DNA from: Porphyra umbilicalis
Lineage: Eukaryota; Rhodophyta; Bangiophyceae; Bangiales; Bangiaceae
Reading direction: 5' to 3'
Assembly (NCBI GenBank): GCA_002049455.2
Contig: KV918765.1
Span: 372,001 to 436,000 of the forward strand
DNA length: 64,000 nt
Of this stretch, positions 1 through 64,000 are shown in pieces. The stretch's first letter is position 1; each line of letters begins with the position of its first letter. The translations under genes and the position numbers were made by a program. Under the pieces are notes generated by a model that was not told where the DNA came from, made no database searches, and saw nothing but the letters and a program-made list of their open reading frames with translations.

Positions 1-2117
1 TCCGCCGGTTCGTGACGAACTTTGCAAGGATGGCGGCGCCATTGACGGACCTCATGGGGTCCACGGCCCCTGTCATGGTGCCCCCCGCCACGCCATTGCC
101 GCAGCAGGCGTTCGACCGGCTCAAGGAGGCCCTCACGACCCCGCCGGTCCTCGCACTCCAGCGGCGCGTGCGGAAGTACGTCTTCGACACGGATGCCTGT
201 GGGACGCAAGTGGGCGCCGCCCTGCTGCAAGAGCAAGACGACGGGAAGCTCCAGCCGGTCGCGTATATCAGCCGGCGGCTGGCAACGAACGAGCTCCCCT
301 ACGGGGTCACGGAGAAGAAGTGCCTGGCAGTCGTCTGGGCTTCGCTCAAGCTCCGCTCCTACCTCGAGGGTGATCGTTTCCTCGTGCACCCGGACCACGA
401 CTGCCTGCGGTGGATCCTCAACATCGAGGGTTCGGGGAATCCCTGCTTGGCACGCTGGCGCCTTCGCCTCAGCGAGTTGGAGTTCGACGTCGCCTGCAAG
501 CCGGGGATGACACTCTTCATGGCCGACAGCATCTCCCGCCTGGAGTCCGGGGCCAGTCACGAGACCGCGTTCGACGATTCGGTCCCTGTCTTCGCCGTGC
601 GAGCCAACACGGTCCGGGGGCTCGACGCCGCCAACTACGTTGGCGGCCCTACGGTCCGTGGCATCAACCGCGACGCGGTGCTTTCGGCCCAAGCCGGCGA
701 CGGGTACTGCAAGGAGAACGTGAAGGTCCTGAATGACGGGCGGCGCATCCCGTTCTTCGAGGACCCCGATGGGGTCCTCCGGCGACGCGCGGCGCCCGAT
801 GGCGCCCACCAGGTGGTGGCCCCAACCTCCTTGCAGGAGCAGGTCCTCCACCTGGAGCACGACGCGACCCTCGCCGGGCACCCCGGGGAATCCCGCATGT
901 ATGCGGCGATGCGGCGGTACTACTACTGGGTGGGGATGGCGGCCAACGTCGTCTCCTATGTTAGGAAATGCGACAGCTGTGCCCGGCAGCGCGTGCGCCC
1001 TCTGGCGCGACGCTCGCCCTTAACCCTGTTCCCCGCCACCATGCCCTTCCAGGACATTGCTGTGGACCTCTACGGGCCCCTCGACCGAACGGCCGCCGGC
1101 CACCGGTTCATCCTGGTGATCACCGATCGATTCACCAAGCTGGTGCGCGCCATCCCGATGGACGGTACGTCGGCGGTGGACTGCGCCTCGGCCGTCCTGG
1201 ACTGCTGGGTAGGCGCTTATGGTCCGCCGGACTGGCTGCTCTCGGACGGGGGAACCCAGTTCACCAGCCACTTCTGGGGCCAGGTTTGCAACCTGCTCTC
1301 CATCGAGCCTCAGATGACGTCGCCGTCACACCCGCAGACGAACGGGCAGACGGAGCGGTTCAACCGCACGATGCATACGATCCTAAATCACTACGTGGCG
1401 GAGCATCCGCGGTCCTGGGACCAACTCCTTGGGGCCCTGACGCTGGCGTACAACAGCCACCCCCACCGTAGCACCGGGGTTGCCCCGCTGGAACTGGTCA
1501 ACCCCATGGGGGTATCCAGCTGGGCTGTCAAGAACATCCCCAAGTCCGGGGCTTACCCCCTTACGGCGCAACGCGGCACTGCCGCCGAGAAGCGGGCCCA
1601 AGCCTCCCTGCTGACCCGCCTCGTGCAGCTCATCCCGCAGATGCGGGCAACGCTCAAGGCTACGCAGGGGCGCTACAAGCGCGACCACGACAAGCGCCTC
1701 GCGCTGCGAGCGGAGACGCTCACCGTGGGGGGCTGCGCGTGGCTGCGCGACCACGCCAAGGAGGAGGGCGCCGGCGGCAAATTGACACACGTCGCCCGCG
1801 TACCGTATCGCGTGGTTTCCACGGACGGCCCGACGGTCCTCCTGGACGTGGACGGGGAGCACCGCTGTGAGAACGTCGCGCACGTCGTCCGCGCCTCGGG
1901 CACGGCCGCCGAATCCCCTTCCCAACACCCCGCGTTGCGGGCAGCGCGCTCCTTCCACGGGGCGGGGGCCGACGGCCAGCGGTATGCCGTGGACCGCATC
2001 GCGGACCACGCGACGCTGCCCGACGGCACCCTCCGGGTCCAAGTCTATTGGACCGGATACCCGCAGCCCACCTGGATGGACGCCGCGGACGCCCCACACG
2101 AGACGCTGCGCGTCTAA
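1..2117 (+). CDS. pol: Ty3/gypsy (chromovirus-type) pol polyprotein, 3' part, runs off left edge
   Basis: The reading frame is open from the first bases, so the RT N-terminus lies outside the window. Counting from the codon at 12, residues 1-20 resemble the region after the RT palm (RRFVTNFARMAAPLTDL). RNase H follows at about 50-180, with FDTDACG and a terminal ADSISRLE. Integrase has an HHCC zinc site (H283, H290, C320, C323) and a DDE triad (D352 in AVDLYGP, D412 in LSDGGTQF, E448 in NGQTERFN). A divergent chromodomain ends the protein (about 658-701; Y, VYWTGYP, TWMD). No stop or frameshift is visible in 2.1 kb, so this copy may be fairly young. In the family, RT copies the RNA genome, integrase inserts the cDNA, and the chromodomain directs integration to chromatin. 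The class assignment is firm; activity cannot be judged from a fragment. Confidence 0.95.
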   Translation, partial: RRFVTNFARMAAPLTDLMGSTAPVMVPPATPLPQQAFDRLKEALTTPPVLALQRRVRKYVFDTDACGTQVGAALLQEQDDGKLQPVAYISRRLATNELPYGVTEKKCLAVVWASLKLRSYLEGDRFLVHPDHDCLRWILNIEGSGNPCLARWRLRLSELEFDVACKPGMTLFMADSISRLESGASHETAFDDSVPVFAVRANTVRGLDAANYVGGPTVRGINRDAVLSAQAGDGYCKENVKVLNDGRRIPFFEDPDGVLRRRAAPDGAHQVVAPTSLQEQVLHLEHDATLAGHPGESRMYAAMRRYYYWVGMAANVVSYVRKCDSCARQRVRPLARRSPLTLFPATMPFQDIAVDLYGPLDRTAAGHRFILVITDRFTKLVRAIPMDGTSAVDCASAVLDCWVGAYGPPDWLLSDGGTQFTSHFWGQVCNLLSIEPQMTSPSHPQTNGQTERFNRTMHTILNHYVAEHPRSWDQLLGALTLAYNSHPHRSTGVAPLELVNPMGVSSWAVKNIPKSGAYPLTAQRGTAAEKRAQASLLTRLVQLIPQMRATLKATQGRYKRDHDKRLALRAETLTVGGCAWLRDHAKEEGAGGKLTHVARVPYRVVSTDGPTVLLDVDGEHRCENVAHVVRASGTAAESPSQHPALRAARSFHGAGADGQRYAVDRIADHATLPDGTLRVQVYWTGYPQPTWMDAADAPHETLRV

Positions 2118-2425
2118 CTGCGCCGCGCCGCGCGCTTGGGGCTGCCCCACACGTCCGCCGACCCGCCGCCGGCGGTCCCGCAGGACTCGGCTCCCGACGG
2201 CGGCGCCGCCTCGGGCGGCGCCGCCGCGCCGCCCCCGGCCATCCGTGCCTGACCCCTTGGGTCGGCGCGGTGGCCGGGCGCGGCGGGGGAAGGGGTTGAG
2301 GTTTTCTGGGTTTTGGTGCCTTGGGGCCGTCGTGGGGGGGACGGGGACTGCGTACCAGCGGCCAAGGCGTGGCGGGGCCACAACGGGCCGCGGACGCTGA
2401 GTGGTACTAAGAGCAAGCCCACGGC

Positions 2426-2431
2426 TTTATT
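2426..2431 (-). terminator. AATAAA polyadenylation signal candidate for the antisense ORF
   Basis: On the minus strand AATAAA lies about 67 bases beyond the stop codon at 2498, the usual place for a cleavage and polyadenylation signal. The 2118-2497 interval between the two convergent reading frames otherwise holds only GC-rich, low-complexity sequence. Confidence 0.4.
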
Positions 2432-2497
2432 CTACGGCGGAAGACGACCTAATGCCGTCGGCCTAAGCGCCACACCTACGGGGCCAGGGCGATGCCC

Positions 2498-5083
2498 TCA
2501 GTCGCGACGACAATACTCCCATACGTGAACGGGGCGGCCCGCCTTGCGTAGGACGCGCCGCAGGGCGGCGTGAAACCGCTTCGCCCGCGTCCGCGGGGGC
2601 TCCAGGCAGGGGGGGACGTCGGCGGCGAGCCGGATGCGGGCGTACTCGACCATAGCGGCGGTGATCTCGCAGGGCCCCACCTCGGACCAGTTGATGGACG
2701 GGTAGTACCCGAACATGGCGAAAACCTGCCCGGACGTCAGAGAGTCCCGCCACTCCGTGGCCGTCACCGGGGTAGGGGGCGTCCACGACGCGGACAACCA
2801 CCAATCGTAGGCGACGTCCGGTTGCCCCGGAACGGGGGTCACGACGGGGCCGGCAACCTTCAGCTCCATCGGCGCCATGGCGGGACAGTCGTTGGCGGGG
2901 ACGGCATCCCAGCGCGCGGGGCGCGGAGCGGCGGGCGCCGCGGCTTCGCCGGCGGGGCGGTACTCGGACCGCCCGTAACACCCGCCGCTAGCGCCGACAT
3001 CGTGGCCCTGGCCGCCGTCGGAGGGCCATGCGAGCTCGTCACGGCCGGCGGCCATATAGCCGCGGTCATCACCCGGACCGGCCGCCGACCACACGCGGTC
3101 GTCCCGCACGTCGGCACGGCGGCCGGGGCCGCCCTCCCAGCGTGCGTCGCGGTCGCGACGGGGGGCAGCGGCGCCGCCGCCCGACTCGGACGCCCACCCG
3201 CGACCGGGCCGGTCACCGGCAGTGTCGGCGTGGTCGCCGCGCCACGTCGCGTCCCAGCGCTCGCCGTGAGCCGTGCCGGCTCTGTCCTCGCGGACCGCGG
3301 CGCGTGGGCCCCACTCGGCGCTGCCGACAAGGGTCGACGCGGAGAAGCCGCGGGAGTAGGCGTCGGGACCCTCGGGGTCGCCGGCGCTGGCCTTCTCCTC
3401 ATCCCCCTCGGGGTCCCGGGGCCCCGGGCGGTGGGGCACAGGTGGAGCCGGGCCGCCGCGCGCCATGTCGGCGTGGCGCCGCTTCCGCGCACGGTACGCG
3501 GCCGACGTGGCCGCCTCCTTTGTCGACGGCGGGACGGCGTCCGGGTCGGGCGAGGTAAAGCCGGCCGGTATCGCCCAAGGCTCCGTCGTCACGGGCAACG
3601 CCGGCGGGGCGACGTCCGCAAGCCGCGGCTCCGCGAGCATGACCCCCAACGGGGTCTGCCGCGTCCGCAAGACGTTCAAGACGCGAACGTAGTGGCGCCG
3701 GCCGTCCGCCACAGTACCCACTTGGTGGGGCAGCAGGGTGCTGGGGGCTTGACGGGTGGTATCGTGGTGGTAGGGCAGCAGGGCATGGACGGACGCCCAG
3801 GGCACCGCCCTCACGATGGCGTCGTACTCCTCCAAGGCGTCGGCGGCACCGCTATCGCCCGGCGCGAGGTCGTCGACCTTGAACTTCCGCGTCAAGTCGT
3901 AGTAGCACGGCGACGGCTCGAAGACACGGTACGTCTCGCGGTACGCGCGCAGCAACCCCAACACGATGGCGGCCGTCAGCATGACGTAGGCCGTGCCCTG
4001 GATGGGTTGGCAGGGGAACGCTAGGAGAAGCGACTGCTGCTGGTGCACGACGGGCGCGTACTCATACGTCAGCAGCCGCGGCGTCGCACACCGCGTGGCC
4101 ATTGCCGGCGGCAAGGGAGCACGCGCCGGCGTCAAGGCAATGTCGGAACGGACGGACAGGAAGATGGCCCCGTGCCCCGCCCGTCGGGCGCTGACGAGCT
4201 CGCCGCGCGCGCGGCGCGCGGCCTTCAACGCCAAGTCCGCCGGGGCGGTCGCGGGGCCCACCGACTCCAAAGCGATCAGGGGGCCCACGCCCTCGAAGTT
4301 GGCAAGCGCCAAGGAGTGACCGAACGGGACCGCAGGGCGGTGGCGGAGGCGTGCGTGCCAGTCCTTGAGGTAGGCGTACTCCTTTTCGCCGTCGACGAAC
4401 GGGAGCTCGGCCGCGGGATGCGGGACCAAGAGCACCCGCCCCGGGTTGCACCGCAACATGCAGCGTAGCCACGCCGCGCTGTCTTCGACGGAGCGGACGA
4501 TGGAAGCGATGTCGCGCTCGGCCGCCGGCCGGGAACCGTAACCCGCCACGTTGGCGAACTCCTTGAAGGCCCGCCACAAGGCGGCGGCCTCGCCGGCGTC
4601 GTGGGGATGAGCCGGGAGGAAGACTTCGCTGACGAGCGGCCAGTAGGCCGAGGCCACGGCCGGCCTCAGCGGGGCGAGCCACGCTCGGACGTCGGGCGGC
4701 GCCGAGCGTGGCGGGAACGCGGGGGCCGACTGCCCTAACAGCGGCGGTCGCTCCTCCGGCACGACCGCGGGACTCCCGCTGGGGGAGGCCGCCGGGCAAG
4801 CCGCGGACTCGGCCCCAGCGCTGGTCGCGGCGGCGGCGCCCGCTGGGCGGGGCGGCTTCCGCCACTCCCGGCCGTTCGGGTCGTACGGGAGCCGCATACC
4901 CGGCGGCACCGACAGACGGACGGGGACGGTTGGGCGGCGCCCGGGCGGTCCCGACACGGGCGGCGCGACGGCGGCCGGCGCCGGCCCCGCAGCGGCGACC
5001 GCCGTGAGCGGGCACGCCAGGGGCGCGGAGGACGAAGCCCCGACGGGGCTGGCGGGAGGCGTCGCCGGGGACGGCTCCATCTC
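2498..5083 (-). CDS. Long antisense ORF of unknown function downstream of gypsy pol
   Basis: I chose the first ATG at 5083 (protein starting MEPSPATPP, about 861 residues). The same frame stays open to 5461 but without another ATG. The N-terminal third is Pro/Ala/Arg-rich. The middle looks like a folded domain of ordinary composition (around VRAWLAPLRP, LWRAFKEFANVAGYG, EKEYAYLKDWHARL, TYEYAPVVHQQQ, YYDLTRKFKVDDL). A Gly/Asp/Arg-rich linker follows, then a second compact C-terminal segment (VAYDWWLSASW, FGYYPSINWSEVGPCEI, HVWEYCRRD). It converges on the pol gene and is followed by an AATAAA on its own strand. I recognise no family. The position resembles the antisense accessory ORFs reported in some plant gypsy elements. 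It could instead be a host gene that happens to abut the element, since the element's 3' LTR was not found. Confidence 0.7.
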   Translation of the reverse strand, partial: EMEPSPATPPASPVGASSSAPLACPLTAVAAAGPAPAAVAPPVSGPPGRRPTVPVRLSVPPGMRLPYDPNGREWRKPPRPAGAAAATSAGAESAACPAASPSGSPAVVPEERPPLLGQSAPAFPPRSAPPDVRAWLAPLRPAVASAYWPLVSEVFLPAHPHDAGEAAALWRAFKEFANVAGYGSRPAAERDIASIVRSVEDSAAWLRCMLRCNPGRVLLVPHPAAELPFVDGEKEYAYLKDWHARLRHRPAVPFGHSLALANFEGVGPLIALESVGPATAPADLALKAARRARGELVSARRAGHGAIFLSVRSDIALTPARAPLPPAMATRCATPRLLTYEYAPVVHQQQSLLLAFPCQPIQGTAYVMLTAAIVLGLLRAYRETYRVFEPSPCYYDLTRKFKVDDLAPGDSGAADALEEYDAIVRAVPWASVHALLPYHHDTTRQAPSTLLPHQVGTVADGRRHYVRVLNVLRTRQTPLGVMLAEPRLADVAPPALPVTTEPWAIPAGFTSPDPDAVPPSTKEAATSAAYRARKRRHADMARGGPAPPVPHRPGPRDPEGDEEKASAGDPEGPDAYSRGFSASTLVGSAEWGPRAAVREDRAGTAHGERWDATWRGDHADTAGDRPGRGWASESGGGAAAPRRDRDARWEGGPGRRADVRDDRVWSAAGPGDDRGYMAAGRDELAWPSDGGQGHDVGASGGCYGRSEYRPAGEAAAPAAPRPARWDAVPANDCPAMAPMELKVAGPVVTPVPGQPDVAYDWWLSASWTPPTPVTATEWRDSLTSGQVFAMFGYYPSINWSEVGPCEITAAMVEYARIRLAADVPPCLEPPRTRAKRFHAALRRVLRKAGRPVHVWEYCRRD

Positions 5084-5453
5084 AGCCGAAGGGGATGAAG
5101 TACTACGGGGCCCCCTTTGCGCCAGGGGGCCTCCGCGGGGACGTCGGCGACGGCAGTGGACGCGGTCCCCGACGCGAGGTGGCGACGCCAGCGGCGGTGG
5201 TGGCCGACGGGTTGGCGACGCGGGATGGCGGGGCGAGGGGGCGGCCCCGCTGCCCGGCTCGGGCCACCTGAGGGAGCGTACCGGATTCGCCGCGCCCGGC
5301 ACGCGGGCCCCGCGGGAGGCCGGATTGGCGCGCCCGAGCGGGCGCTGGCGCGCTCGAGAGGGCGCGGCAGGCGACGGCCGACCGGGCGCCACGCGGCGGG
5401 TGCAGCGCGTTGCGCGCGGGACGGTTTCTCCCGTGAAGGAAACGGACGCTGCA

Positions 5454-5493
5454 GCTTTCACATCATATTCGCGTGAACTTGCTGCGTGAAAGC
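5454..5493. repeat. 40-bp imperfect palindrome, copy A
   Basis: Perfect 8-bp outer arms GCTTTCAC/GTGAAAGC enclose an inner near-palindrome ATTCGCGTGAA. A related structure lies at 8781-8816. It sits just upstream of the antisense ORF frame at 2498-5461, so it could be a regulatory site or a mobile-element terminus. Confidence 0.55.
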
Positions 5494-5915
5494 AAACCGG
5501 CCAATCAGATCAATGCCTGCCGAGCTCGAGCGCTGAGCTGCCGACCTGACCGGCCCGCCTGCACGACCCTTGAGAGGGTGTACAGAACCGGATACGTGCC
5601 AGACATGAACAGGGCCGCCAGACATCAGCGACGAGGAAAGGCCCGAGCGGGGCCACAGACAACAAAGCCTGTCCTGATCAGTCGTCGTGTCTGGGGCCGA
5701 CGACACATGTCAGCGCCCTGGAGCACCCAAAAAAGGGGCTCCCAGATCGACAGCAAAATGAGATACCGTTGTGTCTGCGGCCCTCAGCAGCCCTGTCTGG
5801 CGAGATACAGGCCTCCAGGACCCCTGGGCGCCCCCACAGTGGCGAGATAGTATCAGCACATGCGGTCAACAAAGCGACCAGAGAACCACCTACGGACTGG
5901 CGCCTGTTTCATTGG
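5494..5915. other. Spacer without a supported gene
   Basis: Moderate-GC sequence with no convincing coding frame. I looked for a 3' LTR of the gypsy element here. With the 5' LTR outside the window it cannot be identified. Confidence 0.5.
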
Positions 5916-6275
5916 CCAGGATGACAACTTCGTTTCCGCCACCTGGCCAATGAGCAGGCTGAAATGTTTGTGCGCGCTTTGTGGCCCCTTTGGGGCACCC
6001 CCTGCACGGTACCTCTGGCGGGGGGGGGCGCTGGCGAATCTCGAGGGCCGTGCACGGGGTCGCTGGGGGCCCCTGGCGCGCCGGTAGAATTTTCATGCGG
6101 CCAGGATGCCGCCTTCGTTTCCGCCACCTGGCAAATCAGCAGGCTGAAATGTTTGTGCGCGCTTTGTGGCCCCTTTGGGGCACCCCCTGCACGGTACCTC
6201 TGGCGGGGGTGGGCGCTGGCGAATCTCGGGGGCCGTGCACGGGGTTGCTGGGGCCCCCTGGCGCGCTGGGATTAC
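5916..6275. repeat. Tandem duplication, period 185 bp, two copies
   Basis: The block starting CCAGGATG at 5916 recurs at 6101. The shared text (GAAATGTTTGTGCGCGCTTT at 5961 and 6146, then the same GC-rich stretch with GCACCCCCTGCACGGTACCT) is nearly identical. The copies differ at a handful of positions. Short frames on both strands here are by-products of GC-rich repeats. Confidence 0.85.
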
Positions 6276-6921
6276 AGTGCTGCCAAGCGTCATCCGCAAC
6301 TGTACGCAAATCAACGAACAGATCCACCGACAATACAGAAACACGTTCCGCTGGCTGTCGTAAAAATATTTTGATACATCAAATCGGGCTCGACTTTTTC
6401 TTCTCTCAGAGAATACTTTGAATCCGTCCACTTCGTTCCAAGATCAGGCGATTCCGAGGTTTCCATGTGCCGACTGGGTCTGACACGGTGGACGACCTGC
6501 CCCGCGCGTCGCATCAGGCGGCAAGCACCAGAACGCCGCCCGTTTTGGCAACTTATCAAAAACCTGTTAATTCACTCTCATTGACTTGTTCGGCTGAAAT
6601 TGCTGGACAATCTAAAGTCTGTTCCATGAACGGGGCGCAGTGCCTACTGGTAGATATTTTTAAGCCTCTGGAAGGGCCCTGGAGAGGCTCACTGATGTGT
6701 AATATGCTTGTGTGGATCGAAAATGATTCACAAGGGGTCCATATTATGTTTTCGATCACCTGTGTCTGATCCAGATGGGTCAGGGTTACGGGTTTGTGGG
6801 CCAGGGTTTTACCCCTGTGCGTAGGTCAATGCCGGCGATGCAGGCCCCTCAGCAGCCGATTCCAGGCCCTACGGAAGGGCATGCTCCTCATTCTTGTTTG
6901 CTTCCCACCTCTGTCCGAGGT

Positions 6922-7028
6922 GGCGTCCTGCTGGCGACTGGTCCTCTTGCTAGCAACTGCAGTGGCTGGCAAGAGGGTCAGTCGCCAGCAGGACGCCATG
7001 GTGGAGCCAGCAGCTGCTGGCTCCACCA
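6922..7028. repeat. Two back-to-back long palindromes
   Basis: The first is a hairpin with 29-nt arms at 6922-6950 and 6969-6997 (27 of 29 pair) around an 18-nt loop. The second, two bases further on, is a perfect 30-bp palindrome without loop at 6999-7028 centred on CAGCAGCTGCTG. Either could extrude as a cruciform. No coding frame explains them. Confidence 0.85.
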
Positions 7029-7060
7029 GCCGGCAACAGCCTCGCAGCCGCACTGGTCTG

Positions 7061-8198
7061 TCACCAGTGGCCGCGTTCTTACCCATCCAGCCCCGCTGTC
7101 GGAGCTGACTCAGCAGCTGCCCGACTGACGCTGCATTCGTTTCGGTTGCTGCGCACAGTCCCGTAGCCGGCCCCACCGACCGCTGCCCTGGCCGCACCCG
7201 CAGCCCCAAGCATACAGAAGAACAGAAACAGTACCTTGGCTGTTTACGTAAGAGCGGACCTCCAGCAAACGGCAGCAGACACGCATGGTCAGAAAGACTG
7301 GAAGAGAGAGAAAGCGAAAGTAGGTTCTGGTTACACAGCGATGATGCCCACGAGCCGCACTCCAGTCACCCACGCCTTTTACCCATACCAGTTCATGTCT
7401 CCCCAGTACACAGTGGGGGCGTCGGTGGGCGATTATCGGGGAGCACGTCACTCGGCAATCCGCGAACATACTCACTGTCCCCCATCCGAGAGATAGACTG
7501 GTCAAGCAGCCAGCGTGGTGCTGGGCCGTGAGCGGTCACAGGATTCTGGGAGACCCAGCCACGTCGGGATAGTCCCTCGTTGAGGAGCAGTCGGTCACCT
7601 GCGGAATGGTATCTGCTGATGGCTCCCAGTAGAACCCAAACGCCATCTGCCTGGTCACCTGTCGCCTCGGTTTCCAAAGTGGGGTCCCACGGTCGACCGC
7701 GATACGCGCATGGCCCAACCAGCAGCAGAGCTGGACGAGATGGAAAGAGCGCCGCACGCTGAATTGGCCTGCCACCAGTGGCCGAGCTCCCACCCGTCCC
7801 GCCTCCCTGTCGGGGGTGACCCAGAAGCCGCCTGACTGTTGCTGTTTCGTTTATACTGTCTGCGCATAGAATCGGCGTGCGCCCCGGCGGTCGCTGTGCC
7901 GGCCTCACCCAGAGTGGCATGCAAGCTGTCCACCTGCCGCCTGAGCATTGGCGCCTGAAGGGGTACATGTAGCAGCACACTCGGTACACCGGCCCGCTGT
8001 ACTGAAGTGTCTTCGTTGTTTGCGTACGAGCGGACCGCACTCATGCTTCAGTGGACAAGTAGGGTCAGACAGTATGGAGCTGAGAGAGAGCAAAAGAAGG
8101 TATTGACTACGATGTGATCGTGCAGGCGCGCCACTCTCCAGTCACCCACACTGCAGCCACCCACGCCCGCTACCCGCGCTAGCTTGTGCCTCCCCTAG
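7061..8198. repeat. Diverged direct duplication (about 7061-7406 and 7771-8198)
   Basis: Both copies open with CACCAGTGGCCG, continue through similar CTGTCGG, TTCGTTT and GAGCGGAC motifs, and end with CCAGTCACCCAC followed by a pyrimidine-rich stretch. Divergence and gaps are large, so the boundaries are approximate. No coding frame spans either copy. Confidence 0.45.
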
Positions 8199-8786
8199 TC
8201 CTCTGCAGCTACATCGGCCAACGAAGAAACAGGGAGGCGGGCGCAGGCGTCGGCCGCGGTCAAGCTGTCCACATATAGAGCAACACCAATACGCTGCCGG
8301 AGGACTGGCATGTCAGGTTGGGCAAAGCATAGCGGTGCTCCAAGCCGGGTGCACGGGAACCGCACGTACGGGTGCCCGATGCCGGTCCGCTCGAACGAGA
8401 CGCACGCCTGGTAAAAGCGGCGCCATGGTGGCGGGCGCGACGACGATGGCGTCAACCGCGACGGCATCAGCGTCCACGCGCACATCGTGGCGGCGGATTC
8501 GGTACGGCGGCGGGGGGACCGATCCGTCGGGTCCTGTGTCGCCGTGCTGTCCTCGACGACAGTGGGGACCGATTCGCCACCCCGATCCGGAGATCTTTGT
8601 GGTCGGGCCCCAGTTCTGGGTGGCCCCAATCGGTCCTGATTGCTGCACCGATGTCGAGGATGCGCCCGAAGTTGATGGATTCTCACTGTTGATTTCGTCA
8701 ATCGACGAGCGCATCCGGCCCCCCCCCGAGGCGCGCGGAGCACGCGCGGAGCGCGCGCGCCCCCCTCCCCACCCCCGCGTTTTCAC
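8195..8786 (-). pseudogene. Hypothetical minus-strand gene fragment, probably frameshifted
   Basis: Two overlapping minus frames look partly protein-like. The upstream frame carries MRSSIDEINSENPSTSG and QQSGPIGATQNWGPTTKIS. The downstream frame carries WRRFYQACVSFERTGIGH, APLCFAQPDMPVLRQRIGV and ALYVDSLTAADACARLPV before the stop at 8195. A shift near 8500 would join them. No family was recognised. It starts next to the palindrome at 8781. It may be a decayed exon or element ORF. Confidence 0.3.
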
Positions 8787-8816
8787 ATCGCATATTCACG
8801 CGAATGTCATGTGAAA
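8781..8816. repeat. 36-bp imperfect palindrome, copy B
   Basis: Outer arms TTTCACAT/ATGTGAAA enclose an inner ATTCACGCGAAT palindrome. The arrangement and much of the sequence match copy A at 5454-5493. It too lies at the 5' side of a minus-strand reading frame. Confidence 0.55.
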
Positions 8817-9030
8817 GCTGCACGGCGCATTTCCTACCTCGTTTCTCCCCCTCGTCTGTAACGATCGCCTCGGGGGACTTGACATGCATGGAGGGAATTA
8901 TCTGCATTGGTTGGTGACGGCCCGGGTCAATTCCCATTTGGGGAAATTGGGCCCGGGCGACGGTTTCCGCCCTTTTAGGACGAAGGGCGACGACGGTGGG
9001 AGGCACCTTCGTCGCCGGCAAGTAAACCGT

Positions 9031-9288
9031 GTCTTGATCAGGGGTTGTCAGGATAAATATCCGATATCTTGGGCTACTGTAATTGCAAACAAAACGCCAA
9101 TATTCGACATCTTTTTGCGCCAGCAGCTCGGGATATTGACATAGTAACGTCCAGAGCTTCCCGTAGGTGTTCTTTTTTTCTTCAATGGACAATCATGGAC
9201 GAATATTCTGCGACATATTCCGGATTATATCCGTATTCTGGCCCGGATACGGCCAAAAAACCGTATTCTGACAACCCCTGGTCTTGAT
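9031..9288. mobile_element. Non-autonomous hAT-type MITE with perfect 8-bp target duplication
   Basis: The element occupies 9039-9280 (242 bp). Its ends are CAGGGGTTGTCAG and CTGACAACCCCTG, perfect inverted repeats of 13 bp. The flanks GTCTTGAT at 9031-9038 and 9281-9288 are identical, an 8-bp target-site duplication. CAG-type ends, G-rich terminal repeats and 8-bp duplications are the hallmark of the hAT superfamily. The interior has no coding capacity and repeats CCGTATTCTG near its right end, so it must have been mobilised in trans. Confidence 0.9.
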
Positions 9289-9656
9289 GTCTTGGCGTTT
9301 CGATCGGCCCGACTTCCCGGACCTCGAGTCCCATAGCGGGTGTCGCGCGAGTGGCTGAGACGGCTGTTACTTCCCTCCTTCTGAGGTAACTTCCTAGATT
9401 GTGGTACTACATAGAGCGTGCACTGGGGGGTTCGGTGTGTGTACCGTGAGTGTGATGTACATGTACTTCGATGGACGGCGGTCGTGCATCCTGCTTGTGT
9501 GCTCGAACTGACCACTGAAGACTGTACTGGATTGTCTTTCTTTGTTACTGCGGCTGTTTTTGCTCTGTTGTGCCTGCTTGTGTTCGTGGGTGTGGGCTCG
9601 CACAGATTCGCAGATCCCTCGCGTCTGAGTCCCTGCAGGCCAACGGCCGCAGAAAT

Positions 9657-10677
9657 ATGCTGCACGGGGGCAAGGTGAAGGCCGGCCGCGTCGTGTGGGC
9701 GAAAGAGATGCAGTACCTGCACGTGGAGGACGATGAGTCGGGAGCCTACTGGGCAGGACTCATGACGACCAACCAAGACGAAGACGACCGGGCGTTTATC
9801 CCCCACCGCCCCGACTTGATGCCGGGGGGGAAGGATGCCCCCCGGGCCGGCATCAACTTCAACGCCAATGTGGACGACGTCGACGTGACGGAGCAGGAAA
9901 TATACAGCCTCAAGGACATGGTGCATGAGTGGGTGCGGGCTGAGAAGGCGGCGGTGGTCCAGTTAGACTCCGACGAAGACGTGGAGGAGGGCGGTGGCGG
10001 CGAGGGTGGCGGCGAGGAGGGTAGCGGCGAGAAAGGTGGCGGCGAGAAGGGTGGTTGCAAGGAGAGTGGAGGGGGGGGTGGCGAGGAGGGCGGCGAGGAG
10101 GACGCCGATGGTGCTGGGTCTGTGCCGAGCCCCCGTCGTCCGACCCGTCGGAGTGCAGCACGCACCCGTGACCGGGGGAGTGACGCCGACGGCGCAGACG
10201 TGGGGGCGGGTGCCATTGGGGGGGACGGCGCCGACGCGGACGGTGCGGGTGGTATTGAAGGGGAGGGCGCCGACGCGGTCGGCCCCGATACGGACGTCGC
10301 GGGTGCAGGGGACGACGCGAATGGCGTTGGCGCGGGCGGTATTGGGGGGGAGGGCCCGGACGCGAGCGGTGGGTGGGACGGCGTCGCGGCGACCGGCCGC
10401 GGTGAAGCAGCGAGCACTGCAAAGTTTCCACCGCTGCCGTCGGTGCCTCGCTTGCCGCGTCGTGCGAGGAGCGGGGGTTGGGCGCGTTGCGCAGGTGCCC
10501 ATCTGGGGCATGCACCTCTTCGACCGGCCCATTTCGGACGAGGACGAGGACTTGGTGCGGCGTTCGAGGAAGGGAACGTGGGACCGCCGCCGGTCGTCGG
10601 GGGCGCAGGGAGTGAACGAGAGCATTGGTTCAGACTCCGAATTATCCGTCCCGGCGACGGCGAGCAACTCGTCCTAG
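9657..10677 (+). pseudogene. Acidic hypothetical protein gene, probably one frameshift
   Basis: ATG at 9657. The first 100 residues have ordinary composition (VVWAKEMQYLHVEDDESGAY, RAFIPHRPDLMPGG, GINFNANVDDVDVTEQEIYS). A long Gly/Glu tract follows (GGGEKGG-type repeats from a GGTGGCGGCGAG DNA repeat), then Asp/Gly-rich repeats. Near 10480 the protein-like text moves to the +1 frame (VPIWGMHLFDRPISDEDEDL, ending SELSVPATASNSS, stop at 10677). The T-rich stretch before the ATG (about 9530-9600) would suit an intron 3' end, so the true N-terminus may lie upstream. No known family was recognised. A transposase C-terminal tail or an acidic nuclear protein are possibilities. Confidence 0.45.
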
Positions 10678-10861
10678 TCTATTTTCTTTTCCTCCTTTGT
10701 TTGCTTGCGCTGTTTGTGCTTGTACAGTTTGTGTTTGTTTGGCGGGGCGGAGCCTCTCTTCGTTCGCTTAGCTGCTTGGTGTTTGTGCTGTTTGTGCTGG
10801 CTGCTTGTGTTTGCTTGGCGGGGCCGGGAGGGGCGGGGGGCCGGGGCGGCAGGTGGCGGGC

Positions 10862-10985
10862 GGGAGCGGGGGCTGGGGCGGGGGCGGGGGCGGGGGTGGG
10901 GGCGGGGCGTACAGCCCGCCCCCCCCCCCCCCCCCCTCCCAGGGAGGCCCTGGGAGGTGGTGTACAGCCCCCCCCCCCCCCCCCC
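10862..10985. other. G-quadruplex-capable tract followed by two C18 runs
   Basis: From 10862 to 10909 there are repeated GGGGGC/GGGGG blocks, more than enough runs for a G-quadruplex. C runs of 18 follow at 10919-10936 and 10968-10985, each preceded by GTACAGCCC. Translation through this tract gives only low-complexity Gly or Pro. Confidence 0.8.
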
Positions 10986-13900
10986 AGGGGGCGCGCTGGG
11001 GTACCATGTAAACCGCTCCGATGCTATGAAACGTACTGCGCCGGCGTGGGACTACGTGGCGCCGCTGAGATCCCATACGACAGCTCTCCGGCATGCGTCA
11101 CGTATGCGACTGCTGGCTGGATACGCAGAGAGTAAAGAAATGCTGGCCAGTACGGCTCTAATGCACACCACGTATCTGCCCCAGGCATCCTCCAGAAGAC
11201 GCTCTGGGAGGGTATGGGGACAATACTGGGCGCGTGCACGGAGCGCGCACGGCTTCCAGGCGCGTCGTGGGCACAGCGTCGGTTCTTATTTGCTAAAACT
11301 CGCGAATATCGGATCCGTACCATATTGGAAGAACACTATGAAGAACAGGGCGTCGAGTCTGGCTCCAAATGCCGGAGGCGACGGTCCGCCTCAGTACGGA
11401 GCTGGTACTGGGAGGAATTTGAGAATTGGCCCGGTCACGCCGCCAGTAGCGTGGTACCTTTTCGCGACGATCTATCCAATATATCAGGGTGCCATTTATT
11501 GATGAAAGCCCCTGGTCGCCGAACGCGGGGGCCAGCCAGAAGTTGGCGTGCCGCCCGGGTTGTTCACCAAAATACCGAGAGGGCTGCCGTCCAACAAAAA
11601 GTGACTCCAACTGTACCCAGCCACTCTCTCGATAGTACCGTTCGAAAGGACGCGAGTTACAAGGTCGCGCTGAACCGCCGCTGTGTTGTGGACGGAAAAG
11701 GCGCCGAGCACTGTCCCGATCGCATCAATGGTCGCAGTTGCGGCTGCCGCCGTCGCCGTCATCGTCTCCGCCGCGATGGCGGGGAAGAAAGGTGAACAAA
11801 GCGCTGTTCAATTGGCCGTCGGCTATTTACGCCCGTCTGGCGCCCACGTGGGTTTTGGCTCACTGAAGTGTGTCTGGCTGGCTGGGCGTCAAGCATTTGA
11901 GCGCTGTTCTTTGCAGACGTGCCACCTTTGTGCGAGAGCTCGAAGCAGCTCGCCTCGCAGCCCTCGGCGGAGACTCACATGTACAGAGCTCACATGAAGG
12001 ACGCTGTCCACTGCTGCATTCCGCGGCCGACTCACGACCGCCAGCTGCCTCTTCTACGAGTTGGCCGCTTCTACCAGCCGTTGACAGTCCCACTTAGATC
12101 ACGGCTCACCCCTCGGGCATGAACAGTACTTGCCGGCGATTTCGTTGGTTTAAGTGGCATTTGAGGGCGGTTGCGATGGCTGCTGCCCGACTGCAGCTGC
12201 GGGCCGAGTGCAGGCGGGATATCCAGCAGCACAGTTTCCCGCTCAGGCGCCTGCGCTGCAGCTAAGAAGCATGCGTCGAGAGGCCCCAAAGAATGAGTGC
12301 ATAAGTGCTGTGGTGGGTGGAAGAGTTTCTGGGGCGTGAATGGGAAACGACAGGAGAACGGCGATGGGCATGTACAGCACAACAGGTATCGGCCCGCTTC
12401 TCCCCTTGTTTGCACACATCCTCGGAGCTGGCCGCGGGGATGGCCTCTATTCTGGCTTCTCGATGGTAGTCGCAGTCGTTGTGGGTGCGTCACTGTCGAG
12501 CACAACATGAGGCACGTGCGGGGTTAAGGACTGAGTGACAGTTTCGGGCGCACGTCGAATGCCTGGCCACTTTCTTTATTTCAAAACCGGCAAATCAAGA
12601 AATCAGTCGTCCCTTGTAGGCCCTTGACACCCCGCTGCCGGGATTGACCCGTAGCACTGTTACGATTGGCGTGTGGCGGCAGACCCCCCCAAACCCAAAT
12701 GTCTGTTCCCTCCAACATATGGGCGGCACCCACGCTCATTCAGTGAGTGGTGCACTCGACAGCGTGCTGGCGCCGCCGTGCCAGCATTTTGCTCTGAGTT
12801 CAAGCACTGCCGCCACCACCGGCACGGTTTTCAAAAAGAGCATGGCAATAAAGCTGGTGAACGCCAAAAGCGTCATCACGGTCGCCAACGCCCAGAATGC
12901 CGACGCTAGCAGCACGGAAGACCACCGACGGGGCACCAGGGCGGCCGGGTTCAGGAAGAGAAAGTCATGAACGAGTTATGTTTGCTGGGAGAAAATTAGT
13001 TTGTAGCCGGCCTGGTCGTGGAACGGTGTCTTCAGTCAGAAAGTAGTGGCCTGCCTGCACCGGGAATCATGCGGTATGGTTTTCATGCTGACATGGGGGC
13101 CATCCTATGGTTATTCTGATCAGGCTCCTTAAGCTTTCCCCTTGGTGAGGGAACAGTCAGCGGCAGAACCACCTGTCCAAGGCCAATCGCAGAAAGCGCG
13201 GCGTCGCTTGCTCTTCTCGCTGCTCACATGCAAACACAAATACGAAAAGGAGCAGAAGGAGCCGCACTGGTGCAACTGTCTCTGCCACTGGAGCGCCGCC
13301 AGATTGTGTATGTCGTCGCCTACGTGCAGTCATGTGTTCGTTCTGCAGCCTTGACCCCGTCTTTCTCGTTCGTGGATATAGCGCGGTTGCCAAGCATTCA
13401 ACTGGTTCTCGGCGAGAGCAGTAGATCCTACAAGGAAAGAAGTACTGAAAATGCGGTGATTATACTTGCTATGGACCCTTCTTACGGCGACTGCACTAAC
13501 ATCATCCCGAATGCGCCAAACTCCAGTCCACTGGGGCGCCAACAGAGCTCCCTGTCAAGACTCCGAGAGGCGGTGTTGCGAGAAGTCGGGGATTGCGCGT
13601 TCGACATCAACTTTGTGACGACACAGGGGAGAGACAGATGAGACGTAATTAACTCAGACCTAACGCAGAACGAAACACAACACAAGTGTGAAGGGGCGCA
13701 GCTAATAGATGGGAAAAAGGAAAAAGAACAGCCGACACAATACCAAAGGAGGAGGAAAGGTGGTAGGTTGAGAAAAGGCCACGAGAGAAAAGAGCAACAT
13801 TCGGACCGGGCGTCAGTGAGAGCGTCTCGACGGCGGCGCCAACCATTGCGCTCCATGACAACCGCACTAGACCAAGGGAACTCAAGGCCTAACGAAGAAG

Positions 13901-14503
13901 CGAGGAAAAAGCGCATGTGAATGGCGGATGCGCTTGCAGAAAGGTGGGAAGGTCGGGGGAGAACGAAGACACCAAGCAGTACCAGCGGATACATTAACAC
14001 GAGAGACAAAGAGGGGACGATCGGAACACACACAAGAGCATGAGAAAGCAACGAATGAGAAGGAAGTAGCAAGATAACGCAGTGATCGTGCACGAGCGAG
14101 GCAAAGAAAAGAAAAGAGAGCAGCTTTCGTGAAGATGGCGACCACAGGTATATTCAAAAAACACATGCGAGAAGGACTGCGCGAGGCGTCAGTCGAGACG
14201 GGCGGAGACCGTCACATAGCATCGTCACGTGAACACGGGGAGCAAGTGCGGCCAGCGTGTGGCGGTACGCGCGCGTCCGGCGAAAAAAGAAGCAGGTGTG
14301 CGACACGGGGGGTGCGCATGCACAGCATAACAGAAGGCCGAGGGGGACAGGGAGAATGAAAACGAAGCGCTCACGGAAGCAATTGTGGCGGCGCAAAAAC
14401 GAACGGCCGCTCGGAACGAGACTCGCGCACACTGAGAAAAAGTGCAGATCAATACATATCAAACAAGAAATGTACCCGTGCTCATCGTGGCTCGAGAAAC
14501 GGT
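10986..14503. other. 3.5-kb spacer with no supportable gene
   Basis: All frames here are short, overlap on both strands and show no family-like motifs. The 13640-14460 part is purine-rich on the plus strand. No inverted repeats or LTRs were seen. A divergent multi-intron gene could escape notice in sequence of this kind. Confidence 0.4.
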
Positions 14504-14779
14504 CATGGCGGCCGTGCAGGGGGTGCCGGCGGTGCCGGCGGCGCCGGGGTAGTCGGTGATGACGGTGGGGATGACGGTTGCGATGAGGATCTGGCCGCGT
14601 CGGTGGTGCGATGGTCGCGCGTGGCCCGCATTATCGTCCGGCTAGCCGACCACGACCATATTCAGGTGTGGATTAGGCGGTGGTGCCCCCAACTTAAGGG
14701 TGGGGGCCGAAGCGCCCCCGACGGGGGCGGGCGCGCCTCACTGTGGAGAGGGGTCTGGGGGCCAACGAACATTTTTTGA
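14504..14779 (+). pseudogene. Possible C-terminal ORF fragment upstream of gypsy #2
   Basis: An open frame without ATG reads a Gly/Ala linker, an acidic patch (GDDGGDDGCDEDLAASVV), then a helical, protein-like stretch (RWSRVARIIVRLADHDHIQV, WIRRWCPQ), ending in a stop at 14777. It may be a terminal exon or a remnant of a gene. No family was recognised. Confidence 0.25.
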
Positions 14780-14939
14780 TGTCGAGGGGGGGGGGCCAGC
14801 CGCCACGGTGCGACGCAATGCCAGAGAATGTCCGTTTCTGCGGTCCACGGAAGAGGGTGGGCAAATGCCGACGCTGTCCGACAGACAGTCGATGTAAAAA
14901 AACGTGGGCCCACTGGCCACCCTGCAGGCAGAAGCATCG

Positions 14940-15598
14940 TGTGACGGTCCGTCACATGGCCCCCACACTCCGGGATCAAGATTCCCCGGAAATATGCCCC
15001 ACTTACGCATATTTCAAATTGTTCCGTTGGCGACCCACTTGTGATCATCTCGTGGCTCACCAACCACAACCGCAATCCCAATACTTCCCTGGGATTCATA
15101 ACCCCCTCGACCGGGCCCCTACTTGAGGGCCTAATTTTGTGTAAACCCAACTTGGAATATCGACTTATGTTACTTTGTGCCCCTGACTCCGGGGCGCCGC
15201 GAGGGTGTCACGTAGCACCCTTCCCCCCGCCTCTACCCAAGGCGGTATTCGAAGCTTCGGCCGTCCTCCGGGTTATGAGCCCAGTGGGCCCTGAGGAGAG
15301 GGCTTTCCGTGGGTCCTTTGAGGGTGTCTGAGGAGGGTTTTCCGAGGGTCCGAGGGGAACGGATGGGATAAGAGGGTGAGGCGTGAGTGTCGCCTCGAGG
15401 CCTTCGACGCGGGCAAGTCAACTTCCGGTCACACAACTCGCGTTTGTCGCTCGGGGCGCCTTCCCCCGGTCGACGCCGTGCGTGTGTGCTCTTCGGGGTT
15501 TCCTTCCGGGGCGGGTATTCCCCGACAGGACTACCCGGCGACTCGGTTTGGCTCGCCCTCCCCCCAACTGGGTGGGGTGGGCTGAGAGTGTTGTCACA
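14940..15598 (+). repeat. 5' LTR of gypsy #2
   Basis: 659 bp, TG...CA ends within a short inverted TGTGAC/GTCACA. Matches 31029-31687 with scattered substitutions. The sequence after it (TGGTGGAGCAGCAGGGG from 15601) is where a tRNA primer-binding site should be; I could not match it to a tRNA by eye. Confidence 0.95.
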
Positions 15599-16003
15599 TT
15601 TGGTGGAGCAGCAGGGGAGGAAGGCAACTCAACCATCCTCGGGGTGGTGGCGGTGCGCCAACCCGCCTCGGGGGGAACCTAGTTGGTCCTCCTCCCCTTG
15701 GTGCCTAGCGCTGCGGGCGGTGCCCCGCAACGCCAGGTTTGGCTGAGTCCGGCCGGGTCGATGGCCGATGGGGGGGGGAATGGAGACCCCCCTGGTGTCG
15801 AGGTGCCTGGTGCCGGGGCGGATGAGATTACCCCCCCCGGAGGCGGAATGTCGGTTGACAATCGCCACACCAGTGCCGGCACCACGGATGCGGGTGCCCG
15901 CGGGGCGCGGACTTTGCTCTAACCCTTGCCCCCGGGCCTCGATCCGACTGGGACTCGCCCCCCGGCAGGCGCCCCCTCGGGTAGTACTCACCCCGAGGCG
16001 GTC
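15599..16003 (+). other. Gypsy #2 leader between 5' LTR and gag
   Basis: About 400 bp of untranslated leader. The gag frame extends upstream to 15926 without an ATG. No separate gene was seen. Confidence 0.6.
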
Positions 16004-17953
16004 ATGTCGGGTGCTGGCACTCATTTCGGCGTAGGACAGCTGCCCGACGTTACCACGTGGGGCGGTGGGTCTGTGCCACCACCGGCACGAGAACCTGTGG
16101 GTGGGAGCTCTAGTCGTGCTCCCCCAGGTTCACGGAGTGCCAAGGGTGCCCCGGCGCTTGATCACGGCGCCGGGACCCATGGTATCGGTCCCCCGGCCCT
16201 CGGGCCCGGTGGGAGATCCCCTCTCGGTGCTTGGGAGGGGGGGGCGATGCCAGGATCGGCACGGGAGCCTGCCGGCGGGAGCTCTAGTCGTGCTCTCCAA
16301 GGCTCACGGGGTGCCAGGGATGGCCCGGGTCTCGAGTGGCGAGACGCCGTGGCCGAGGTCGTTCGGTCCGAAGTTACCCGATCGCTAGTTACGATGTTGA
16401 GGGGCTCTACGCCCAGACCCGCTGAGCGGCGGGGCCGAGCCCGACGATCGGCTCGTCGGCGCCGACGCGACAAATCGTCGTCGTCTTCGACCTTTGACGT
16501 CTCCCGTTCGGGGGACGAGTCAGCTGTTGCGGCCTTACTTGGTGCGTTCCGTGCTATTTTCCCGCCGTCGACGGTGAGGAAGGGCACTCGGGGTACTGAC
16601 CCGAGGGCCCAACCGACACCGGACTCGGCGGAGGGTGTGCAAGGCGGGGGAGTGGCGCGAGAGTTACCCCGGGGTATTGACCCGGAGTTCCCGACGCAAT
16701 TCTCCTCCGCAACCGGTCCAGAGGCTGGGGGGTGGCCTACTCAAACCACCCCGACACCCCCAACCCGGGTGGTGCCGCCCAAGATTGTGGTGAACCACCC
16801 GTACTACCGAGAGATGTTCGATTGTGAGACCTACGCGCTAGACAACAAGTCGGTTGCCTACACGCGGCGCCAGGCCCGTACTCTGGCCCGGCGCAAGAAG
16901 GAGGTGGCTCAGTCCCTCGGGGTGAACGAAGAGTGGGATGGTTCCCCCCCGGCCAAGGTCTTCCAGTTCTTGCGCAAGTTTGCCAAGACCTGTGACGACA
17001 ACAACCTCTCCGAAGGCGAAGCCTTCTACATCCTTCAAGACTTTACGAAGGAACCTCTCAAGTCAGAGGTGATGATGGTTAGGCTAACTCGCCGGGCGGG
17101 TAACCCCGGCGAGGTCACTTCATACTTGGAGCTCATCAACTGGATGATTCGGCGTCACGTCGACGAGGCCTCGGTGGCTACTCTAGTCGAGACCCTGAAC
17201 GTCGCGGTCCAACGGGACGACGAGGACGAGTCGTCCTTCGCCGAGCGCCTCCGCCGCCTCAACACCGAGTGCGGGTTCATGTACGGGGAGGGCGCCCTCA
17301 AGGGGCGCTTCGTGGAAGGTGTCCACCGCGCGGCGCGCGCCACTGTGCGCGAGCGCAACACACCCGGCATGACTATGGCGGAGCTGGCTCGCGTCGCCCG
17401 GAATAAAGGCGACGAACACCGCTGGCTACGACTTGAGCAGCACAAGGAGCGGACCAAGGAGCGAGAAGCGCTCGCGGAGGAGGCCCGTCTCCGGCGGCAA
17501 GCTCGTGCGGCTTCCCTTCCCCGGATCACTGGGGGGGCGCGGGGTTATCAACCGCGGGATGCTCCTGTCCGGACCGTCGGTTCCGTGGGTGCCCCCACTC
17601 CGGGCCCCCGGTACGATGAATCCCGACCCAAGACTCCGGGCGGCTCGACTCCCGGGGGCAACGACAACCCGCGCTACCGCTCCCGACCGAGGGATTGGCC
17701 TTCCCGACCCAAATCCCGGTCGGAAGAGTACGCTTGCTGGCAGTGTGGCAAGGTGGGCCATTGGGCCGAGGTGTGCCCCGACTTGGACGCACGCCTACGC
17801 GACCGATTGGCCATAGCCAGTCGGTGGTCCCCTCTCGGGACGTCCTCGGGCTCCCGCGATCCCCCGCGTGCGGGCCGGCGAGTAGCCGTTGCCACTCTTC
17901 ACGAGGACCCCAGCTCAAGCGGCGAGGAGTCGACGCCGCTTGAGAAGGGGTAA
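16004..17953 (+). CDS. gag: Gypsy #2 Gag (capsid-nucleocapsid)
   Basis: ATG at 16004 gives about 649 residues. The N-terminal 240 are Gly/Pro/Ser/Arg-rich. The central region is a typical retrotransposon Gag capsid-like helical domain (KVFQFLRKFAKTCDDNNLSE, DFTKEPLKSEVMMVRLTRRA, FAERLRRLNTECGF, FVEGVHRAARATVRERN). A CCHC zinc knuckle, CWQCGKVGHWAEVC, lies near residue 577 and binds the genomic RNA. The frame is intact. Protease follows after a stop in a different frame, so Gag and Pol are made from separate frames, perhaps by frameshifting or reinitiation. Confidence 0.9.
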   Translation: MSGAGTHFGVGQLPDVTTWGGGSVPPPAREPVGGSSSRAPPGSRSAKGAPALDHGAGTHGIGPPALGPGGRSPLGAWEGGAMPGSAREPAGGSSSRALQGSRGARDGPGLEWRDAVAEVVRSEVTRSLVTMLRGSTPRPAERRGRARRSARRRRRDKSSSSSTFDVSRSGDESAVAALLGAFRAIFPPSTVRKGTRGTDPRAQPTPDSAEGVQGGGVARELPRGIDPEFPTQFSSATGPEAGGWPTQTTPTPPTRVVPPKIVVNHPYYREMFDCETYALDNKSVAYTRRQARTLARRKKEVAQSLGVNEEWDGSPPAKVFQFLRKFAKTCDDNNLSEGEAFYILQDFTKEPLKSEVMMVRLTRRAGNPGEVTSYLELINWMIRRHVDEASVATLVETLNVAVQRDDEDESSFAERLRRLNTECGFMYGEGALKGRFVEGVHRAARATVRERNTPGMTMAELARVARNKGDEHRWLRLEQHKERTKEREALAEEARLRRQARAASLPRITGGARGYQPRDAPVRTVGSVGAPTPGPRYDESRPKTPGGSTPGGNDNPRYRSRPRDWPSRPKSRSEEYACWQCGKVGHWAEVCPDLDARLRDRLAIASRWSPLGTSSGSRDPPRAGRRVAVATLHEDPSSSGEESTPLEKG

Positions 17954-18075
17954 CCGCGGACGGAGCCCGAGTGCGGACCCACCACCACCTCTGAGTCCGA
18001 GGAGGGAAACGAGTAACCACAGGTGTTGGGCCCTCCCCGCGGCAACCGGTGGACCCAACCTGGGACGTGGATAAG

Positions 18076-18704
18076 ATGCCAGTACGCATCCTATCCCGAC
18101 CCAAGGGGATCCGCCCCCGGGACGCACCCCTCCCGAAGGGGGTAAGCGGCCAGAATGTGGTGGCCATCCTGACGGGGTCCAACTACCAGGTGGCCAGTCG
18201 CGTCTGGCTGGACGCGGGGCGTGAGCTAGCCCTCCGCGTCATAGTCGACACGGGGTCGTGCTTCTCCCTAGTACGGGAAGCGCTACTCTCCCCGGAAATG
18301 GAGGTGGCGCCCTTAGACGCCGCGACCGCCCGGTTGTTTGACGTGAATGGGGGACTCCTCCCCATCACGGGCACCGTGACTCTTACGGTGCGAGTCGGCA
18401 CTTACTCCACCCCAGTCACGTGTGGGGTAGTGCCGGGCATGTCGGTCCCCCTACTCCTAGGGACCGACTACACGGACGTCCATGTCCCCAACATTTGCGG
18501 GCCCAAGGGGTACATCCGGTTACTAAACGGATGTAGGGTCCCCATCCTCCGTCGGGGTAAGACGGTGTCGTATGCCCGGGCGGACCAACCCCAGTCGGGG
18601 ACCGCTAGTGAGGCGGACACCAAGGGGCACCTAGCACACGAGGTGATTATACCCCCGAGGTCCCGGGGATACGTCCCAGTACAGACGTCATTCCAAGGGA
18701 ATGG
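18076..18704 (+). pseudogene. pol: Gypsy #2 protease / start of Pol, cut by copia #1
   Basis: First ATG at 18076. A retroviral-type aspartic protease domain has its catalytic DTGS in RVIVDTGSCFSLV, a hydrophobic flap region, and PLLLGTDYTDVHVPNI as the second conserved turn. The frame is cut at codon level by the copia insertion at 18705. Allowing for the 5971-bp net insertion, the reading continues exactly in phase at 24671. This confirms that this and the downstream RT belonged to one polyprotein. Confidence 0.88.
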
Positions 18705-19076
18705 TGTGAAGTCGGTGTGGTCAAGTGGGTGCGTTGTTTTACTATGGCAGAGGTCCTGGGCCGTGTCCAGCCACCTAATGTACCCCAGGCGGCCCCAGGA
18801 CAGGTCGTCGGGCAGCCCGCTCTCGGAGCACACCCACGTGCCTCAGTTCTCAGTGCGCGCGGGCCGCGGCGCACCTCCCAGAACGGGGCATGCACCTCCC
18901 CACACAAGTCCCCCCCCCGAGCTCACCCCAGCAGAGAGTGCCCACCACGAGACCAACAAATCAAGTACACACAAGTACAAAACATACAACAAGTGCATAG
19001 GTAAATACCCAAAACTGAGTCCCAATGCTCAACCGGGTAAGTATAGACAAATGGAATTGCTGAGCCATGCTCAACA
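18705..19076 (-). repeat. 3' LTR of copia #1
   Basis: 372 bp, TGTTGAGC...TTCACA on the minus strand. Nearly identical to 24298-24670. Confidence 0.95.
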
Positions 19077-19179
19077 CTCCACCCAATTACATTGTGACGG
19101 TTCCGGAGTCCGGATGCAAGGTAGCCCGGCTTCCGGCTTACAGCTTGATTTGGCTTTCCGATCGCCGCTGCTCGGGCCC

Positions 19180-19857
19180 GGGCTGTAGCAGTACAGCCCT
19201 CCTCGGGAAGCCATATCAGTTTTGGGCTGTACTGATACAGAACCCCCCCTCCCCGACTCGGCCGCAAAACGCGATGTGGGCCAAAAAACCGCCCACCGCC
19301 AAGTCGACAACCACCGACTCGGACAGCATCAGAGCACCCGCCAGCCGACCGCCAGGCCGCCGCAAGCCGCCCAACCGCCGCAAAGTCGACGCAAACCGCC
19401 GACTTGGTAGAGACGCATGAAGCTGGGCTGTATCAGTACAGCCCTCCCCCCGCCACTTAAAACAAAAAAAAAACGATGTCCGCCAAATCCGCCTCGGTCG
19501 ACGCGGACAGCATCGGAGAAGCCCTTAGCCGACCGCCCGACCGCCGCAGGCCACCCAGTCGGCGTAAAGGCGACGCAAGCCGCTGCCTTCGTAGCGATGC
19601 AAGGGCCTGGAGCTGTATCAGTACAGCCGTAACGGCTACCGCCCAGCCGAAAATCGAATTGACGCGGTCGTCCAATGTTGATCGGATCGTCCGACGAAAC
19701 GTTCGGTAGACATCGGTTCGACCGGCCGCCCCCGACTCGATCGGCGAAACGTCGACTTGATCGACGAATTTCGGCACGAATCCGACTCGGGCTGTATCAG
19801 TACAGCCCGCCGACAATCGGATCCCGATTCCGAGGAGGGTTGTACTGATACAGCCCA
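19180..19857. repeat. Array of six 20-bp palindromes in the 3' region of copia #1
   Basis: The consensus GGGCTGTATCAGTACAGCCC has 8-bp arms and a 4-nt centre. Copies lie at 19180, 19224, 19425, 19610, 19789 and 19838. Centres read GCAG, CTGA, TCAG, TCAG, TCAG and CTGA, so copies 2 and 6 are inverted relative to the rest. Copies 1-2 and 5-6 form close head-to-head pairs (44 and 49 bp apart); the others are spaced about 180-200 bp. The DNA between copies 2-3 and 3-4 is itself a diverged tandem repeat. The array lies between the pol stop (19957) and the 3' LTR. Confidence 0.9.
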
Positions 19858-19956
19858 GCCCCCGACTTCGCCGTAAACCGCCCAATCGACCCGAAGCCGT
19901 TCCGGGCCGCCGACACCGCCACTCCGCCGCCAACTGCCGCCCCCCCCCGAGGGGGT

Positions 19957-22900
19957 TCAGCGCTGCGGCGCAGGACGTAGGGCCCGCGTGCCGCTACTCC
20001 CCGTAGTGCCCAGATCCGAGCCAACGCCGATGACGCCCCGGAATGTGGTGAACGCCGGGGCCGGCAGTGGCTTCGTCATGCCATCTGCGGGCATGTCGGC
20101 GCTGGGAAGAAAGTAGAAGGCAACCTCCCCACGCGCGACGTAGTCGCGCACCATGTGGTACGCAACGTCTACGTGCTTGGTACGCCCGGTGGCTTCGGGA
20201 TTGTTGACCAAAGCGAGGCACGCCTGGTTGTTCTCCCCCATGGGCACGGCGTCTCCGTCGACGCCCAGCTCCTGCAGAAGTTTGCGCAGCCACAGCGCCT
20301 CCTTGGTCGCCATAGCGGCGGCGACGTACTCGGCCTCGGCCGTTGACGTCGCCACGGTCGACTGGCGCTTGCTCGTCCACGATATCGGCCCGCCATTAAG
20401 GGTGAAGACAAAGCCCGTCGTCGACCGACGAGCGTCAATATCGCCTGCCCAGTCTGCGTCAACGTACCCTTGGAGAGGCTTGTCGTCGCCGTACACGACC
20501 CCTAGTCGCGTAGCCCCGCGAAGATATCGGAGCACCCCCTTGGCCGCGCGCATGTGGTCCTCCTCGGGGCATGACATGTAGCGGGAGAGCACGCCTACGG
20601 CAAAGACAATGTTCGGCCTCGTCGTCGTGGAGAGGTACAGCAACGAGCCAACAAGCTCGGCGTACCGGTTGCCCTCGGGCAGTAGATTCTCCCCCGTCTT
20701 GCAAAGCTTGGCACTTGACACCATGGGCGTCTTGTTAGGCGCAGACTTGTCCATCTGGAAAGCCTCAAGCAGGGAACTGACATGCCCCGGATTGCTCAGG
20801 GTGATCACCTTGGCAGCCCGATCTCGCATGACCTTCATGCCAATGAAGTCCTTGACCTCACCCATGTCGCGCACGTCGAAAGACGCCGACACCGAGGCCT
20901 TGACCATCTGGACCCCTTCGAGGCTTTTTCCAGCCACAATGAGATCGTCCACGTAGACGAGGATGTAGACAAGCCCGTGCACAGGGTGGCTCCACGTGTA
21001 GAGGCACGGGTCCACCTTGGACCGGACCGCTCCGATGGCATTGAGCTCTTTGTTAAGCTTGATGCCCCACAATCGTCCCGCCTGTTTGGTCCCATAGAGA
21101 GCCAGGTTCAGACGGCGGACATCACCTTCCTCCCCCGGCTCGGCTCCGACCGGAAGCTTGATGTACATCTCCTTGTCCATCTTTGCGTTGAGGAAGGCCG
21201 TCTTCACATCCACGTGGGGAACTTCCCAGTCTTTGGCCGCCGCCACCGCGAAGAGCGCGCGTGTCGTGGCCGAGCTCGGCACTGGTGCCCATGTCTCATC
21301 AAAGTCGCGCCCCGGCACTTGGTTGAAGCCCTGCGCCACCAGTCGCGCCTTGTACCGAGTCATGTTGCCCTCAGCATCGTGTTTGATGTCGTACACGTAC
21401 CTCGTTTTGACAGCCTTACGCTTGTTGCTGCTCCTGGTATTGGACCAGGTACCAAGCTTCTTGTGTGCGAGGTACTCTTCTTTCTCAGCCGCCTTCCAAC
21501 GCGGCCAGTCCGATCGCGCACGCGCCTCCTTCGCATTGGCTGGCGCCTTGGTCAGGTCCCATCCCGACGGATCTCCGCCCTTGGGTCCTTCTGCAGCGTA
21601 TGCCTTTGGGTTACGCTCCCACCAGGTAACCTTGGGTGCCGGCTTGCGCTTCGACCGCCGGAGTGCTTGCACCCCGTCGTCACCACTCTCTGTGGTGGAT
21701 CCAGACAGCACGTCGTGTCCATCATGATCCGCCGCGTCCTCGCCGGCGTCATTGTCATCTCCGTCTTCTGCGTCGAGTCCGGAAGCCTCGTCCGGCTCAA
21801 CGTCGCTCTCTGACGACTGCTGCGAGGCATACTCGTCCCCGCTTGCGGCTTCCGCTTCCAGGATGTCCATGGCGCCGTCCTCCTTGTCACCATCCGTTTG
21901 ACTGGTCAGGAAAGGGGCGGAAGCAGGGCCAGGGACAGAGGTCATCTTGATGGCTTCGCTTGAGGTCTCCTCCACGAGCACATCTCGGCGCTCAAAGACC
22001 TTGTTTGAGCCATCCTCTAGGATGCGGTAGGCCTTGCCACCAACAGTGTAGCCGACAAAACGGCCGACGTCGGTCCTGGGTTCCAGCTTTCGCTGCTTCT
22101 GCTTGGGCTTCAGAGCCCATGCCCGGCTCCCCCAGACCCGAAATCCCTTCACGTCGGGGCGTCTCCCCGTGAGGGCTTCCAGCGGGGTCACATCTTGACC
22201 CGCCTTGGGGGATCGGTTGAGCACGTGGATGACGGATGACAAAGCCTCCGCCCACAGCTCCTCTTCCGCTCCGGCGTCCAGAAGAGCCGCACGGACGCGC
22301 TCCATGATGTACCGGTTGGCGCGCTCTGCCTTCCCGTTCTGCTGCGAAGAGTACGGCGCCGTCTTCTCAGACGTAATGCCTTTGTCTTCATACCAGGCTT
22401 GGAGGTCGCGGCTCACGTACTCCTTGGCGCCATCGTGACGAACCCGCTTCACCTTAAGCCCAGTGAGGGTCTCTAGCTGCTTGATGCGGGCCTTGAGTAC
22501 ATCCGGAACCATGCCCTTGGACTTGATGGGCGTCGCCGTGATGAAACCAGTGGAGTCTTCCATCAGAGTCACGAAGTAGACAGAGCCGCCCAGCGACGCC
22601 GTCAACGGCCCATCAACGTCCGTGTGAACCAACTCGCACTTGGTGGTGGTCGTTGTCGAGCGATGATGCGGAGAATGCGCCATCTTTCCGTCGACAGAAG
22701 GCACGCATACCGTACCAGGAACGCGCTTGGCGTCGGCTACCGTCGATGGAATCCCATCGACCATCCCAACCACACGCTTGAGGTTCTCAAAACCCAAGTG
22801 GTTGAACCGGCGGTGCCACAGCTCTGCCTCGCCGTCCATGTGCGTGGAGGCGGCTCTGGCCGATGCCGTGACCGGAGTCACCTTGAGCACGTAGTTCTCC

Positions 22901-24141
22901 GACTCGTTGACCGAGCCGACGACAGACGCGTTGCTCAAAACTCCGCTCGCGAGCACCGCTTCCCCATCACTGAGGATATAGCAGGCGTCGCCAACGAACA
23001 CCACGGCACCGCCACAGCGGTCGACCGCTCGGACCGACAGATGGTTGTCTGTCAGATCCGGTACAAGCATGGCCTCATCGAGGACCATGCAAGCCGTGGT
23101 GATTCCCTTCCCCACGTCCATGGCCGCGTATCCGTGCCCGTTGATGGGCACCTTGTGGCCGTCAGCTAGAGTGACCTTGGCCCCGCTCCCCGTCGTCTTG
23201 ACGGTGAAACCCGCGGCCTGGGCGGCCATATGGTTGGTCGCCCCCGAGTCCAACACCCAGGTCGAGGACCCGCTGGTGCTCCCGGAAGCGTTGAGCTTCC
23301 CGGCCTGGCCTGCCGACGCAGCGTAGGCCAATGCGGCGCGGGGAGGTGCACCACCTCCACCGCCACCCTCACGACGCCCGCCATGTGGCTTCTTGTTGCC
23401 CTTGGCGTCGTCGGCCTTCTTCTTGAGACAGTCGCGCTTCATGTGCCCCTTCTTGTCGCAGTAGTAGCACACGACCGCGCGCTTGTCCCACGGCTTCTTA
23501 GAAGCCGTTGCCGCAAACGCTTGCGACTTGACGCCGGTCGCCGAGGACGACCGCCCATGGCTCCCCCGCTGCTCTACAGTGAGCAGCATGGCGCTCACGT
23601 CAGCGAGGTTGCGCTTCCCGTCCATGTTCTCCAGAACGGTCTTGATCATGTCATACTCGGCCGGAAGGCCCGACAGGATCTGCAGGACAAGCGTGTTCTC
23701 GTCCACCTGATTTCCCAGCATGGAGAGCTCTTGACGGATGCCCTTGGCGCGCGACGTGTACTTGATGATGTTCTCGTCGCTGACCTTCTTGAGGTTGCTC
23801 AGCTCATGCATGAGCTGCAGCAGGCGTGCGTTGTCCCGCGCCTCAAAGATATCATTGAGCGCATCCCACGCCTCCTTGGCCGTACTGACCGCCGTCACCG
23901 AATAAAGATGAACCGGCTTGACCGACATCTGGATAGTCGCCAGGGCCGACTCGTTCATGAGGTCCCACGCCTCAGCTGCAACGTCGCTCTTGGCACCGCT
24001 CCCAGACGCGGGGCGGTCCGTCACAACCGCAGCCCAAACCTTCTCCTTGATCATCTGTGCACGGCAGTACACAGCCCAGACCTTGTAGTCGTCGTCCAGC
24101 TGCGCGAAGCGAGGGCCAGCGTAGCGGCCGTACTCCGACAT
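19957..24141 (-). CDS. pol: Copia #1 Gag-Pol polyprotein (complete)
   Basis: ATG at 24141 (MSEYGRYAGPRF), 1394 residues, 157 bp inside the 5' LTR. Order: Gag with the copia-type domain (TAKEAWDALNDIFEARD...) and a zinc knuckle CYYCDKKGHMKRDC; protease WVLDSGATNHM; integrase with HHCC-like region, D (HTDVDGP), D (RHDGAKEYV), E (NGKAERANR); RT with HVDVKTAFLNA and the YVDD catalytic loop; RNase H with YVDADWAGD and STAEAEY. Domain order PR-IN-RT-RH defines Ty1/copia. No internal stop occurs. One oddity: the second zinc Cys of integrase appears replaced by Ser (VCVPSVDGK where C-x2-C is expected). Reverse transcription, integration and particle assembly are the family functions. Confidence 0.97.
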   Translation of the reverse strand: MSEYGRYAGPRFAQLDDDYKVWAVYCRAQMIKEKVWAAVVTDRPASGSGAKSDVAAEAWDLMNESALATIQMSVKPVHLYSVTAVSTAKEAWDALNDIFEARDNARLLQLMHELSNLKKVSDENIIKYTSRAKGIRQELSMLGNQVDENTLVLQILSGLPAEYDMIKTVLENMDGKRNLADVSAMLLTVEQRGSHGRSSSATGVKSQAFAATASKKPWDKRAVVCYYCDKKGHMKRDCLKKKADDAKGNKKPHGGRREGGGGGGAPPRAALAYAASAGQAGKLNASGSTSGSSTWVLDSGATNHMAAQAAGFTVKTTGSGAKVTLADGHKVPINGHGYAAMDVGKGITTACMVLDEAMLVPDLTDNHLSVRAVDRCGGAVVFVGDACYILSDGEAVLASGVLSNASVVGSVNESENYVLKVTPVTASARAASTHMDGEAELWHRRFNHLGFENLKRVVGMVDGIPSTVADAKRVPGTVCVPSVDGKMAHSPHHRSTTTTTKCELVHTDVDGPLTASLGGSVYFVTLMEDSTGFITATPIKSKGMVPDVLKARIKQLETLTGLKVKRVRHDGAKEYVSRDLQAWYEDKGITSEKTAPYSSQQNGKAERANRYIMERVRAALLDAGAEEELWAEALSSVIHVLNRSPKAGQDVTPLEALTGRRPDVKGFRVWGSRAWALKPKQKQRKLEPRTDVGRFVGYTVGGKAYRILEDGSNKVFERRDVLVEETSSEAIKMTSVPGPASAPFLTSQTDGDKEDGAMDILEAEAASGDEYASQQSSESDVEPDEASGLDAEDGDDNDAGEDAADHDGHDVLSGSTTESGDDGVQALRRSKRKPAPKVTWWERNPKAYAAEGPKGGDPSGWDLTKAPANAKEARARSDWPRWKAAEKEEYLAHKKLGTWSNTRSSNKRKAVKTRYVYDIKHDAEGNMTRYKARLVAQGFNQVPGRDFDETWAPVPSSATTRALFAVAAAKDWEVPHVDVKTAFLNAKMDKEMYIKLPVGAEPGEEGDVRRLNLALYGTKQAGRLWGIKLNKELNAIGAVRSKVDPCLYTWSHPVHGLVYILVYVDDLIVAGKSLEGVQMVKASVSASFDVRDMGEVKDFIGMKVMRDRAAKVITLSNPGHVSSLLEAFQMDKSAPNKTPMVSSAKLCKTGENLLPEGNRYAELVGSLLYLSTTTRPNIVFAVGVLSRYMSCPEEDHMRAAKGVLRYLRGATRLGVVYGDDKPLQGYVDADWAGDIDARRSTTGFVFTLNGGPISWTSKRQSTVATSTAEAEYVAAAMATKEALWLRKLLQELGVDGDAVPMGENNQACLALVNNPEATGRTKHVDVAYHMVRDYVARGEVAFYFLPSADMPADGMTKPLPAPAFTTFRGVIGVGSDLGTTGSSGTRALRPAPQR

Positions 24142-24283
24142 GACGATGACAACCACGCCAGCAGGCGCGGCACTGACGACGTGGGAGGCTATACCCACCT
24201 GCCCGACGCCGGAACACACCGCAACCCAACCAAGGTCGTCCCGCCAACAACGGCACGGAAGACGACGATGACCACCAGCGACA

Positions 24284-24297
24284 CCGGGCCCATAACC
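24284..24297 (-). promoter_or_regulatory. Copia #1 primer-binding site, initiator tRNA-Met anticodon-arm type
   Basis: Immediately inside the 5' LTR the minus strand reads GGTTATGGGCCCGG. This is complementary to the anticodon stem and loop of eukaryotic initiator tRNA-Met rather than to its 3' end. Drosophila copia is known to prime from such a cleaved half-tRNA. The same site occurs in copia #2. Confidence 0.8.
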
Positions 24298-24670
24298 TGT
24301 GAAGTCGGTGTGGTCAAGTGGGTGCGCTGTTTTACTATGGCAGAGGTCCTGGGCCGTGTCCAGCCACCTAATGTACCCCAGGCGGCCCCAGGACAGGTCG
24401 TCGGGCAGCCCGCTCTCGGAGCACACCCACGTGCCTCAGTTCACAGTGCGCGCGGGCCGCGGCGCACCTCCCAGAACGGGGCATGCACCTCCCCACACAA
24501 GTCCCCCCCCCCGAGCTCACCCCAGCAGAGAGTGCCCACTACGAGACCAACAAATCAAGTACACACAAGTACAAAACATACAACAAGTGCATAGGTAAAT
24601 ACCCAAAACTGAGTCCCAATGCTCAACCGGGTAAGTATAGACAAATGGAATTGCTGAGCCATGCTCAACA
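24298..24670 (-). repeat. 5' LTR of copia #1
   Basis: 373 bp. Contains the element's promoter by position. One extra C in a C-run relative to the other LTR. Confidence 0.95.
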
Positions 24671-27600
24671 AATGGGGTCATCACCCAGCGCCATCGGGTG
24701 TATGAGCGCCACCGCGTGCATGTTGCAACTGGCACCATGGACTGAACCGCCAACCAGACGTGCTGGGTGGAGGTAACCCATACGGGGAACACGAGTAAGC
24801 GACTCCCCAAGGGCATGGTCATGGGGCATATGTCGGCCTACTCCCGTACGGTAGCCGCCATATCCCGAGAGGACTGGGCTGCACTCAGCCCCAGTCCGAC
24901 CACCGCGCCCGACGCAACGGACCCCGTGGAGGGGCCCCACGTTCATACTTCGAACGTGCCCGAGGGGCTGCGGCCTCAAGTGCTCGCCCTACTGGAGAAG
25001 CATCGAGCCCTATGGAGTGGGCACTTGGGCTCCATCAAGGCCGCGGAGCACCGGATCGAGTTGAAGCCGGGCTCCAAGCCAGTCCGGCTCAACCCCTACC
25101 GGAAGGGTCCCCGAACTAGGGAACTCATCAAGGCCTAAGTCGACCGAATGCTCAAGCTCGAAGTTATAGAGCCCAGCCAGAGTGAATGGGCTAGCCCGGT
25201 GGTACTCATCCCGAAACCCGATGGGAGTCCTCGGTTCTGCATCGACTATCGGCAGTTGAACGAGCGCACAGTACGCGACTCGTATCCACTACCCCGGATG
25301 GACGGCTGCCTCGACTCCTTAGGGAATGCACAGTTCTTCTCCACTATGGACTGCAACGCGGGGCACTGGCAGATCCCCCTAGCCGAGGAGGATAAGCCGA
25401 AGACGGCATTCACTTGCCACTGTGGGACGTACCAGTGTACGCGTCTTCCGTTTGGCCAGTGCAATGCCCCTGCCACTTTCCAGCGGGCGATTGACATGAT
25501 CCTATCCGGAGTCAAGTGGCAGAATGTGCTCGTCTACTTAGACGACCTCATCATCTTCTCCGCCGATGCCGAGTCGCACCTGTCCCACTTGGACACGTGC
25601 TCACCTTACTCGGGAAGCACGGGGTCACACTCAAGGCACAGAAGTGCCACCTCTTTACTAATGAGGTGGAGTACCTTGGCCATGTTGTACGGCCAGGACG
25701 CTTGAGTGTTAACGAGAAGAACCTCAAGGCCATCAAGAAGGCCAGCTTCCCCAAGACCCAAACCCAACTTAGGAGTTTCCTGGGGATGTGCAATGTCTAT
25801 CGTCGGTTCACGGTAGACTTCGCTAAAACCGCGAAGCCGCTGAACAACTTGAACAGCGTAAAGCTTCCGAAGCGGTTGAGTCCCCCTACTCCGGAGGAAC
25901 AGAACGCTTTCGACAAACTACGCCAACAGCTATGCCACCCGCCCATCCTTGCGATACCACGCAAGGAGGGGAAGTACATCATCGATGTGGACGCTAGCTA
26001 CGACCAGCTAGGGTGCGTCCTACTACAGCAGCAACCCGATGGCAAGTACCTGCCCGTAGGCTTCTTCAGTAAGGGCCTACTACCGACGGAGAAGAACTAC
26101 ACCGTCACCGAGATTGAGGGACTAGGTGTGGTGTGGGCGGTCGGTTTAATACGACCGTACATCAAAGGCACCAAGTTCCTCATCCGGTGTGACCACAAGG
26201 CACTGAAGTGGATACTAACCACGACGGCCTGCACCAACAATCGACTCAATCGTTGGCGCATCCTCCTCTCGGAGTTCGACTATGATGTGGAGTACAAGCC
26301 CGGCCCCCAACATGCGGTGGCCGACGCTCTGTCCCGCATCCCGACTGAGGGGCTGAACACGGGACCCATCTCCCAGAAGATCCCCACAGTCGGGGTGACC
26401 ACTCGATCGGGGGCGGTACTCGACCCCCGACTCCCCGAGAACAGGGAGACTGCCCGCATACCCCTGGGCGAACTAGTCCAGAAGCAGGCGACAGACGAGT
26501 TCTGTCAGGGGGTCCAGAAGTTACTTGACGCCCCCACGCCCACGCGCTTCTACGTGAACGCGGACGGGTTGTTGTGTCGTCGCGGACACCGCGAGGGGAC
26601 CCAGCAGGTACTGGCCCCCCAGTCCCTAGTCAAGGACGTATTACGGGCGGAGCACTCCTCCCCCTTGGCTGCGCATTCAGGTGGGATGCGCATGTACCAG
26701 ACCCTGCGGGACCAATACTACTGGCCCTCGCTGGCGATTGATGTGTTCGGGTGGGTGGCAGCTTGCCCCACCTGTGCTAAGAACCGGCTCATGGGTACGC
26801 AGAGTAAAGCGTTCATGAGGTTCTTCCCCGCGACGGAACCCTTCGCAGCGCTGGCCATTGACTTACTTGGCCCCCTGCCCAGGACCTCCGAAGGATATGA
26901 GTATATCCTAGTTATTTGTGACCGATTTACTAAGGTCACTCGGGCGGTCCCGCTTCGAGACATCACGGCTCTGGATGTTCTCAGCGCGTTCCTCGACACG
27001 TGGAATGCTAGCTATGGGGTCCCCGATTCAGTTCTATCGGATAACAGACCCCAATTTGCTGCCGTACTCTGGCAAGGGGTACTCAAGACCCTGGGTATTG
27101 ACACTAACTATGCCACCCCTTACCACCCTCAAACTAATGGGCAGGTCGAACGGTTTAATAAGACCTTAGTTAAGCAACTACGCCACTACGTAAGTGACCA
27201 CGTAGTTACGTGGTCCCGATACTTCAGCCCGGTAGTAACGGCTTACAATTCGCAAGTGCATAGTAGCACTGGGCAGATCCCCTTTGCGTTCGTAAGCCCC
27301 CGACGTCTTACTCCCGTGGCCCTCGAGCGACTTACAGCGGGTACCGACACCGGGGAGATAGTCACCCCCGGGCGAGCCAAGGAGAATTTCCTCCAGCGCC
27401 TTGACTCCCTTATCCCCCTAGTACGGGAGACCATGGAGAAGGCACAGGCCCGGTACAAACGAGCATTCGACAAGCGCGTGCAGACTCGCCGCGAAGCGCT
27501 CCAAGTCGGTGACTGGGTATTCGTGAACTCCCACGAGAACCAGGGGGGTAAGCTCGTCTTCAAGACACTGGGACCCTACCAGATCTTGAAGACAGACGGG

Positions 27601-27939
27601 CGTCGGCTTACCATCGAAAGTGACGATGGTATCCGGACCATCAATGGGAACCACGCCACCCGGGCCCCGGAATCACCCGAGGGGGACCCGGCGTGGGCGC
27701 GGGCACTGGCCGCGTGGCGGGTCCCTTCCCTCCCCTCATCGGCCAGTAAACCGATTGAGGCTGTCTTCGACCGCTTTGTCGGACAGGGGTACGATGACCA
27801 AGAGCGACTCATGCTCAAGGTCAAATGGTTCGGGTATGGACCCCGGGAGGACTCCTGGCACTATGTGGAGGACCTCCCGGCTGAGAAGGTCCGCCAGCAC
27901 TGTGTGCGGCACCGGCTCACAATGAGAGGAAGGGTATAA
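24671..27939 (+). pseudogene. pol: Gypsy #2 Pol: RT, RNase H, integrase, chromodomain (broken)
   Basis: Continues the protease frame across the copia insertion. In-frame stops are TGA at 24743-24745 and TAA at 25136-25138. A one-base loss near 25599 shifts the frame after HLSHLDT. RT shows SPVVLIPKPDGSPRFCIDYR, MDCNAGHWQI and the catalytic VYLDD at 25535-25546. RNase H (YIIDVDASYDQLGCVLLQQQ ... VADALSR) follows. Integrase has an HHCC site (ending CPTCAKNR) and D (AIDLLGPL), D (LSDNRPQF, with R where G is usual) and E (NGQVERFNKTL). A chromodomain closes the protein (KVKWFGYGPREDSWHYVEDL), which places it among chromoviruses. Confidence 0.95.
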
Positions 27940-28076
27940 AACTACTAACAACCCCCAGTACGGGGTACCCCTCGCACACACCCCCGACAATAGATCCAAC
28001 CCAACTAGGGACAAGCCCACAGGGGGCCGGGTCGCGCCTCACTGAGCGCCCCGGCGCCCCACTTAAACCTGGGTAC

Positions 28077-30423
28077 CTACTCCCTACCCGGCGAGTGCGG
28101 GCGGTCGTCGCGGACGTACCCCCCAAACTGGTCGTAACCCGAATGGTCCGGGTACTCCTGGGCCGACCCCCGGTCCGAGGGGCCCGGCCCCCACGACGAG
28201 CGCGGCACCCTACTCGGTGCCGCCCCCGCCGCGGCATACCCCCCACCAGTGGAGGGGTAGCCGCCCCCATGGTAGGGCGCGGCCGAGCCCGCAGGCTCCC
28301 CGGCGTACGGGACCCGACTGGGGCCCCGGCCCGCCGAAGTCCCCGCGGGCCCAGCCGCCACCCGCTGGCCGTGCCCCTCCAACCGGGAGGCCATCTGGTA
28401 CCCGATGGCCTCTGGGGTGGTGTCCATCAGGAACTGCGCGGCTGCGGCAGACCGGTGGGACGAGGAGTCCGGCAGTACGGACCCCGCCGCCCGGGTGACC
28501 CACGCCAGGGTGTCCACCAGGGAGGCAACTATCGCCTCCCCATGGGCCACCCTCAGCGCCCCCGCCGCACTTGGGTAGGTGGTCGCCAAGGCGTGGGCGC
28601 ACCGCGGGGTTTCGTACCACTAGCTGAGGCTCTGCCCCGCCCCAAGGGGCGGGTAGTACGGCACCCCCGGCGGGGCAAACGTCGGACGGCCCGACCGCCC
28701 AGCGGGGGATGCCTTCGCCCGGGTGGTCCGCCGGAAAGCGCCCCCACGAGCAGGGGGGCGCTCGGCAGTACCTCGGGTACGCTTGCGCTGCTGGGGGGCA
28801 CTGGCCCCCGGCGCACCCCAACCCGAGTTCGGCGGGGGCGACGTCGCCGTTACCCCCGCCGAGTAGGGGTAGGCCAGGTCACCCAGGCCCTCACAGAGGC
28901 CTATGCGCCCGGCCACCAGGCGTGTGTCACAGTGGACAAACGCCCGAGGCGCCTCGCCCTCCTCCCCACCAACTCGGTGACCCAGGTAGGGCCCGGCCGC
29001 CTCCCAGTCCAAAGACTGGTGAAGGTCCAGCAACTCGCTGATGTAGGCGTGCGCGTCCGGGCCGGCCCCCTCCGCCACGTTGGCGAGGCGGAGCCCCATC
29101 AGACGCCCCACTATGGCGGCTGGCAGGTGCCAGAGGTACCCCTTAGTCCGGGCGGAGGCTTACCACACCTCCACTACCTCCAGCACCCACTGGTTAGCGA
29201 GGATGGACGCCGCCGGGGTAGACTCCCCCCGGCGGAGCGCAGTGCCAAAGTAGGCCACTATGCGCGGCATCCGGGCCGGGAACCCGAAGGGCACCTCCAT
29301 GGCCGACCACCAGGACGGCGTCGGGACGTAGGATGCCCGCCGCGTCGAGGTGTGGACCTGAGAACTCTCCACTTGAGAGGCCCGCACCAGGATGCCCGAC
29401 GCTTCCCGCACCCGGCGTTCGGTGCGGGCGTCCTGGTGGTGGAAGTGGGCGTCCGTCTCCCCCAAGTACGGGGGGGAGCAACACGCCGACTCCCACGCCA
29501 CGACGGGCGGCACGTCGTCGGCGGTGGCCCCGTCCATAACATTCGACAGGCGCGCGGCCACGCGCTCCACCCACGGCGCGTCCCCCGCCTCCTGTAGGGC
29601 GGGGAGGTCCGTGGCCAACCCGGCAGGCAGTTCGTACTTCACGGGGTGGCGCGCCAGCCAGCGCTGCCAAGCCGGGCCCTGCTTGGGCAGCGGGATCGCC
29701 GAGTTAAGCGCCCGCAAGCGGCACGCCCCCATCTGACTGGGGGCAGCGGGGGGCGTCCACTGAACCAACGCCCCCGGCTCCGCAAGCCCCGCCTCCCCCA
29801 CTGCCGGTAGGCGCTCCCGGCGCGGCACCGGCGGGGGGGATTTTCTGCTCCATGGGATCATCCCCCTCCTCGCCCGGCTCCGCTGCCGCCGCCGGGGGAG
29901 TGGCCGGCCGGCTGGGCGGCAGCGGCACGCGCGCCGCCACCGCGCGGGACCCGACCGCGCCCTCCCCGGCCGACCGCGTCGGCGCACTTGACGCGCGGGA
30001 GGCCGACGCCGACCCCGCCGACGACTTGGATTGGCGGGGGGGAGGCGGCGGTTGGGTTTCTTGACTCCGCGCCGCCGACGACTCCCGGCTCGGGGGCGCG
30101 GCGTTGGCCTGGCGCGCCCGGCGGGCTGCCTTGCCCCGGGAAGCCGCCACGGCCGCGCCACTTGACTTGGTGGCGCCGGCCGGCGTGGCAGTTGCCGACG
30201 CCGCCGCCCCGCCAACCCGCGGGGTGGCCGCCGTCGAGGCCTTGGCCTTGGGGGCGCCCATACTCCCCGGCGCCCCGCCCACCCGCGGGGACCCCGCCGC
30301 AGGGCTGCCCGACTTGGCCGTAGCCGACGCCGGCGTCCCACTGGGCGCCGGCGTGGCGCGCCCCCCACATGGGGAAGCCATCTCCTCGGTCGGCGCCACT
30401 GCAGTCGACCGCGAGGAGGCCAT
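28077..30423 (-). pseudogene. Antisense ORF of gypsy #2, decayed, unknown function
   Basis: Lies between the chromodomain stop and the 3' LTR on the opposite strand. ATG at 30423 (MASSRSTAVAPTEEM) opens a Ser/Ala/Pro/Lys-rich N-terminus. Near 29840 the protein-like text moves to another minus frame. That frame then runs to 28077 through in-frame stops at 29160 and 28620. The middle has ordinary composition (PAWQRWLARHPVKYELPAGL, ALQEAGDAPWVERVAARLSN, FGFPARMPRIVAYFGTALRR, IVGRLMGLRLANV, AYISELLDLHQSLDWEAA). The C-terminus is Gly/Ser/Tyr-rich. No family was recognised. Placement, strand and low-complexity-flanked architecture parallel the ORF at 2498-5083, although I see no clear sequence similarity by eye. 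Confidence 0.65.
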
Positions 30424-31028
30424 AGCCGCCGCGCACGAGTGAGGGGGACGTCGAGGGGAAGGGGGGTGCCCCGCGCGGTGAGGGACGTGGGGGGAGGCTC
30501 TCAACTTGAGTAGCGGTTGAGGGGGGGACGCTGACGGTCGGCAGTGGACGGCGTCCCCGTCTAACCCCCGCCTACCCCCTTTTTATGAGCCCCTGTGTGG
30601 GGACAGGGCCCCTTACCCCGGGCCCGCTCGGCCCCACCCCGCGGGCCACTCCCCCTGGACGACTCTCCACGCGGGGGGGGGCCGCGCGACAGCCCCCCAG
30701 GTGGGGGGGGGCGGGCGGATGCCATACCGGGCACCCGCCCCCCTGTTGGCCCACCGGGCACGGTTAGCGGGCCCGCGCCGGACACGCGGCAGCACCCCTG
30801 GCTCCCGCGGCCGTGTGCATCATACGGCGACGGCGCGTACCCCCTTGCCCCGGCGGGGGGCGCCCCCACGATCCGGGGCCGCCATCGCTGGCGAGGACCG
30901 TGGCAGCACCCGGGCCCCACACTGGGGAGCCCGGCGGCTAGCTGTCCTGGCCCGCCCGCCCCACTCGGGCGGGCCCGCCCCCCCTGGCTCTAGGCCGCCG
31001 GGATGGCGACCCCTTTAGAAGGGGGAAT
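30424..31028 (+). other. Gypsy #2 untranslated 3' region with polypurine tract
   Basis: GC-rich, G-run-bearing sequence with no convincing gene. It ends in the purine tract AGAAGGGGGAA at 31017-31027 that would prime plus-strand DNA synthesis next to the 3' LTR. It may also hold the promoter of the antisense ORF. Confidence 0.6.
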
Positions 31029-31687
31029 TGTGACAGTCCGTCACATGGCCCCCACACTCCGGGATCCAGATTCCCCGGAAATATGCCCCACTTACGCATA
31101 TTTCAAATTATTCCGTTGGCGACCCACTTGTGATCATCTCGTGGCTCACCAACCACAACCGCAATCGCAATACTTCCCTGAGATTCATAACCCCCTCGAG
31201 CGGGCCCCTACTTAAGGGCCTAATTTTGTGTAAACCCAACTTGGAATATCGACTTATGTTACTTTGTGCCCCTGACTCCGGGGCGCCGCGAGGGTGTCAC
31301 GTAGCACCCTTCCCCCCGCCTCTACTCAAGGCGGTATTCGAAGCTTCGGCCGTCCTCCGGGTTATGAGCCCAGTGGGCCCTGAGGAGAGGGCTTTCCGTG
31401 GGTCCTTTGAGGGTGTCTGAGGAGGGTTTTCCGAGGGTCCGAGGGGAACGGATGGGATAAGAGGGTGAGGCGTGAGTGTCGCCTCGAGGCCTTCGACGCG
31501 GGCAAGTCAACTTCCGGTCACACAACTCGTGTTTGTCGCTCGGGGCGCCTTCCCCCGGTCGACGCCGTGCGTGTGTGCTCTTCGGGGTTTCCTTCCGGGG
31601 CAGGTATTCCCCGACAGGACTACCCGGCGACACGGTTTGGCTCGCCCTCTCCCCAACTGGGTGGGGTTGGCCGAGCGTGTTGTCACA
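31029..31687 (+). repeat. 3' LTR of gypsy #2
   Basis: 659 bp, the same length as the 5' LTR, with substitutions such as the differing base after GACGGTCC/GACAGTCC near the start and several in the last 60 bp. Confidence 0.95.
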
Positions 31688-32665
31688 CAGCGGTTCCTGC
31701 CGCACAGACAGCACGAATGTGACATCGGCGTCACAAATCGGAATAGCTCGATTCAGCAACGGCCTTCCATCTGACATCACCCCTCCTGACAATTTGCTGC
31801 TAGACACGAGAGGCACACACCACAGGGACATTCTAAAATGAGCATTTCAGCCACAATTGAAGTATCGCAAGCAACCAATCTGATGCCGTCCTCGAAAACG
31901 TATAATTTCGTGCAACTGCGCTTTCGGAAAAAAACACTTGCGATCGCTCGCCAGGATCCTAGAAGTTGTGCGACTCGTCCCAATCTGATGCAAGGGGATC
32001 GCGGTGCTGCTCACCTGTGCGAGTTACAGCTGGTTGGACGTGCCGGCGCGTGCCAGTCCTCTTGGCGTTGTGCCCTTTGTCCGCGCCTTGCTTCGACGTT
32101 GAAAAGAACCTCTCGTGTCATGGAGGCAGCATCCTTCTTGATTTGTGGCTGTGAACGGCGTTGCGTGTCTCACTGGCCCCAATTAGAATGAGCGACCGGC
32201 AGTTTTCGTGACCCGTGGCATTTGCGAGTTGATGATTCGTTAATCCTGTCACAATGTTCATAACATTCATGTCAGAGTGTTCTTCATGAGCGTGCCAGGT
32301 TATTGGAAGATCGGCCGTAGGCCTACCGCTCCGTCGGGTCCAGTCGATTTTGGTGTCGATTCCTTTGCCGTCATGGGCCCGCATCTGAAGCTCTCCAGCT
32401 TCAGTCCAAGTCGGCCAGTCGGGCCCGAATCGGTTTGGTGCAAGTCGATTTTGGCCGATTTTGGCGGGGAGCTGTAGGCCTCTAGCTCCGTCGGGTCGAG
32501 CCGATTGTCGGCTCAGTCGATGAGCTGCGTATACGTCAGCAATTTGACGGGCCGCCGATGCGCCGGATCGTCTCCGTTCGAGACGCGCCCTGGTGCGTTG
32601 TAATCACATCAAAGTCTGCTTCACGTCGATCGTGATTTTCGAGATATGGGCGAATGTCGATTGTG
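31688..32665. other. Spacer without a supported gene
   Basis: Lower-GC sequence, no long frame and no motif. CATCG precedes the 5' LTR while CAGCG follows the 3' LTR; if this is the gypsy target duplication it has one mismatch. Confidence 0.45.
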
Positions 32666-33237
32666 CAGGTGTAAAAGCGTCTCCACCAATGGCTTCAACC
32701 TTCCAAACAGCCAAACGTGGCACCGTTTGACCGTTTGGACGGTTGGAGCACTGGTTGCTGGAATCCGCTCCAAAACTAGGGTGTGACGGGGCTGTGACGG
32801 CTCATAAACAGAACGGTTCACATGTTCGAATACATCTCGTGGTGGCCTCGCGGGATCGCCCTTCTTTTGGAGCTTGAACGGCAGCGCCACTCCAAACAGG
32901 CCTGTTTGGAGACGCCCCGAGTCGTTTGGCCAACCCCTGGTTCCCTGTTCGGACCACGAAAGCCAATGGAAAGCGTGACCCGTGGCTTTCAGACAGTTGC
33001 GAGACGATCTGGCAGTCATGGATATTCCCTGAAGTGCATCTATGGGAATACTGGCGTGCCACAAAAGAGGCCCATCGCCAGAGACGTCCAGACGAGCCCA
33101 AGTTTGAGACGTGATCTGCTTGGTTTTGGCTCTGCGTTTGGAGAGCCAGTGACAGCACCAAACGTTGTGCACACGTGGCCGTTTGGTTGGACGGTCGGCT
33201 CCATTGGTGGAGATGCTCTAACACCTGGGACCTGGGG
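32666..33237. mobile_element. 572-bp fold-back / MITE-like element
   Basis: The left end CAGGTGTAAAAGCGTCTCCA and right end (33211-33237) are inverted repeats. The right end read in complement is CAGGTGTTAGAGCATCTCCA; both continue with CCAATGG. Pairing extends inward with gaps through several CCAAAC/GTTTGG motifs, and a perfect 22-bp palindrome lies at 32890-32911. A GAGCATCTCCA motif is frequent in PIF/Harbinger-like MITE ends of plants (from memory). No clean target duplication was found. Frames inside on both strands are products of the fold-back. Confidence 0.65.
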
Positions 33238-34050
33238 ATCGACAGGGGCTAATATTCGAATACAGAATTTGGCGGGAGATGTCGCCCTGGTCGGGACGGA
33301 TTGTGGCCGCGCTGTGGCGTCCATGTCGCGGACTGTTGGGTGCTGGAGGGATTGTAGAGGCAGCTCCCCAAGCCCGCGCAGGTAAGTTGGAGTTACCGCG
33401 GACTGCCTGGCTCATTCCAGATGTCCTTCTGCGGTCATCCGCTTGTTTGGCTGCGCCATTGAAATGCATTGCTGACTGTTTCTTGTGTAATTACTTGTAA
33501 TACAGTATCGAGGGCAGCTCACTTTGGAGCCGAGCTCGGGGAGATTCTCGAGAGCTCATCGATGGGCGTCGCGATTTTTGGGATGGTGAGGGCATGCACC
33601 CTCCGAAGGAGGGAGCACTGCACTGGCGGCGGGTGCCCCGGCAGGACGTGGCGAGAGGTACACACGGAGGGGTTGAGAGCCTTCTGCATTGGCGCCTCAG
33701 ACCCCTCTCGAGTATAGCAACGCATTCACGCAACTACCGCTCACTCCACACCCCTGTGCGTGCCTCGGATATGACTGTCTGGGCGCCTCTGGAGTGAGCT
33801 TTCTTGTGTGACAAACCTCTTTTTATGAAGGGTATGCGAACGGACTTCGGCGATCGCACCTTTCTCATTTCCATCTACCGACGGACTCCGCCGCCAAGAC
33901 GTGCGCGCGCGCATGATTCCGCGGCAGAATTCGCACGCGACCCCGCGCACTGTTTTCCCCGCTCCGCCCGAACATGGACTGCACCCCCTCCCCCCCCGCC
34001 GCCACCACCGCCTCCGCCAAGGCATCCGCACTGGTGTTGTGAGCCTCCCC

Positions 34051-34058
34051 TATATAAG
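34051..34058 (+). promoter_or_regulatory. TATA box
   Basis: TATATAAG, 48 bases before the ATG at 34099 that opens the proline-rich frame. Spacing is right for a start site near 34080. Confidence 0.5.
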
Positions 34059-34098
34059 CAGGAAAAAGCGGCGGCGCGAGCTGCATCGGCGGCGCGTC

Positions 34099-35098
34099 AT
34101 GTGCTTGCGGGCGGAGGACATCGGCCCGCACCAACCTCTGTGTCCTACCGAGTGCTTTTTCCCGATGTCGGCAACGGCCGTGTCGCGCGTGGTGCGGCCG
34201 ACGACGCAGGCGGGTCAGTCTTTCCCGACTCACAGGTCGAGCGTAGCGCCTTTGCGGCCCCGGTCACCGCCTCAGCGGCCGCTGCGGCCGCCGGTGCGGC
34301 CGCTGCAGCCGCCGCGGTCGCCGCAAGCTGTGCAACCAATGGCGCACCGACGGCACCTGGACCAAGTGCACCTACACGTGCACGAGCCACTGGCTCCTCC
34401 CCACACATCTCACTCTCGATGGGGCTCGGCGTGTGCCCCTTCAAGCCCCTCGCCCACTTGGTCGAGCTCTCCCCGCCCGGTGTACTGCGCACCACGCGCC
34501 TCTCTCCCGCGGTGGACCTCTCCCCACAAGCCCTACCATCCCTCTCGCGTTTTCTCCCCTGAATGGGATTCTCGACGCCCCTCACACCCTCCCCCTCGCG
34601 CTTTTCCCCCTCGGCGAATCTCTTTCCGCCGGTGCTTCGGTCCCTCTAAGGCGCCTCCGCCTCGGTCGGGTCCCCCGTCCGCGGAGTACGCCCTTCCCGA
34701 CCATAAGCCCCCTCGTTCGGGCTCGCCCCGTCCACCGTACGGGAAGGTTCTTCATCAATAGGCGAATGTGGTACGGGCGGCCCCTGCCCGGGCTTCCTCA
34801 CGACTTTCGCCGTCAAGAGGCAGCGTGGGCGGACGGGCCGCCGCCGCATTGGCCGCAGCCGCAGTGGCAGCCAAGAGATTGGCGGTCAATTGAGCAGCGC
34901 CGGCGGCCACTGACGCCTCCGCCAGCCAGGCTGATGACTACAGGTTGGGCGCGCCGGCAGTACGAGGACCACTTGGCGATGACCCCTCCGAAGTCACAAG
35001 CCGCGGCAGCCTCTCGGCCCCCGACGTCACCACCAGGGGCTCATGAATCTACCAAATTAGTGACCACTCAGATATACTCATCAACCGCATTTTTTTAA
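34099..35098 (+). pseudogene. Proline/arginine/serine-rich hypothetical gene with one frameshift
   Basis: ATG at 34099 downstream of a TATA box. The frame gives about 220 residues rich in Pro, Arg and Ser, with aromatic/basic repeats (RWTSPHKPYHPSRVFSPEW, FPPRRISFRRCF), to a stop at 34761. Protein-like text then continues in the next frame from about 34750 (RRMWYGRPLPGLPHDFRRQE, WPQPQWQPRDWRSIEQRRR, RRQYEDHLAMTPPKSQ) to a stop at 35096. A one-base change near 34750 would join them into one basic, probably nucleic-acid-binding, disordered protein. No family was recognised. A retroelement Gag-like or viral-type basic protein is possible but unproven. Confidence 0.4.
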
Positions 35099-35150
35099 TC
35101 GGAAAAGAATTTTGCCGTATCTTCTTGAATACGGATGAAATACATATCCG

Positions 35151-35181
35151 CAGCCAATAGAAGAAGGATCTGCATATAAAA
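35151..35181 (+). promoter_or_regulatory. CCAAT plus TATA-like promoter
   Basis: AGCCAATAG at 35152-35160 and CATATAAAAA at 35173-35182, a plausible core promoter for the frames beginning after 35210. Spacing is unusually tight. Confidence 0.3.
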
Positions 35182-35643
35182 ACGGAAACTATTCGGAGTT
35201 TATCAGATTATTGAACAGGTTCAACCGAGAGGATGTACTTGCAAGGCGTGTTGCCAAGAAGATACCAAGAGCGGGTTGTGGTGCATGTTGTGAACGCGGC
35301 CCACGCCAAACCACGAGCAGTAGAGAGCTCGTGACAGTCAATGTGGTGCGAGGGGCTTCGGCTCTGGTGGCCATCTTGGTATCTCGCGTAGCCTCATGTC
35401 TTGAGACTGGTTCTCATTTTCGTGGGCCTTCTATAAGCCGCCACGCGCGACGTTGGTCACAAAACTTTACTGTCTATGATCGGCCGTCAGTAAGCTCACT
35501 GATTTTCAGCACTTTTCGAATTTGTACCTGCGTTCTTGGGCCCGACTTCGCGGTGGGTTTGTGCACTCTGTTTTCCCGGCGACTTGTCCCTCCAATACTT
35601 GAAACCTCATTTTACGCACTGTGGACTGGCGAGAAGAACTGAT

Positions 35644-36518
35644 GCCGACAGTACGCGGCCGCCGCTAGAGGCGGCCGCAGAGAGATCTCGGACACCTTCG
35701 ACACACCAAAGGATCCCGACGCCGTTGCCATCAGCGGAGACGAGGTCATCAGCCGACGAGACGGGGCAAGTGCGCTGGACACCAACGGTGCGGACGAACT
35801 TCGTCGGTTTGCCGGTGGCAGTGCTCTCCAACTCTACTGCAGCGCCCTTGTCGGCAGCAGACGAGGAGGCGGCCTTGTCCGCGCAATGGCGTCAGCAATG
35901 GCTTCAGCAAAACCAACGGCCGCCCGATCCGACGGACGAGGAGTACACTGAAGAGGAGGCGGACAAGCTCTGCCCCCCGTTGTCGGACGCGTAGCACGTG
36001 GTGCGTTGGCCTCCCCTGCGGGGGCCTCCAGTGATGCGGACGGCGCGGCGGCTTCGGACGCGGGCGCTGCGTCATCGAACTCCCCGAAAGACTCGGCTAC
36101 CATGGCAGCGGTGGGTACGGGTGCCTCCCGGCGGGCGAGTGTCGCGCTGAGTTTCATAAGGCCCGTGCCCCAGAAAAGAAGCAGCCGAAGTTTGTCGTGG
36201 ACGGCGGATGACGCATTCTGCGTTGGTAAGGTCTTCAAGCAGACGACGACGGACCCTGTGCTCGGGACCTGCCAGGGTATGCAAGCCTTCAACGACAAGA
36301 TGGTCGTCAACATCCGAGTCTTCCTCACGCCCCCGACCGTCGCCCAGCAGCATCAGGAAGCGTCCCCGTGCGCCCCGCGCCGTCGGCGAGTGTCCCGAGC
36401 GGCCCCCGCGCAGCGGGCCCAAAACCGTCGTCAAGAGCACGTCTGCTTTTGGGTGTCTTGGGACGAACAGATAATCTGCAAACCGCCCTGGGGCTCTGTC
36501 AAGGCTGGTTTTTTCTAG
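35644..36518 (+). pseudogene. Hypothetical gene fragment in two frames upstream of the Fanzor relic
   Basis: The first frame carries DETGQVRWTPTVRTNFVGL, an acidic Gln-rich stretch (QWRQQWLQQNQRPPDPTDEE) and a stop at 35994. The next, in another frame, carries LSFIRPVPQKRSSRSLSWTA, DDAFCVGKVFKQTTTDPVLG and TCQGMQAFNDKMVVNIRVFL and ends at 36518. Codon composition looks genuine on the plus strand. The end runs into an inverted repeat shared with the Fanzor 5' region. Function unknown. Confidence 0.35.
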
Positions 36519-36867
36519 AAAGGGCGCCAAATGCATCTGCTCGCCGGGACAGATGCATCTCCACCGGTAAAAAGAGAGACACAGCATGAGACGTATACAC
36601 TTTACCCTTCCAGAAAGACAGAGAGACGGAGAAGCATCTATGGCCCTGCCAGCAGGCGGAATGCGTGGAGTGAGGAACGATTCCCGTTCTCGCAAACACA
36701 AGTATGCAAGGACATCGCAAGGGACGGCCTCTGAGAGCCTGTCAAGGGGGGTCGGTATGTTTTTTGCACAGGAATTCTGTTTCATCAAACAGGAACACGG
36801 GCCTCCGACAGGCTCTAAACAGGGAAAAACAGACGTGCGTTTGACGACGGTTGTGGGCCCGCTGCGC
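36408..36867. repeat. 43-bp inverted repeat flanking the start of the Fanzor relic
   Basis: Arms at 36408-36450 and 36825-36867 are inverted copies (39 of 43 positions agree). Weaker similarity extends outward. The minus-strand translation of the left arm (FADYLFVPRH...DVLLTTVLGPLR) resembles the plus-strand start of the Fanzor frame (FAQEFCFIKQEH...DVRLTTVVGPLR). Between them, ATGCATCTG at 36531 and CAGATGCAT at 36550 form another hairpin. Confidence 0.75.
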
Positions 36868-39275
36868 CGTGTGCCCGTCGGGGTGCCCCCCCCGTCAGAA
36901 GCAGTTCCCGACCCCTCTCCACCGAACATTGGCGGTGGGGACGGCGGGGGCAGGGACAGACCCATCGGCGGACCCGTCGCAAAGGACCTTGACCGTAACG
37001 ACGCCGTCGCGCGTCTGGGTGCGACCGGCGGGGACGCGGCCATCAAAGCTGGCGGCCACGTGGACGCCGCTCGACAGAGAGCCGCGATTGCCGTGCGGTC
37101 AGCGACGGTTGCAGTCGCCGCCGCCACCGCCGCGTGCGAAGCAGCCAGGGACGCGGAGCCGGTGGGCCCTCTGCGAGACGCAAGCACCCTGCTGGCCAGG
37201 CTGCTTGCAGCAAACCCCTTGCACGCGCGGTGCACCACGTCGTACGCGTCAGCAGCGCTGGGCGACGCCGAGTCGGCCTCGACCGCAGTACTGCGAGCCG
37301 TCGACACGGTGACCGTGCCGCCGCACCGACCACCGGCTGCCGTCAGAGGGGGCGGCGGCGCCGCAGACGCTGCCGCCGGTGCTGCGGCAGGTGCAACATT
37401 GCCGCGGTCGTGGCCTGTCGGCGCCTGTGAGTGCGCGCCTGTCACGCCGCAAGCAGCGTCTAGTCCACTGCCAAGGGCTTGATCCCCTTGGCAGCCCCCG
37501 AATCTGGGGCCCACCCGGGCGACGACGCGGGTGCTGGCGCAGGGGGCGCGCCGGCGAGCGTCGGCGGGGGCACACGTGGCGGCCTGCGCCGATGCGGCGG
37601 CTGCGGGACAACGGGGCACAATGTGAAAACATACTCAGCCGACGCAGCCGCCAAGGCGGCACACGCGGGGCGCATGGGCGCCGACGTGCGGTAAAGCGCG
37701 CCAGCGCCGGCAGCGGCCGGACCAGGTGCGGTGCCTGCCACGCGCGGGGCCAGACGCGCGCGAGCGCAGCATGCCCGCTACGTGCCGCCGCCCACGGCTG
37801 GTCGGACCACAATGAGGACCGCGGCCGCAACTTGGCGTTCGCCGACCAGTACCGCATGACGGGGGAGGTGACGACGACGGTGGCCATGTTGGTCCACCGC
37901 ATCTTTGGCTTCCGACGATGGCTGGCGCCAGGGCGGCCGGAAGACTCTTTGCCCCTGACGGGGCGCCCGCCGGCGACGTCGAGCCTTCGAGCGACGAAGG
38001 GGACCGCCGCCGCTGTCTCAAGCGCTGCTGCGGAGGCGGCCGCGCTGACAGATTTGGTGACGGCGCAAACGCAGCATCTGCGCCTCGTCTCCATCGTCGT
38101 GGATGGCACAATGCGGTACCTTTTCGAGCGCGTCGACGGCGGCGGGCTGGGTGCGGGTGGCGGTGGTGTCGACCGACGCACGCTCGACGAGTTTATGGCG
38201 GCCGTGCCGGCATCGCTGACGGGCAGCAACGGGCTCGCCTGGAAGCAGGTGGCCTCGACCGTCTCGTGTCGCGGTGTCCACGTTTTTGGTGGCGCCCCCC
38301 GGCCGGCGTGTGTGTGCTGCTTGGGGCGGGCCGCGCACGCCAAGCAACATGGTGACGTCAAGGCAGCAATCAGTGCCGGCGATTACGCCGCCGTTGTTGC
38401 CGCGTCGGCGGCAGTGGCGGCAGCCGTTACAGAGCCAGACCAGCTGCCGTGCAGCACGCTGCTGCCGCGTCCAGTTGACACGGGCGGCTGGGCAACCGTG
38501 GCAACGACGCTTGAAAACCATTATGTGACGCACGTCACGTGGACGGTGAAGGCCATTGCCAAGTGCATCGTCCTTGACGTCTACCCGCAGACCCCGGGCG
38601 GGTCTGAAGGGCACTTCCGCGCGGCACTGGTGGACACGCTCGTTGCCGGCCTGCACGCTACCGACGGCAGCCGCCCGGCAGTCGTAGTATGGCCGGCGGG
38701 CACGCCTGCAGCGAACAACCAAACCATGGCGGCCACCGCCGCGCTGGCGTACGACACTGTGCTCGTGTACATTGCTTTCGGCGACCGACGGTGCTTGCTG
38801 CTGCACCTAGACACACTGGCCATGCGACAGCGGCCACTGAACGTCTACCCGCTGTTGCACCATGCCCAGGCCCTGTGCGTCCGCGCCGGCATCGAGGCCG
38901 CCGACACGTGACCCGGCCTTGCCGCTACGTTCACCGCGTACGCGCGCGTCGGCGGCGCGCAGCTTTGCAAGCGCCTGGCGGCCCACGGGGATTTGCTCAT
39001 CCAACCACAGACGGCCGCCGGATTGGTTGTGCAGACGCTGCTCCGCCGCGCGGGCATCATCCGCGCCTCGACGGTCGTTGGTCACTCCATCGTGGCGGAC
39101 GGCGTCGGCGTGCACTTCAAGATACGACACCCCGCCACTGCCACGTCGGCGGCGGCCGCTCGGCGGGCGCACCGCAGGGCGGCCCGTGACGGTCGTGGCG
39201 GGGGGGGTCCGACCGAGACGGAGAGCGCGCGGTCGCCGCTTCACCGCATGGCGTTGGCCACCGACGTTGTCAAAG
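36757..39275 (+). pseudogene. Fanzor (eukaryotic TnpB homologue) relic, N-terminal part
   Basis: ATG at 36757 (MFFAQEFCF). Protein-like text runs in frame 1 to 37482, in frame 3 to 37694, then in frame 2 to the copia insertion, with TGA at 38909 in frame. Features in order: an Ala-rich helical region; a zinc-knuckle-like RRCGGCGTTGHNVKTYS; a second knuckle RCGACHARGQTRASAACPL in the next frame; a folded region (VTWTVKAIAKCIVLDVYPQ, PAVVVWPAGTP, LALAYDTVLVYIAF-like strands); and VVGHSIVADGVGVHFKIRHP. The last matches the TnpB/Fanzor pre-RuvC strand usually reading TDGVSVSV. Fanzor proteins are RNA-guided DNA nucleases carried by eukaryotic transposons and giant viruses. Copia #2 inserted in the codon series TDVVK, 12 codons before the RuvC-I Asp. 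The gene is dead through frameshifts, a stop and the insertion. Confidence 0.75.
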
Positions 39276-39693
39276 TGTTGGACTGTGATGCTCGTCGCCC
39301 ACTCCACTGGCGGCTCGCGGTTGGATGATGGTCGGTGACCCTTATGGTACCCAACATGGTACATTTGCAAGACGTTGTCAAGTTGCACACATTCGTGTTG
39401 GGTGCTCTTGGGGCGGTACTTTTGGCATGTTTTGGATTTGATCTTCGGTTTGCTCTAGTGCATTTTAATTTGGGGAGTGATTCGATTTGGTGCGAGGGCG
39501 TGGGCGTCGGTGTGGGCGCGAGAGTGGGGAGCACTTGGGCCGGTGGGGACTATTTGAGAGGTGCTCTCGGTTGGGAGAGGCAAGCGAACCTTAGGACAAC
39601 AAACAAAGCACGTTCGCACACACACACAAAAGCTCAAGCCACTCAACCACTTCACCGTGGTCCCCCAACCCCTTCACGCACTGCGCTTCAACA
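39276..39693 (+). repeat. 5' LTR of copia #2
   Basis: 418 bp; matches 43817-44524 outside the MITE with scattered substitutions. A (CA)n stretch lies near 39617-39628. Confidence 0.95.
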
Positions 39694-39710
39694 GGTTATG
39701 GGCCCAGAGC
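39694..39710 (+). promoter_or_regulatory. Copia #2 primer-binding site, initiator tRNA-Met anticodon-arm type
   Basis: GGTTATGGGCCCAGAGC directly abuts the LTR, the same placement and core as in copia #1 and in Drosophila copia. Confidence 0.8.
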
Positions 39711-39854
39711 TGAGGCTGTGACAAGAACATGGTGTGCCAGCTGGCGTCTCAGCGATCGCGGCAAGTGCGACGAAAACGAGGTCAAGGTGGTTCAAGGACG
39801 TGACGGGCAAGGCACACGGCTCGGCAAGGTCGAGCGCAACGACAAGAAGACATC

Positions 39855-42800
39855 ATGGACGGGGGCGCTGCCGGCATGGGCGGCACCAAGATCGACAAGT
39901 TGACGGAGACGAACTTTCACGAGTGGCGTCAGCGCATTAAGATGGTCTTCGCGCTGCGCGACCTGGACGATATGCTTGACGAAGACGGCAAGCCGACGGA
40001 CGCGGAGACCTGCGAGTTGGCGATTTGCAAGCGTCGAGACACGAAGGCGAGCGCCATCATTGGGCTTACCCTTGGGTCTGAGCATCTCGAACACGTGTCG
40101 GGCTGCAACACGATGGCGGAAATGTGGTCGACGCTGCAAGGTGTCTTCCAGCGCAAGAGTTTGATGAACAAGATGAAGGCGCGACGCGAGTTCTACATTG
40201 TCGAAATGACCGTCGGCGAGGGCATGCTGGGCTACATCAACCGCGTACGCAACCTCGGCGAGAACCATCAGGCCATGGGCGGCGAGGTGACGGAGATGGA
40301 CGTTGCCATGAGCGTCCCTAACGGGCTGACGTCAAAGTATGAGAACCTGCTGGTGGCTCTCGACGCCAAGGGCGAGGACGAGCTGAGCCTCAACTTTGTC
40401 AAGACCCGCTGGATTCAGGAGGAGCGGCGGCAGGCGGACGAGTCACCGGCAACAAAGCGCATTGGCGACATGGCACTCGTCGGCGCCAACTATCGAGGTC
40501 GAGGCCGCCGTGGTGACCTCTCCAAGATCGAGTGCTACTACTGCCATAAGTTTGGGCACATCTCTCACGAATTCCCAGAGCTCAAGGCCAAGAAGAAAAG
40601 ACAGTCCAAGGCTGTCGCGATTGCGGCTGACGATGGTAGCGACAGCTACGACGCCATCTGTCTGGTGGGCAATGCGGCTGACACCGATGACATCTCCAAG
40701 TCGTGGCTTGTCGACTCTGCGGCGTCTGCACACATGTTCTAGATGCGCGGGTGCTTCGACAACTACCATACGACCACGGGACGGAGCGTCACCATGGGTG
40801 ACAAGGGGTCCGTAGCCATAGCGGGCGTCGGAAGCGTCGTGCTCAATGTCATCGTTCACGGCAAGACGCGCAAAATCAAGTTGGAGAAGGTAATCAATGT
40901 TCCTACGATGGGCTTCAACCTCATGTCGCTCGGCATGATGGAGGAGCGTTGTGCGGAAGTGTCATTCATGGGCGGTAAGACGATCATAAAGATGAGCGAC
41001 AGGGTCGCTGCGTGCGGCACGCGGAATAGTGGACTTTACCACCTGGACATGGCCCCACTGTCGGATATTGCTGCGGTGGCCTCTCTTCAGCTCTGGCATG
41101 AGCGCCTTGGGCACGTCAACGTGGCTGGCGTGAAGCGGATGATCAAGAACAAGGACATCGATGGACTCAAGTGCTCTTCCATGGCGGTCAAGGACGTCTG
41201 CGAGCCGTGCGTGTATGAGAAGGCGGCTATGACGCCTATGCCTAGTGCAGGAGGAGGTCGAGTGACCAAGCGCCTGCAGCTCGTGCACTCGGACCTGGGC
41301 GGGCCAAAGTCGGAGCCGTCGCGTGGCGGTGCGCTCTACTTCGGCACCTTCACCGACGACTTCTCCCGCTGGACAGACGTGGTCTTCCTGAAAAAGAAGA
41401 GCGATCTGCTCTCTGAGTACAAGAAGTGGCTGATTAAGGCCCAGCTGCACACGGGAACCAAGATCAAGATCGTTCGCTTTGACAATGGCGGCGAGTACGT
41501 GTCGAACGCATTCAAGGCTCTTCACGATGAGAACAGCACAACGCACCAGACCACGGTGCCCGACACGCCGCAGCAGAACGGGGTTTCTGAGCGGCTCAAC
41601 CAAGTTCTCGTGGAGATGGCTCGCACCATGATGCGACACAAGGACGTTGATCAGGATCTTTGGGCGGATGCCATCAAGACGGGTGTTTCCATCAAAAACC
41701 GCGTCACCAGCCGGGCGCTTCCCGTCAGCAAGACGCCATTTGAGCTGTGGACCGGTGATAAGCCCAACATAAGCCACATGCGGGTGTTTTAGTAGACATG
41801 CTGGGTCGTGCTGCACAAGAGTCATATCGACGACAAGTTTGGCGACAAGGCGGCGAAGGGCGTCTTCTTAGGCTATCCTGACGGCAGCAAGGCGTACAAG
41901 GTCATCCTCGACGACGGCAAAATCGTCAAGGCACGATGCGTGGTGTTCGCCGAGACGGACAAAACCGAGGTCGCAGAAGCTGCGGAGGAGCTTTCCGGAG
42001 ACAAAGTTGTCGAGTTCGAGACAGGTTTGCGCTCTGCAAGCGACGGCGAAGACGTAGATGCTGACAGTGACGACAAGGACGACAAGCAACACAATGGATC
42101 TGACAGTCCGCGGACGACAATCAAGGTAGTGGCAGCTCTCAAGACACGCTGCGTCGGAGCTGCAGAGCGCGGCGACCACCTGTCAAGAACTGGCGCCCGG
42201 TGAGCCTGGTTGCTCACGAGGCGCTCACGACGTACGTGCAAGCCGTACAAGGGCAAGAATCGGCTGAGTGGCGGATTGCCATGGATGAGGAGATGGAGGC
42301 CATCTGCAAGAACAAGACTTGGCGCTTGACGGATCGCCCGGCCAGTCGACGCGTGCTGAAGGGCAAGTGGGTTTACAATATCAAGAACGAGGTTGACAAA
42401 AACGGGACTAGCACGACGCGGCACAAGGTGCGCCTTCGCTACATGGGGAACCGGCAGATCAAGGGGCTCGACTTGAACGAGACTTTCGCGCCGGTGGCCA
42501 AGATCACTACCATCCGATGCATCCTGGCGATGACGGCGGCGAACGGGTGGGAGCTACATCAGATGGACGTCAAGACCGCCTTCCTCAACGGAGACCTTGA
42601 CGAGGAGATCTACATGGAGCAGCCAGACGTCAATGTCGATCCGACGTATCCTGACAAGGTTTGTCGTCTCCTCCAAGCGCTGTATGGGCTGAAGCAAGCC
42701 CCCAAGATGTGGTACGCCAAGCTCGACGACTTCCTCAAGTCGCAGGGGTTTGACAACATTGACCCGGATGCATGCCTCTACCTCCTTATGGATGACGGCG

Positions 42801-43781
42801 AAATCATGATCGTTCTGGTGTACGTCGAACGATCTTCTTTTGGTGGCAAAAAGCCTGACGGCGATCTACAAGATTAAGGACGCTTTGCACAAGCGTTTTG
42901 AGATGAAGGACCTGGGCGAGGCGAAGGTCATCCTCGGGCTAGAGATTAGGCGTGACAGGGCATTGGGCACCCTCAAGCTGTCGCAGGGCAAGTACGCGGC
43001 GCAAGTGCTGGAGACGTTAGGGATGGCGGAGTGCATTCCGATCGGAGCGCCGATGGAGGTGGGCCTGCAGCTGGTCAAGGCCGACGAGAGCGACGACGCG
43101 CTACCCTACCGCGAAGCCGTCGGCAGTCTTTTGTACCTGATGGTCGGGACGCGTCCTGACCTCACCTTCGCCATTGGAAATCTGAGCCGGTTTGTCTCGT
43201 ACTACGGCAAGGAGGATTGGGCGGCGATCAAGCGCGTTCTACGTAACGTCAAGGGCTCGAGGGACAAGGGGCTGGTATTGGACAAGAACTCTTCATGTGT
43301 TTTACAAGGCTTTAGTGATGCCGACTGGGCGGGTGACCACGAGACGCGACGTTCTACGACGGGCTCCACCTTCATCTTTGGCGGAGCAGCTGTCAGCTGA
43401 GGTTCTAAGTTGCAGAAGACGGTGGCGCTGTCGACGATGGAAGCCGAGTACATGGCTCTATTTGAGGCCAGCAAGGATGCTGTTAGGCTCAACAAGCTCG
43501 TGCAAAGCGTGGCATCTCAAGGGCTGCGGACACCGATCTCGGGCGAACCGATCAGCATCAAGGTCGACAACAGCGGGTGCATTGACTTCTCCAAGAACCC
43601 CGTCGAGCACAAGCGCACGAAGCACATCGCCATTCGCTACCACTTTGTGCGCGAGGTCATCACGACGGACAAGGTGACTCTGGAGCATTGTGCAACGGGC
43701 GACACGGTGGCGGACCCGATGACGAAGGAGCTCGGCAAGACCAAGCACGACAAGCATGAAGAGGCCATGGGTCTTTGCTGA
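39855..43781 (+). pseudogene. pol: Copia #2 Gag-Pol, multiply broken
   Basis: ATG at 39855. Gag domain (TETNFHEWRQRIKMVFALRD ... MWSTLQGVFQRKSL), knuckle-like CYYCHKFGHISHEFPE (last Cys changed to Phe), protease start WLVDSAASAHMF then TAG at 40740. Integrase has an intact zinc pair (CEPC) and D, D, E in HSDLGGP, RFDNGGEYV and NGVSERLNQ. TAG TAG at 41790-41795 and a frameshift near 42170 follow. RT (DVKTAFLNGDLDEEIYMEQP) is hit by one extra A at 42828-42829 inside the YVDD catalytic motif. RNase H (FSDADWAGDHETRRSTTG) has TGA at 43398 where Trp is expected, then ALSTMEAEYMAL to the stop at 43781. It was once a complete copia polyprotein and is no longer functional. Confidence 0.95.
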
Positions 43782-43816
43782 ATACAAGAACCGCCGCGGC
43801 AACAAGTAAGGAGGAA

Positions 43817-44524
43817 TGTTGGACTTTGATGCTCGTCGCCGACTCCACTGGCGGTTCGCGGTTGGATGATGGTCGGTGACCCTTACGGTACCCCACATGG
43901 TACATTTGCAAGACGTGGTCAAGTTGCACACATTCGTGTTGGGTGATCTTGGAGTGTTACTTTTGGCATGTTTTGGATTTGATCTTCGCTTTGCTCTAGT
44001 GTCCATTCTACTGACCGCCTCATTTGAGCCTCTCAGGCTCATTTGAGCATATTTTTGATGCCTCTCTGTGACCAGGTTCCGGCATCGGCTGCTCTTTTTG
44101 AGAAAAGATATTGACTCAGCGCAGTCAACTTACCTATGGGCCAACTCGACGGCTGTGTACAATGAAAACTCGGAGGGGGTGCCCCAGACACCCCAAAAAG
44201 GCCGCGTTTCCAGGCCATATGAGAGGGAGCCTCATTTGAGCCTCATCTGAGGCTCATTAGAGCCTCGGGAGCAGTAGAATGGACACTAGTGGCCTTTGAT
44301 TTTGGGAGTGATTCGATTTGGTGCGAGGGCGTGGGCGTCGGTGAGGGCGCGAGAGGGGGGAGCTCTTGGGCCGGTGGGGACTTTTTGAGAGGTGCTCTCG
44401 GTTGGGAGAGGCGGGCGAACCTTAGGACAACAAACAAAGCACGTTCGCACACACACACACGAGCTCAAGCCACTCAACCACTCCACCGTGGTCCCCCAAC
44501 CCCCACTCCTACTGCGTTTCAACA
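43817..44524 (+). repeat. 3' LTR of copia #2, interrupted by a MITE
   Basis: 708 bp. Subtracting the insert and its duplicated TA (290 bp) gives 418 bp, exactly the length of the 5' LTR. Confidence 0.95.
43999..44286. mobile_element. 288-bp TA-flanked MITE inside the copia #2 3' LTR
   Basis: Perfect 15-bp terminal inverted repeats GTGTCCATTCTACTG/CAGTAGAATGGACAC, flanked by TA at 43997-43998 and 44287-44288. The 5' LTR supplies the empty site (CTCTAGTGCATTTTAATTTG). Because the target is CTAG, a 4-bp CTAG duplication with a 14-bp repeat is equally compatible. TA would suggest the Tc1/mariner superfamily. The interior repeats CTCATTTGAGCCTC near both ends and has no coding capacity. Confidence 0.9.
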
Positions 44525-46901
44525 CAAGGCGCTCGTCTTTGTCGGGTAGGACCCGGGCGTCGCGTCCATCGTCGCTGCCTACTGCCCCGGGGCGGCTCCA
44601 TTTTCGCTCTCACCGGCACCGCACCTGCACGCGTGCGGGGCGTATGGGGCGCTGCGGGTTACGGCCGACGCGCTCGCACGGGCGGCCGTGGCCGCGACCG
44701 CCGCTGCAGAGCGCCACGTGCGGCGCGGCCATCGGTTACTGCCGATTGTCGACGCGCTACGTGCAACGGTGGCCGATGCTGCGCGCGCGGCCGTGGCCAC
44801 CGCGGCAGCCCTACCAGTCGGCAGCGGTGACGCGGTCTGCCGAACGACTAGAAAGCGCGGCCGTGGCGCGCTCGGCGCGTCGTCTGGGGCGTGGGGGTCT
44901 CCCGCAAAGCAGAGTCGTCGAGCTTTTGTGGGCCCGCCGGCGCAGTCGTCTGTGCCGCCGCCCTTGGAGCACGCACAGACGCAGCCGGCTTCGGCGCCGG
45001 CCCCTCCCCCCCCCCCTGCCCGCTTAAGCGGCCCCTGTACACGCAGCCGGCCTACGGCGACGCGTGGCTCTCGCCCGTTTAGTGGCAAGAGGTCGCCCGC
45101 AAGATGGGGACGAGCGGCCCCGACGGCACGCGGCCACTGCTGACGCGCCTGCACGCGCTCGCACACGCCGCGGGCAACGACGGCGGCGTCCAGCCGAGGC
45201 GTTTCCCCAACCACGTGTGTGTGTGGATGAGAGATGCGGCCCTGTTCAAAGAGGCAGCGCACGCGAAGGCGGCTGTCAAGGCCGAGACAGACGCGGCGGT
45301 GCACGCAGAGACTGTATGGCGTGCAGTGTTGGGCAACAATGGGGTACATGCCGCGTGCGTCGAACAGCGAACGGCGCAGGACAAGCGCCAGACGGCGGCG
45401 GTATTGCGCACGGCAGAGCGAGTGGCGGCTGCGGCAGCCGCAGCTGCACCCGCTGCGCCCCCGCAGCTCGGCGCGCCCGGCACGCCGCTGCCGTCGGCAG
45501 ACCGTCTGCGAGTGCTGTGTGCCGTCCTCCGGCGTGCGGCCACGACCAGGAGACCGCGCGCGCGCGCGTCCGCCGGCGGGGGCAACGCTTGTCGTCTCCG
45601 AAGGGGCGTACCGCAAATCGACGTGCGCCAGTATGACCCAGCCCGCGGAAACGGCAGCGGCTGCAGCTTGGGCGGCGACAAGGCCTGACGTGTCGTGCGA
45701 GTCCCTGACGGCCGGGTGCTCTCTCACAGTCGCATCTTGGGGCGCATGGGTGGTGGCGGCCACTACGCGCATCGCGCGCACCTACACAGACGCCTACCAG
45801 TCCGCGTACGGGGCGGCCGTGACGTGGGGCCGGCGAAAGGCGCGCCTGCACGCGCTCATCCAGCGCAACTGGTACGCGGCAAAGTTGGCCCACCGCATGA
45901 CGAGTACGTTCCTGCGGCACACGGTGGTCGGCACCAAGGCGGTGCTGGCCGTTGGCCGATGCAGGCCCCGCGCCGGCAGCGTCGATCCCGTGCGGCGCAT
46001 GGCCAAACACGTGCACCTCGTGTACGTTGACGAGCACAATACGAGCCAGACGTGTGCCGAGTTCGGCCACGTCTTGTTCAACACGTACGTGTCGCCCGAC
46101 TCGCAGCTTGACCTGACGCTCCTCAAGGCGACAAGAATTTACGCGCAGCGCGCGTCGGCGTCTGCGGCCAAGCGCGCCTCTCCCCTTCGCAACGGCCGGC
46201 GCGCGCGACGGGGTGTGACGATCGGCAGTCGGTCGGGTCCACGCGACGATGCGGCCGCCCAGCGCGCCAAGGAGCACGCAGGGACGGTGCGGACAGAGGT
46301 GTTGCAGGCGATTGCGGCTCACGGCAAGTGCGCGTTCGGGACCGACCCGCTGGTACTGTGGGGGGTCAAGCTGTGCACCAGCGTTGCGAATCCGGCGACG
46401 TACGTCGGGCGAGACACCAACGCGGCGCGCAACATGTCCAAGATTGCCATCAAGAGCATACAGGGTCGGAGCGTGTACCCCAAAATCCGGGGGTACACAA
46501 TCTCACGCGCGCCACCGCGGGACGATCCAGTCCAGGCTGTGCGGCACGCGGCTGCGATCGAGGCGGGTTCCTACAAGGCCGGATATGGGTAGACGCGGTG
46601 TTCACCCACGTCGTGGGCGGGTTGGCGCCGACCTGTGGTCGCCCACCCGTCGGTGGCGGAGGCGGGGACGGCCCCCACGGCAGTGGCAGGGGCGGCGCCG
46701 ACGTTGCGGGCAGAGACATTGGGTATAGTGGCAGACGGGGCGCACGCCGCAGCTGCTGCGTCGGCAAGCGGTGACCTGGTGACGAGTATCGTCGACCAGA
46801 TGGCTGCTGCCAGCCTCGCGCCAGCCGCGGGGCACAGCCACTTGTCTTCGAGCCGCCTCGAGCGGGTAATCAAATACTGTTCACTAAGAGGCGATGGCTA
46901 G
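44525..46901 (+). pseudogene. Fanzor relic, C-terminal RuvC nuclease part
   Basis: The frame resumes in phase after copia #2 with GALVFVG, a TAG codon, then DPGVASIVAAY, the RuvC-I motif with its catalytic Asp. A slip in the C run near 45010 and another in the GC repeat near 45550 change frame, and TAG occurs at 45080. Further on are AGATLVVSEGAY and the treble-clef region VYVDEHNTSQTCAEFGHVLF, where only one Cys of the expected C-x2-C remains. VLWGVKLCTS again has one Cys of a pair. YVGRDTNAARNMSKIA carries the RuvC-III Asp. The stop at 46590 is followed by about 100 more open codons (to 46901) of Ala-rich sequence in the same frame. TSxTC and RD-x-NAARN are diagnostic of TnpB/Fanzor. Confidence 0.85.
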
Positions 46902-49028
46902 TGTCGTAGCTTCGCTTTGGCGCCCTGTTTGAAAAACGGGGTGCGTACTAGTCCGAGGTTCCGGTACGGAAGCAGTAGAAAATCTCAAGATCTCGGGCCC
47001 CGGCACCATGCACGTTGGATGTTCGGATACTGAGACGAATCTCTGTCCAGTCGTTACAACTCGAACGTTGTAACGACTGGCTACTACAGCATCCTCAGGA
47101 CGGCTCTCAGCCATCCCGGTGACGATTGGGTATGCGCGCGCCACGTGCACTCACTCTGATCCACACAGCTATCCGCGTCCCACCACGCATTCATTGAAAG
47201 ATTCAAGGCATTCCAAAGCTGGCTCCGATTTCAACCCCTTCTCAGTGCATGTTCAGCGCATGTCCTTGATTATCTGCGTGAATCTCATGTCGGTGTTTCT
47301 GACCTCCGCTCTTGGTACCTAAAGGCATCAGTATTAACCCTAGATGAGTTTCAATAAACTAATACTCTCTGGCGATGCAGGCCTCAGAGCATCACGCCCT
47401 GAGGGGCACGCCTAGGCAAGACCCGGAGTATCGGCTCTTCTGGGTTTTGACAGTAGATGTAACGTCCCTTTGGGTTCGGCCATCAAATGCGACATTCTAT
47501 TGGTCTCTGGGATCTCTGTCTTTCTTTTCTTCGTGCGCACAGGCCGGGGTCAGCTTTTTCCCCGGAATCGCCACGTGGATCAGGTCAGCCGCCTTACTGG
47601 TGCCTCAGGAGAGGGGGCCTTCCTCGAAGGGACCTTTTCCTCTGCAAAAACGGTACCGACCCGACCCAGTTTTCTTGATGCGGCCGGCACAATGGACCTC
47701 CAGAACGCTGTCGTAATCTTGGAACTGTGGCAGCCCCGCACACTCCCCCCCTCCATGATCATGAGCGAAGATGAAATATGATCAACTAGATAGGTCGAGT
47801 AGATAGCCCTCATACGTAGTAGACGAGCCCGGTTGGTTGTCTAAGAGCAATCCCAACAATGTCGATTATCGTAGAAATATGGACCACGTGTCCCCACTTG
47901 TCTAACGTGGCACCATATGCGGAAACTAGCACCACCGACAATGTCCCGTATGCAGAACTTCCGCAAACGGGCCAGACACGATTTACAGCGCCGAGCTCAG
48001 TCCAACCGGATAATCCAGAGGTGAGTTCGGAGGCAGTCGCGAAACAAGGGTGGGCGTCCTCATGGAAGCCAGATTTGGGGACGTCAGAGGCCGATTACCG
48101 ACCGGTCCGAATGGGGCCGGCCCGTTTTAGGCGAAATGGAGCGCTGCCACTGGCTCAGGAGAGCTCCGAGACGATCGTGATGGTCACCACGTGTGACACT
48201 CATGATCGCACCATCTGGTTTTGGCGCTCGGCCGTCGCCAGCCCGGGTGATTCGTGCCCATCACGCGGTGGTGATTCGTGCCCATCACGCGACCGACCCC
48301 GGTCAAATATCAGCCAACCTGAAACTAGTCATCGTGTGACATCGCAGGCGAATGCCGAACATTTCGCTGCCGAGTATCGATCTGTGCAACCAAAATTTTG
48401 GACGTAGGGGCCGTACAGGAGCTCTCACTCCAGACCACCAACCGACACAGCCTCGTTCGAGGCCGCATAACGAGCCGGAGAAACACCAGCAGGACCACTC
48501 TTGCAAGCGTGCCGCGTGCTGTCAACTGACGAGATTCGCATGCACTGCATGCCGGCCCCGTGCAGGCCGGTCGCTCCCAACGCGTCGCCACGTTGTGTCA
48601 TGCGGCTGGCGGACCTGTTTCTGCTTGTAGTGGCTGATCGCCTGTGGGTGGCCGATCGGGTCGAGAGCCTCGCTTCCTGGCCAACAGGGCGCGCAGGAGG
48701 GCGCGCAGGAGGGGGTGCACCCCGCTGTACCCCACTGAACAGGCCTCAATGGCAAGGTGGAGGGCGGGTCGCGCTCGACGCACCCACATCATAGTGTCCA
48801 AATTGTGGGGGTGGCGGTGACAGGGGGCACCACCTGTCCAGGACGACTAGGCACGGTATATGCACCTTCAGCCGGCTGGCACCGGGAGCGCGACGCGCAC
48901 CGCACGACGCACGCCGACGTCGTGTGCTCGACGACATGCTCCCGTCGTGGGCACAGTCCTCCTCCCTCTCTCATTCTCCAGTCATGATCCCGCTTTGAGT
49001 TCTCCGTCCCGCGCCGGGCCCGTGGATC
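46902..49028. other. Spacer; one strong hairpin and short tandem repeats
   Basis: No supported gene in 2.1 kb. It contains a perfect 14-bp-stem hairpin at 47047-47080 (listed separately), a 24-bp unit twice at 48247-48294 (GTGATTCGTGCCCATCACGC core), and a doubled GGGCGCGCAGGA near 48688. The left end of the Harbinger element must lie toward the right of this interval, but its terminal repeat was not found. Confidence 0.5.
47047..47080. repeat. Perfect 14-bp-stem hairpin downstream of the Fanzor relic
   Basis: CCAGTCGTTACAAC, loop TCGAAC, then GTTGTAACGACTGG. No T-run follows, so it is not a simple bacterial-type terminator. Confidence 0.85.
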
Positions 49029-50522
49029 ATGGACGACGATGTAGCTGAGGATGAGCTGCAGATGGCCGTCGTGCTTGACGCTCGAGCCACCCTCTCTGTG
49101 CGCCGTGCGCTTCTCTCGGTGCGAGCCGGACGCCTGCGCAAGCGCATTGAAGGCTCCCGTCCAGGCCGTCGCCTGAACCGGCCTCTCGATTTCAACCTAG
49201 GTGCGCATGCCATTTTGCGAGATTACTTTGGTGTGGACGGGGCGCCACCAGTCTACGGCGAGGACCCGTTTCAGGAGCGTTTCCGCCTGCCACGGCCGGT
49301 TTTCAACCGTCAATTCCGAGCTATTTGCAACGAGCCCATTTGGAGGCGCACTGTCAACGCCACCGGTCGCCCGCAGGCCCATGCCATTCAGAAGGTGGCT
49401 GCCGCGTTGAGGGTGCTTGGGTATGGAGAGCCCTTTGACCGCGCTGACGATTACTGTCGCCTTTCCCGCTCCACCATTGATATGTACACCCGCCGCCTGA
49501 CGCACTTTATTATTGACAAGTGGAAACCGACGTACCTCCGGCGTCCCAATGCCGAGGAGCTGGAGCACATCCTCACGCGCAACGCAGCCCGCGGCATGCC
49601 GGGCTGCATGGGCTCTATCGACTGCACCCACTGGACTTGGGCCAAGTGCCCAAAGGCCCTGGCCGGGCAGTACAAGGACCGCAACGGCAAGATATCGGTA
49701 GTGATTGAGACGGTGTGTGACGAGGACCTGTACATCTGGCACTCGTTTGTGGGATGCCCGGGCACCTACAACGACAAGAGCGTGCTAGTCGCGTCGCCGC
49801 TGATTCTGGACGTTAACGATGGAACGTGGCCACCGAGGATCTACAACTACACACTTAACGGCCGCTCTCGTCGATTGCTTTTTTACGCGGCCGACCAAGG
49901 CTACCCCCGATACGCTATCTTTGCTCAGCCGTACTCCAAGCCCGACACGCCTCGACGACAGGTGTACAACGTCCTGCAGGAGGCGGTGCGCAAGGACGCG
50001 GAGCTCCTGTACGCGGTGTGGTGGTCGCGATGGTTCATCACTAAGTACCCGGCACGCTACATGAAGCTGCCGCGCCTCATCAACACAGCCAAAGCCGTGG
50101 CCACCCTCTACAACATGGCCGTGGAACACCGCCGTCACAGCTTTATTGCATCAACGCGCATGGCGGCGGCGGCGGCGGTACGCGGCGCGAGGAGCGGACG
50201 TCACGACGGTGACGATCAAGGCGCCAGTGGAGATGGGACGGTCTTTGTCAAGGACGATGGGTCAACATGTGGCTCTGTATGGGGCGCACCTGTGCCTGAT
50301 TGTTACGGTCGAGGCAATGACCGTCGTGGCTGTGAAGGCGCCCGGATAGGAACGGCGAGGTACATGCAAATGGCCGAGAAAGAGGCCAAGGAAACGCAAG
50401 AGCACTTCTCCTTGCTCCATGACTTGGCAGAGCACGTGTGGGCCGACCGCGGCAGCCTATTAGCCCCGTACTTGCGACTGCCAGATGAAGGAGGGGTTGA
50501 GCGAGGGATCAAGTCGGGCTGA
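49029..50522 (+). CDS. PIF/Harbinger transposase (DDE, intact)
   Basis: ATG at 49029, 497 residues, uninterrupted. Residues 118-161 form a helix-turn-helix-like region (AIQKVAAALRVLGYGEPFDR, LSRSTIDMYTRRLTHFI). The DDE nuclease domain has D198 in GSIDCTHWTW, D289 in FYAADQGYPRY and E325 in RKDAELLYAVWWSRWFI, with CPGTYNDKSVL between. This is the ALP1/plant-transposon-protein type of Harbinger nuclease (Pfam DDE_Tnp_4/Plant_tran by recollection). The C-terminal 120 residues are low complexity. Harbinger transposases need a Myb/SANT-like partner for DNA binding; a matching gene lies convergently at 51739-53844. No intron or stop is seen, so this protein could be active if supplied with the partner. 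Confidence 0.95.
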   Translation: MDDDVAEDELQMAVVLDARATLSVRRALLSVRAGRLRKRIEGSRPGRRLNRPLDFNLGAHAILRDYFGVDGAPPVYGEDPFQERFRLPRPVFNRQFRAICNEPIWRRTVNATGRPQAHAIQKVAAALRVLGYGEPFDRADDYCRLSRSTIDMYTRRLTHFIIDKWKPTYLRRPNAEELEHILTRNAARGMPGCMGSIDCTHWTWAKCPKALAGQYKDRNGKISVVIETVCDEDLYIWHSFVGCPGTYNDKSVLVASPLILDVNDGTWPPRIYNYTLNGRSRRLLFYAADQGYPRYAIFAQPYSKPDTPRRQVYNVLQEAVRKDAELLYAVWWSRWFITKYPARYMKLPRLINTAKAVATLYNMAVEHRRHSFIASTRMAAAAAVRGARSGRHDGDDQGASGDGTVFVKDDGSTCGSVWGAPVPDCYGRGNDRRGCEGARIGTARYMQMAEKEAKETQEHFSLLHDLAEHVWADRGSLLAPYLRLPDEGGVERGIKSG

Positions 50523-51738
50523 GGACGTGCTCCGTGGAGAGGAAGGCGCCGTGGATCAAAGTTTTTTTTTTTTTCCCGCTGGGCAGGGTTTTTTTTTCTT
50601 TAGAAGCACTCGCCCTACAGTTACATTATGCGCGCGATTGGCCTAACAGCTGACCATGGGCGGGTAGCACGTATGTTTGTTGACTATGGATGGTTTGCGT
50701 ACAGATAATGCATTGATTATCTCTTGTTCACTGTGTTGCGAGCCTGTGCGCCCGTGGACCGTGTACTGCGCGGTAGTCATTGAAAGCTAGCACCCACCCA
50801 TTCATTTACTACCGCGCTCCATGGGCCTCAATGTGCACCCTTCATGTCCTGGCGACTGTGAACCAACGATGCTAAGCCTCGCTCTCACAACATTCACACC
50901 GGGATCTTGGTCAAGGCGCATCAAAGTGGCGGCCATAGCTGTCGTTGTACGAGCCACCACTTGCGCGATGATGATAATAAGGCGATTCAGCACATTCGAT
51001 GAAAAGCAAAGGTGGATTCCAGTTGTGCCATCCTGTCCCGTACGTGTATTTGCTGCCATCACAGCGAAATCTATGCGAGTGGGCAGACCGCATGGCGTGC
51101 AAGAATGGAACTGCATAGTTAATCTCTGGAAGTACCGCAATGTCGATCAAAATAGTCCCTAACCCCTGACTAGGCATGTTTGCATCAGCAAGCTACATCG
51201 GACGCCAGCACCAAGGTGATTTTTGTTGACTTGGCCGAGCAGCTGGAGCTGGAGCCAGCTCTGCTGTCTACGACCTGAACATTCGCAGTGCTCCTGTTCA
51301 TCTTGTCGTGCGTCTTGCGACCGATGTGCACACCATGGAGGTGGTCACATCGAGGCAAGCTAAGCATCAATGTCACAGCTGATAAGGAAAAAAAAACCGA
51401 GACGGGAAAAAAAAACCTTTTCTCATGGAAGCGTGCATGTCATGTGCCGTACAAAGCATTCACCAAGCAAAAAAAGAAGCACAGCTACATCGCCGATCAT
51501 CAAGCTTGGCCAAGTCGATGGCCATCAAGACACAAGTCAAGCAAACAGAGCAACTGAGCAAAAAGAGAGCACACATACACAGTCCATCATCAAAGATTGC
51601 CATATCCATGGCCATCACAGCACAGTTCAAGCAAACAGAACAACAGGATACGCGCGCAATCAGTCGGTCCATGATGCCAGTTGCAGACCCATGTTCTTGC
51701 CACAGAAACCAGCGGCCCAGAAACCCGCGGCCGTCCGC
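50523..51738. other. Intergenic region of the Harbinger element
   Basis: No coding frame of note. T-runs at 50563-50574 and 50590-50597 follow the transposase stop. A diverged direct repeat with 90-bp period (51497 and 51587, CAAGCAAACAGA core) lies near the end of the convergent gene. Confidence 0.5.
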
Positions 51739-53844
51739 CTAGGGCCTTTCCTCGTCGTCACCGCCGCTGCTAGAGTCTCCACCGTCTGTCCATTTGTCCC
51801 AGTCCATAGTGTCCAAGATGCGTGTGTCGACATCAAAGCCGGCGGCGTTGGCCATCTCCTGAAAGCGCCGCCGCTTGGTTGTCTGCGCAACGCGGCCTTG
51901 AGCCAGTGCCACACGGCGTCGAGGCGGCTGCGGGGGGCGGGCACTAGAGACGCTGGCGCTCAAGTCGACTCGGCTGGGGTCTTTTGCATCGGCTCCTCCC
52001 TCCTCTGCTGATGGCTCACCATCCTCGGCTCCCTCCCCTGCTGGGGGCTCATCATCGTCGCCTGCCGTGCCATGCGCCACGCTCCCGACGTTGCTATCGT
52101 TGCCAGTAGTCATGGCTTGCGACGAGATCAGCTCTGCGGCCACGCGGGCGGCCTCAATAGTTGTCCTCGGCGGCGACGCCGTCGGCGGAGGCGGCGGAAA
52201 CGTTTCGTGGTCTGCAGCGCGGTCTGCGGCGCATGTACGATGCCTGCGATGAGGGGGGGGGCGGTCGTCTGTGTCGTTGTCAGACTCGGAGACCGTCTCT
52301 TCCTCCTCGTCGGTGGATGAAACACGCCCACTGTGGCGTCCCCAACGCCCAAGTTGAACTCCACCGCGGCGACCACCGCCGCGACCACAGTATCCTCGGC
52401 CGCCATTGGCAGGTACCTCAGCGCATCGACCGCCACGCCCAGCTCCGCGCTCGCGTCCAACAAAGGCCGAACGCCCTCGGCCACGCCCTCCGCGGCTGCC
52501 CCTTGGGGCGACGGCTTCGGCCGCAGCCGTGGCCGCGTCGATCTTTCGTTGCAATTCCGTCTCCTAATCATGGTCGGGTGCGTTGGCGTTGGCCGCGGGG
52601 GGGGCACGGCCATCAGCATCGTGCAATTGACGTCTCATCTCGCGCTCCCACCTCTGACGCCCCTCGACCGAGTTGGCAGCGGCAATGGAAGACCAGAAGG
52701 CAATGTCGGCGCGATCAGCAGCCGACCGGGCTAACGCGTTTAGCGCCACAGTGTTTGAGATGGACTCACGTTGCAGGGTAGCCTCCATGCGGAACGCTGC
52801 CTTGGCGGCCTTGTTTCCGACAGGCCGTTCGTGAAACACACTCGTCTTGCGTTGTTGCCGGCCCCGCGCGTACGTAGAGCTACTTGGCCCTATGCTCGCG
52901 TCCTCGTCCTCGTCCGTCAGGCCGTCCAGAGGGTCCTCGTCACACAGCTCTGCACCGGATGCACCGTGCACTTCTGAAGCGCGGTGCGACCCTCGCATGG
53001 CCGCCACAGTAGCAGCGCCACTGAAGCGGTTCAGCCGTCGCAAGATCCTCCAGTGGGGAAGCGGAGGGCACTTGAGCGTTGTGATGACCTCGGCCTTGAA
53101 GCCCTCGTAGGGGCTGAGGCCGTTCCACTTGGCCACGGTGGCGTTGATCAGGTCCGCAGGCGTCGGGTTGCCCGTGAGCTTGGCGATGAGAACAGACATG
53201 TACATGTTCTTAAAGCTTTCCACCATGGGGAAGATGTTGTACTTGAGCTCCTTGTCAATGGCCGGCGTTGAGCGCGCGCGGCGTCGGTCCACTTGCGGCA
53301 GAGAGTCAGGCAGCCGAGCGCGGAACCGACCGCAGAAGTCGCTCTTGAAGGTCTCCATGCGCTTGTCTGTTCCAACCTCGGAGTTGAGAGTTGCCTCCAC
53401 GGAGACCCCGCAAAGCACCTCGCGCTTGTCACGAATCCACCCCACACCACGAGTAGGGCGCGAGTCTCCCGTCCCTGGGACGCAAGCATGGTTGCCGACA
53501 GGGTCTTGACGGACTGGCTCCTCCTCTGCCGCCTGCTCCGGCCCGGCGCCGTGCTCCGTGTTCACACCGACGGGGCCGGCACGTTCGTCGGCAGAAACAG
53601 GGGGGGCAGTTGATGAAGACAGGCGCACAGGGGAAAGGGTTGGTGTGGACGGTCGCACACGGCGGGGCGTCGGTGTCGAAGGGCAAACGGGGGATATCTC
53701 ATCAATGTTGTCATCGTCAAGGCAAGAGGATAGGGGGGGGGTGTCGTCGGAGCCGGCCATGCTTTGGCCGCAATGGATTGGTAGAGGGAAGGGGTTGGCG
53801 TCGGTGTTTGGGAGAGGGGAGGGGTTGGCGTCGGTGTCGGTCAT
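51739..53844 (-). pseudogene. Harbinger Myb/NAM-like accessory protein, interrupted by one in-frame TAG
   Basis: ATG at 53844 (MTDTDANPSPLP). A disordered Pro/Thr-rich N-terminus precedes the Myb/SANT-like partner domain (ETFKSDFCGRFRARLPD, KELKYNIFPMVESFKNM, LIAKLTGNPTPADLINATVA, CPPLPHWRILRRLNRFSG). A NAM-associated-type segment follows (ERPVGNKAAKAAFRMEATLQ). TAG at 52564-52566 ends the first 426 codons. The same frame then stays open for about 274 codons (ETELQRKIDAATAAAEAVA, Arg/Gly-rich and acidic parts) to 51739. This suggests a nonsense change in a roughly 700-residue protein. Alternatively the first stop is genuine and the rest is remnant. In the family this protein binds the element ends and brings the transposase to the nucleus. 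Confidence 0.75.
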
Positions 53845-53991
53845 GTCTTGGCCGTCCTGCAGTGGATCTTGGTCGGGGTCTTGGTCTTGGCGGAGGCCCC
53901 AAACTTAGTCTTGTCCTTGCGCTTGACCCTTGTGTGGCAAACCGGCGCCGTCCACACTGCCACGGCCGAGCGCGAGACGGCCGAGAAAGCG

Positions 53992-54786
53992 TTACAGTCG
54001 GTGGCGGGGGGGGAGCGGTCCAAACTGCTGCGGCTCCCACCACTCGGGCGGCTGCGTCTTGTTGACGTCAATCCAGCGCAGGCCGCGCACGCCGTTCGCG
54101 TCCGGCCACGTCTCCACTTGCACCCAACGCGGTGGCACCTTGGCCTCGGCGGCCGCGCGCTTGTTCGCCTCGACGCGCACGTACGCCTCCCACTTAACGT
54201 GATGCACCCAGCCAATCTCGTCCGGGGGCGTCTCGACGATAGGCGGTGACGCCCAAGGGCAAGTTCACCACGGGGGACATGTGGGGTGGTCCGGTCCGAC
54301 CGTCATGGCAAGTCGGCACACGTAGCAAATGTGACGATGAGCGCGCCGCTCCTCCGTGCGGCTCAAGTAGCCGCCCGTGCTGCCAACCCAGCGCCATCCC
54401 CAGCCTGGATGAGCAGAAGGCCTGCGCGCCCACGGGCACGGGCACTCCTCAGGGCAGATGAAGACGTTGGAGCTCACGCTCTGCGCGCGCTTGCACTCAG
54501 TGCAGATGCCTCTGAGGCCGCGTGGGAGCTGGGCCTTGGTGATGCCACGCGCCGAAGGCCCATGGGCCGGCCGCGGCGTGTAGGCGAGGGTGTCCTTCTC
54601 AGCAGGCTCAGGCGGCCCTGCGCGAGAGCCCGAGCCCGATGGCGGCGACGCGGACAGCATCGAGCTGGCGGGGGCCGTAGGCGACGAGTTGGCGTGTGAT
54701 AAGGAGTCGGAGAGGGGTGCAGAGTCGGCTGGGGGTGTCGACGACAAGTTGGGCGTCTCAGCTGGCGCGGCAGGTGAGTCCGGCAT
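53992..54786 (-). pseudogene. Cysteine-rich hypothetical protein with one in-frame TGA
   Basis: ATG at 54786 (MPDSPAAPAETPNLSS). A Ser/Pro-rich N-terminus leads to a Cys-rich domain (RGICTECKRAQSVSSNVFIC, PEECPCPW, HRHICYVCRLAMTVGPDHPTC), consistent with a zinc-binding ribbon. TGA at 54265-54267 interrupts the frame. Beyond it protein-like text continues (PPIVETPPDEIGWVHHVKWE, AYVRVEANKRAAAEAKVPPR, WIDVNKTQPPEWWEPQQFG) to TAA at 53992. The frame is the same as that of the Myb-like gene just downstream. A short intron spanning the TGA is an alternative to a nonsense mutation. It could be a third Harbinger cargo gene or a host gene. No family was recognised. Confidence 0.5.
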
Positions 54787-56165
54787 GGTAGTGCCGCAGC
54801 GAGCGCAACGTAGCAACGCAGCAGCGCGAGACAAAGCGTCACCTTGTGCCGGGCACCGACGGACGCCCAGATCGCGGTCTATTCGACACGAGCGAAGAAG
54901 ACGTAGGTAGTCCAGAAGCCGTGTGGAAACTAGTCGGTGGCAAGCCGCCGTAGACACTGCCCCCACCCAACTCACACCAGGTCAATGCGTCAGGAGCGAA
55001 AACGTCGCGCAGGGGTGAGGGTGTGCACGGCGTTCGTGCGCGTGATTGCACGAGAGGGTGGGTACGGCGGCGGCAGCGCAAACGGAACGAGTCCTCAGGC
55101 ATGCGCGATCCCTCACGCGCTCTTTGCGTTCGCGAGCGGGGGGAGGGGAGGGGCGCCAATGGCCAACGGGGCGCGGATGGCGAAGGGGCGCACAAAAGGC
55201 CACCAGCTCAGATGATACCACACCCCCTCGCACAGTACCCTGCAAGACGGCCAAGGAGCGCCGCCAATCACGAGGTTTACGTGTGGCCCGAAAGCAGGCA
55301 CTCAAAGACAGGCCAACACCAGGGCCATGAGAGCCATGACGTCTGACTGTTGGATTGTGGAGACCAAGGGCACTGCAAAAAACGCCGCCCAGAGCTTGTG
55401 CAGGCGTCGCCGAGGGTTAGCCGAGTGCGGGTCAGTCTTCTAACCAATCGAAAATCGGCTGGCATGAGACGCTCGCTGGCGCAGCAAGAGTGTCTCGGGG
55501 TGCAGCCCTGCGCATGCGCCACCTGTCAACTAATCGCAGGCACGGGAGAGACGCTGCACTATCCTCATGGTTCCCGGCCTCGCGCACCGAGCCCCTCGCG
55601 CCGCGCGTATGTCTACGTATTGAGTGCGAGGACGCCCAATAAAGAAGCACGCCTGCATTTGGCTCGCCTGCTCCCCGATCGGGCAGAGACGATCAGGACC
55701 AATCAGCTGCGGTCATGTATGAGGAGCGCCGCAACTCAACACACCTCGCTTCCGACGAGATATATGAGATGGGCACTTGCCACAGGGAAACGACGGACGA
55801 TTCGTGGAAGGTAACAGTGTGACACTACCGCGCCTTGCGAACTGCTCTCATGACGCACGCATCCTGGCGACGTGGCTGTCGATCAGGCGGCGGGACGACA
55901 GCAAAGATACGGAAGTCACGTCGGCCACTGCATTGCCGCCCACTGATTGGGTACGGAAAAGTATACGTGTCCGTTCCAGGGGCTGGTCGTACCGCAGTTC
56001 CGCCTCTCAGCCGGGGCCACGGCACTGCGAGCCTTTTCCATATGTCGCCATGGCGACGCCCCAGTGTGGAATCTGGTGCGATGCATCCTCTGGCCGTGCA
56101 CGAGACCTCTACTCCAATAGATGAGCTTCGCGCGTCCACAGGCAGCTTTGTGGTTTAGATCACAT
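54787..56165. other. Spacer without a supported gene
   Basis: Short frames on both strands, no motif. The right end of the Harbinger element may lie here; I could not find terminal repeats. Confidence 0.45.
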
Positions 56166-56472
56166 GTGGCGGGTAACGATAGAATCCTCATTCTTTGTGG
56201 CACGACACATTCTGAGTTAGACCCACCAAACGACTCATCTCAACAAGAGCTTTCGATCGCTCTTGGTCGCGAGTCCGAAAGACCGATGGTCGCGGAGTAT
56301 TGGCCAATGTAAAAAAATGTTCATCTCTGAAGCGACTTTCGGAATCGAGGCCTGCTGCCTCTCAGAGGGCGATTCCCCCAGGCGACTTAAGGATGACCGA
56401 ATCTTCGAAGCAGGCTTTCTCGGTTCGACCGTCGTGGAAAAGATGAGGATTCTATCGTCGTCCGCCACACAT
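56162..56472. mobile_element. 303-bp MITE
   Basis: The element at 56166-56468 has inverted termini. The left reads GTGGCGGGTAACGATAGAAT and the right in complement GTGGCGGACGACGATAGAAT, both continuing CCTCAT. ACAT flanks it at 56162-56165 and 56469-56472, a possible 4-bp target duplication. The interior has no coding frame. The superfamily is unassigned. Confidence 0.75.
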
Positions 56473-57356
56473 GATGCTGTTTACTGATTGGTAAATTGCA
56501 CGATTGGATCCGGGGACAATTTCTTAGTGTAATGCGATCTCCTGCAATCTTGATCCACACGTCGACCCAAGCGACCTCATAGCAACCCGTTGACTTGGCT
56601 ACTCCTGTCTTTCTGCTGTCTTTCTCCCATGAGCCTCTCGGAGCGTCACGGCCGCGCCGAAAGCCGCTACAGAGTCGTGCTAGGCCGATGCGTCGAGATC
56701 AAACTCGCGCACTCCTACTCACGTCACGCTTTCTGGTCTTCTTCTACATGACCGGGGCCGCCTTTGATGATTCCCTGGGCCACCCGGGTCAGAAATGGGA
56801 GCTGAACGAGCACATTGGGCCTGGAAAGAGGGATATGTCTGGAATAAAGCAGTGGCATGCGTCCGCTCGCCCCCCTCAGCTGCGCAAAGCCTGCTTTGGA
56901 ACTACCATTGCAACGTGCGGGAGGGAGCGGCAAGCCGCAAGCTGCGTCAATCATATATATTTTTCCCGCTCTGTACCTTTTCGTAATGCTTGCTATCTGC
57001 GCCCCCCTCTCAGCCGTCGGATTTGTTGCATACGGGACAAAGTGGGACTGAGAAACATTGACAGACGCAAGCTGCTTGTCGGAGCAGCGGCTTTGTCACT
57101 ACCAGTCGACGTCAATACGCACACAAGCATTCAATCTGAGACGATATGGACGACCGAGCTCGTGGAGCCTGTACGGCTCTTTCGCTCCTTCCCCACAAAC
57201 CTACTCATCGTCCAACATGAAATGCAGATGAACAAAACGATTAAGATGGCGGCCTGGCATGGGCCCTCGTGGGAGGCCCGGCGAGGGCCTCCATCTCTTG
57301 AACGTCAGCAAGCCGTCTTCACGGCAAAGTACTCCCGTGAATAGAGACCCTCTGCC
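56469..57356. other. Spacer without a supported gene
   Basis: One plus frame of about 250 codons (56595-57344) lacks motifs and has composition typical of random sequence; I do not call it a gene. Confidence 0.4.
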
Positions 57357-58669
57357 CTACACAGCCTCGCCCGCGTGACCCAACTTTTCCTTGGAAGGCT
57401 CGTCCACACTCTCGGCCTTGTTCTGGGCCAGGTTGAGTTTGGCACGGTCGCCGGCCATCGTCACGCTGACAACGACAATTTCGTCATCATCGTCCCCGTC
57501 AGATGCCGCTACGCTTGAGGCCGCGCCGGCCTTGTGCGTATCACCAACTGGGGCAGAAACAGCCCGCCACTCAATCGTGAGAGAGGACGAGCAGAGCTTG
57601 CACAATGAAAGAACGGCCTTGCGCGTCGAGGCCACCGCCGTAGATGTGAGAGCGGTCACTTGGTCGCTATGAATGGCGTCCAAGGCCGTGTCACACGCCG
57701 AGGCCCAGCGAAGCGCACCCCGGTAGGTCTTGCCTGTCAGCCACAGGTGCTTGAGCGCAAAATGAAACTTGCTCGTCATGAGGATGTCGCGCGTGCGATC
57801 GTCGATGGTGACGGCCTGGAGGTGAGCTAACTGAGCCTCAAGAAGCGCCGCGACGGTGCCATTGTTGTTCACGGCTTCCATGGCCGCCTGAAACTGGGCG
57901 ACCGTGTATCCCTTGTCCAACGCCAGCTCGGCCGCCTCAATCTGCTGGGCCGTCATGCAACCCGCGTCGTCGTCATTGTCAGCGGCAGTGGCTCCGACGG
58001 CCGCGCCTGCGGCCGCTTCGCGCTTCACCTTGACCTTCTTGCCGTGCACGTCGTCGCCGTTCGACAGGCCGTCGGCGGCCTTGCGCTTGGTCCCGGTGCC
58101 GGCCTCATCCGAGGTCGCCGCGCTCCCCCCCTTACTCTTCGTGTCACGCTCACACACAGGGCTCGAGACGGCAGGGGCGGCCTGGTTATTGGTTCCTGTG
58201 CCGGACTCGTCGGAGGCCGCCGCGCCTCTCTCCTCGAGGCTCGGGCCGCTGACAGGGCGGCAGCCTGGCGAGGCGCCGCCCTTGACGTCAGTGGCCTCGT
58301 TGAAAGCCAAACGCTCTTCATCATGCGCCGTGTCGCGCGCTTCGCGACCATCGACTTGGCAAGCCTTGTTAGAGGCCTGTCCGCCACTAGTAGCCTCCAC
58401 TTGATCGAGGACGTCGTGGGCACGGCGGCTGCTACGGAAACAGCCTCCACAATTCCGAGGTCGCCGCCACCGTTGTTCGCCATTTCACGCTCAGTGTCGG
58501 CATCGGCCATGTCGCCAGGCCGCCAAGGTGCCGCGTCGACAGCGCAGGATGAGCAAGCGTCGTCGCCGCCGTCTGCGCCGGCGCGCCTCAGCGTGGCCGC
58601 GTGCGCGGCCACAGGTGTGGCGCGGAGAGCAGTAAAGGGAGCGTCATTCGCCTCAGAGGGTGAATCCAT
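57357..58669 (-). pseudogene. Hypothetical nuclear-type protein, one frameshift
   Basis: ATG at 58669 (MDSPSEANDAPFTALR). The frame is protein-like to about 58410 (DADTEREMANNGGGDLGIVE, AVSVAAAVPTTSS), then continues in another minus frame (QVEATSGGQASNKACQVDGR) to the stop at 57357. Basic stretches KRKAADGL and GKKVKVKREA look like nuclear localisation signals. The C-terminal half is mostly helical (QQIEAAELALDKGYTVAQFQ, TRDILMTSKFHFALKHLWLT, STRKAVLSLCKLCSSSLTIE) and ends acidic. An indel or a small intron near 58410-58480 would explain the frame change. No family was recognised. Its composition resembles the gene at 60065-60694. Confidence 0.55.
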
Positions 58670-60064
58670 CTCTGCTCGTCAGGTGACGTGCGCTCGAAGG
58701 GCTGGTAAGTGCACGCTGCAAAAGCTTAAGAGCACAGGACGACGACGCAGCTCGAGAGCTTGCCCAGACGGTGGGCGTCGGCCGTGCTAAAAGCAACCGC
58801 CGGCCGACAGCCCCCCTCGCCAGCGACCCCGTGGAAACGCCCAGTGTCACAGTGCCCGCTCCCCACTGAACGCGCTGTGGCGCGTTGGCAGACAGCAACG
58901 CCGCGCGAGCCAGGAATACAGTGGCCCGACGGTCTTGCATAGAGAAGTTCACTGCAGCCTGCCTTTAGTCCATTTCAGTCCAACACAGGCCCTTTGACGG
59001 CTTTCGCACTGCGCCAGGACCCTCCTGCAATGCAGGTCGCACAAGGTTTCCAACAATCAAACCGTCTGCCCAGCGGGACGTTGCCACCGTCAATTGTGTC
59101 ACACGTGCCGAGCCCTCAGTGGATTACTCCTTCTTTATGGCGAGGCTAGTGAGGTACCTCTCCAGTCCCCCCGCAGCGTATCATTGGTGGCCGTGCGCTG
59201 CGGCTCACGCAACGCTGCAGGGCCGCCCAGCATCGTACTCAGTGATGGCACCTCAGAAGATTTTGTGTCCAGGTAGGTTCTGTGATGTTCGAGTCTGATT
59301 GGCTGCTCACAACTGGTCCCGAGTTTTGAAACGCTACACTGATCTCTTGTCAATGTCGTCTCGCTCTGCGGTCCGCCTCCAACCATAGACATGTGCTCTC
59401 AGTTGTGCTTTGCGACGGACCGCAGCCGCGATACGTCTCTCTCTTGATGGTGTGTGATCTCGTCAACCGATCGCAGCGGTCCATGTGGCCCCACCACCGA
59501 CGACACAGTTGTGGCACCTCGATTACTGGACCGTGCGCCGTATTCGGGTGTTCTCACGCCGTCGGCCGCCTTACTTCAATGCCCACTTCAGTCACAGCAA
59601 AGTGCCTGTGTCCATCCAGACAAATCCCTCGGGGCTACGTCGTCTCTCGCCTCTCCGTGCTTCGTCTGGTACAGCTATAGCCGCATCAAAGACCTGTTTG
59701 CTCCCCCTCGCTCGGGGCCCTCTGTCTTATTTCCCTTCTCCCCAGGAGATACGAGAGAGCGCATGCAAGAAACTGTTTTGCTCAGCTCATGCGTGCGCAC
59801 TGCGACAATCATATTACAACATCTTCGGACCACAAAAAAAACTGTAGGGTGGAAGATCACATTCACTGCAGACACGCTACTCGCCCCACCGCTCGTTTCT
59901 CACCCGCCTACCGCCTCTTCCGCACCCAGCACACACGAAGAAAAGGAACACAATGTGAGGCATGCGGCCCGGCATGGACACCCTCCACAGGCCTGGAAAA
60001 GGCCCGTATCTTGGCGCAGAGCAGCTTGGGAGTCCCTTTTGGCTTTGTCCCAGGCCACGTTCTT
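58670..60064. other. Spacer without a supported gene
   Basis: No convincing frame. A 10-bp inverted pair CTGCGGTCCG/CGGACCGCAG lies near 59376 and 59413. Confidence 0.45.
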
Positions 60065-60694
60065 CTAAACCTTGACCGTCTTGTGAGCTTTGCGCTTGGG
60101 AGCGGCGGCGTCACCGTCGGCACTGCGCTTGACGGCCACGCTGGCCTGGTTCGAGGCCATGCCGCCGCTCCCACCACGACTCTCCGGTGAGGCGCCGTCC
60201 CAAAACTCCAGGCCGGCACTTGAAAGGCCTTCAAACTCCTTGCACTTGGACCCTAGCGCAACTTTGTCGTTGGCTGCCCCGACGCTGCTCACTTCTGGCG
60301 TTCCTGGAGCGTAGAGGAAGACCTCCTCCACCGTCGGCAAGCCGTGCTTGCACTTGATGTCAGAGAAGCTTTGGGCCTGGTCGGAGGCCGTCGGTTCCGA
60401 CATGAAGCTGCTGCCCGAGGCCTCGTTCGGCGTGTCATAGTCGGCCTCGTCCGAGGCCGCCGCCATGCCCGTACGAATCGCCTCCGCCAATCGGCTACGG
60501 TGCTTTGCCGCCTTGGCCTGCTGGGCCAGGATGGCCGGGAGACGACGGGCCCCCTCGCGTGCCGCGGCCCGGGCACGCTCGAGCGCGGCCGCGCGGGCGG
60601 CCGAGGCCGCTTCGTCCATGGCAATTACAGAGAATCGGCGAGCGTGGGAGGGATCCTCACCGGGGCGGACGATTTGCAGGGCGTGCCAGTTCAT
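60065..60694 (-). CDS. Hypothetical Ala/Arg-rich protein with C-terminal basic signal
   Basis: First ATG at 60694 (MNWHALQIVRPGED); a second at 60619 (MDEAASAARAAAL) is also possible. The frame is open upstream to 61072 but lacks ATG, so an upstream exon is conceivable. An Ala/Arg-rich helical region (ALERARAAAREGARRLPAIL) is followed by Ser/Glu-rich linkers, IKCKHGLPTVEEVFLYAPGT, and a basic tail AAAPKRKAHKTVKV resembling a nuclear localisation signal. No family was recognised. The Ser-Asp-Glu-Ala and Lys-Arg-Lys motifs recall the neighbour at 57357-58669, with which it shares strand. Confidence 0.5.
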   Translation of the reverse strand: MNWHALQIVRPGEDPSHARRFSVIAMDEAASAARAAALERARAAAREGARRLPAILAQQAKAAKHRSRLAEAIRTGMAAASDEADYDTPNEASGSSFMSEPTASDQAQSFSDIKCKHGLPTVEEVFLYAPGTPEVSSVGAANDKVALGSKCKEFEGLSSAGLEFWDGASPESRGGSGGMASNQASVAVKRSADGDAAAPKRKAHKTVKV

Positions 60695-63600
60695 GCACCG
60701 ATGCTCGGCCCTGATAAGGCCGCGGTGATAGATACACCCAATGTCGTTCGTCCCGAGCCCCGGGACTCCGTCAGCATCCCTCAGGTTGTGCTCGCTGCGT
60801 TCCAAGCGTCGGAACGACCGCGGTTGCTGCCACCCCAGTGCGAGTGCATCCAGTGTGAGTGCTTGCCACAGGCCCCCACGTTCGCTTTTGGCGGGGAGGG
60901 ACGTCACGGCCGGGACCTGGTTCCAAATCAGCTCGGCTGTGAAGCCGCCGACACGATCATCGGCGCTGCACGTGCCTTGCCCTGAGTGGCTTTCCAAGCC
61001 GTGGTACGTCGCTCCGGCCGTGCTTCGCGCTCCCCCTGGCAACGTAGTCCGTGCCTGCGCTTCCGAGATCAAATCAGGTCAAACGTGTCACCGTTCTGAC
61101 CACCGCGCTGCACAGGATTTGCCCTGAGACACATGGTGATCATGAAACTGGCATCTATTCGAGTGACGATCGCCTCCATGACCGCAAATTTAGGCCAGAT
61201 TTTGTTCCCAATAGGCTTCGTGTCACAGTTTTTCGCAACGATCGGGCTACGATCGCCCATGCACACAGCTGCGATTGCCCATCAACACGCGACGGGCGCG
61301 GCAGAGTCAACTGGGGCGTCTGGGACGGTTGAGTTCGGAAGGCCACAACCATCAACACGCGCTCTCATTTCCGCAGATAAAAATGATGTAGCCTACCCTT
61401 TTTTTGACAAGTGCATGGCCGCTGTCAGCATCAGTTCGGAAAGGCTCGTTGCCGGTTCGACACCCAATCAAACAACTACACGTTTGCTTACGTAGCGCTC
61501 TTAAATAGTTCGGAAGCGGCTCGATGCGGACACTGTTGGCGTTGCTCTAAGGCCGCGGTTCGCCACTCTCCCAAACCCCTGGTCGGCTGGAGAAAGATAG
61601 AAGTGCACACACGGCACTGGTACGTACGATGGACTCCTTCAGCTAACACCAGTGCCAGGTCCGCCACCGTGGCCCTGAATAGGGACCGAGAAGTTTCGTG
61701 CAGGGGGTCAGCACAGGACAAGACAGCTAGAAGGGGGTGTGCAACGCATCAGAGTCAGGCATGGCGGTACCTGGTGGTACCGTAACAAAAAAATGCTCTC
61801 CAGTGTCAAATTCGGCCCACACTCGCTGCTCATCTCGAGGGGGAAGGGGGAAAACCGTACTTCTCTCTTGCACCGGTATCAGTCATCGCGGGACCCTCCC
61901 CAAGGTGATGGTTACTGAAAACGGACGCAACCATGAAAGAGTTTTCGGGGACGCCTCTGTGCAAGACGCTTTCAGGGGTGAGATCAATGAAGGATCGCGT
62001 GTTGATCCACCGCTGGTTTTTGGTGGTGCCGCACCCCCCTCAGAGTTGCCGTGTGAAGCGACGCAGAAATGCGTCCAGACGCAATTGCGTTTCGGCCACT
62101 CAGGTTCCTGCGCGTTGCCGAAGGGCTTTCGGACGATGTCTGTAAAGTTCCGACCCAGAAGAGCCACCTTGACTAGGCGTGGGTGCCCCCCCCAGCGGTG
62201 TGCGGCCGAGCAGCTTCGTCAACAAAACGCTTCTCCCGGCCTTGTCCCACTTCTATGTTCACCCACATCCCTTTCCCACCGACGGCGCAATTCCAAGGAC
62301 GCTCGTGATGTGTCTTTGCTTGTTGAAAACGCCACGATACAGCCCCGGCGTTACGCACGCTACCTTGCATCGAAAGGTTTCGACACTGTGCATCTCTTTT
62401 CTGTTTACTGCGCGCACGTTCTTGTATCCAGTTTGCACCACCCCACCACGAGGAAAATGAACATTCTATGGTGTACGACCAGCAGGTACCAACGCAGAAA
62501 TCGCGCCGTGCCGCCAGTCCGCGCTTCATCATGCCCCCAGTCCACGCTTGTCTGCGAGGCCGCCGTGTTCGGAACAGTCATAGTTAAGACAATCCGTAGC
62601 ATTTAGGTTGACTGAACCATAGTTGATTCGTGGTCCACAGGGGCCGCATGACAAATACGAAATTCTCATACTTTCTTGGTTCTTTGGCGATGCTGTCATC
62701 GCCGCTGTCAGGGAGGGTAAAACGTCTCGCTTGTCGGGCCGTGTGGCCATATTGTTGGTATATCGGTAAATTTGATCGGTAAGGGTCTCGGTATCCCGAT
62801 CAATAGTCGGTATTGTCCATTTTATCAACGGCCTTCCAGCCTTTCACACCACCACTCCATCGTCGTCACCGCACCGCCATGCTCTCTCTTCGACGCGCGC
62901 GCCGCATCCGCTCCTTCTTCGGGCCCGCGCTCCGCATCCGCCCCTTTTTTTGCCCCCCGCCCTCCCCTTTTCTTTGCGCCCGCGCGCCGCATCTGCCCCA
63001 TTCTTTGCCCCCCTCCCTCCCCCCATCCGCACGCCATGCAAGTCGCGCTGTACTGACGTTCGTTTTTTGCCTCCATGCGTTTCACGTCCTTCCCCGTTCC
63101 CCCCCCCGGCCCCTGCCGGAGTGTTTACTCATCTCTTGTTCATTTCTTGAGGCATCGGGCGGCCTCCGCTGTCGACCTCCCCCTGCGTGTGGCGGAACGC
63201 CGGGTGCTGTGCTTGTTTGCATTGCTGACCATTGCTTTATACTGAGAACCATACGACAAAGATGAAGATATCAAATGGGGACCGACAATGAGGACGTGAC
63301 AACTGGAGAAGAGAAAAAGACACAGCGCCAACGGGGTAAGAAAAAAGGGACCCAACGCCATGGTGGTCACAAGAGCAAAGGGACATGACGACTAGCCGCC
63401 ATTACAGTGACAAAGCTGGGAATTCTATGACAGCATCGAAAAGACATTCTCCCTCAATGTATTGCTAATCCCACAATTTTGTCCACATCGGCCAAGACCG
63501 GGACTGCTTTGTAAAACAGGCCAACCATTGGTCTAGAACAGCATCAAACAGGTGCTGAGTGCGTATCTTCGACGCGCCATTGGCTCTCCAACCGCCAGGT

Positions 63601-64000
63601 TCGTGCAGAATCGAGATTCTCCGTTTTCTTGAGATATTCTTCCTTTCTCAGTCGTCTCATGTGGTAAAGTAGCCCAGAGCAGTGAGTTATCGAGATTTTC
63701 TTCAGGATTCTCAAATAATCTCAGAAACACGAGTGCGCCGATTGTGCGTTTGCGGGCCGTACGGGCACATTCTGTAAAGATGGGACCCGACATGCACTGC
63801 TGTTGCTCCTCTTGGCCAATCACAAACGTCCTTGCATTCCAGCTTGTGGGGGGTGGCGCTCCGGCCGTGGTGCGGACACTGTCCAGCTCACTCACACCTC
63901 GGCCGGGACCAGTGCTTTGCCTGACAGGCGGTGAGTGTTTTCCGTATGTCCGACACGAAACAGCAGAGCACGACAGGCCGAGAAAATGAATGCAGACTGT
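60695..64000. other. 3.3-kb spacer, no supported gene
   Basis: Frames are short and unremarkable on both strands. The only structure seen is a pyrimidine-rich tandem repeat at 62894-63013. Confidence 0.45.
62894..63013. repeat. Imperfect pyrimidine-rich tandem repeat, three units
   Basis: Units begin at about 62894, 62927 and 62982, each with GCGC(G/T)CCGCATC(C/T)GC followed by C/T runs. Minus-strand frames here are Gly/Ala/Arg low complexity from the repeat. Confidence 0.65.

Follow-up and report, generated by a model that had tools for sequence, protein, structure and literature searches.

The closest described relatives of the locus reported here are Fanzor genes carried by eukaryotic mobile elements. 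In Chlamydomonas, Fanzor1 genes lie within the Helitron2 elements CRe-1/2/3, described as non-autonomous (Bao and Jurka 2013, PMC3627910). According to that paper, these genes have 5 or 10 exons and many element copies carry 7-19 bp target duplications after TTTT. The same paper describes CMe-1A from the red alga Cyanidioschyzon merolae, a multi-copy Fanzor1 element with no TIR, a consensus of about 3 kb and some intact copies, and gives 633 aa for the Spizellomyces Fanzor prototype. For SpuFz1 and GtFz1 it has been shown that the guide comes from 3'-flanking DNA and that the target bears a short motif on its 5' side (CATA, TTAAN) (PMC10432273).

We analysed a 64,000-nucleotide stretch of the Porphyra umbilicalis genome (GCA_002049455.2, contig KV918765.1, positions 372,001 to 436,000; hereafter the window) together with its paralogues in the same genome. 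As in CRe-1/2/3, the elements that hold the Fanzor-type gene have asymmetric terminal inverted repeats and a 3' hairpin. In contrast to CRe-1/2/3, the gene is one long frame with zinc knuckles and is accompanied by further genes, and its elements show an (A)TYA flank and no target duplication in nine of nine copies. As with CMe-1A, this is a multi-copy Fanzor-type element of a red alga with some copies intact, whereas the Porphyra elements measure 14 to about 60 kb. Their protein, at about 1,640 residues or more, is larger than the Spizellomyces prototype. The (A)TYA flank would correspond to the target motif of SpuFz1 and GtFz1, the RNA and the cutting being putative in Porphyra, and the available text of PMC10432273 makes no mention of knuckles in those two proteins. 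In being tens of kilobases long and carrying several genes in a eukaryotic genome, the elements resemble Polintons and the 16-20 kb red-algal En/Spm elements (PMC6431247); unlike these, they show no Helitron_like_N or KDZ transposase and instead hold an N4/N6 methyltransferase together with a nuclease of the RNA-guided type. Within open-licence PMC we found no paper on Fanzor in Porphyra, though print elsewhere is possible, and none linking Fanzor with Ulp1, as judged by title and abstract.

Results

A copia retrotransposon splits a decayed Fanzor-type gene

The features of the window are as follows (window coordinates).
36330-36409, + strand: first homologous stretch of the Fanzor relic, 87.5% identical to paralogue sequence L042 1406-1485
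36410-36866, no strand: small insert with imperfect inverted-repeat ends, a blastn gap against L039, L041 and L042
36867-39275, + strand: N-terminal and central part of the relic in several frames (blastn; tblastn E 4e-167)
37593-37634, + strand: zinc knuckle 1, CGGCGTTGHNVKTY, last Cys changed (Y for C); E56 CGGCGATGHNVKTC, E3 CGGCGTTGHNVKTC
37727-37774, + strand: zinc knuckle 2, CGACHARGQTRASAAC, His changed (Q for H); E60 CGACHARGHTRASAAC, E56 CSACHARGHTRASAVC
39092-39121, + strand: VADGVGVHFK strand before RuvC-I; VSDGVGVH in E3, E5 and E56
39271-39275, + strand: 5-bp target-site copy CAAAG
39276-44524, + strand: copia LTR retrotransposon, LTRs 39276-39693 and 43817-44524
44000-44285, no strand: small insert in the copia 3' LTR, ends TGTCCATTCTACTG/CAGTAGAATGGACA, CTAG on flanks, as read from the sequence
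44525-44529, + strand: 5-bp target-site copy CAAGG
44525-46884, + strand: C-terminal part of the relic, 82.7-85.1% identical to five paralogues
44550-44567, + strand: RuvC-I DPGVAS, directly past an in-frame stop; paralogues FVGWDPGVAS
46026-46064, + strand: VDEHNTSQTCAEF, read as the alternative RuvC-II Glu and a damaged first zinc pair (motif reading; PF07282)
46374-46436, + strand: CTSVANPATYVGRDTNAARNM, read as a damaged second zinc pair and the RuvC-III Asp (motif reading)
46908-46916, + strand: AGCTTCGCT, subterminal repeat near the 3' end, inverted relative to the related elements' 5' end AGCGAAGCT, by position
46920-46945, + strand: terminal hairpin at the 3' end in the window's lineage, common to 9 places in the genome
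46946-46952, + strand: TACTAGT, element 3' end by end comparison (other lineages TACTGGT)

A copia element splits the decayed Fanzor-type gene of the window, which is uninterrupted at that point in five paralogous P. umbilicalis loci. The profile search placed Retrotran_gag_2, gag_pre-integrs, Pol_BBD, rve and RVT_2 over their Pfam cut-offs, and the element has LTRs (K2P divergence 0.075, the 3' LTR holding an insert), gag-INT-RT order and 5-bp target copies. At the target site the paralogues read GTCAAGG (E60, E3, E5, E56 and E68) or GTCAAGT (E25). Blastn matches between the window and the five loci stop at 39273 or 39281 and restart at 44525; in the paralogues these two match ends share 3 or 11 bases, and thus nothing lies between them there. 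These data bear out the initial annotation, which had proposed a copia insertion at 39276-44524 within a single gene.

That annotation placed the relic at 36757-46901, and both limits required revision. Its start falls inside the 457-bp insert, which is missing from the three paralogues compared and whose inverted ends match at 39 of 43 bases (a simpler test gave only 4 exact bases); homology to paralogues begins at 36330, and the element runs to 46952. Between 36867 and 39275 the relic is 83.5% identical to E60 and E88, 82.9% to E25 and 76.3% to E348 and E68. The landmarks named from the sequence were recovered: the pre-RuvC strand, the DPG motif just after the insertion and behind a stop, VDEHNTSQTC at 46026-46055 and the RuvC-III signature YVGRDTNAARNM, whose last base is 46436. 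The proposed slips in C and GC runs also hold, as the matching frame changes between ~44960 and 45083, where a C run lies, and again before 45591, where a GC run lies. Both proposed knuckles were located, each with one ligand changed, but the knuckle profile reaches just E 0.14 in the window and stays under its cut-off wherever tested (E 0.14, 0.0023 and 0.88); the E3 counterpart of knuckle 2 is missing its first Cys. Two zinc-ribbon cysteines are lost from the window copy (CAEF, CTSVANP), which leaves it without a C4 ribbon.

Paralogues join both halves in one open frame

The C-terminal piece has 66 genomic matches; leaving the window itself aside, 49 are nearly full-length and 78-86% identical. 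After removal of the window and 9 short fragments, 56 of these 66 rows were listed, and for 46 of the 56 a knuckle-half piece is found on the same strand no more than 12 kb upstream, indicating that both halves are one gene; the possibility that they belong to different genes, which the annotation had raised as a refutation, did not materialize. Open frames extend over 1660 codons in E56, 1921 in E3 and 1458 in E5, the last without the N-terminal part. In E56 and E3 the knuckles, RuvC-I and the zinc/RuvC-III region all lie within a single open frame. The dN/dS between these two is 0.37 overall and 0.15 at RuvC-I. The gene consists of two overlapping frames in E25, E60 and E88; we discarded the idea of an intron there, since the frame is continuous in E3 and E56.

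Large mobile elements carry the Fanzor gene at their 3' end

Comparison of copies placed the Fanzor gene last, at the 3' side, in large P. umbilicalis mobile elements whose 5' and 3' ends are conserved. The 5' end occurs at 126 places in the genome and the 3' end at 67, reversed-pattern controls giving 0 for each, and 39 of the 56 listed C-terminal pieces have a 3' end no more than 1 kb away. An asymmetric inverted repeat of 9 bp marks the ends, as AGCGAAGCT on the 5' side and as AGCTTCGCT upstream of the 3' hairpin; a bare match to the latter is no commoner than chance in the window and is meaningful through its position. The window copy retains its own 3' terminus, to 46952. Its segment 46890-46953 folds with a z of -3.7, and over the terminal 120 nt the z against shuffles is -2.2 for the window and -1.3 and -1.8, weakly better than shuffles, for two paralogues. 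At the 5' end a palindrome, GAAGCTTC, is the only sign of a hairpin, and two 60-nt folds differ. Among 22 5' flanks chosen from the 126 places, three of them of a second 5'-end class, T is found at -3 in 20 and A at -1 in 17, giving (A)TYA. No target duplication longer than 2 bp was flush with the ends in any of the nine copies having both flanks. The conserved site CACGTGCGGATGG was rejected as a 5' end, the flanks being still alike beyond it.

End-to-end spans range from 14 to about 60 kb, which are upper bounds, as nested insertions inflate them and the long elements were read in parts only. Long elements have a fixed order of N4/N6 DNA methyltransferase, ParB/DndB-like gene, Ulp1-like protease and Fanzor. 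N6_N4_Mtase, Peptidase_C48, LRR and AAA (twice) exceeded Pfam cut-offs; among the few copies read, AAA+ genes were read on contig C31 and matched on C272 only, and LRR was seen in three copies only. A SET domain suspected by eye after the methyltransferase had no Pfam support. Synteny was scored on 23 of 28 methyltransferase, 21 of 30 ParB-like, 18 of 25 Ulp1 and 50 of 81 Fanzor N-terminal rows, leaving out the window, short fragments and second pieces of one copy. For 15 of the 21 listed ParB-like pieces Ulp1 lies within 12 kb downstream (2.9-5.0 kb), for 15 a Fanzor follows at no more than 45 kb (13 of them same-strand, with a spacing of 10.4-16.6 kb), and for 15 the methyltransferase is upstream on the opposite strand; all three neighbours are present for 10. 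Four of these ten (C5, C8, C33 and C62) form a diverged lineage whose main pieces are ~30-39% identical; the gene order is kept across copies diverged to roughly 30-39% protein identity. Irregular copies include C25, with two gene sets between its outer ends, C31, whose Fanzor gene is stretched by about 5 kb, C55, with a Fanzor piece ~17 kb from the paired 3' end, and C88 and others, where long insertions are likely. In the window, the methyltransferase, ParB/DndB-like, Ulp1-like and other element genes were not detected. The place of the Fanzor gene as the tail of a multi-gene element had not been foreseen in the initial annotation.

With asymmetric terminal inverted repeats, a 3' hairpin, an (A)TYA 5' flank and no target duplication, the ends resemble Helitron2 or IS605, and the elements could be ordinary Helitrons that captured host genes. 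We regard this as unlikely, though it is the strongest competing account: the Helitron2-type ends, the A at the 5' flank, the lack of duplication and 29 Helitron_like_N matches elsewhere in the genome (27 over cut-off) speak for it. Against it, the methyltransferase, ParB-like, Ulp1 and Fanzor order has outlasted the divergence described above, full-length gene capture by Helitrons is called exceptionally rare in PMC6431247, and the genome profile search found no Helitron_like_N on the contigs of eleven end-paired copies, for which reason we do not file the elements as Helitrons. KDZ is likewise present in the genome and absent from the interior of those eleven copies; one match lies on C56, ~48 kb from that copy.

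A still less probable account makes the Fanzor its own small mobile unit, in TnpB-only style, that often lands in or near a separate upstream element. It would explain why a listed Fanzor piece is missing within 1 kb for 28 of the 67 3' ends, why the contigs of 7 of 23 listed methyltransferase pieces are devoid of a ParB-like piece and 6 of 21 listed ParB-like pieces have no Fanzor within 45 kb, why copies of lineage B (14.2 kb from end to end in E56) show no upstream genes in the parts read, and why lineages resemble one another much more closely over the 3' kilobase than elsewhere. It fits poorly with the narrow same-strand ParB-like-Fanzor spacing in 13 of 21 pieces, four of them of the diverged lineage, and with a 5' end that lies outside the methyltransferase on C31, C60, C272 and C363. 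A single large element with the Fanzor at its tail remains our preferred reading.

Motifs mark a divergent Fanzor-type protein

We compared the protein with Fanzor criteria, using the 29 best-matching paralogue loci. The RuvC-I DPG, a criterion taken from PMC10711439, is present in the window (44550-44558) and 23 of the 29, a count for which the 1.5-kb upstream flank may miss the motif. The alternative RuvC-II Glu lies six residues ahead of the zinc motif in the window (in VDEHNTSQTC) and in 28 loci, the C4 ribbon reads CAECGH in 28 and CTxxACP in 27, and the RuvC-III RD occurs in the window and 28 loci. PF07282 exceeds its cut-off at 32 places by the genome search's count, with a match of only ~22-27 residues; it stays below cut-off in whole E56 and in the window relic (E 3.1e-5, 24.5 bits against a gathering score of 26.3), so that the profile match anticipated from the sequence exists there at a sub-threshold score. 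Fanzor membership is supported by the motifs and a short Pfam match. In E56 the D at 875 and the TS at 1373 are ~498 apart, outside the published motif D-X(125,275)-[TS][TS] (Bao and Jurka 2013, PMC3627910), and we therefore class the protein as Fanzor-type but divergent rather than typical. That the motifs mark another RuvC-like or zinc protein is very improbable, since DPG, the alternative Glu at its exact six-residue distance ahead of the zinc pair, the ribbon and RD co-occur and are conserved and PF07282 passes its cut-off in 32 places, against which stand the motif spacing, an NCBIfam search with the TnpB model at E 0.22 only, PDB searches with nothing for one sequence and two unrelated chains for a profile (E 1.7-1.8), and an AF2 model of the E56 core without a usable fold (pLDDT 32). 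An AF2 model of orf752 was no more usable (pLDDT 30).

Discussion

The window holds a dead, copia-split copy of a long, divergent Fanzor gene that forms the tail of large elements, and we think this account quite likely, including the following proposed course of events. The elements would move by a single-strand, Helitron2/IS605-like route via their hairpin ends, with a Rep protein supplied in trans or unrecognised. An intact Fanzor may bind a putative RNA read through the element's 3' end, with the ORF end and terminal hairpins as scaffold and flanking DNA as guide; the complex would recut the empty site beside (A)TYA, and repair would copy the element back. The methyltransferase, AAA+, ParB-like and Ulp1-like proteins may act in copy control and in the masking of DNA or chromatin. 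In a single pair, E3 and E56, a dS of 0.059 in the tail suggested fewer synonymous changes; we rejected this as a guide-RNA signal, as 10 x 10 lineage pairs put the start of the drop ahead of the zinc ribbon and show a level pS from the zinc region onward, with no special synonymous constraint on the ORF tail. Exchange of a 3' module explains the low synonymous change as well. A bolder idea, possible yet doubtful, is that the elements are a novel kind of giant eukaryotic transposon that works as a mobile guided restriction-modification system, in which an outsized knuckle-bearing nuclease is coupled to an N4/N6 methyltransferase and chromatin proteins, with (A)TYA homing and re-copying.

These findings bear on why Fanzors ride so many eukaryotic transposons. 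Dozens of copies, some with intact frames, have sharp ends and a target-side motif in common, and the tie between nuclease and DNA methyltransferase spans deep divergence. A Fanzor-type protein of at least 1.6 thousand residues with zinc knuckles widens the range of size and architecture in the family, and the origin of the guide, the target motif and a possible protective role of methylation become directly testable in one seaweed.

A decayed Fanzor gene split by a copia element

The initial annotation proposed that a copia retrotransposon splits one decayed Fanzor gene, and our searches of the Porphyra umbilicalis genome (83.8 Mb, 665 contigs) bear this out. The window covers positions 372001-436000 of contig C5. 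When it was compared by blastn with five paralogous loci, the alignments stopped at 39273 or 39281 and restarted at 44525, their ends overlapping in the paralogues by 3 or 11 bases. The copia element lies between 5-bp target copies (CAAAG and CAAGG), its LTRs show a K2P divergence of 0.075, and its 3′ LTR holds a small insert with CTAG on its flanks.

Inserts in the Fanzor gene of the window
36410-36866: second insert, inverted ends matching at 39 of 43 bases; breaks the gene near its start
39276-44524: copia element, LTRs at 39276-39693 and 43817-44524

The proposed inactivation also held, as stop codons are present at 38909, 44547 and 46590 together with at least four frame changes. Ligands have been lost from each of the two CCHC-type zinc knuckles (one per knuckle) and from the zinc ribbon (two cysteines). 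Judged from its sequence, this Fanzor copy is dead.

Other mobile elements were also observed in the window.

Other mobile elements in the window
3-2117 and 25495-27939 (+): two long frames, Ty3/gypsy-type RNase H/integrase
19957-24435 (-): second copia, one open gag-pol frame of 1492 codons
48999-50522 (+): Harbinger/PIF-type transposase, open 507-codon frame (PF04827, E 1.6e-48), directly downstream of the Fanzor relic

Fanzor paralogues in the genome

Searching the genome with the C-terminal piece of the window Fanzor (45912-46589) gave 66 matches. The window itself apart, 49 of them are near full length, at 78-86% identity, and six of these 49 carry an inner stop. Residues 1-463 of the paralogous locus E56, which include both knuckles, match 81 pieces. 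For 46 of the 56 listed C-terminal matches that entered the pairing count (the window and short fragments being left out of the 66), an N-terminal piece lies upstream, no more than 12 kb away and in the same orientation, confirming that both halves belong to one gene. The search for intact paralogues succeeded with E56, a single open frame of 1660 codons whose first ATG is at codon 25.

Motifs of E56 (residue)
Knuckle 1: from 298
Knuckle 2: near 344-359
VSDGVGVHF: 806
WDPGVAS: 874
TSQTC: 1373
GRDTNAARNM: 1495

A second paralogue, E3 (1921 codons), has the same motif order and lacks one Cys of knuckle 2, while the E5 frame (1458 codons) corresponds to the later part of the gene. The dN/dS between E3 and E56 is 0.37 overall, 0.31 in the knuckles and 0.15 around RuvC-I, values which indicate that selection has acted on the Fanzor-type protein in the past. 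The 3′ kilobase of the gene (stretches L053/L052, after the zinc region; E56 codons 1212-1660) is much more alike between lineages than the remainder, synonymous sites included, which makes it likely that the elements exchange this Fanzor 3′ module among themselves.

Assignment of the gene product

PMC10711439 describes two marks of Fanzors, the DPG of RuvC-I and, for RuvC-II, a glutamate placed six residues ahead of the zinc motif; the window copy has both the DPG and the rearranged glutamate. Of the best 29 paralogue loci, 23 have the DPG, and the glutamate motif and the RuvC-III RD are each present in 28. The profile check succeeded in part: PF07282 matches the window piece (E 3.1e-5), but under the cut-off. 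The same profile exceeds its cut-off at 32 other places in the genome, and whole E56 scores E 0.002, under the cut-off. The D-to-TS distance of ~498 is longer than the 125-275 given by Bao and Jurka (PMC3627910). A PDB sequence search and the TnpB model gave no relevant match, knuckle profiles stayed under the cut-off in all sequences searched and an AF2 fold model of the E56 core reached a pLDDT of 32, too low to inform on the fold. Because the Fanzor motifs are present but the spacing, profile and PDB results speak against a typical member, we label the predicted product a divergent Fanzor-type protein.

Gene content of the large elements

The element copies on contigs C25, C60 and C88 are alike beyond the Fanzor, in their upstream sequence, and further genes lie on C31.

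Features upstream of the Fanzor (shared: C25, C60 and C88)
123-bp tandem array, shared
LRR gene, shared
191-193-bp array, shared
Ulp1-type protease (PF02902, E 1.5e-4, over cut-off), shared
orf752, ORF without family assignment, leading candidate of its kind for a mover, shared
ParB/DndB-like ORF (DndB E 0.26 only; ParB by eye), shared
193-bp and 220-bp arrays, shared
Farther upstream, opposite strand, C31: N6_N4 DNA methylase ORF, 1122 codons (PF01555, E 5.5e-9, over cut-off)
Farther upstream, opposite strand, C31: two AAA+ ATPase ORFs (PF00004, E 2.1e-31 and 1.3e-25)

C272 is ~95-96% identical to the methylase/AAA+ stretch of C31, and BU14_0070s0059 of P. umbilicalis is a relative of one element gene. 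Synteny was counted over 21 listed ParB-like pieces (of 30 rows) and 23 listed methyltransferase pieces (of 28). Ulp1 lies 2.9-5.0 kb downstream of 15/21 ParB-like pieces, a Fanzor lies within 45 kb on the same strand for 15/21 (10.4-16.6 kb in 13/21) and 15/21 have a methyltransferase upstream in the opposite orientation; each of the three is missing from 6/21. All three accompany 10/21 pieces, and four of these ten full sets (C5:507k, C8, C33 and C62) represent a diverged lineage, in which the main pieces share ~30-39% identity with the queries. For 7/23 methyltransferase pieces the contig has no ParB-like piece.

Large tandem arrays were also seen within elements or on their 5′ side (L046, L048, L054): 332 bp x 22, 194 bp x 33 and 220 bp x 10. 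Frames after the methylase domain at L055:722-1465 (-) read AFGEELLVEYGADFEWKF, by eye like the end of a SET domain, with no Pfam support.

Element ends and flanks

The element 3′ end, GGGAGCTTCGCTCC TCACCTCTTCCAGAGGTGA CTACTGGT, lies ~44 bp past the Fanzor stop codon. Unrelated flank follows it directly in 27/30 script-matched loci, the other three being the window lineage and two loci that share a different sequence. This pattern occurs at 67 genome places (control 0). The 5′ end, TTAGCGAAGCTTCTAGTAGGGATCC, was found by comparing C31 with C141, and its pattern occurs at no fewer than 126 places (control 0), some of them of a second class that differs by one fixed change; at least 126 5′ ends compare with the 67 main-type 3′ ends. 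The second class (ATTCGCGTTC) may mark other elements that share the same mover. Together, AGCGAAGCT, which lies at the 5′ end, and AGCTTCGCT, ahead of the 3′ hairpin, make up a 9-bp inverted repeat, the same arrangement as that described for Helitron2 (PMC3627910).

Among 22 chosen 5′ flanks, three of them from the second class, T occupies -3 in 20, a pyrimidine -2 in 18, A -1 in 17 and A -4 in 13. The first base of the 3′ flanks is T in 12/27 and C in 7/27. No target duplication >2 bp flush with the ends was found in the 9/9 copies having both flanks. End pairs on the same contig give spans, all upper bounds, of 14.2 (C56), 22.1 (C141), 33.3 (C272), 36.1 (C55), 40.3 (C31) and 41.6 kb (C363), and longer ones of 48.5 (C60), 52.4 (C8), 60.8 (C33), 63.0 (C88) and 65.0 kb (C25).

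By sequence comparison the window copy falls into a third lineage. Its 3′ hairpin has a different stem but retains the fold, and AGCTTCGCT and TACTAGT are also conserved. Its type of terminus occurs at nine genome places with ≤3 mismatches (control 0), three of which directly follow Fanzor pieces (the window, C88:238.9k and C214:116.1k). Searches of the window by tblastn with C60 and C31 protein queries detected none of the other element genes at E <0.2, except for a methyltransferase match (E 0.007) within the Fanzor region. The window also yielded no element 5′ end. This copy is a truncated or short one.

Proposed working of the elements

Fanzors within Helitron2-like elements are already known; in the open-licence literature searched, we found no large element that combines many genes, a DNA methyltransferase among them, with a Fanzor that bears knuckles and reaches ~1,640 residues or more. 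From the element anatomy we infer how movement, guide and masking would work. A single-strand mover would fit the element ends and flanks. An intact Fanzor could draw its guide from the flank abutting the 3′ end, a short distance past the gene stop, on the model of other Fanzors for which a flank-derived guide has been demonstrated (PMC10432273). The ORF tail of the Fanzor gene showed no special RNA constraint. The (A)TYA motif of the 5′ flank would act on the target side. Because the methyltransferase adjoins a site-specific nuclease, we suggest, as a hypothesis, that it would mask the element or its target.
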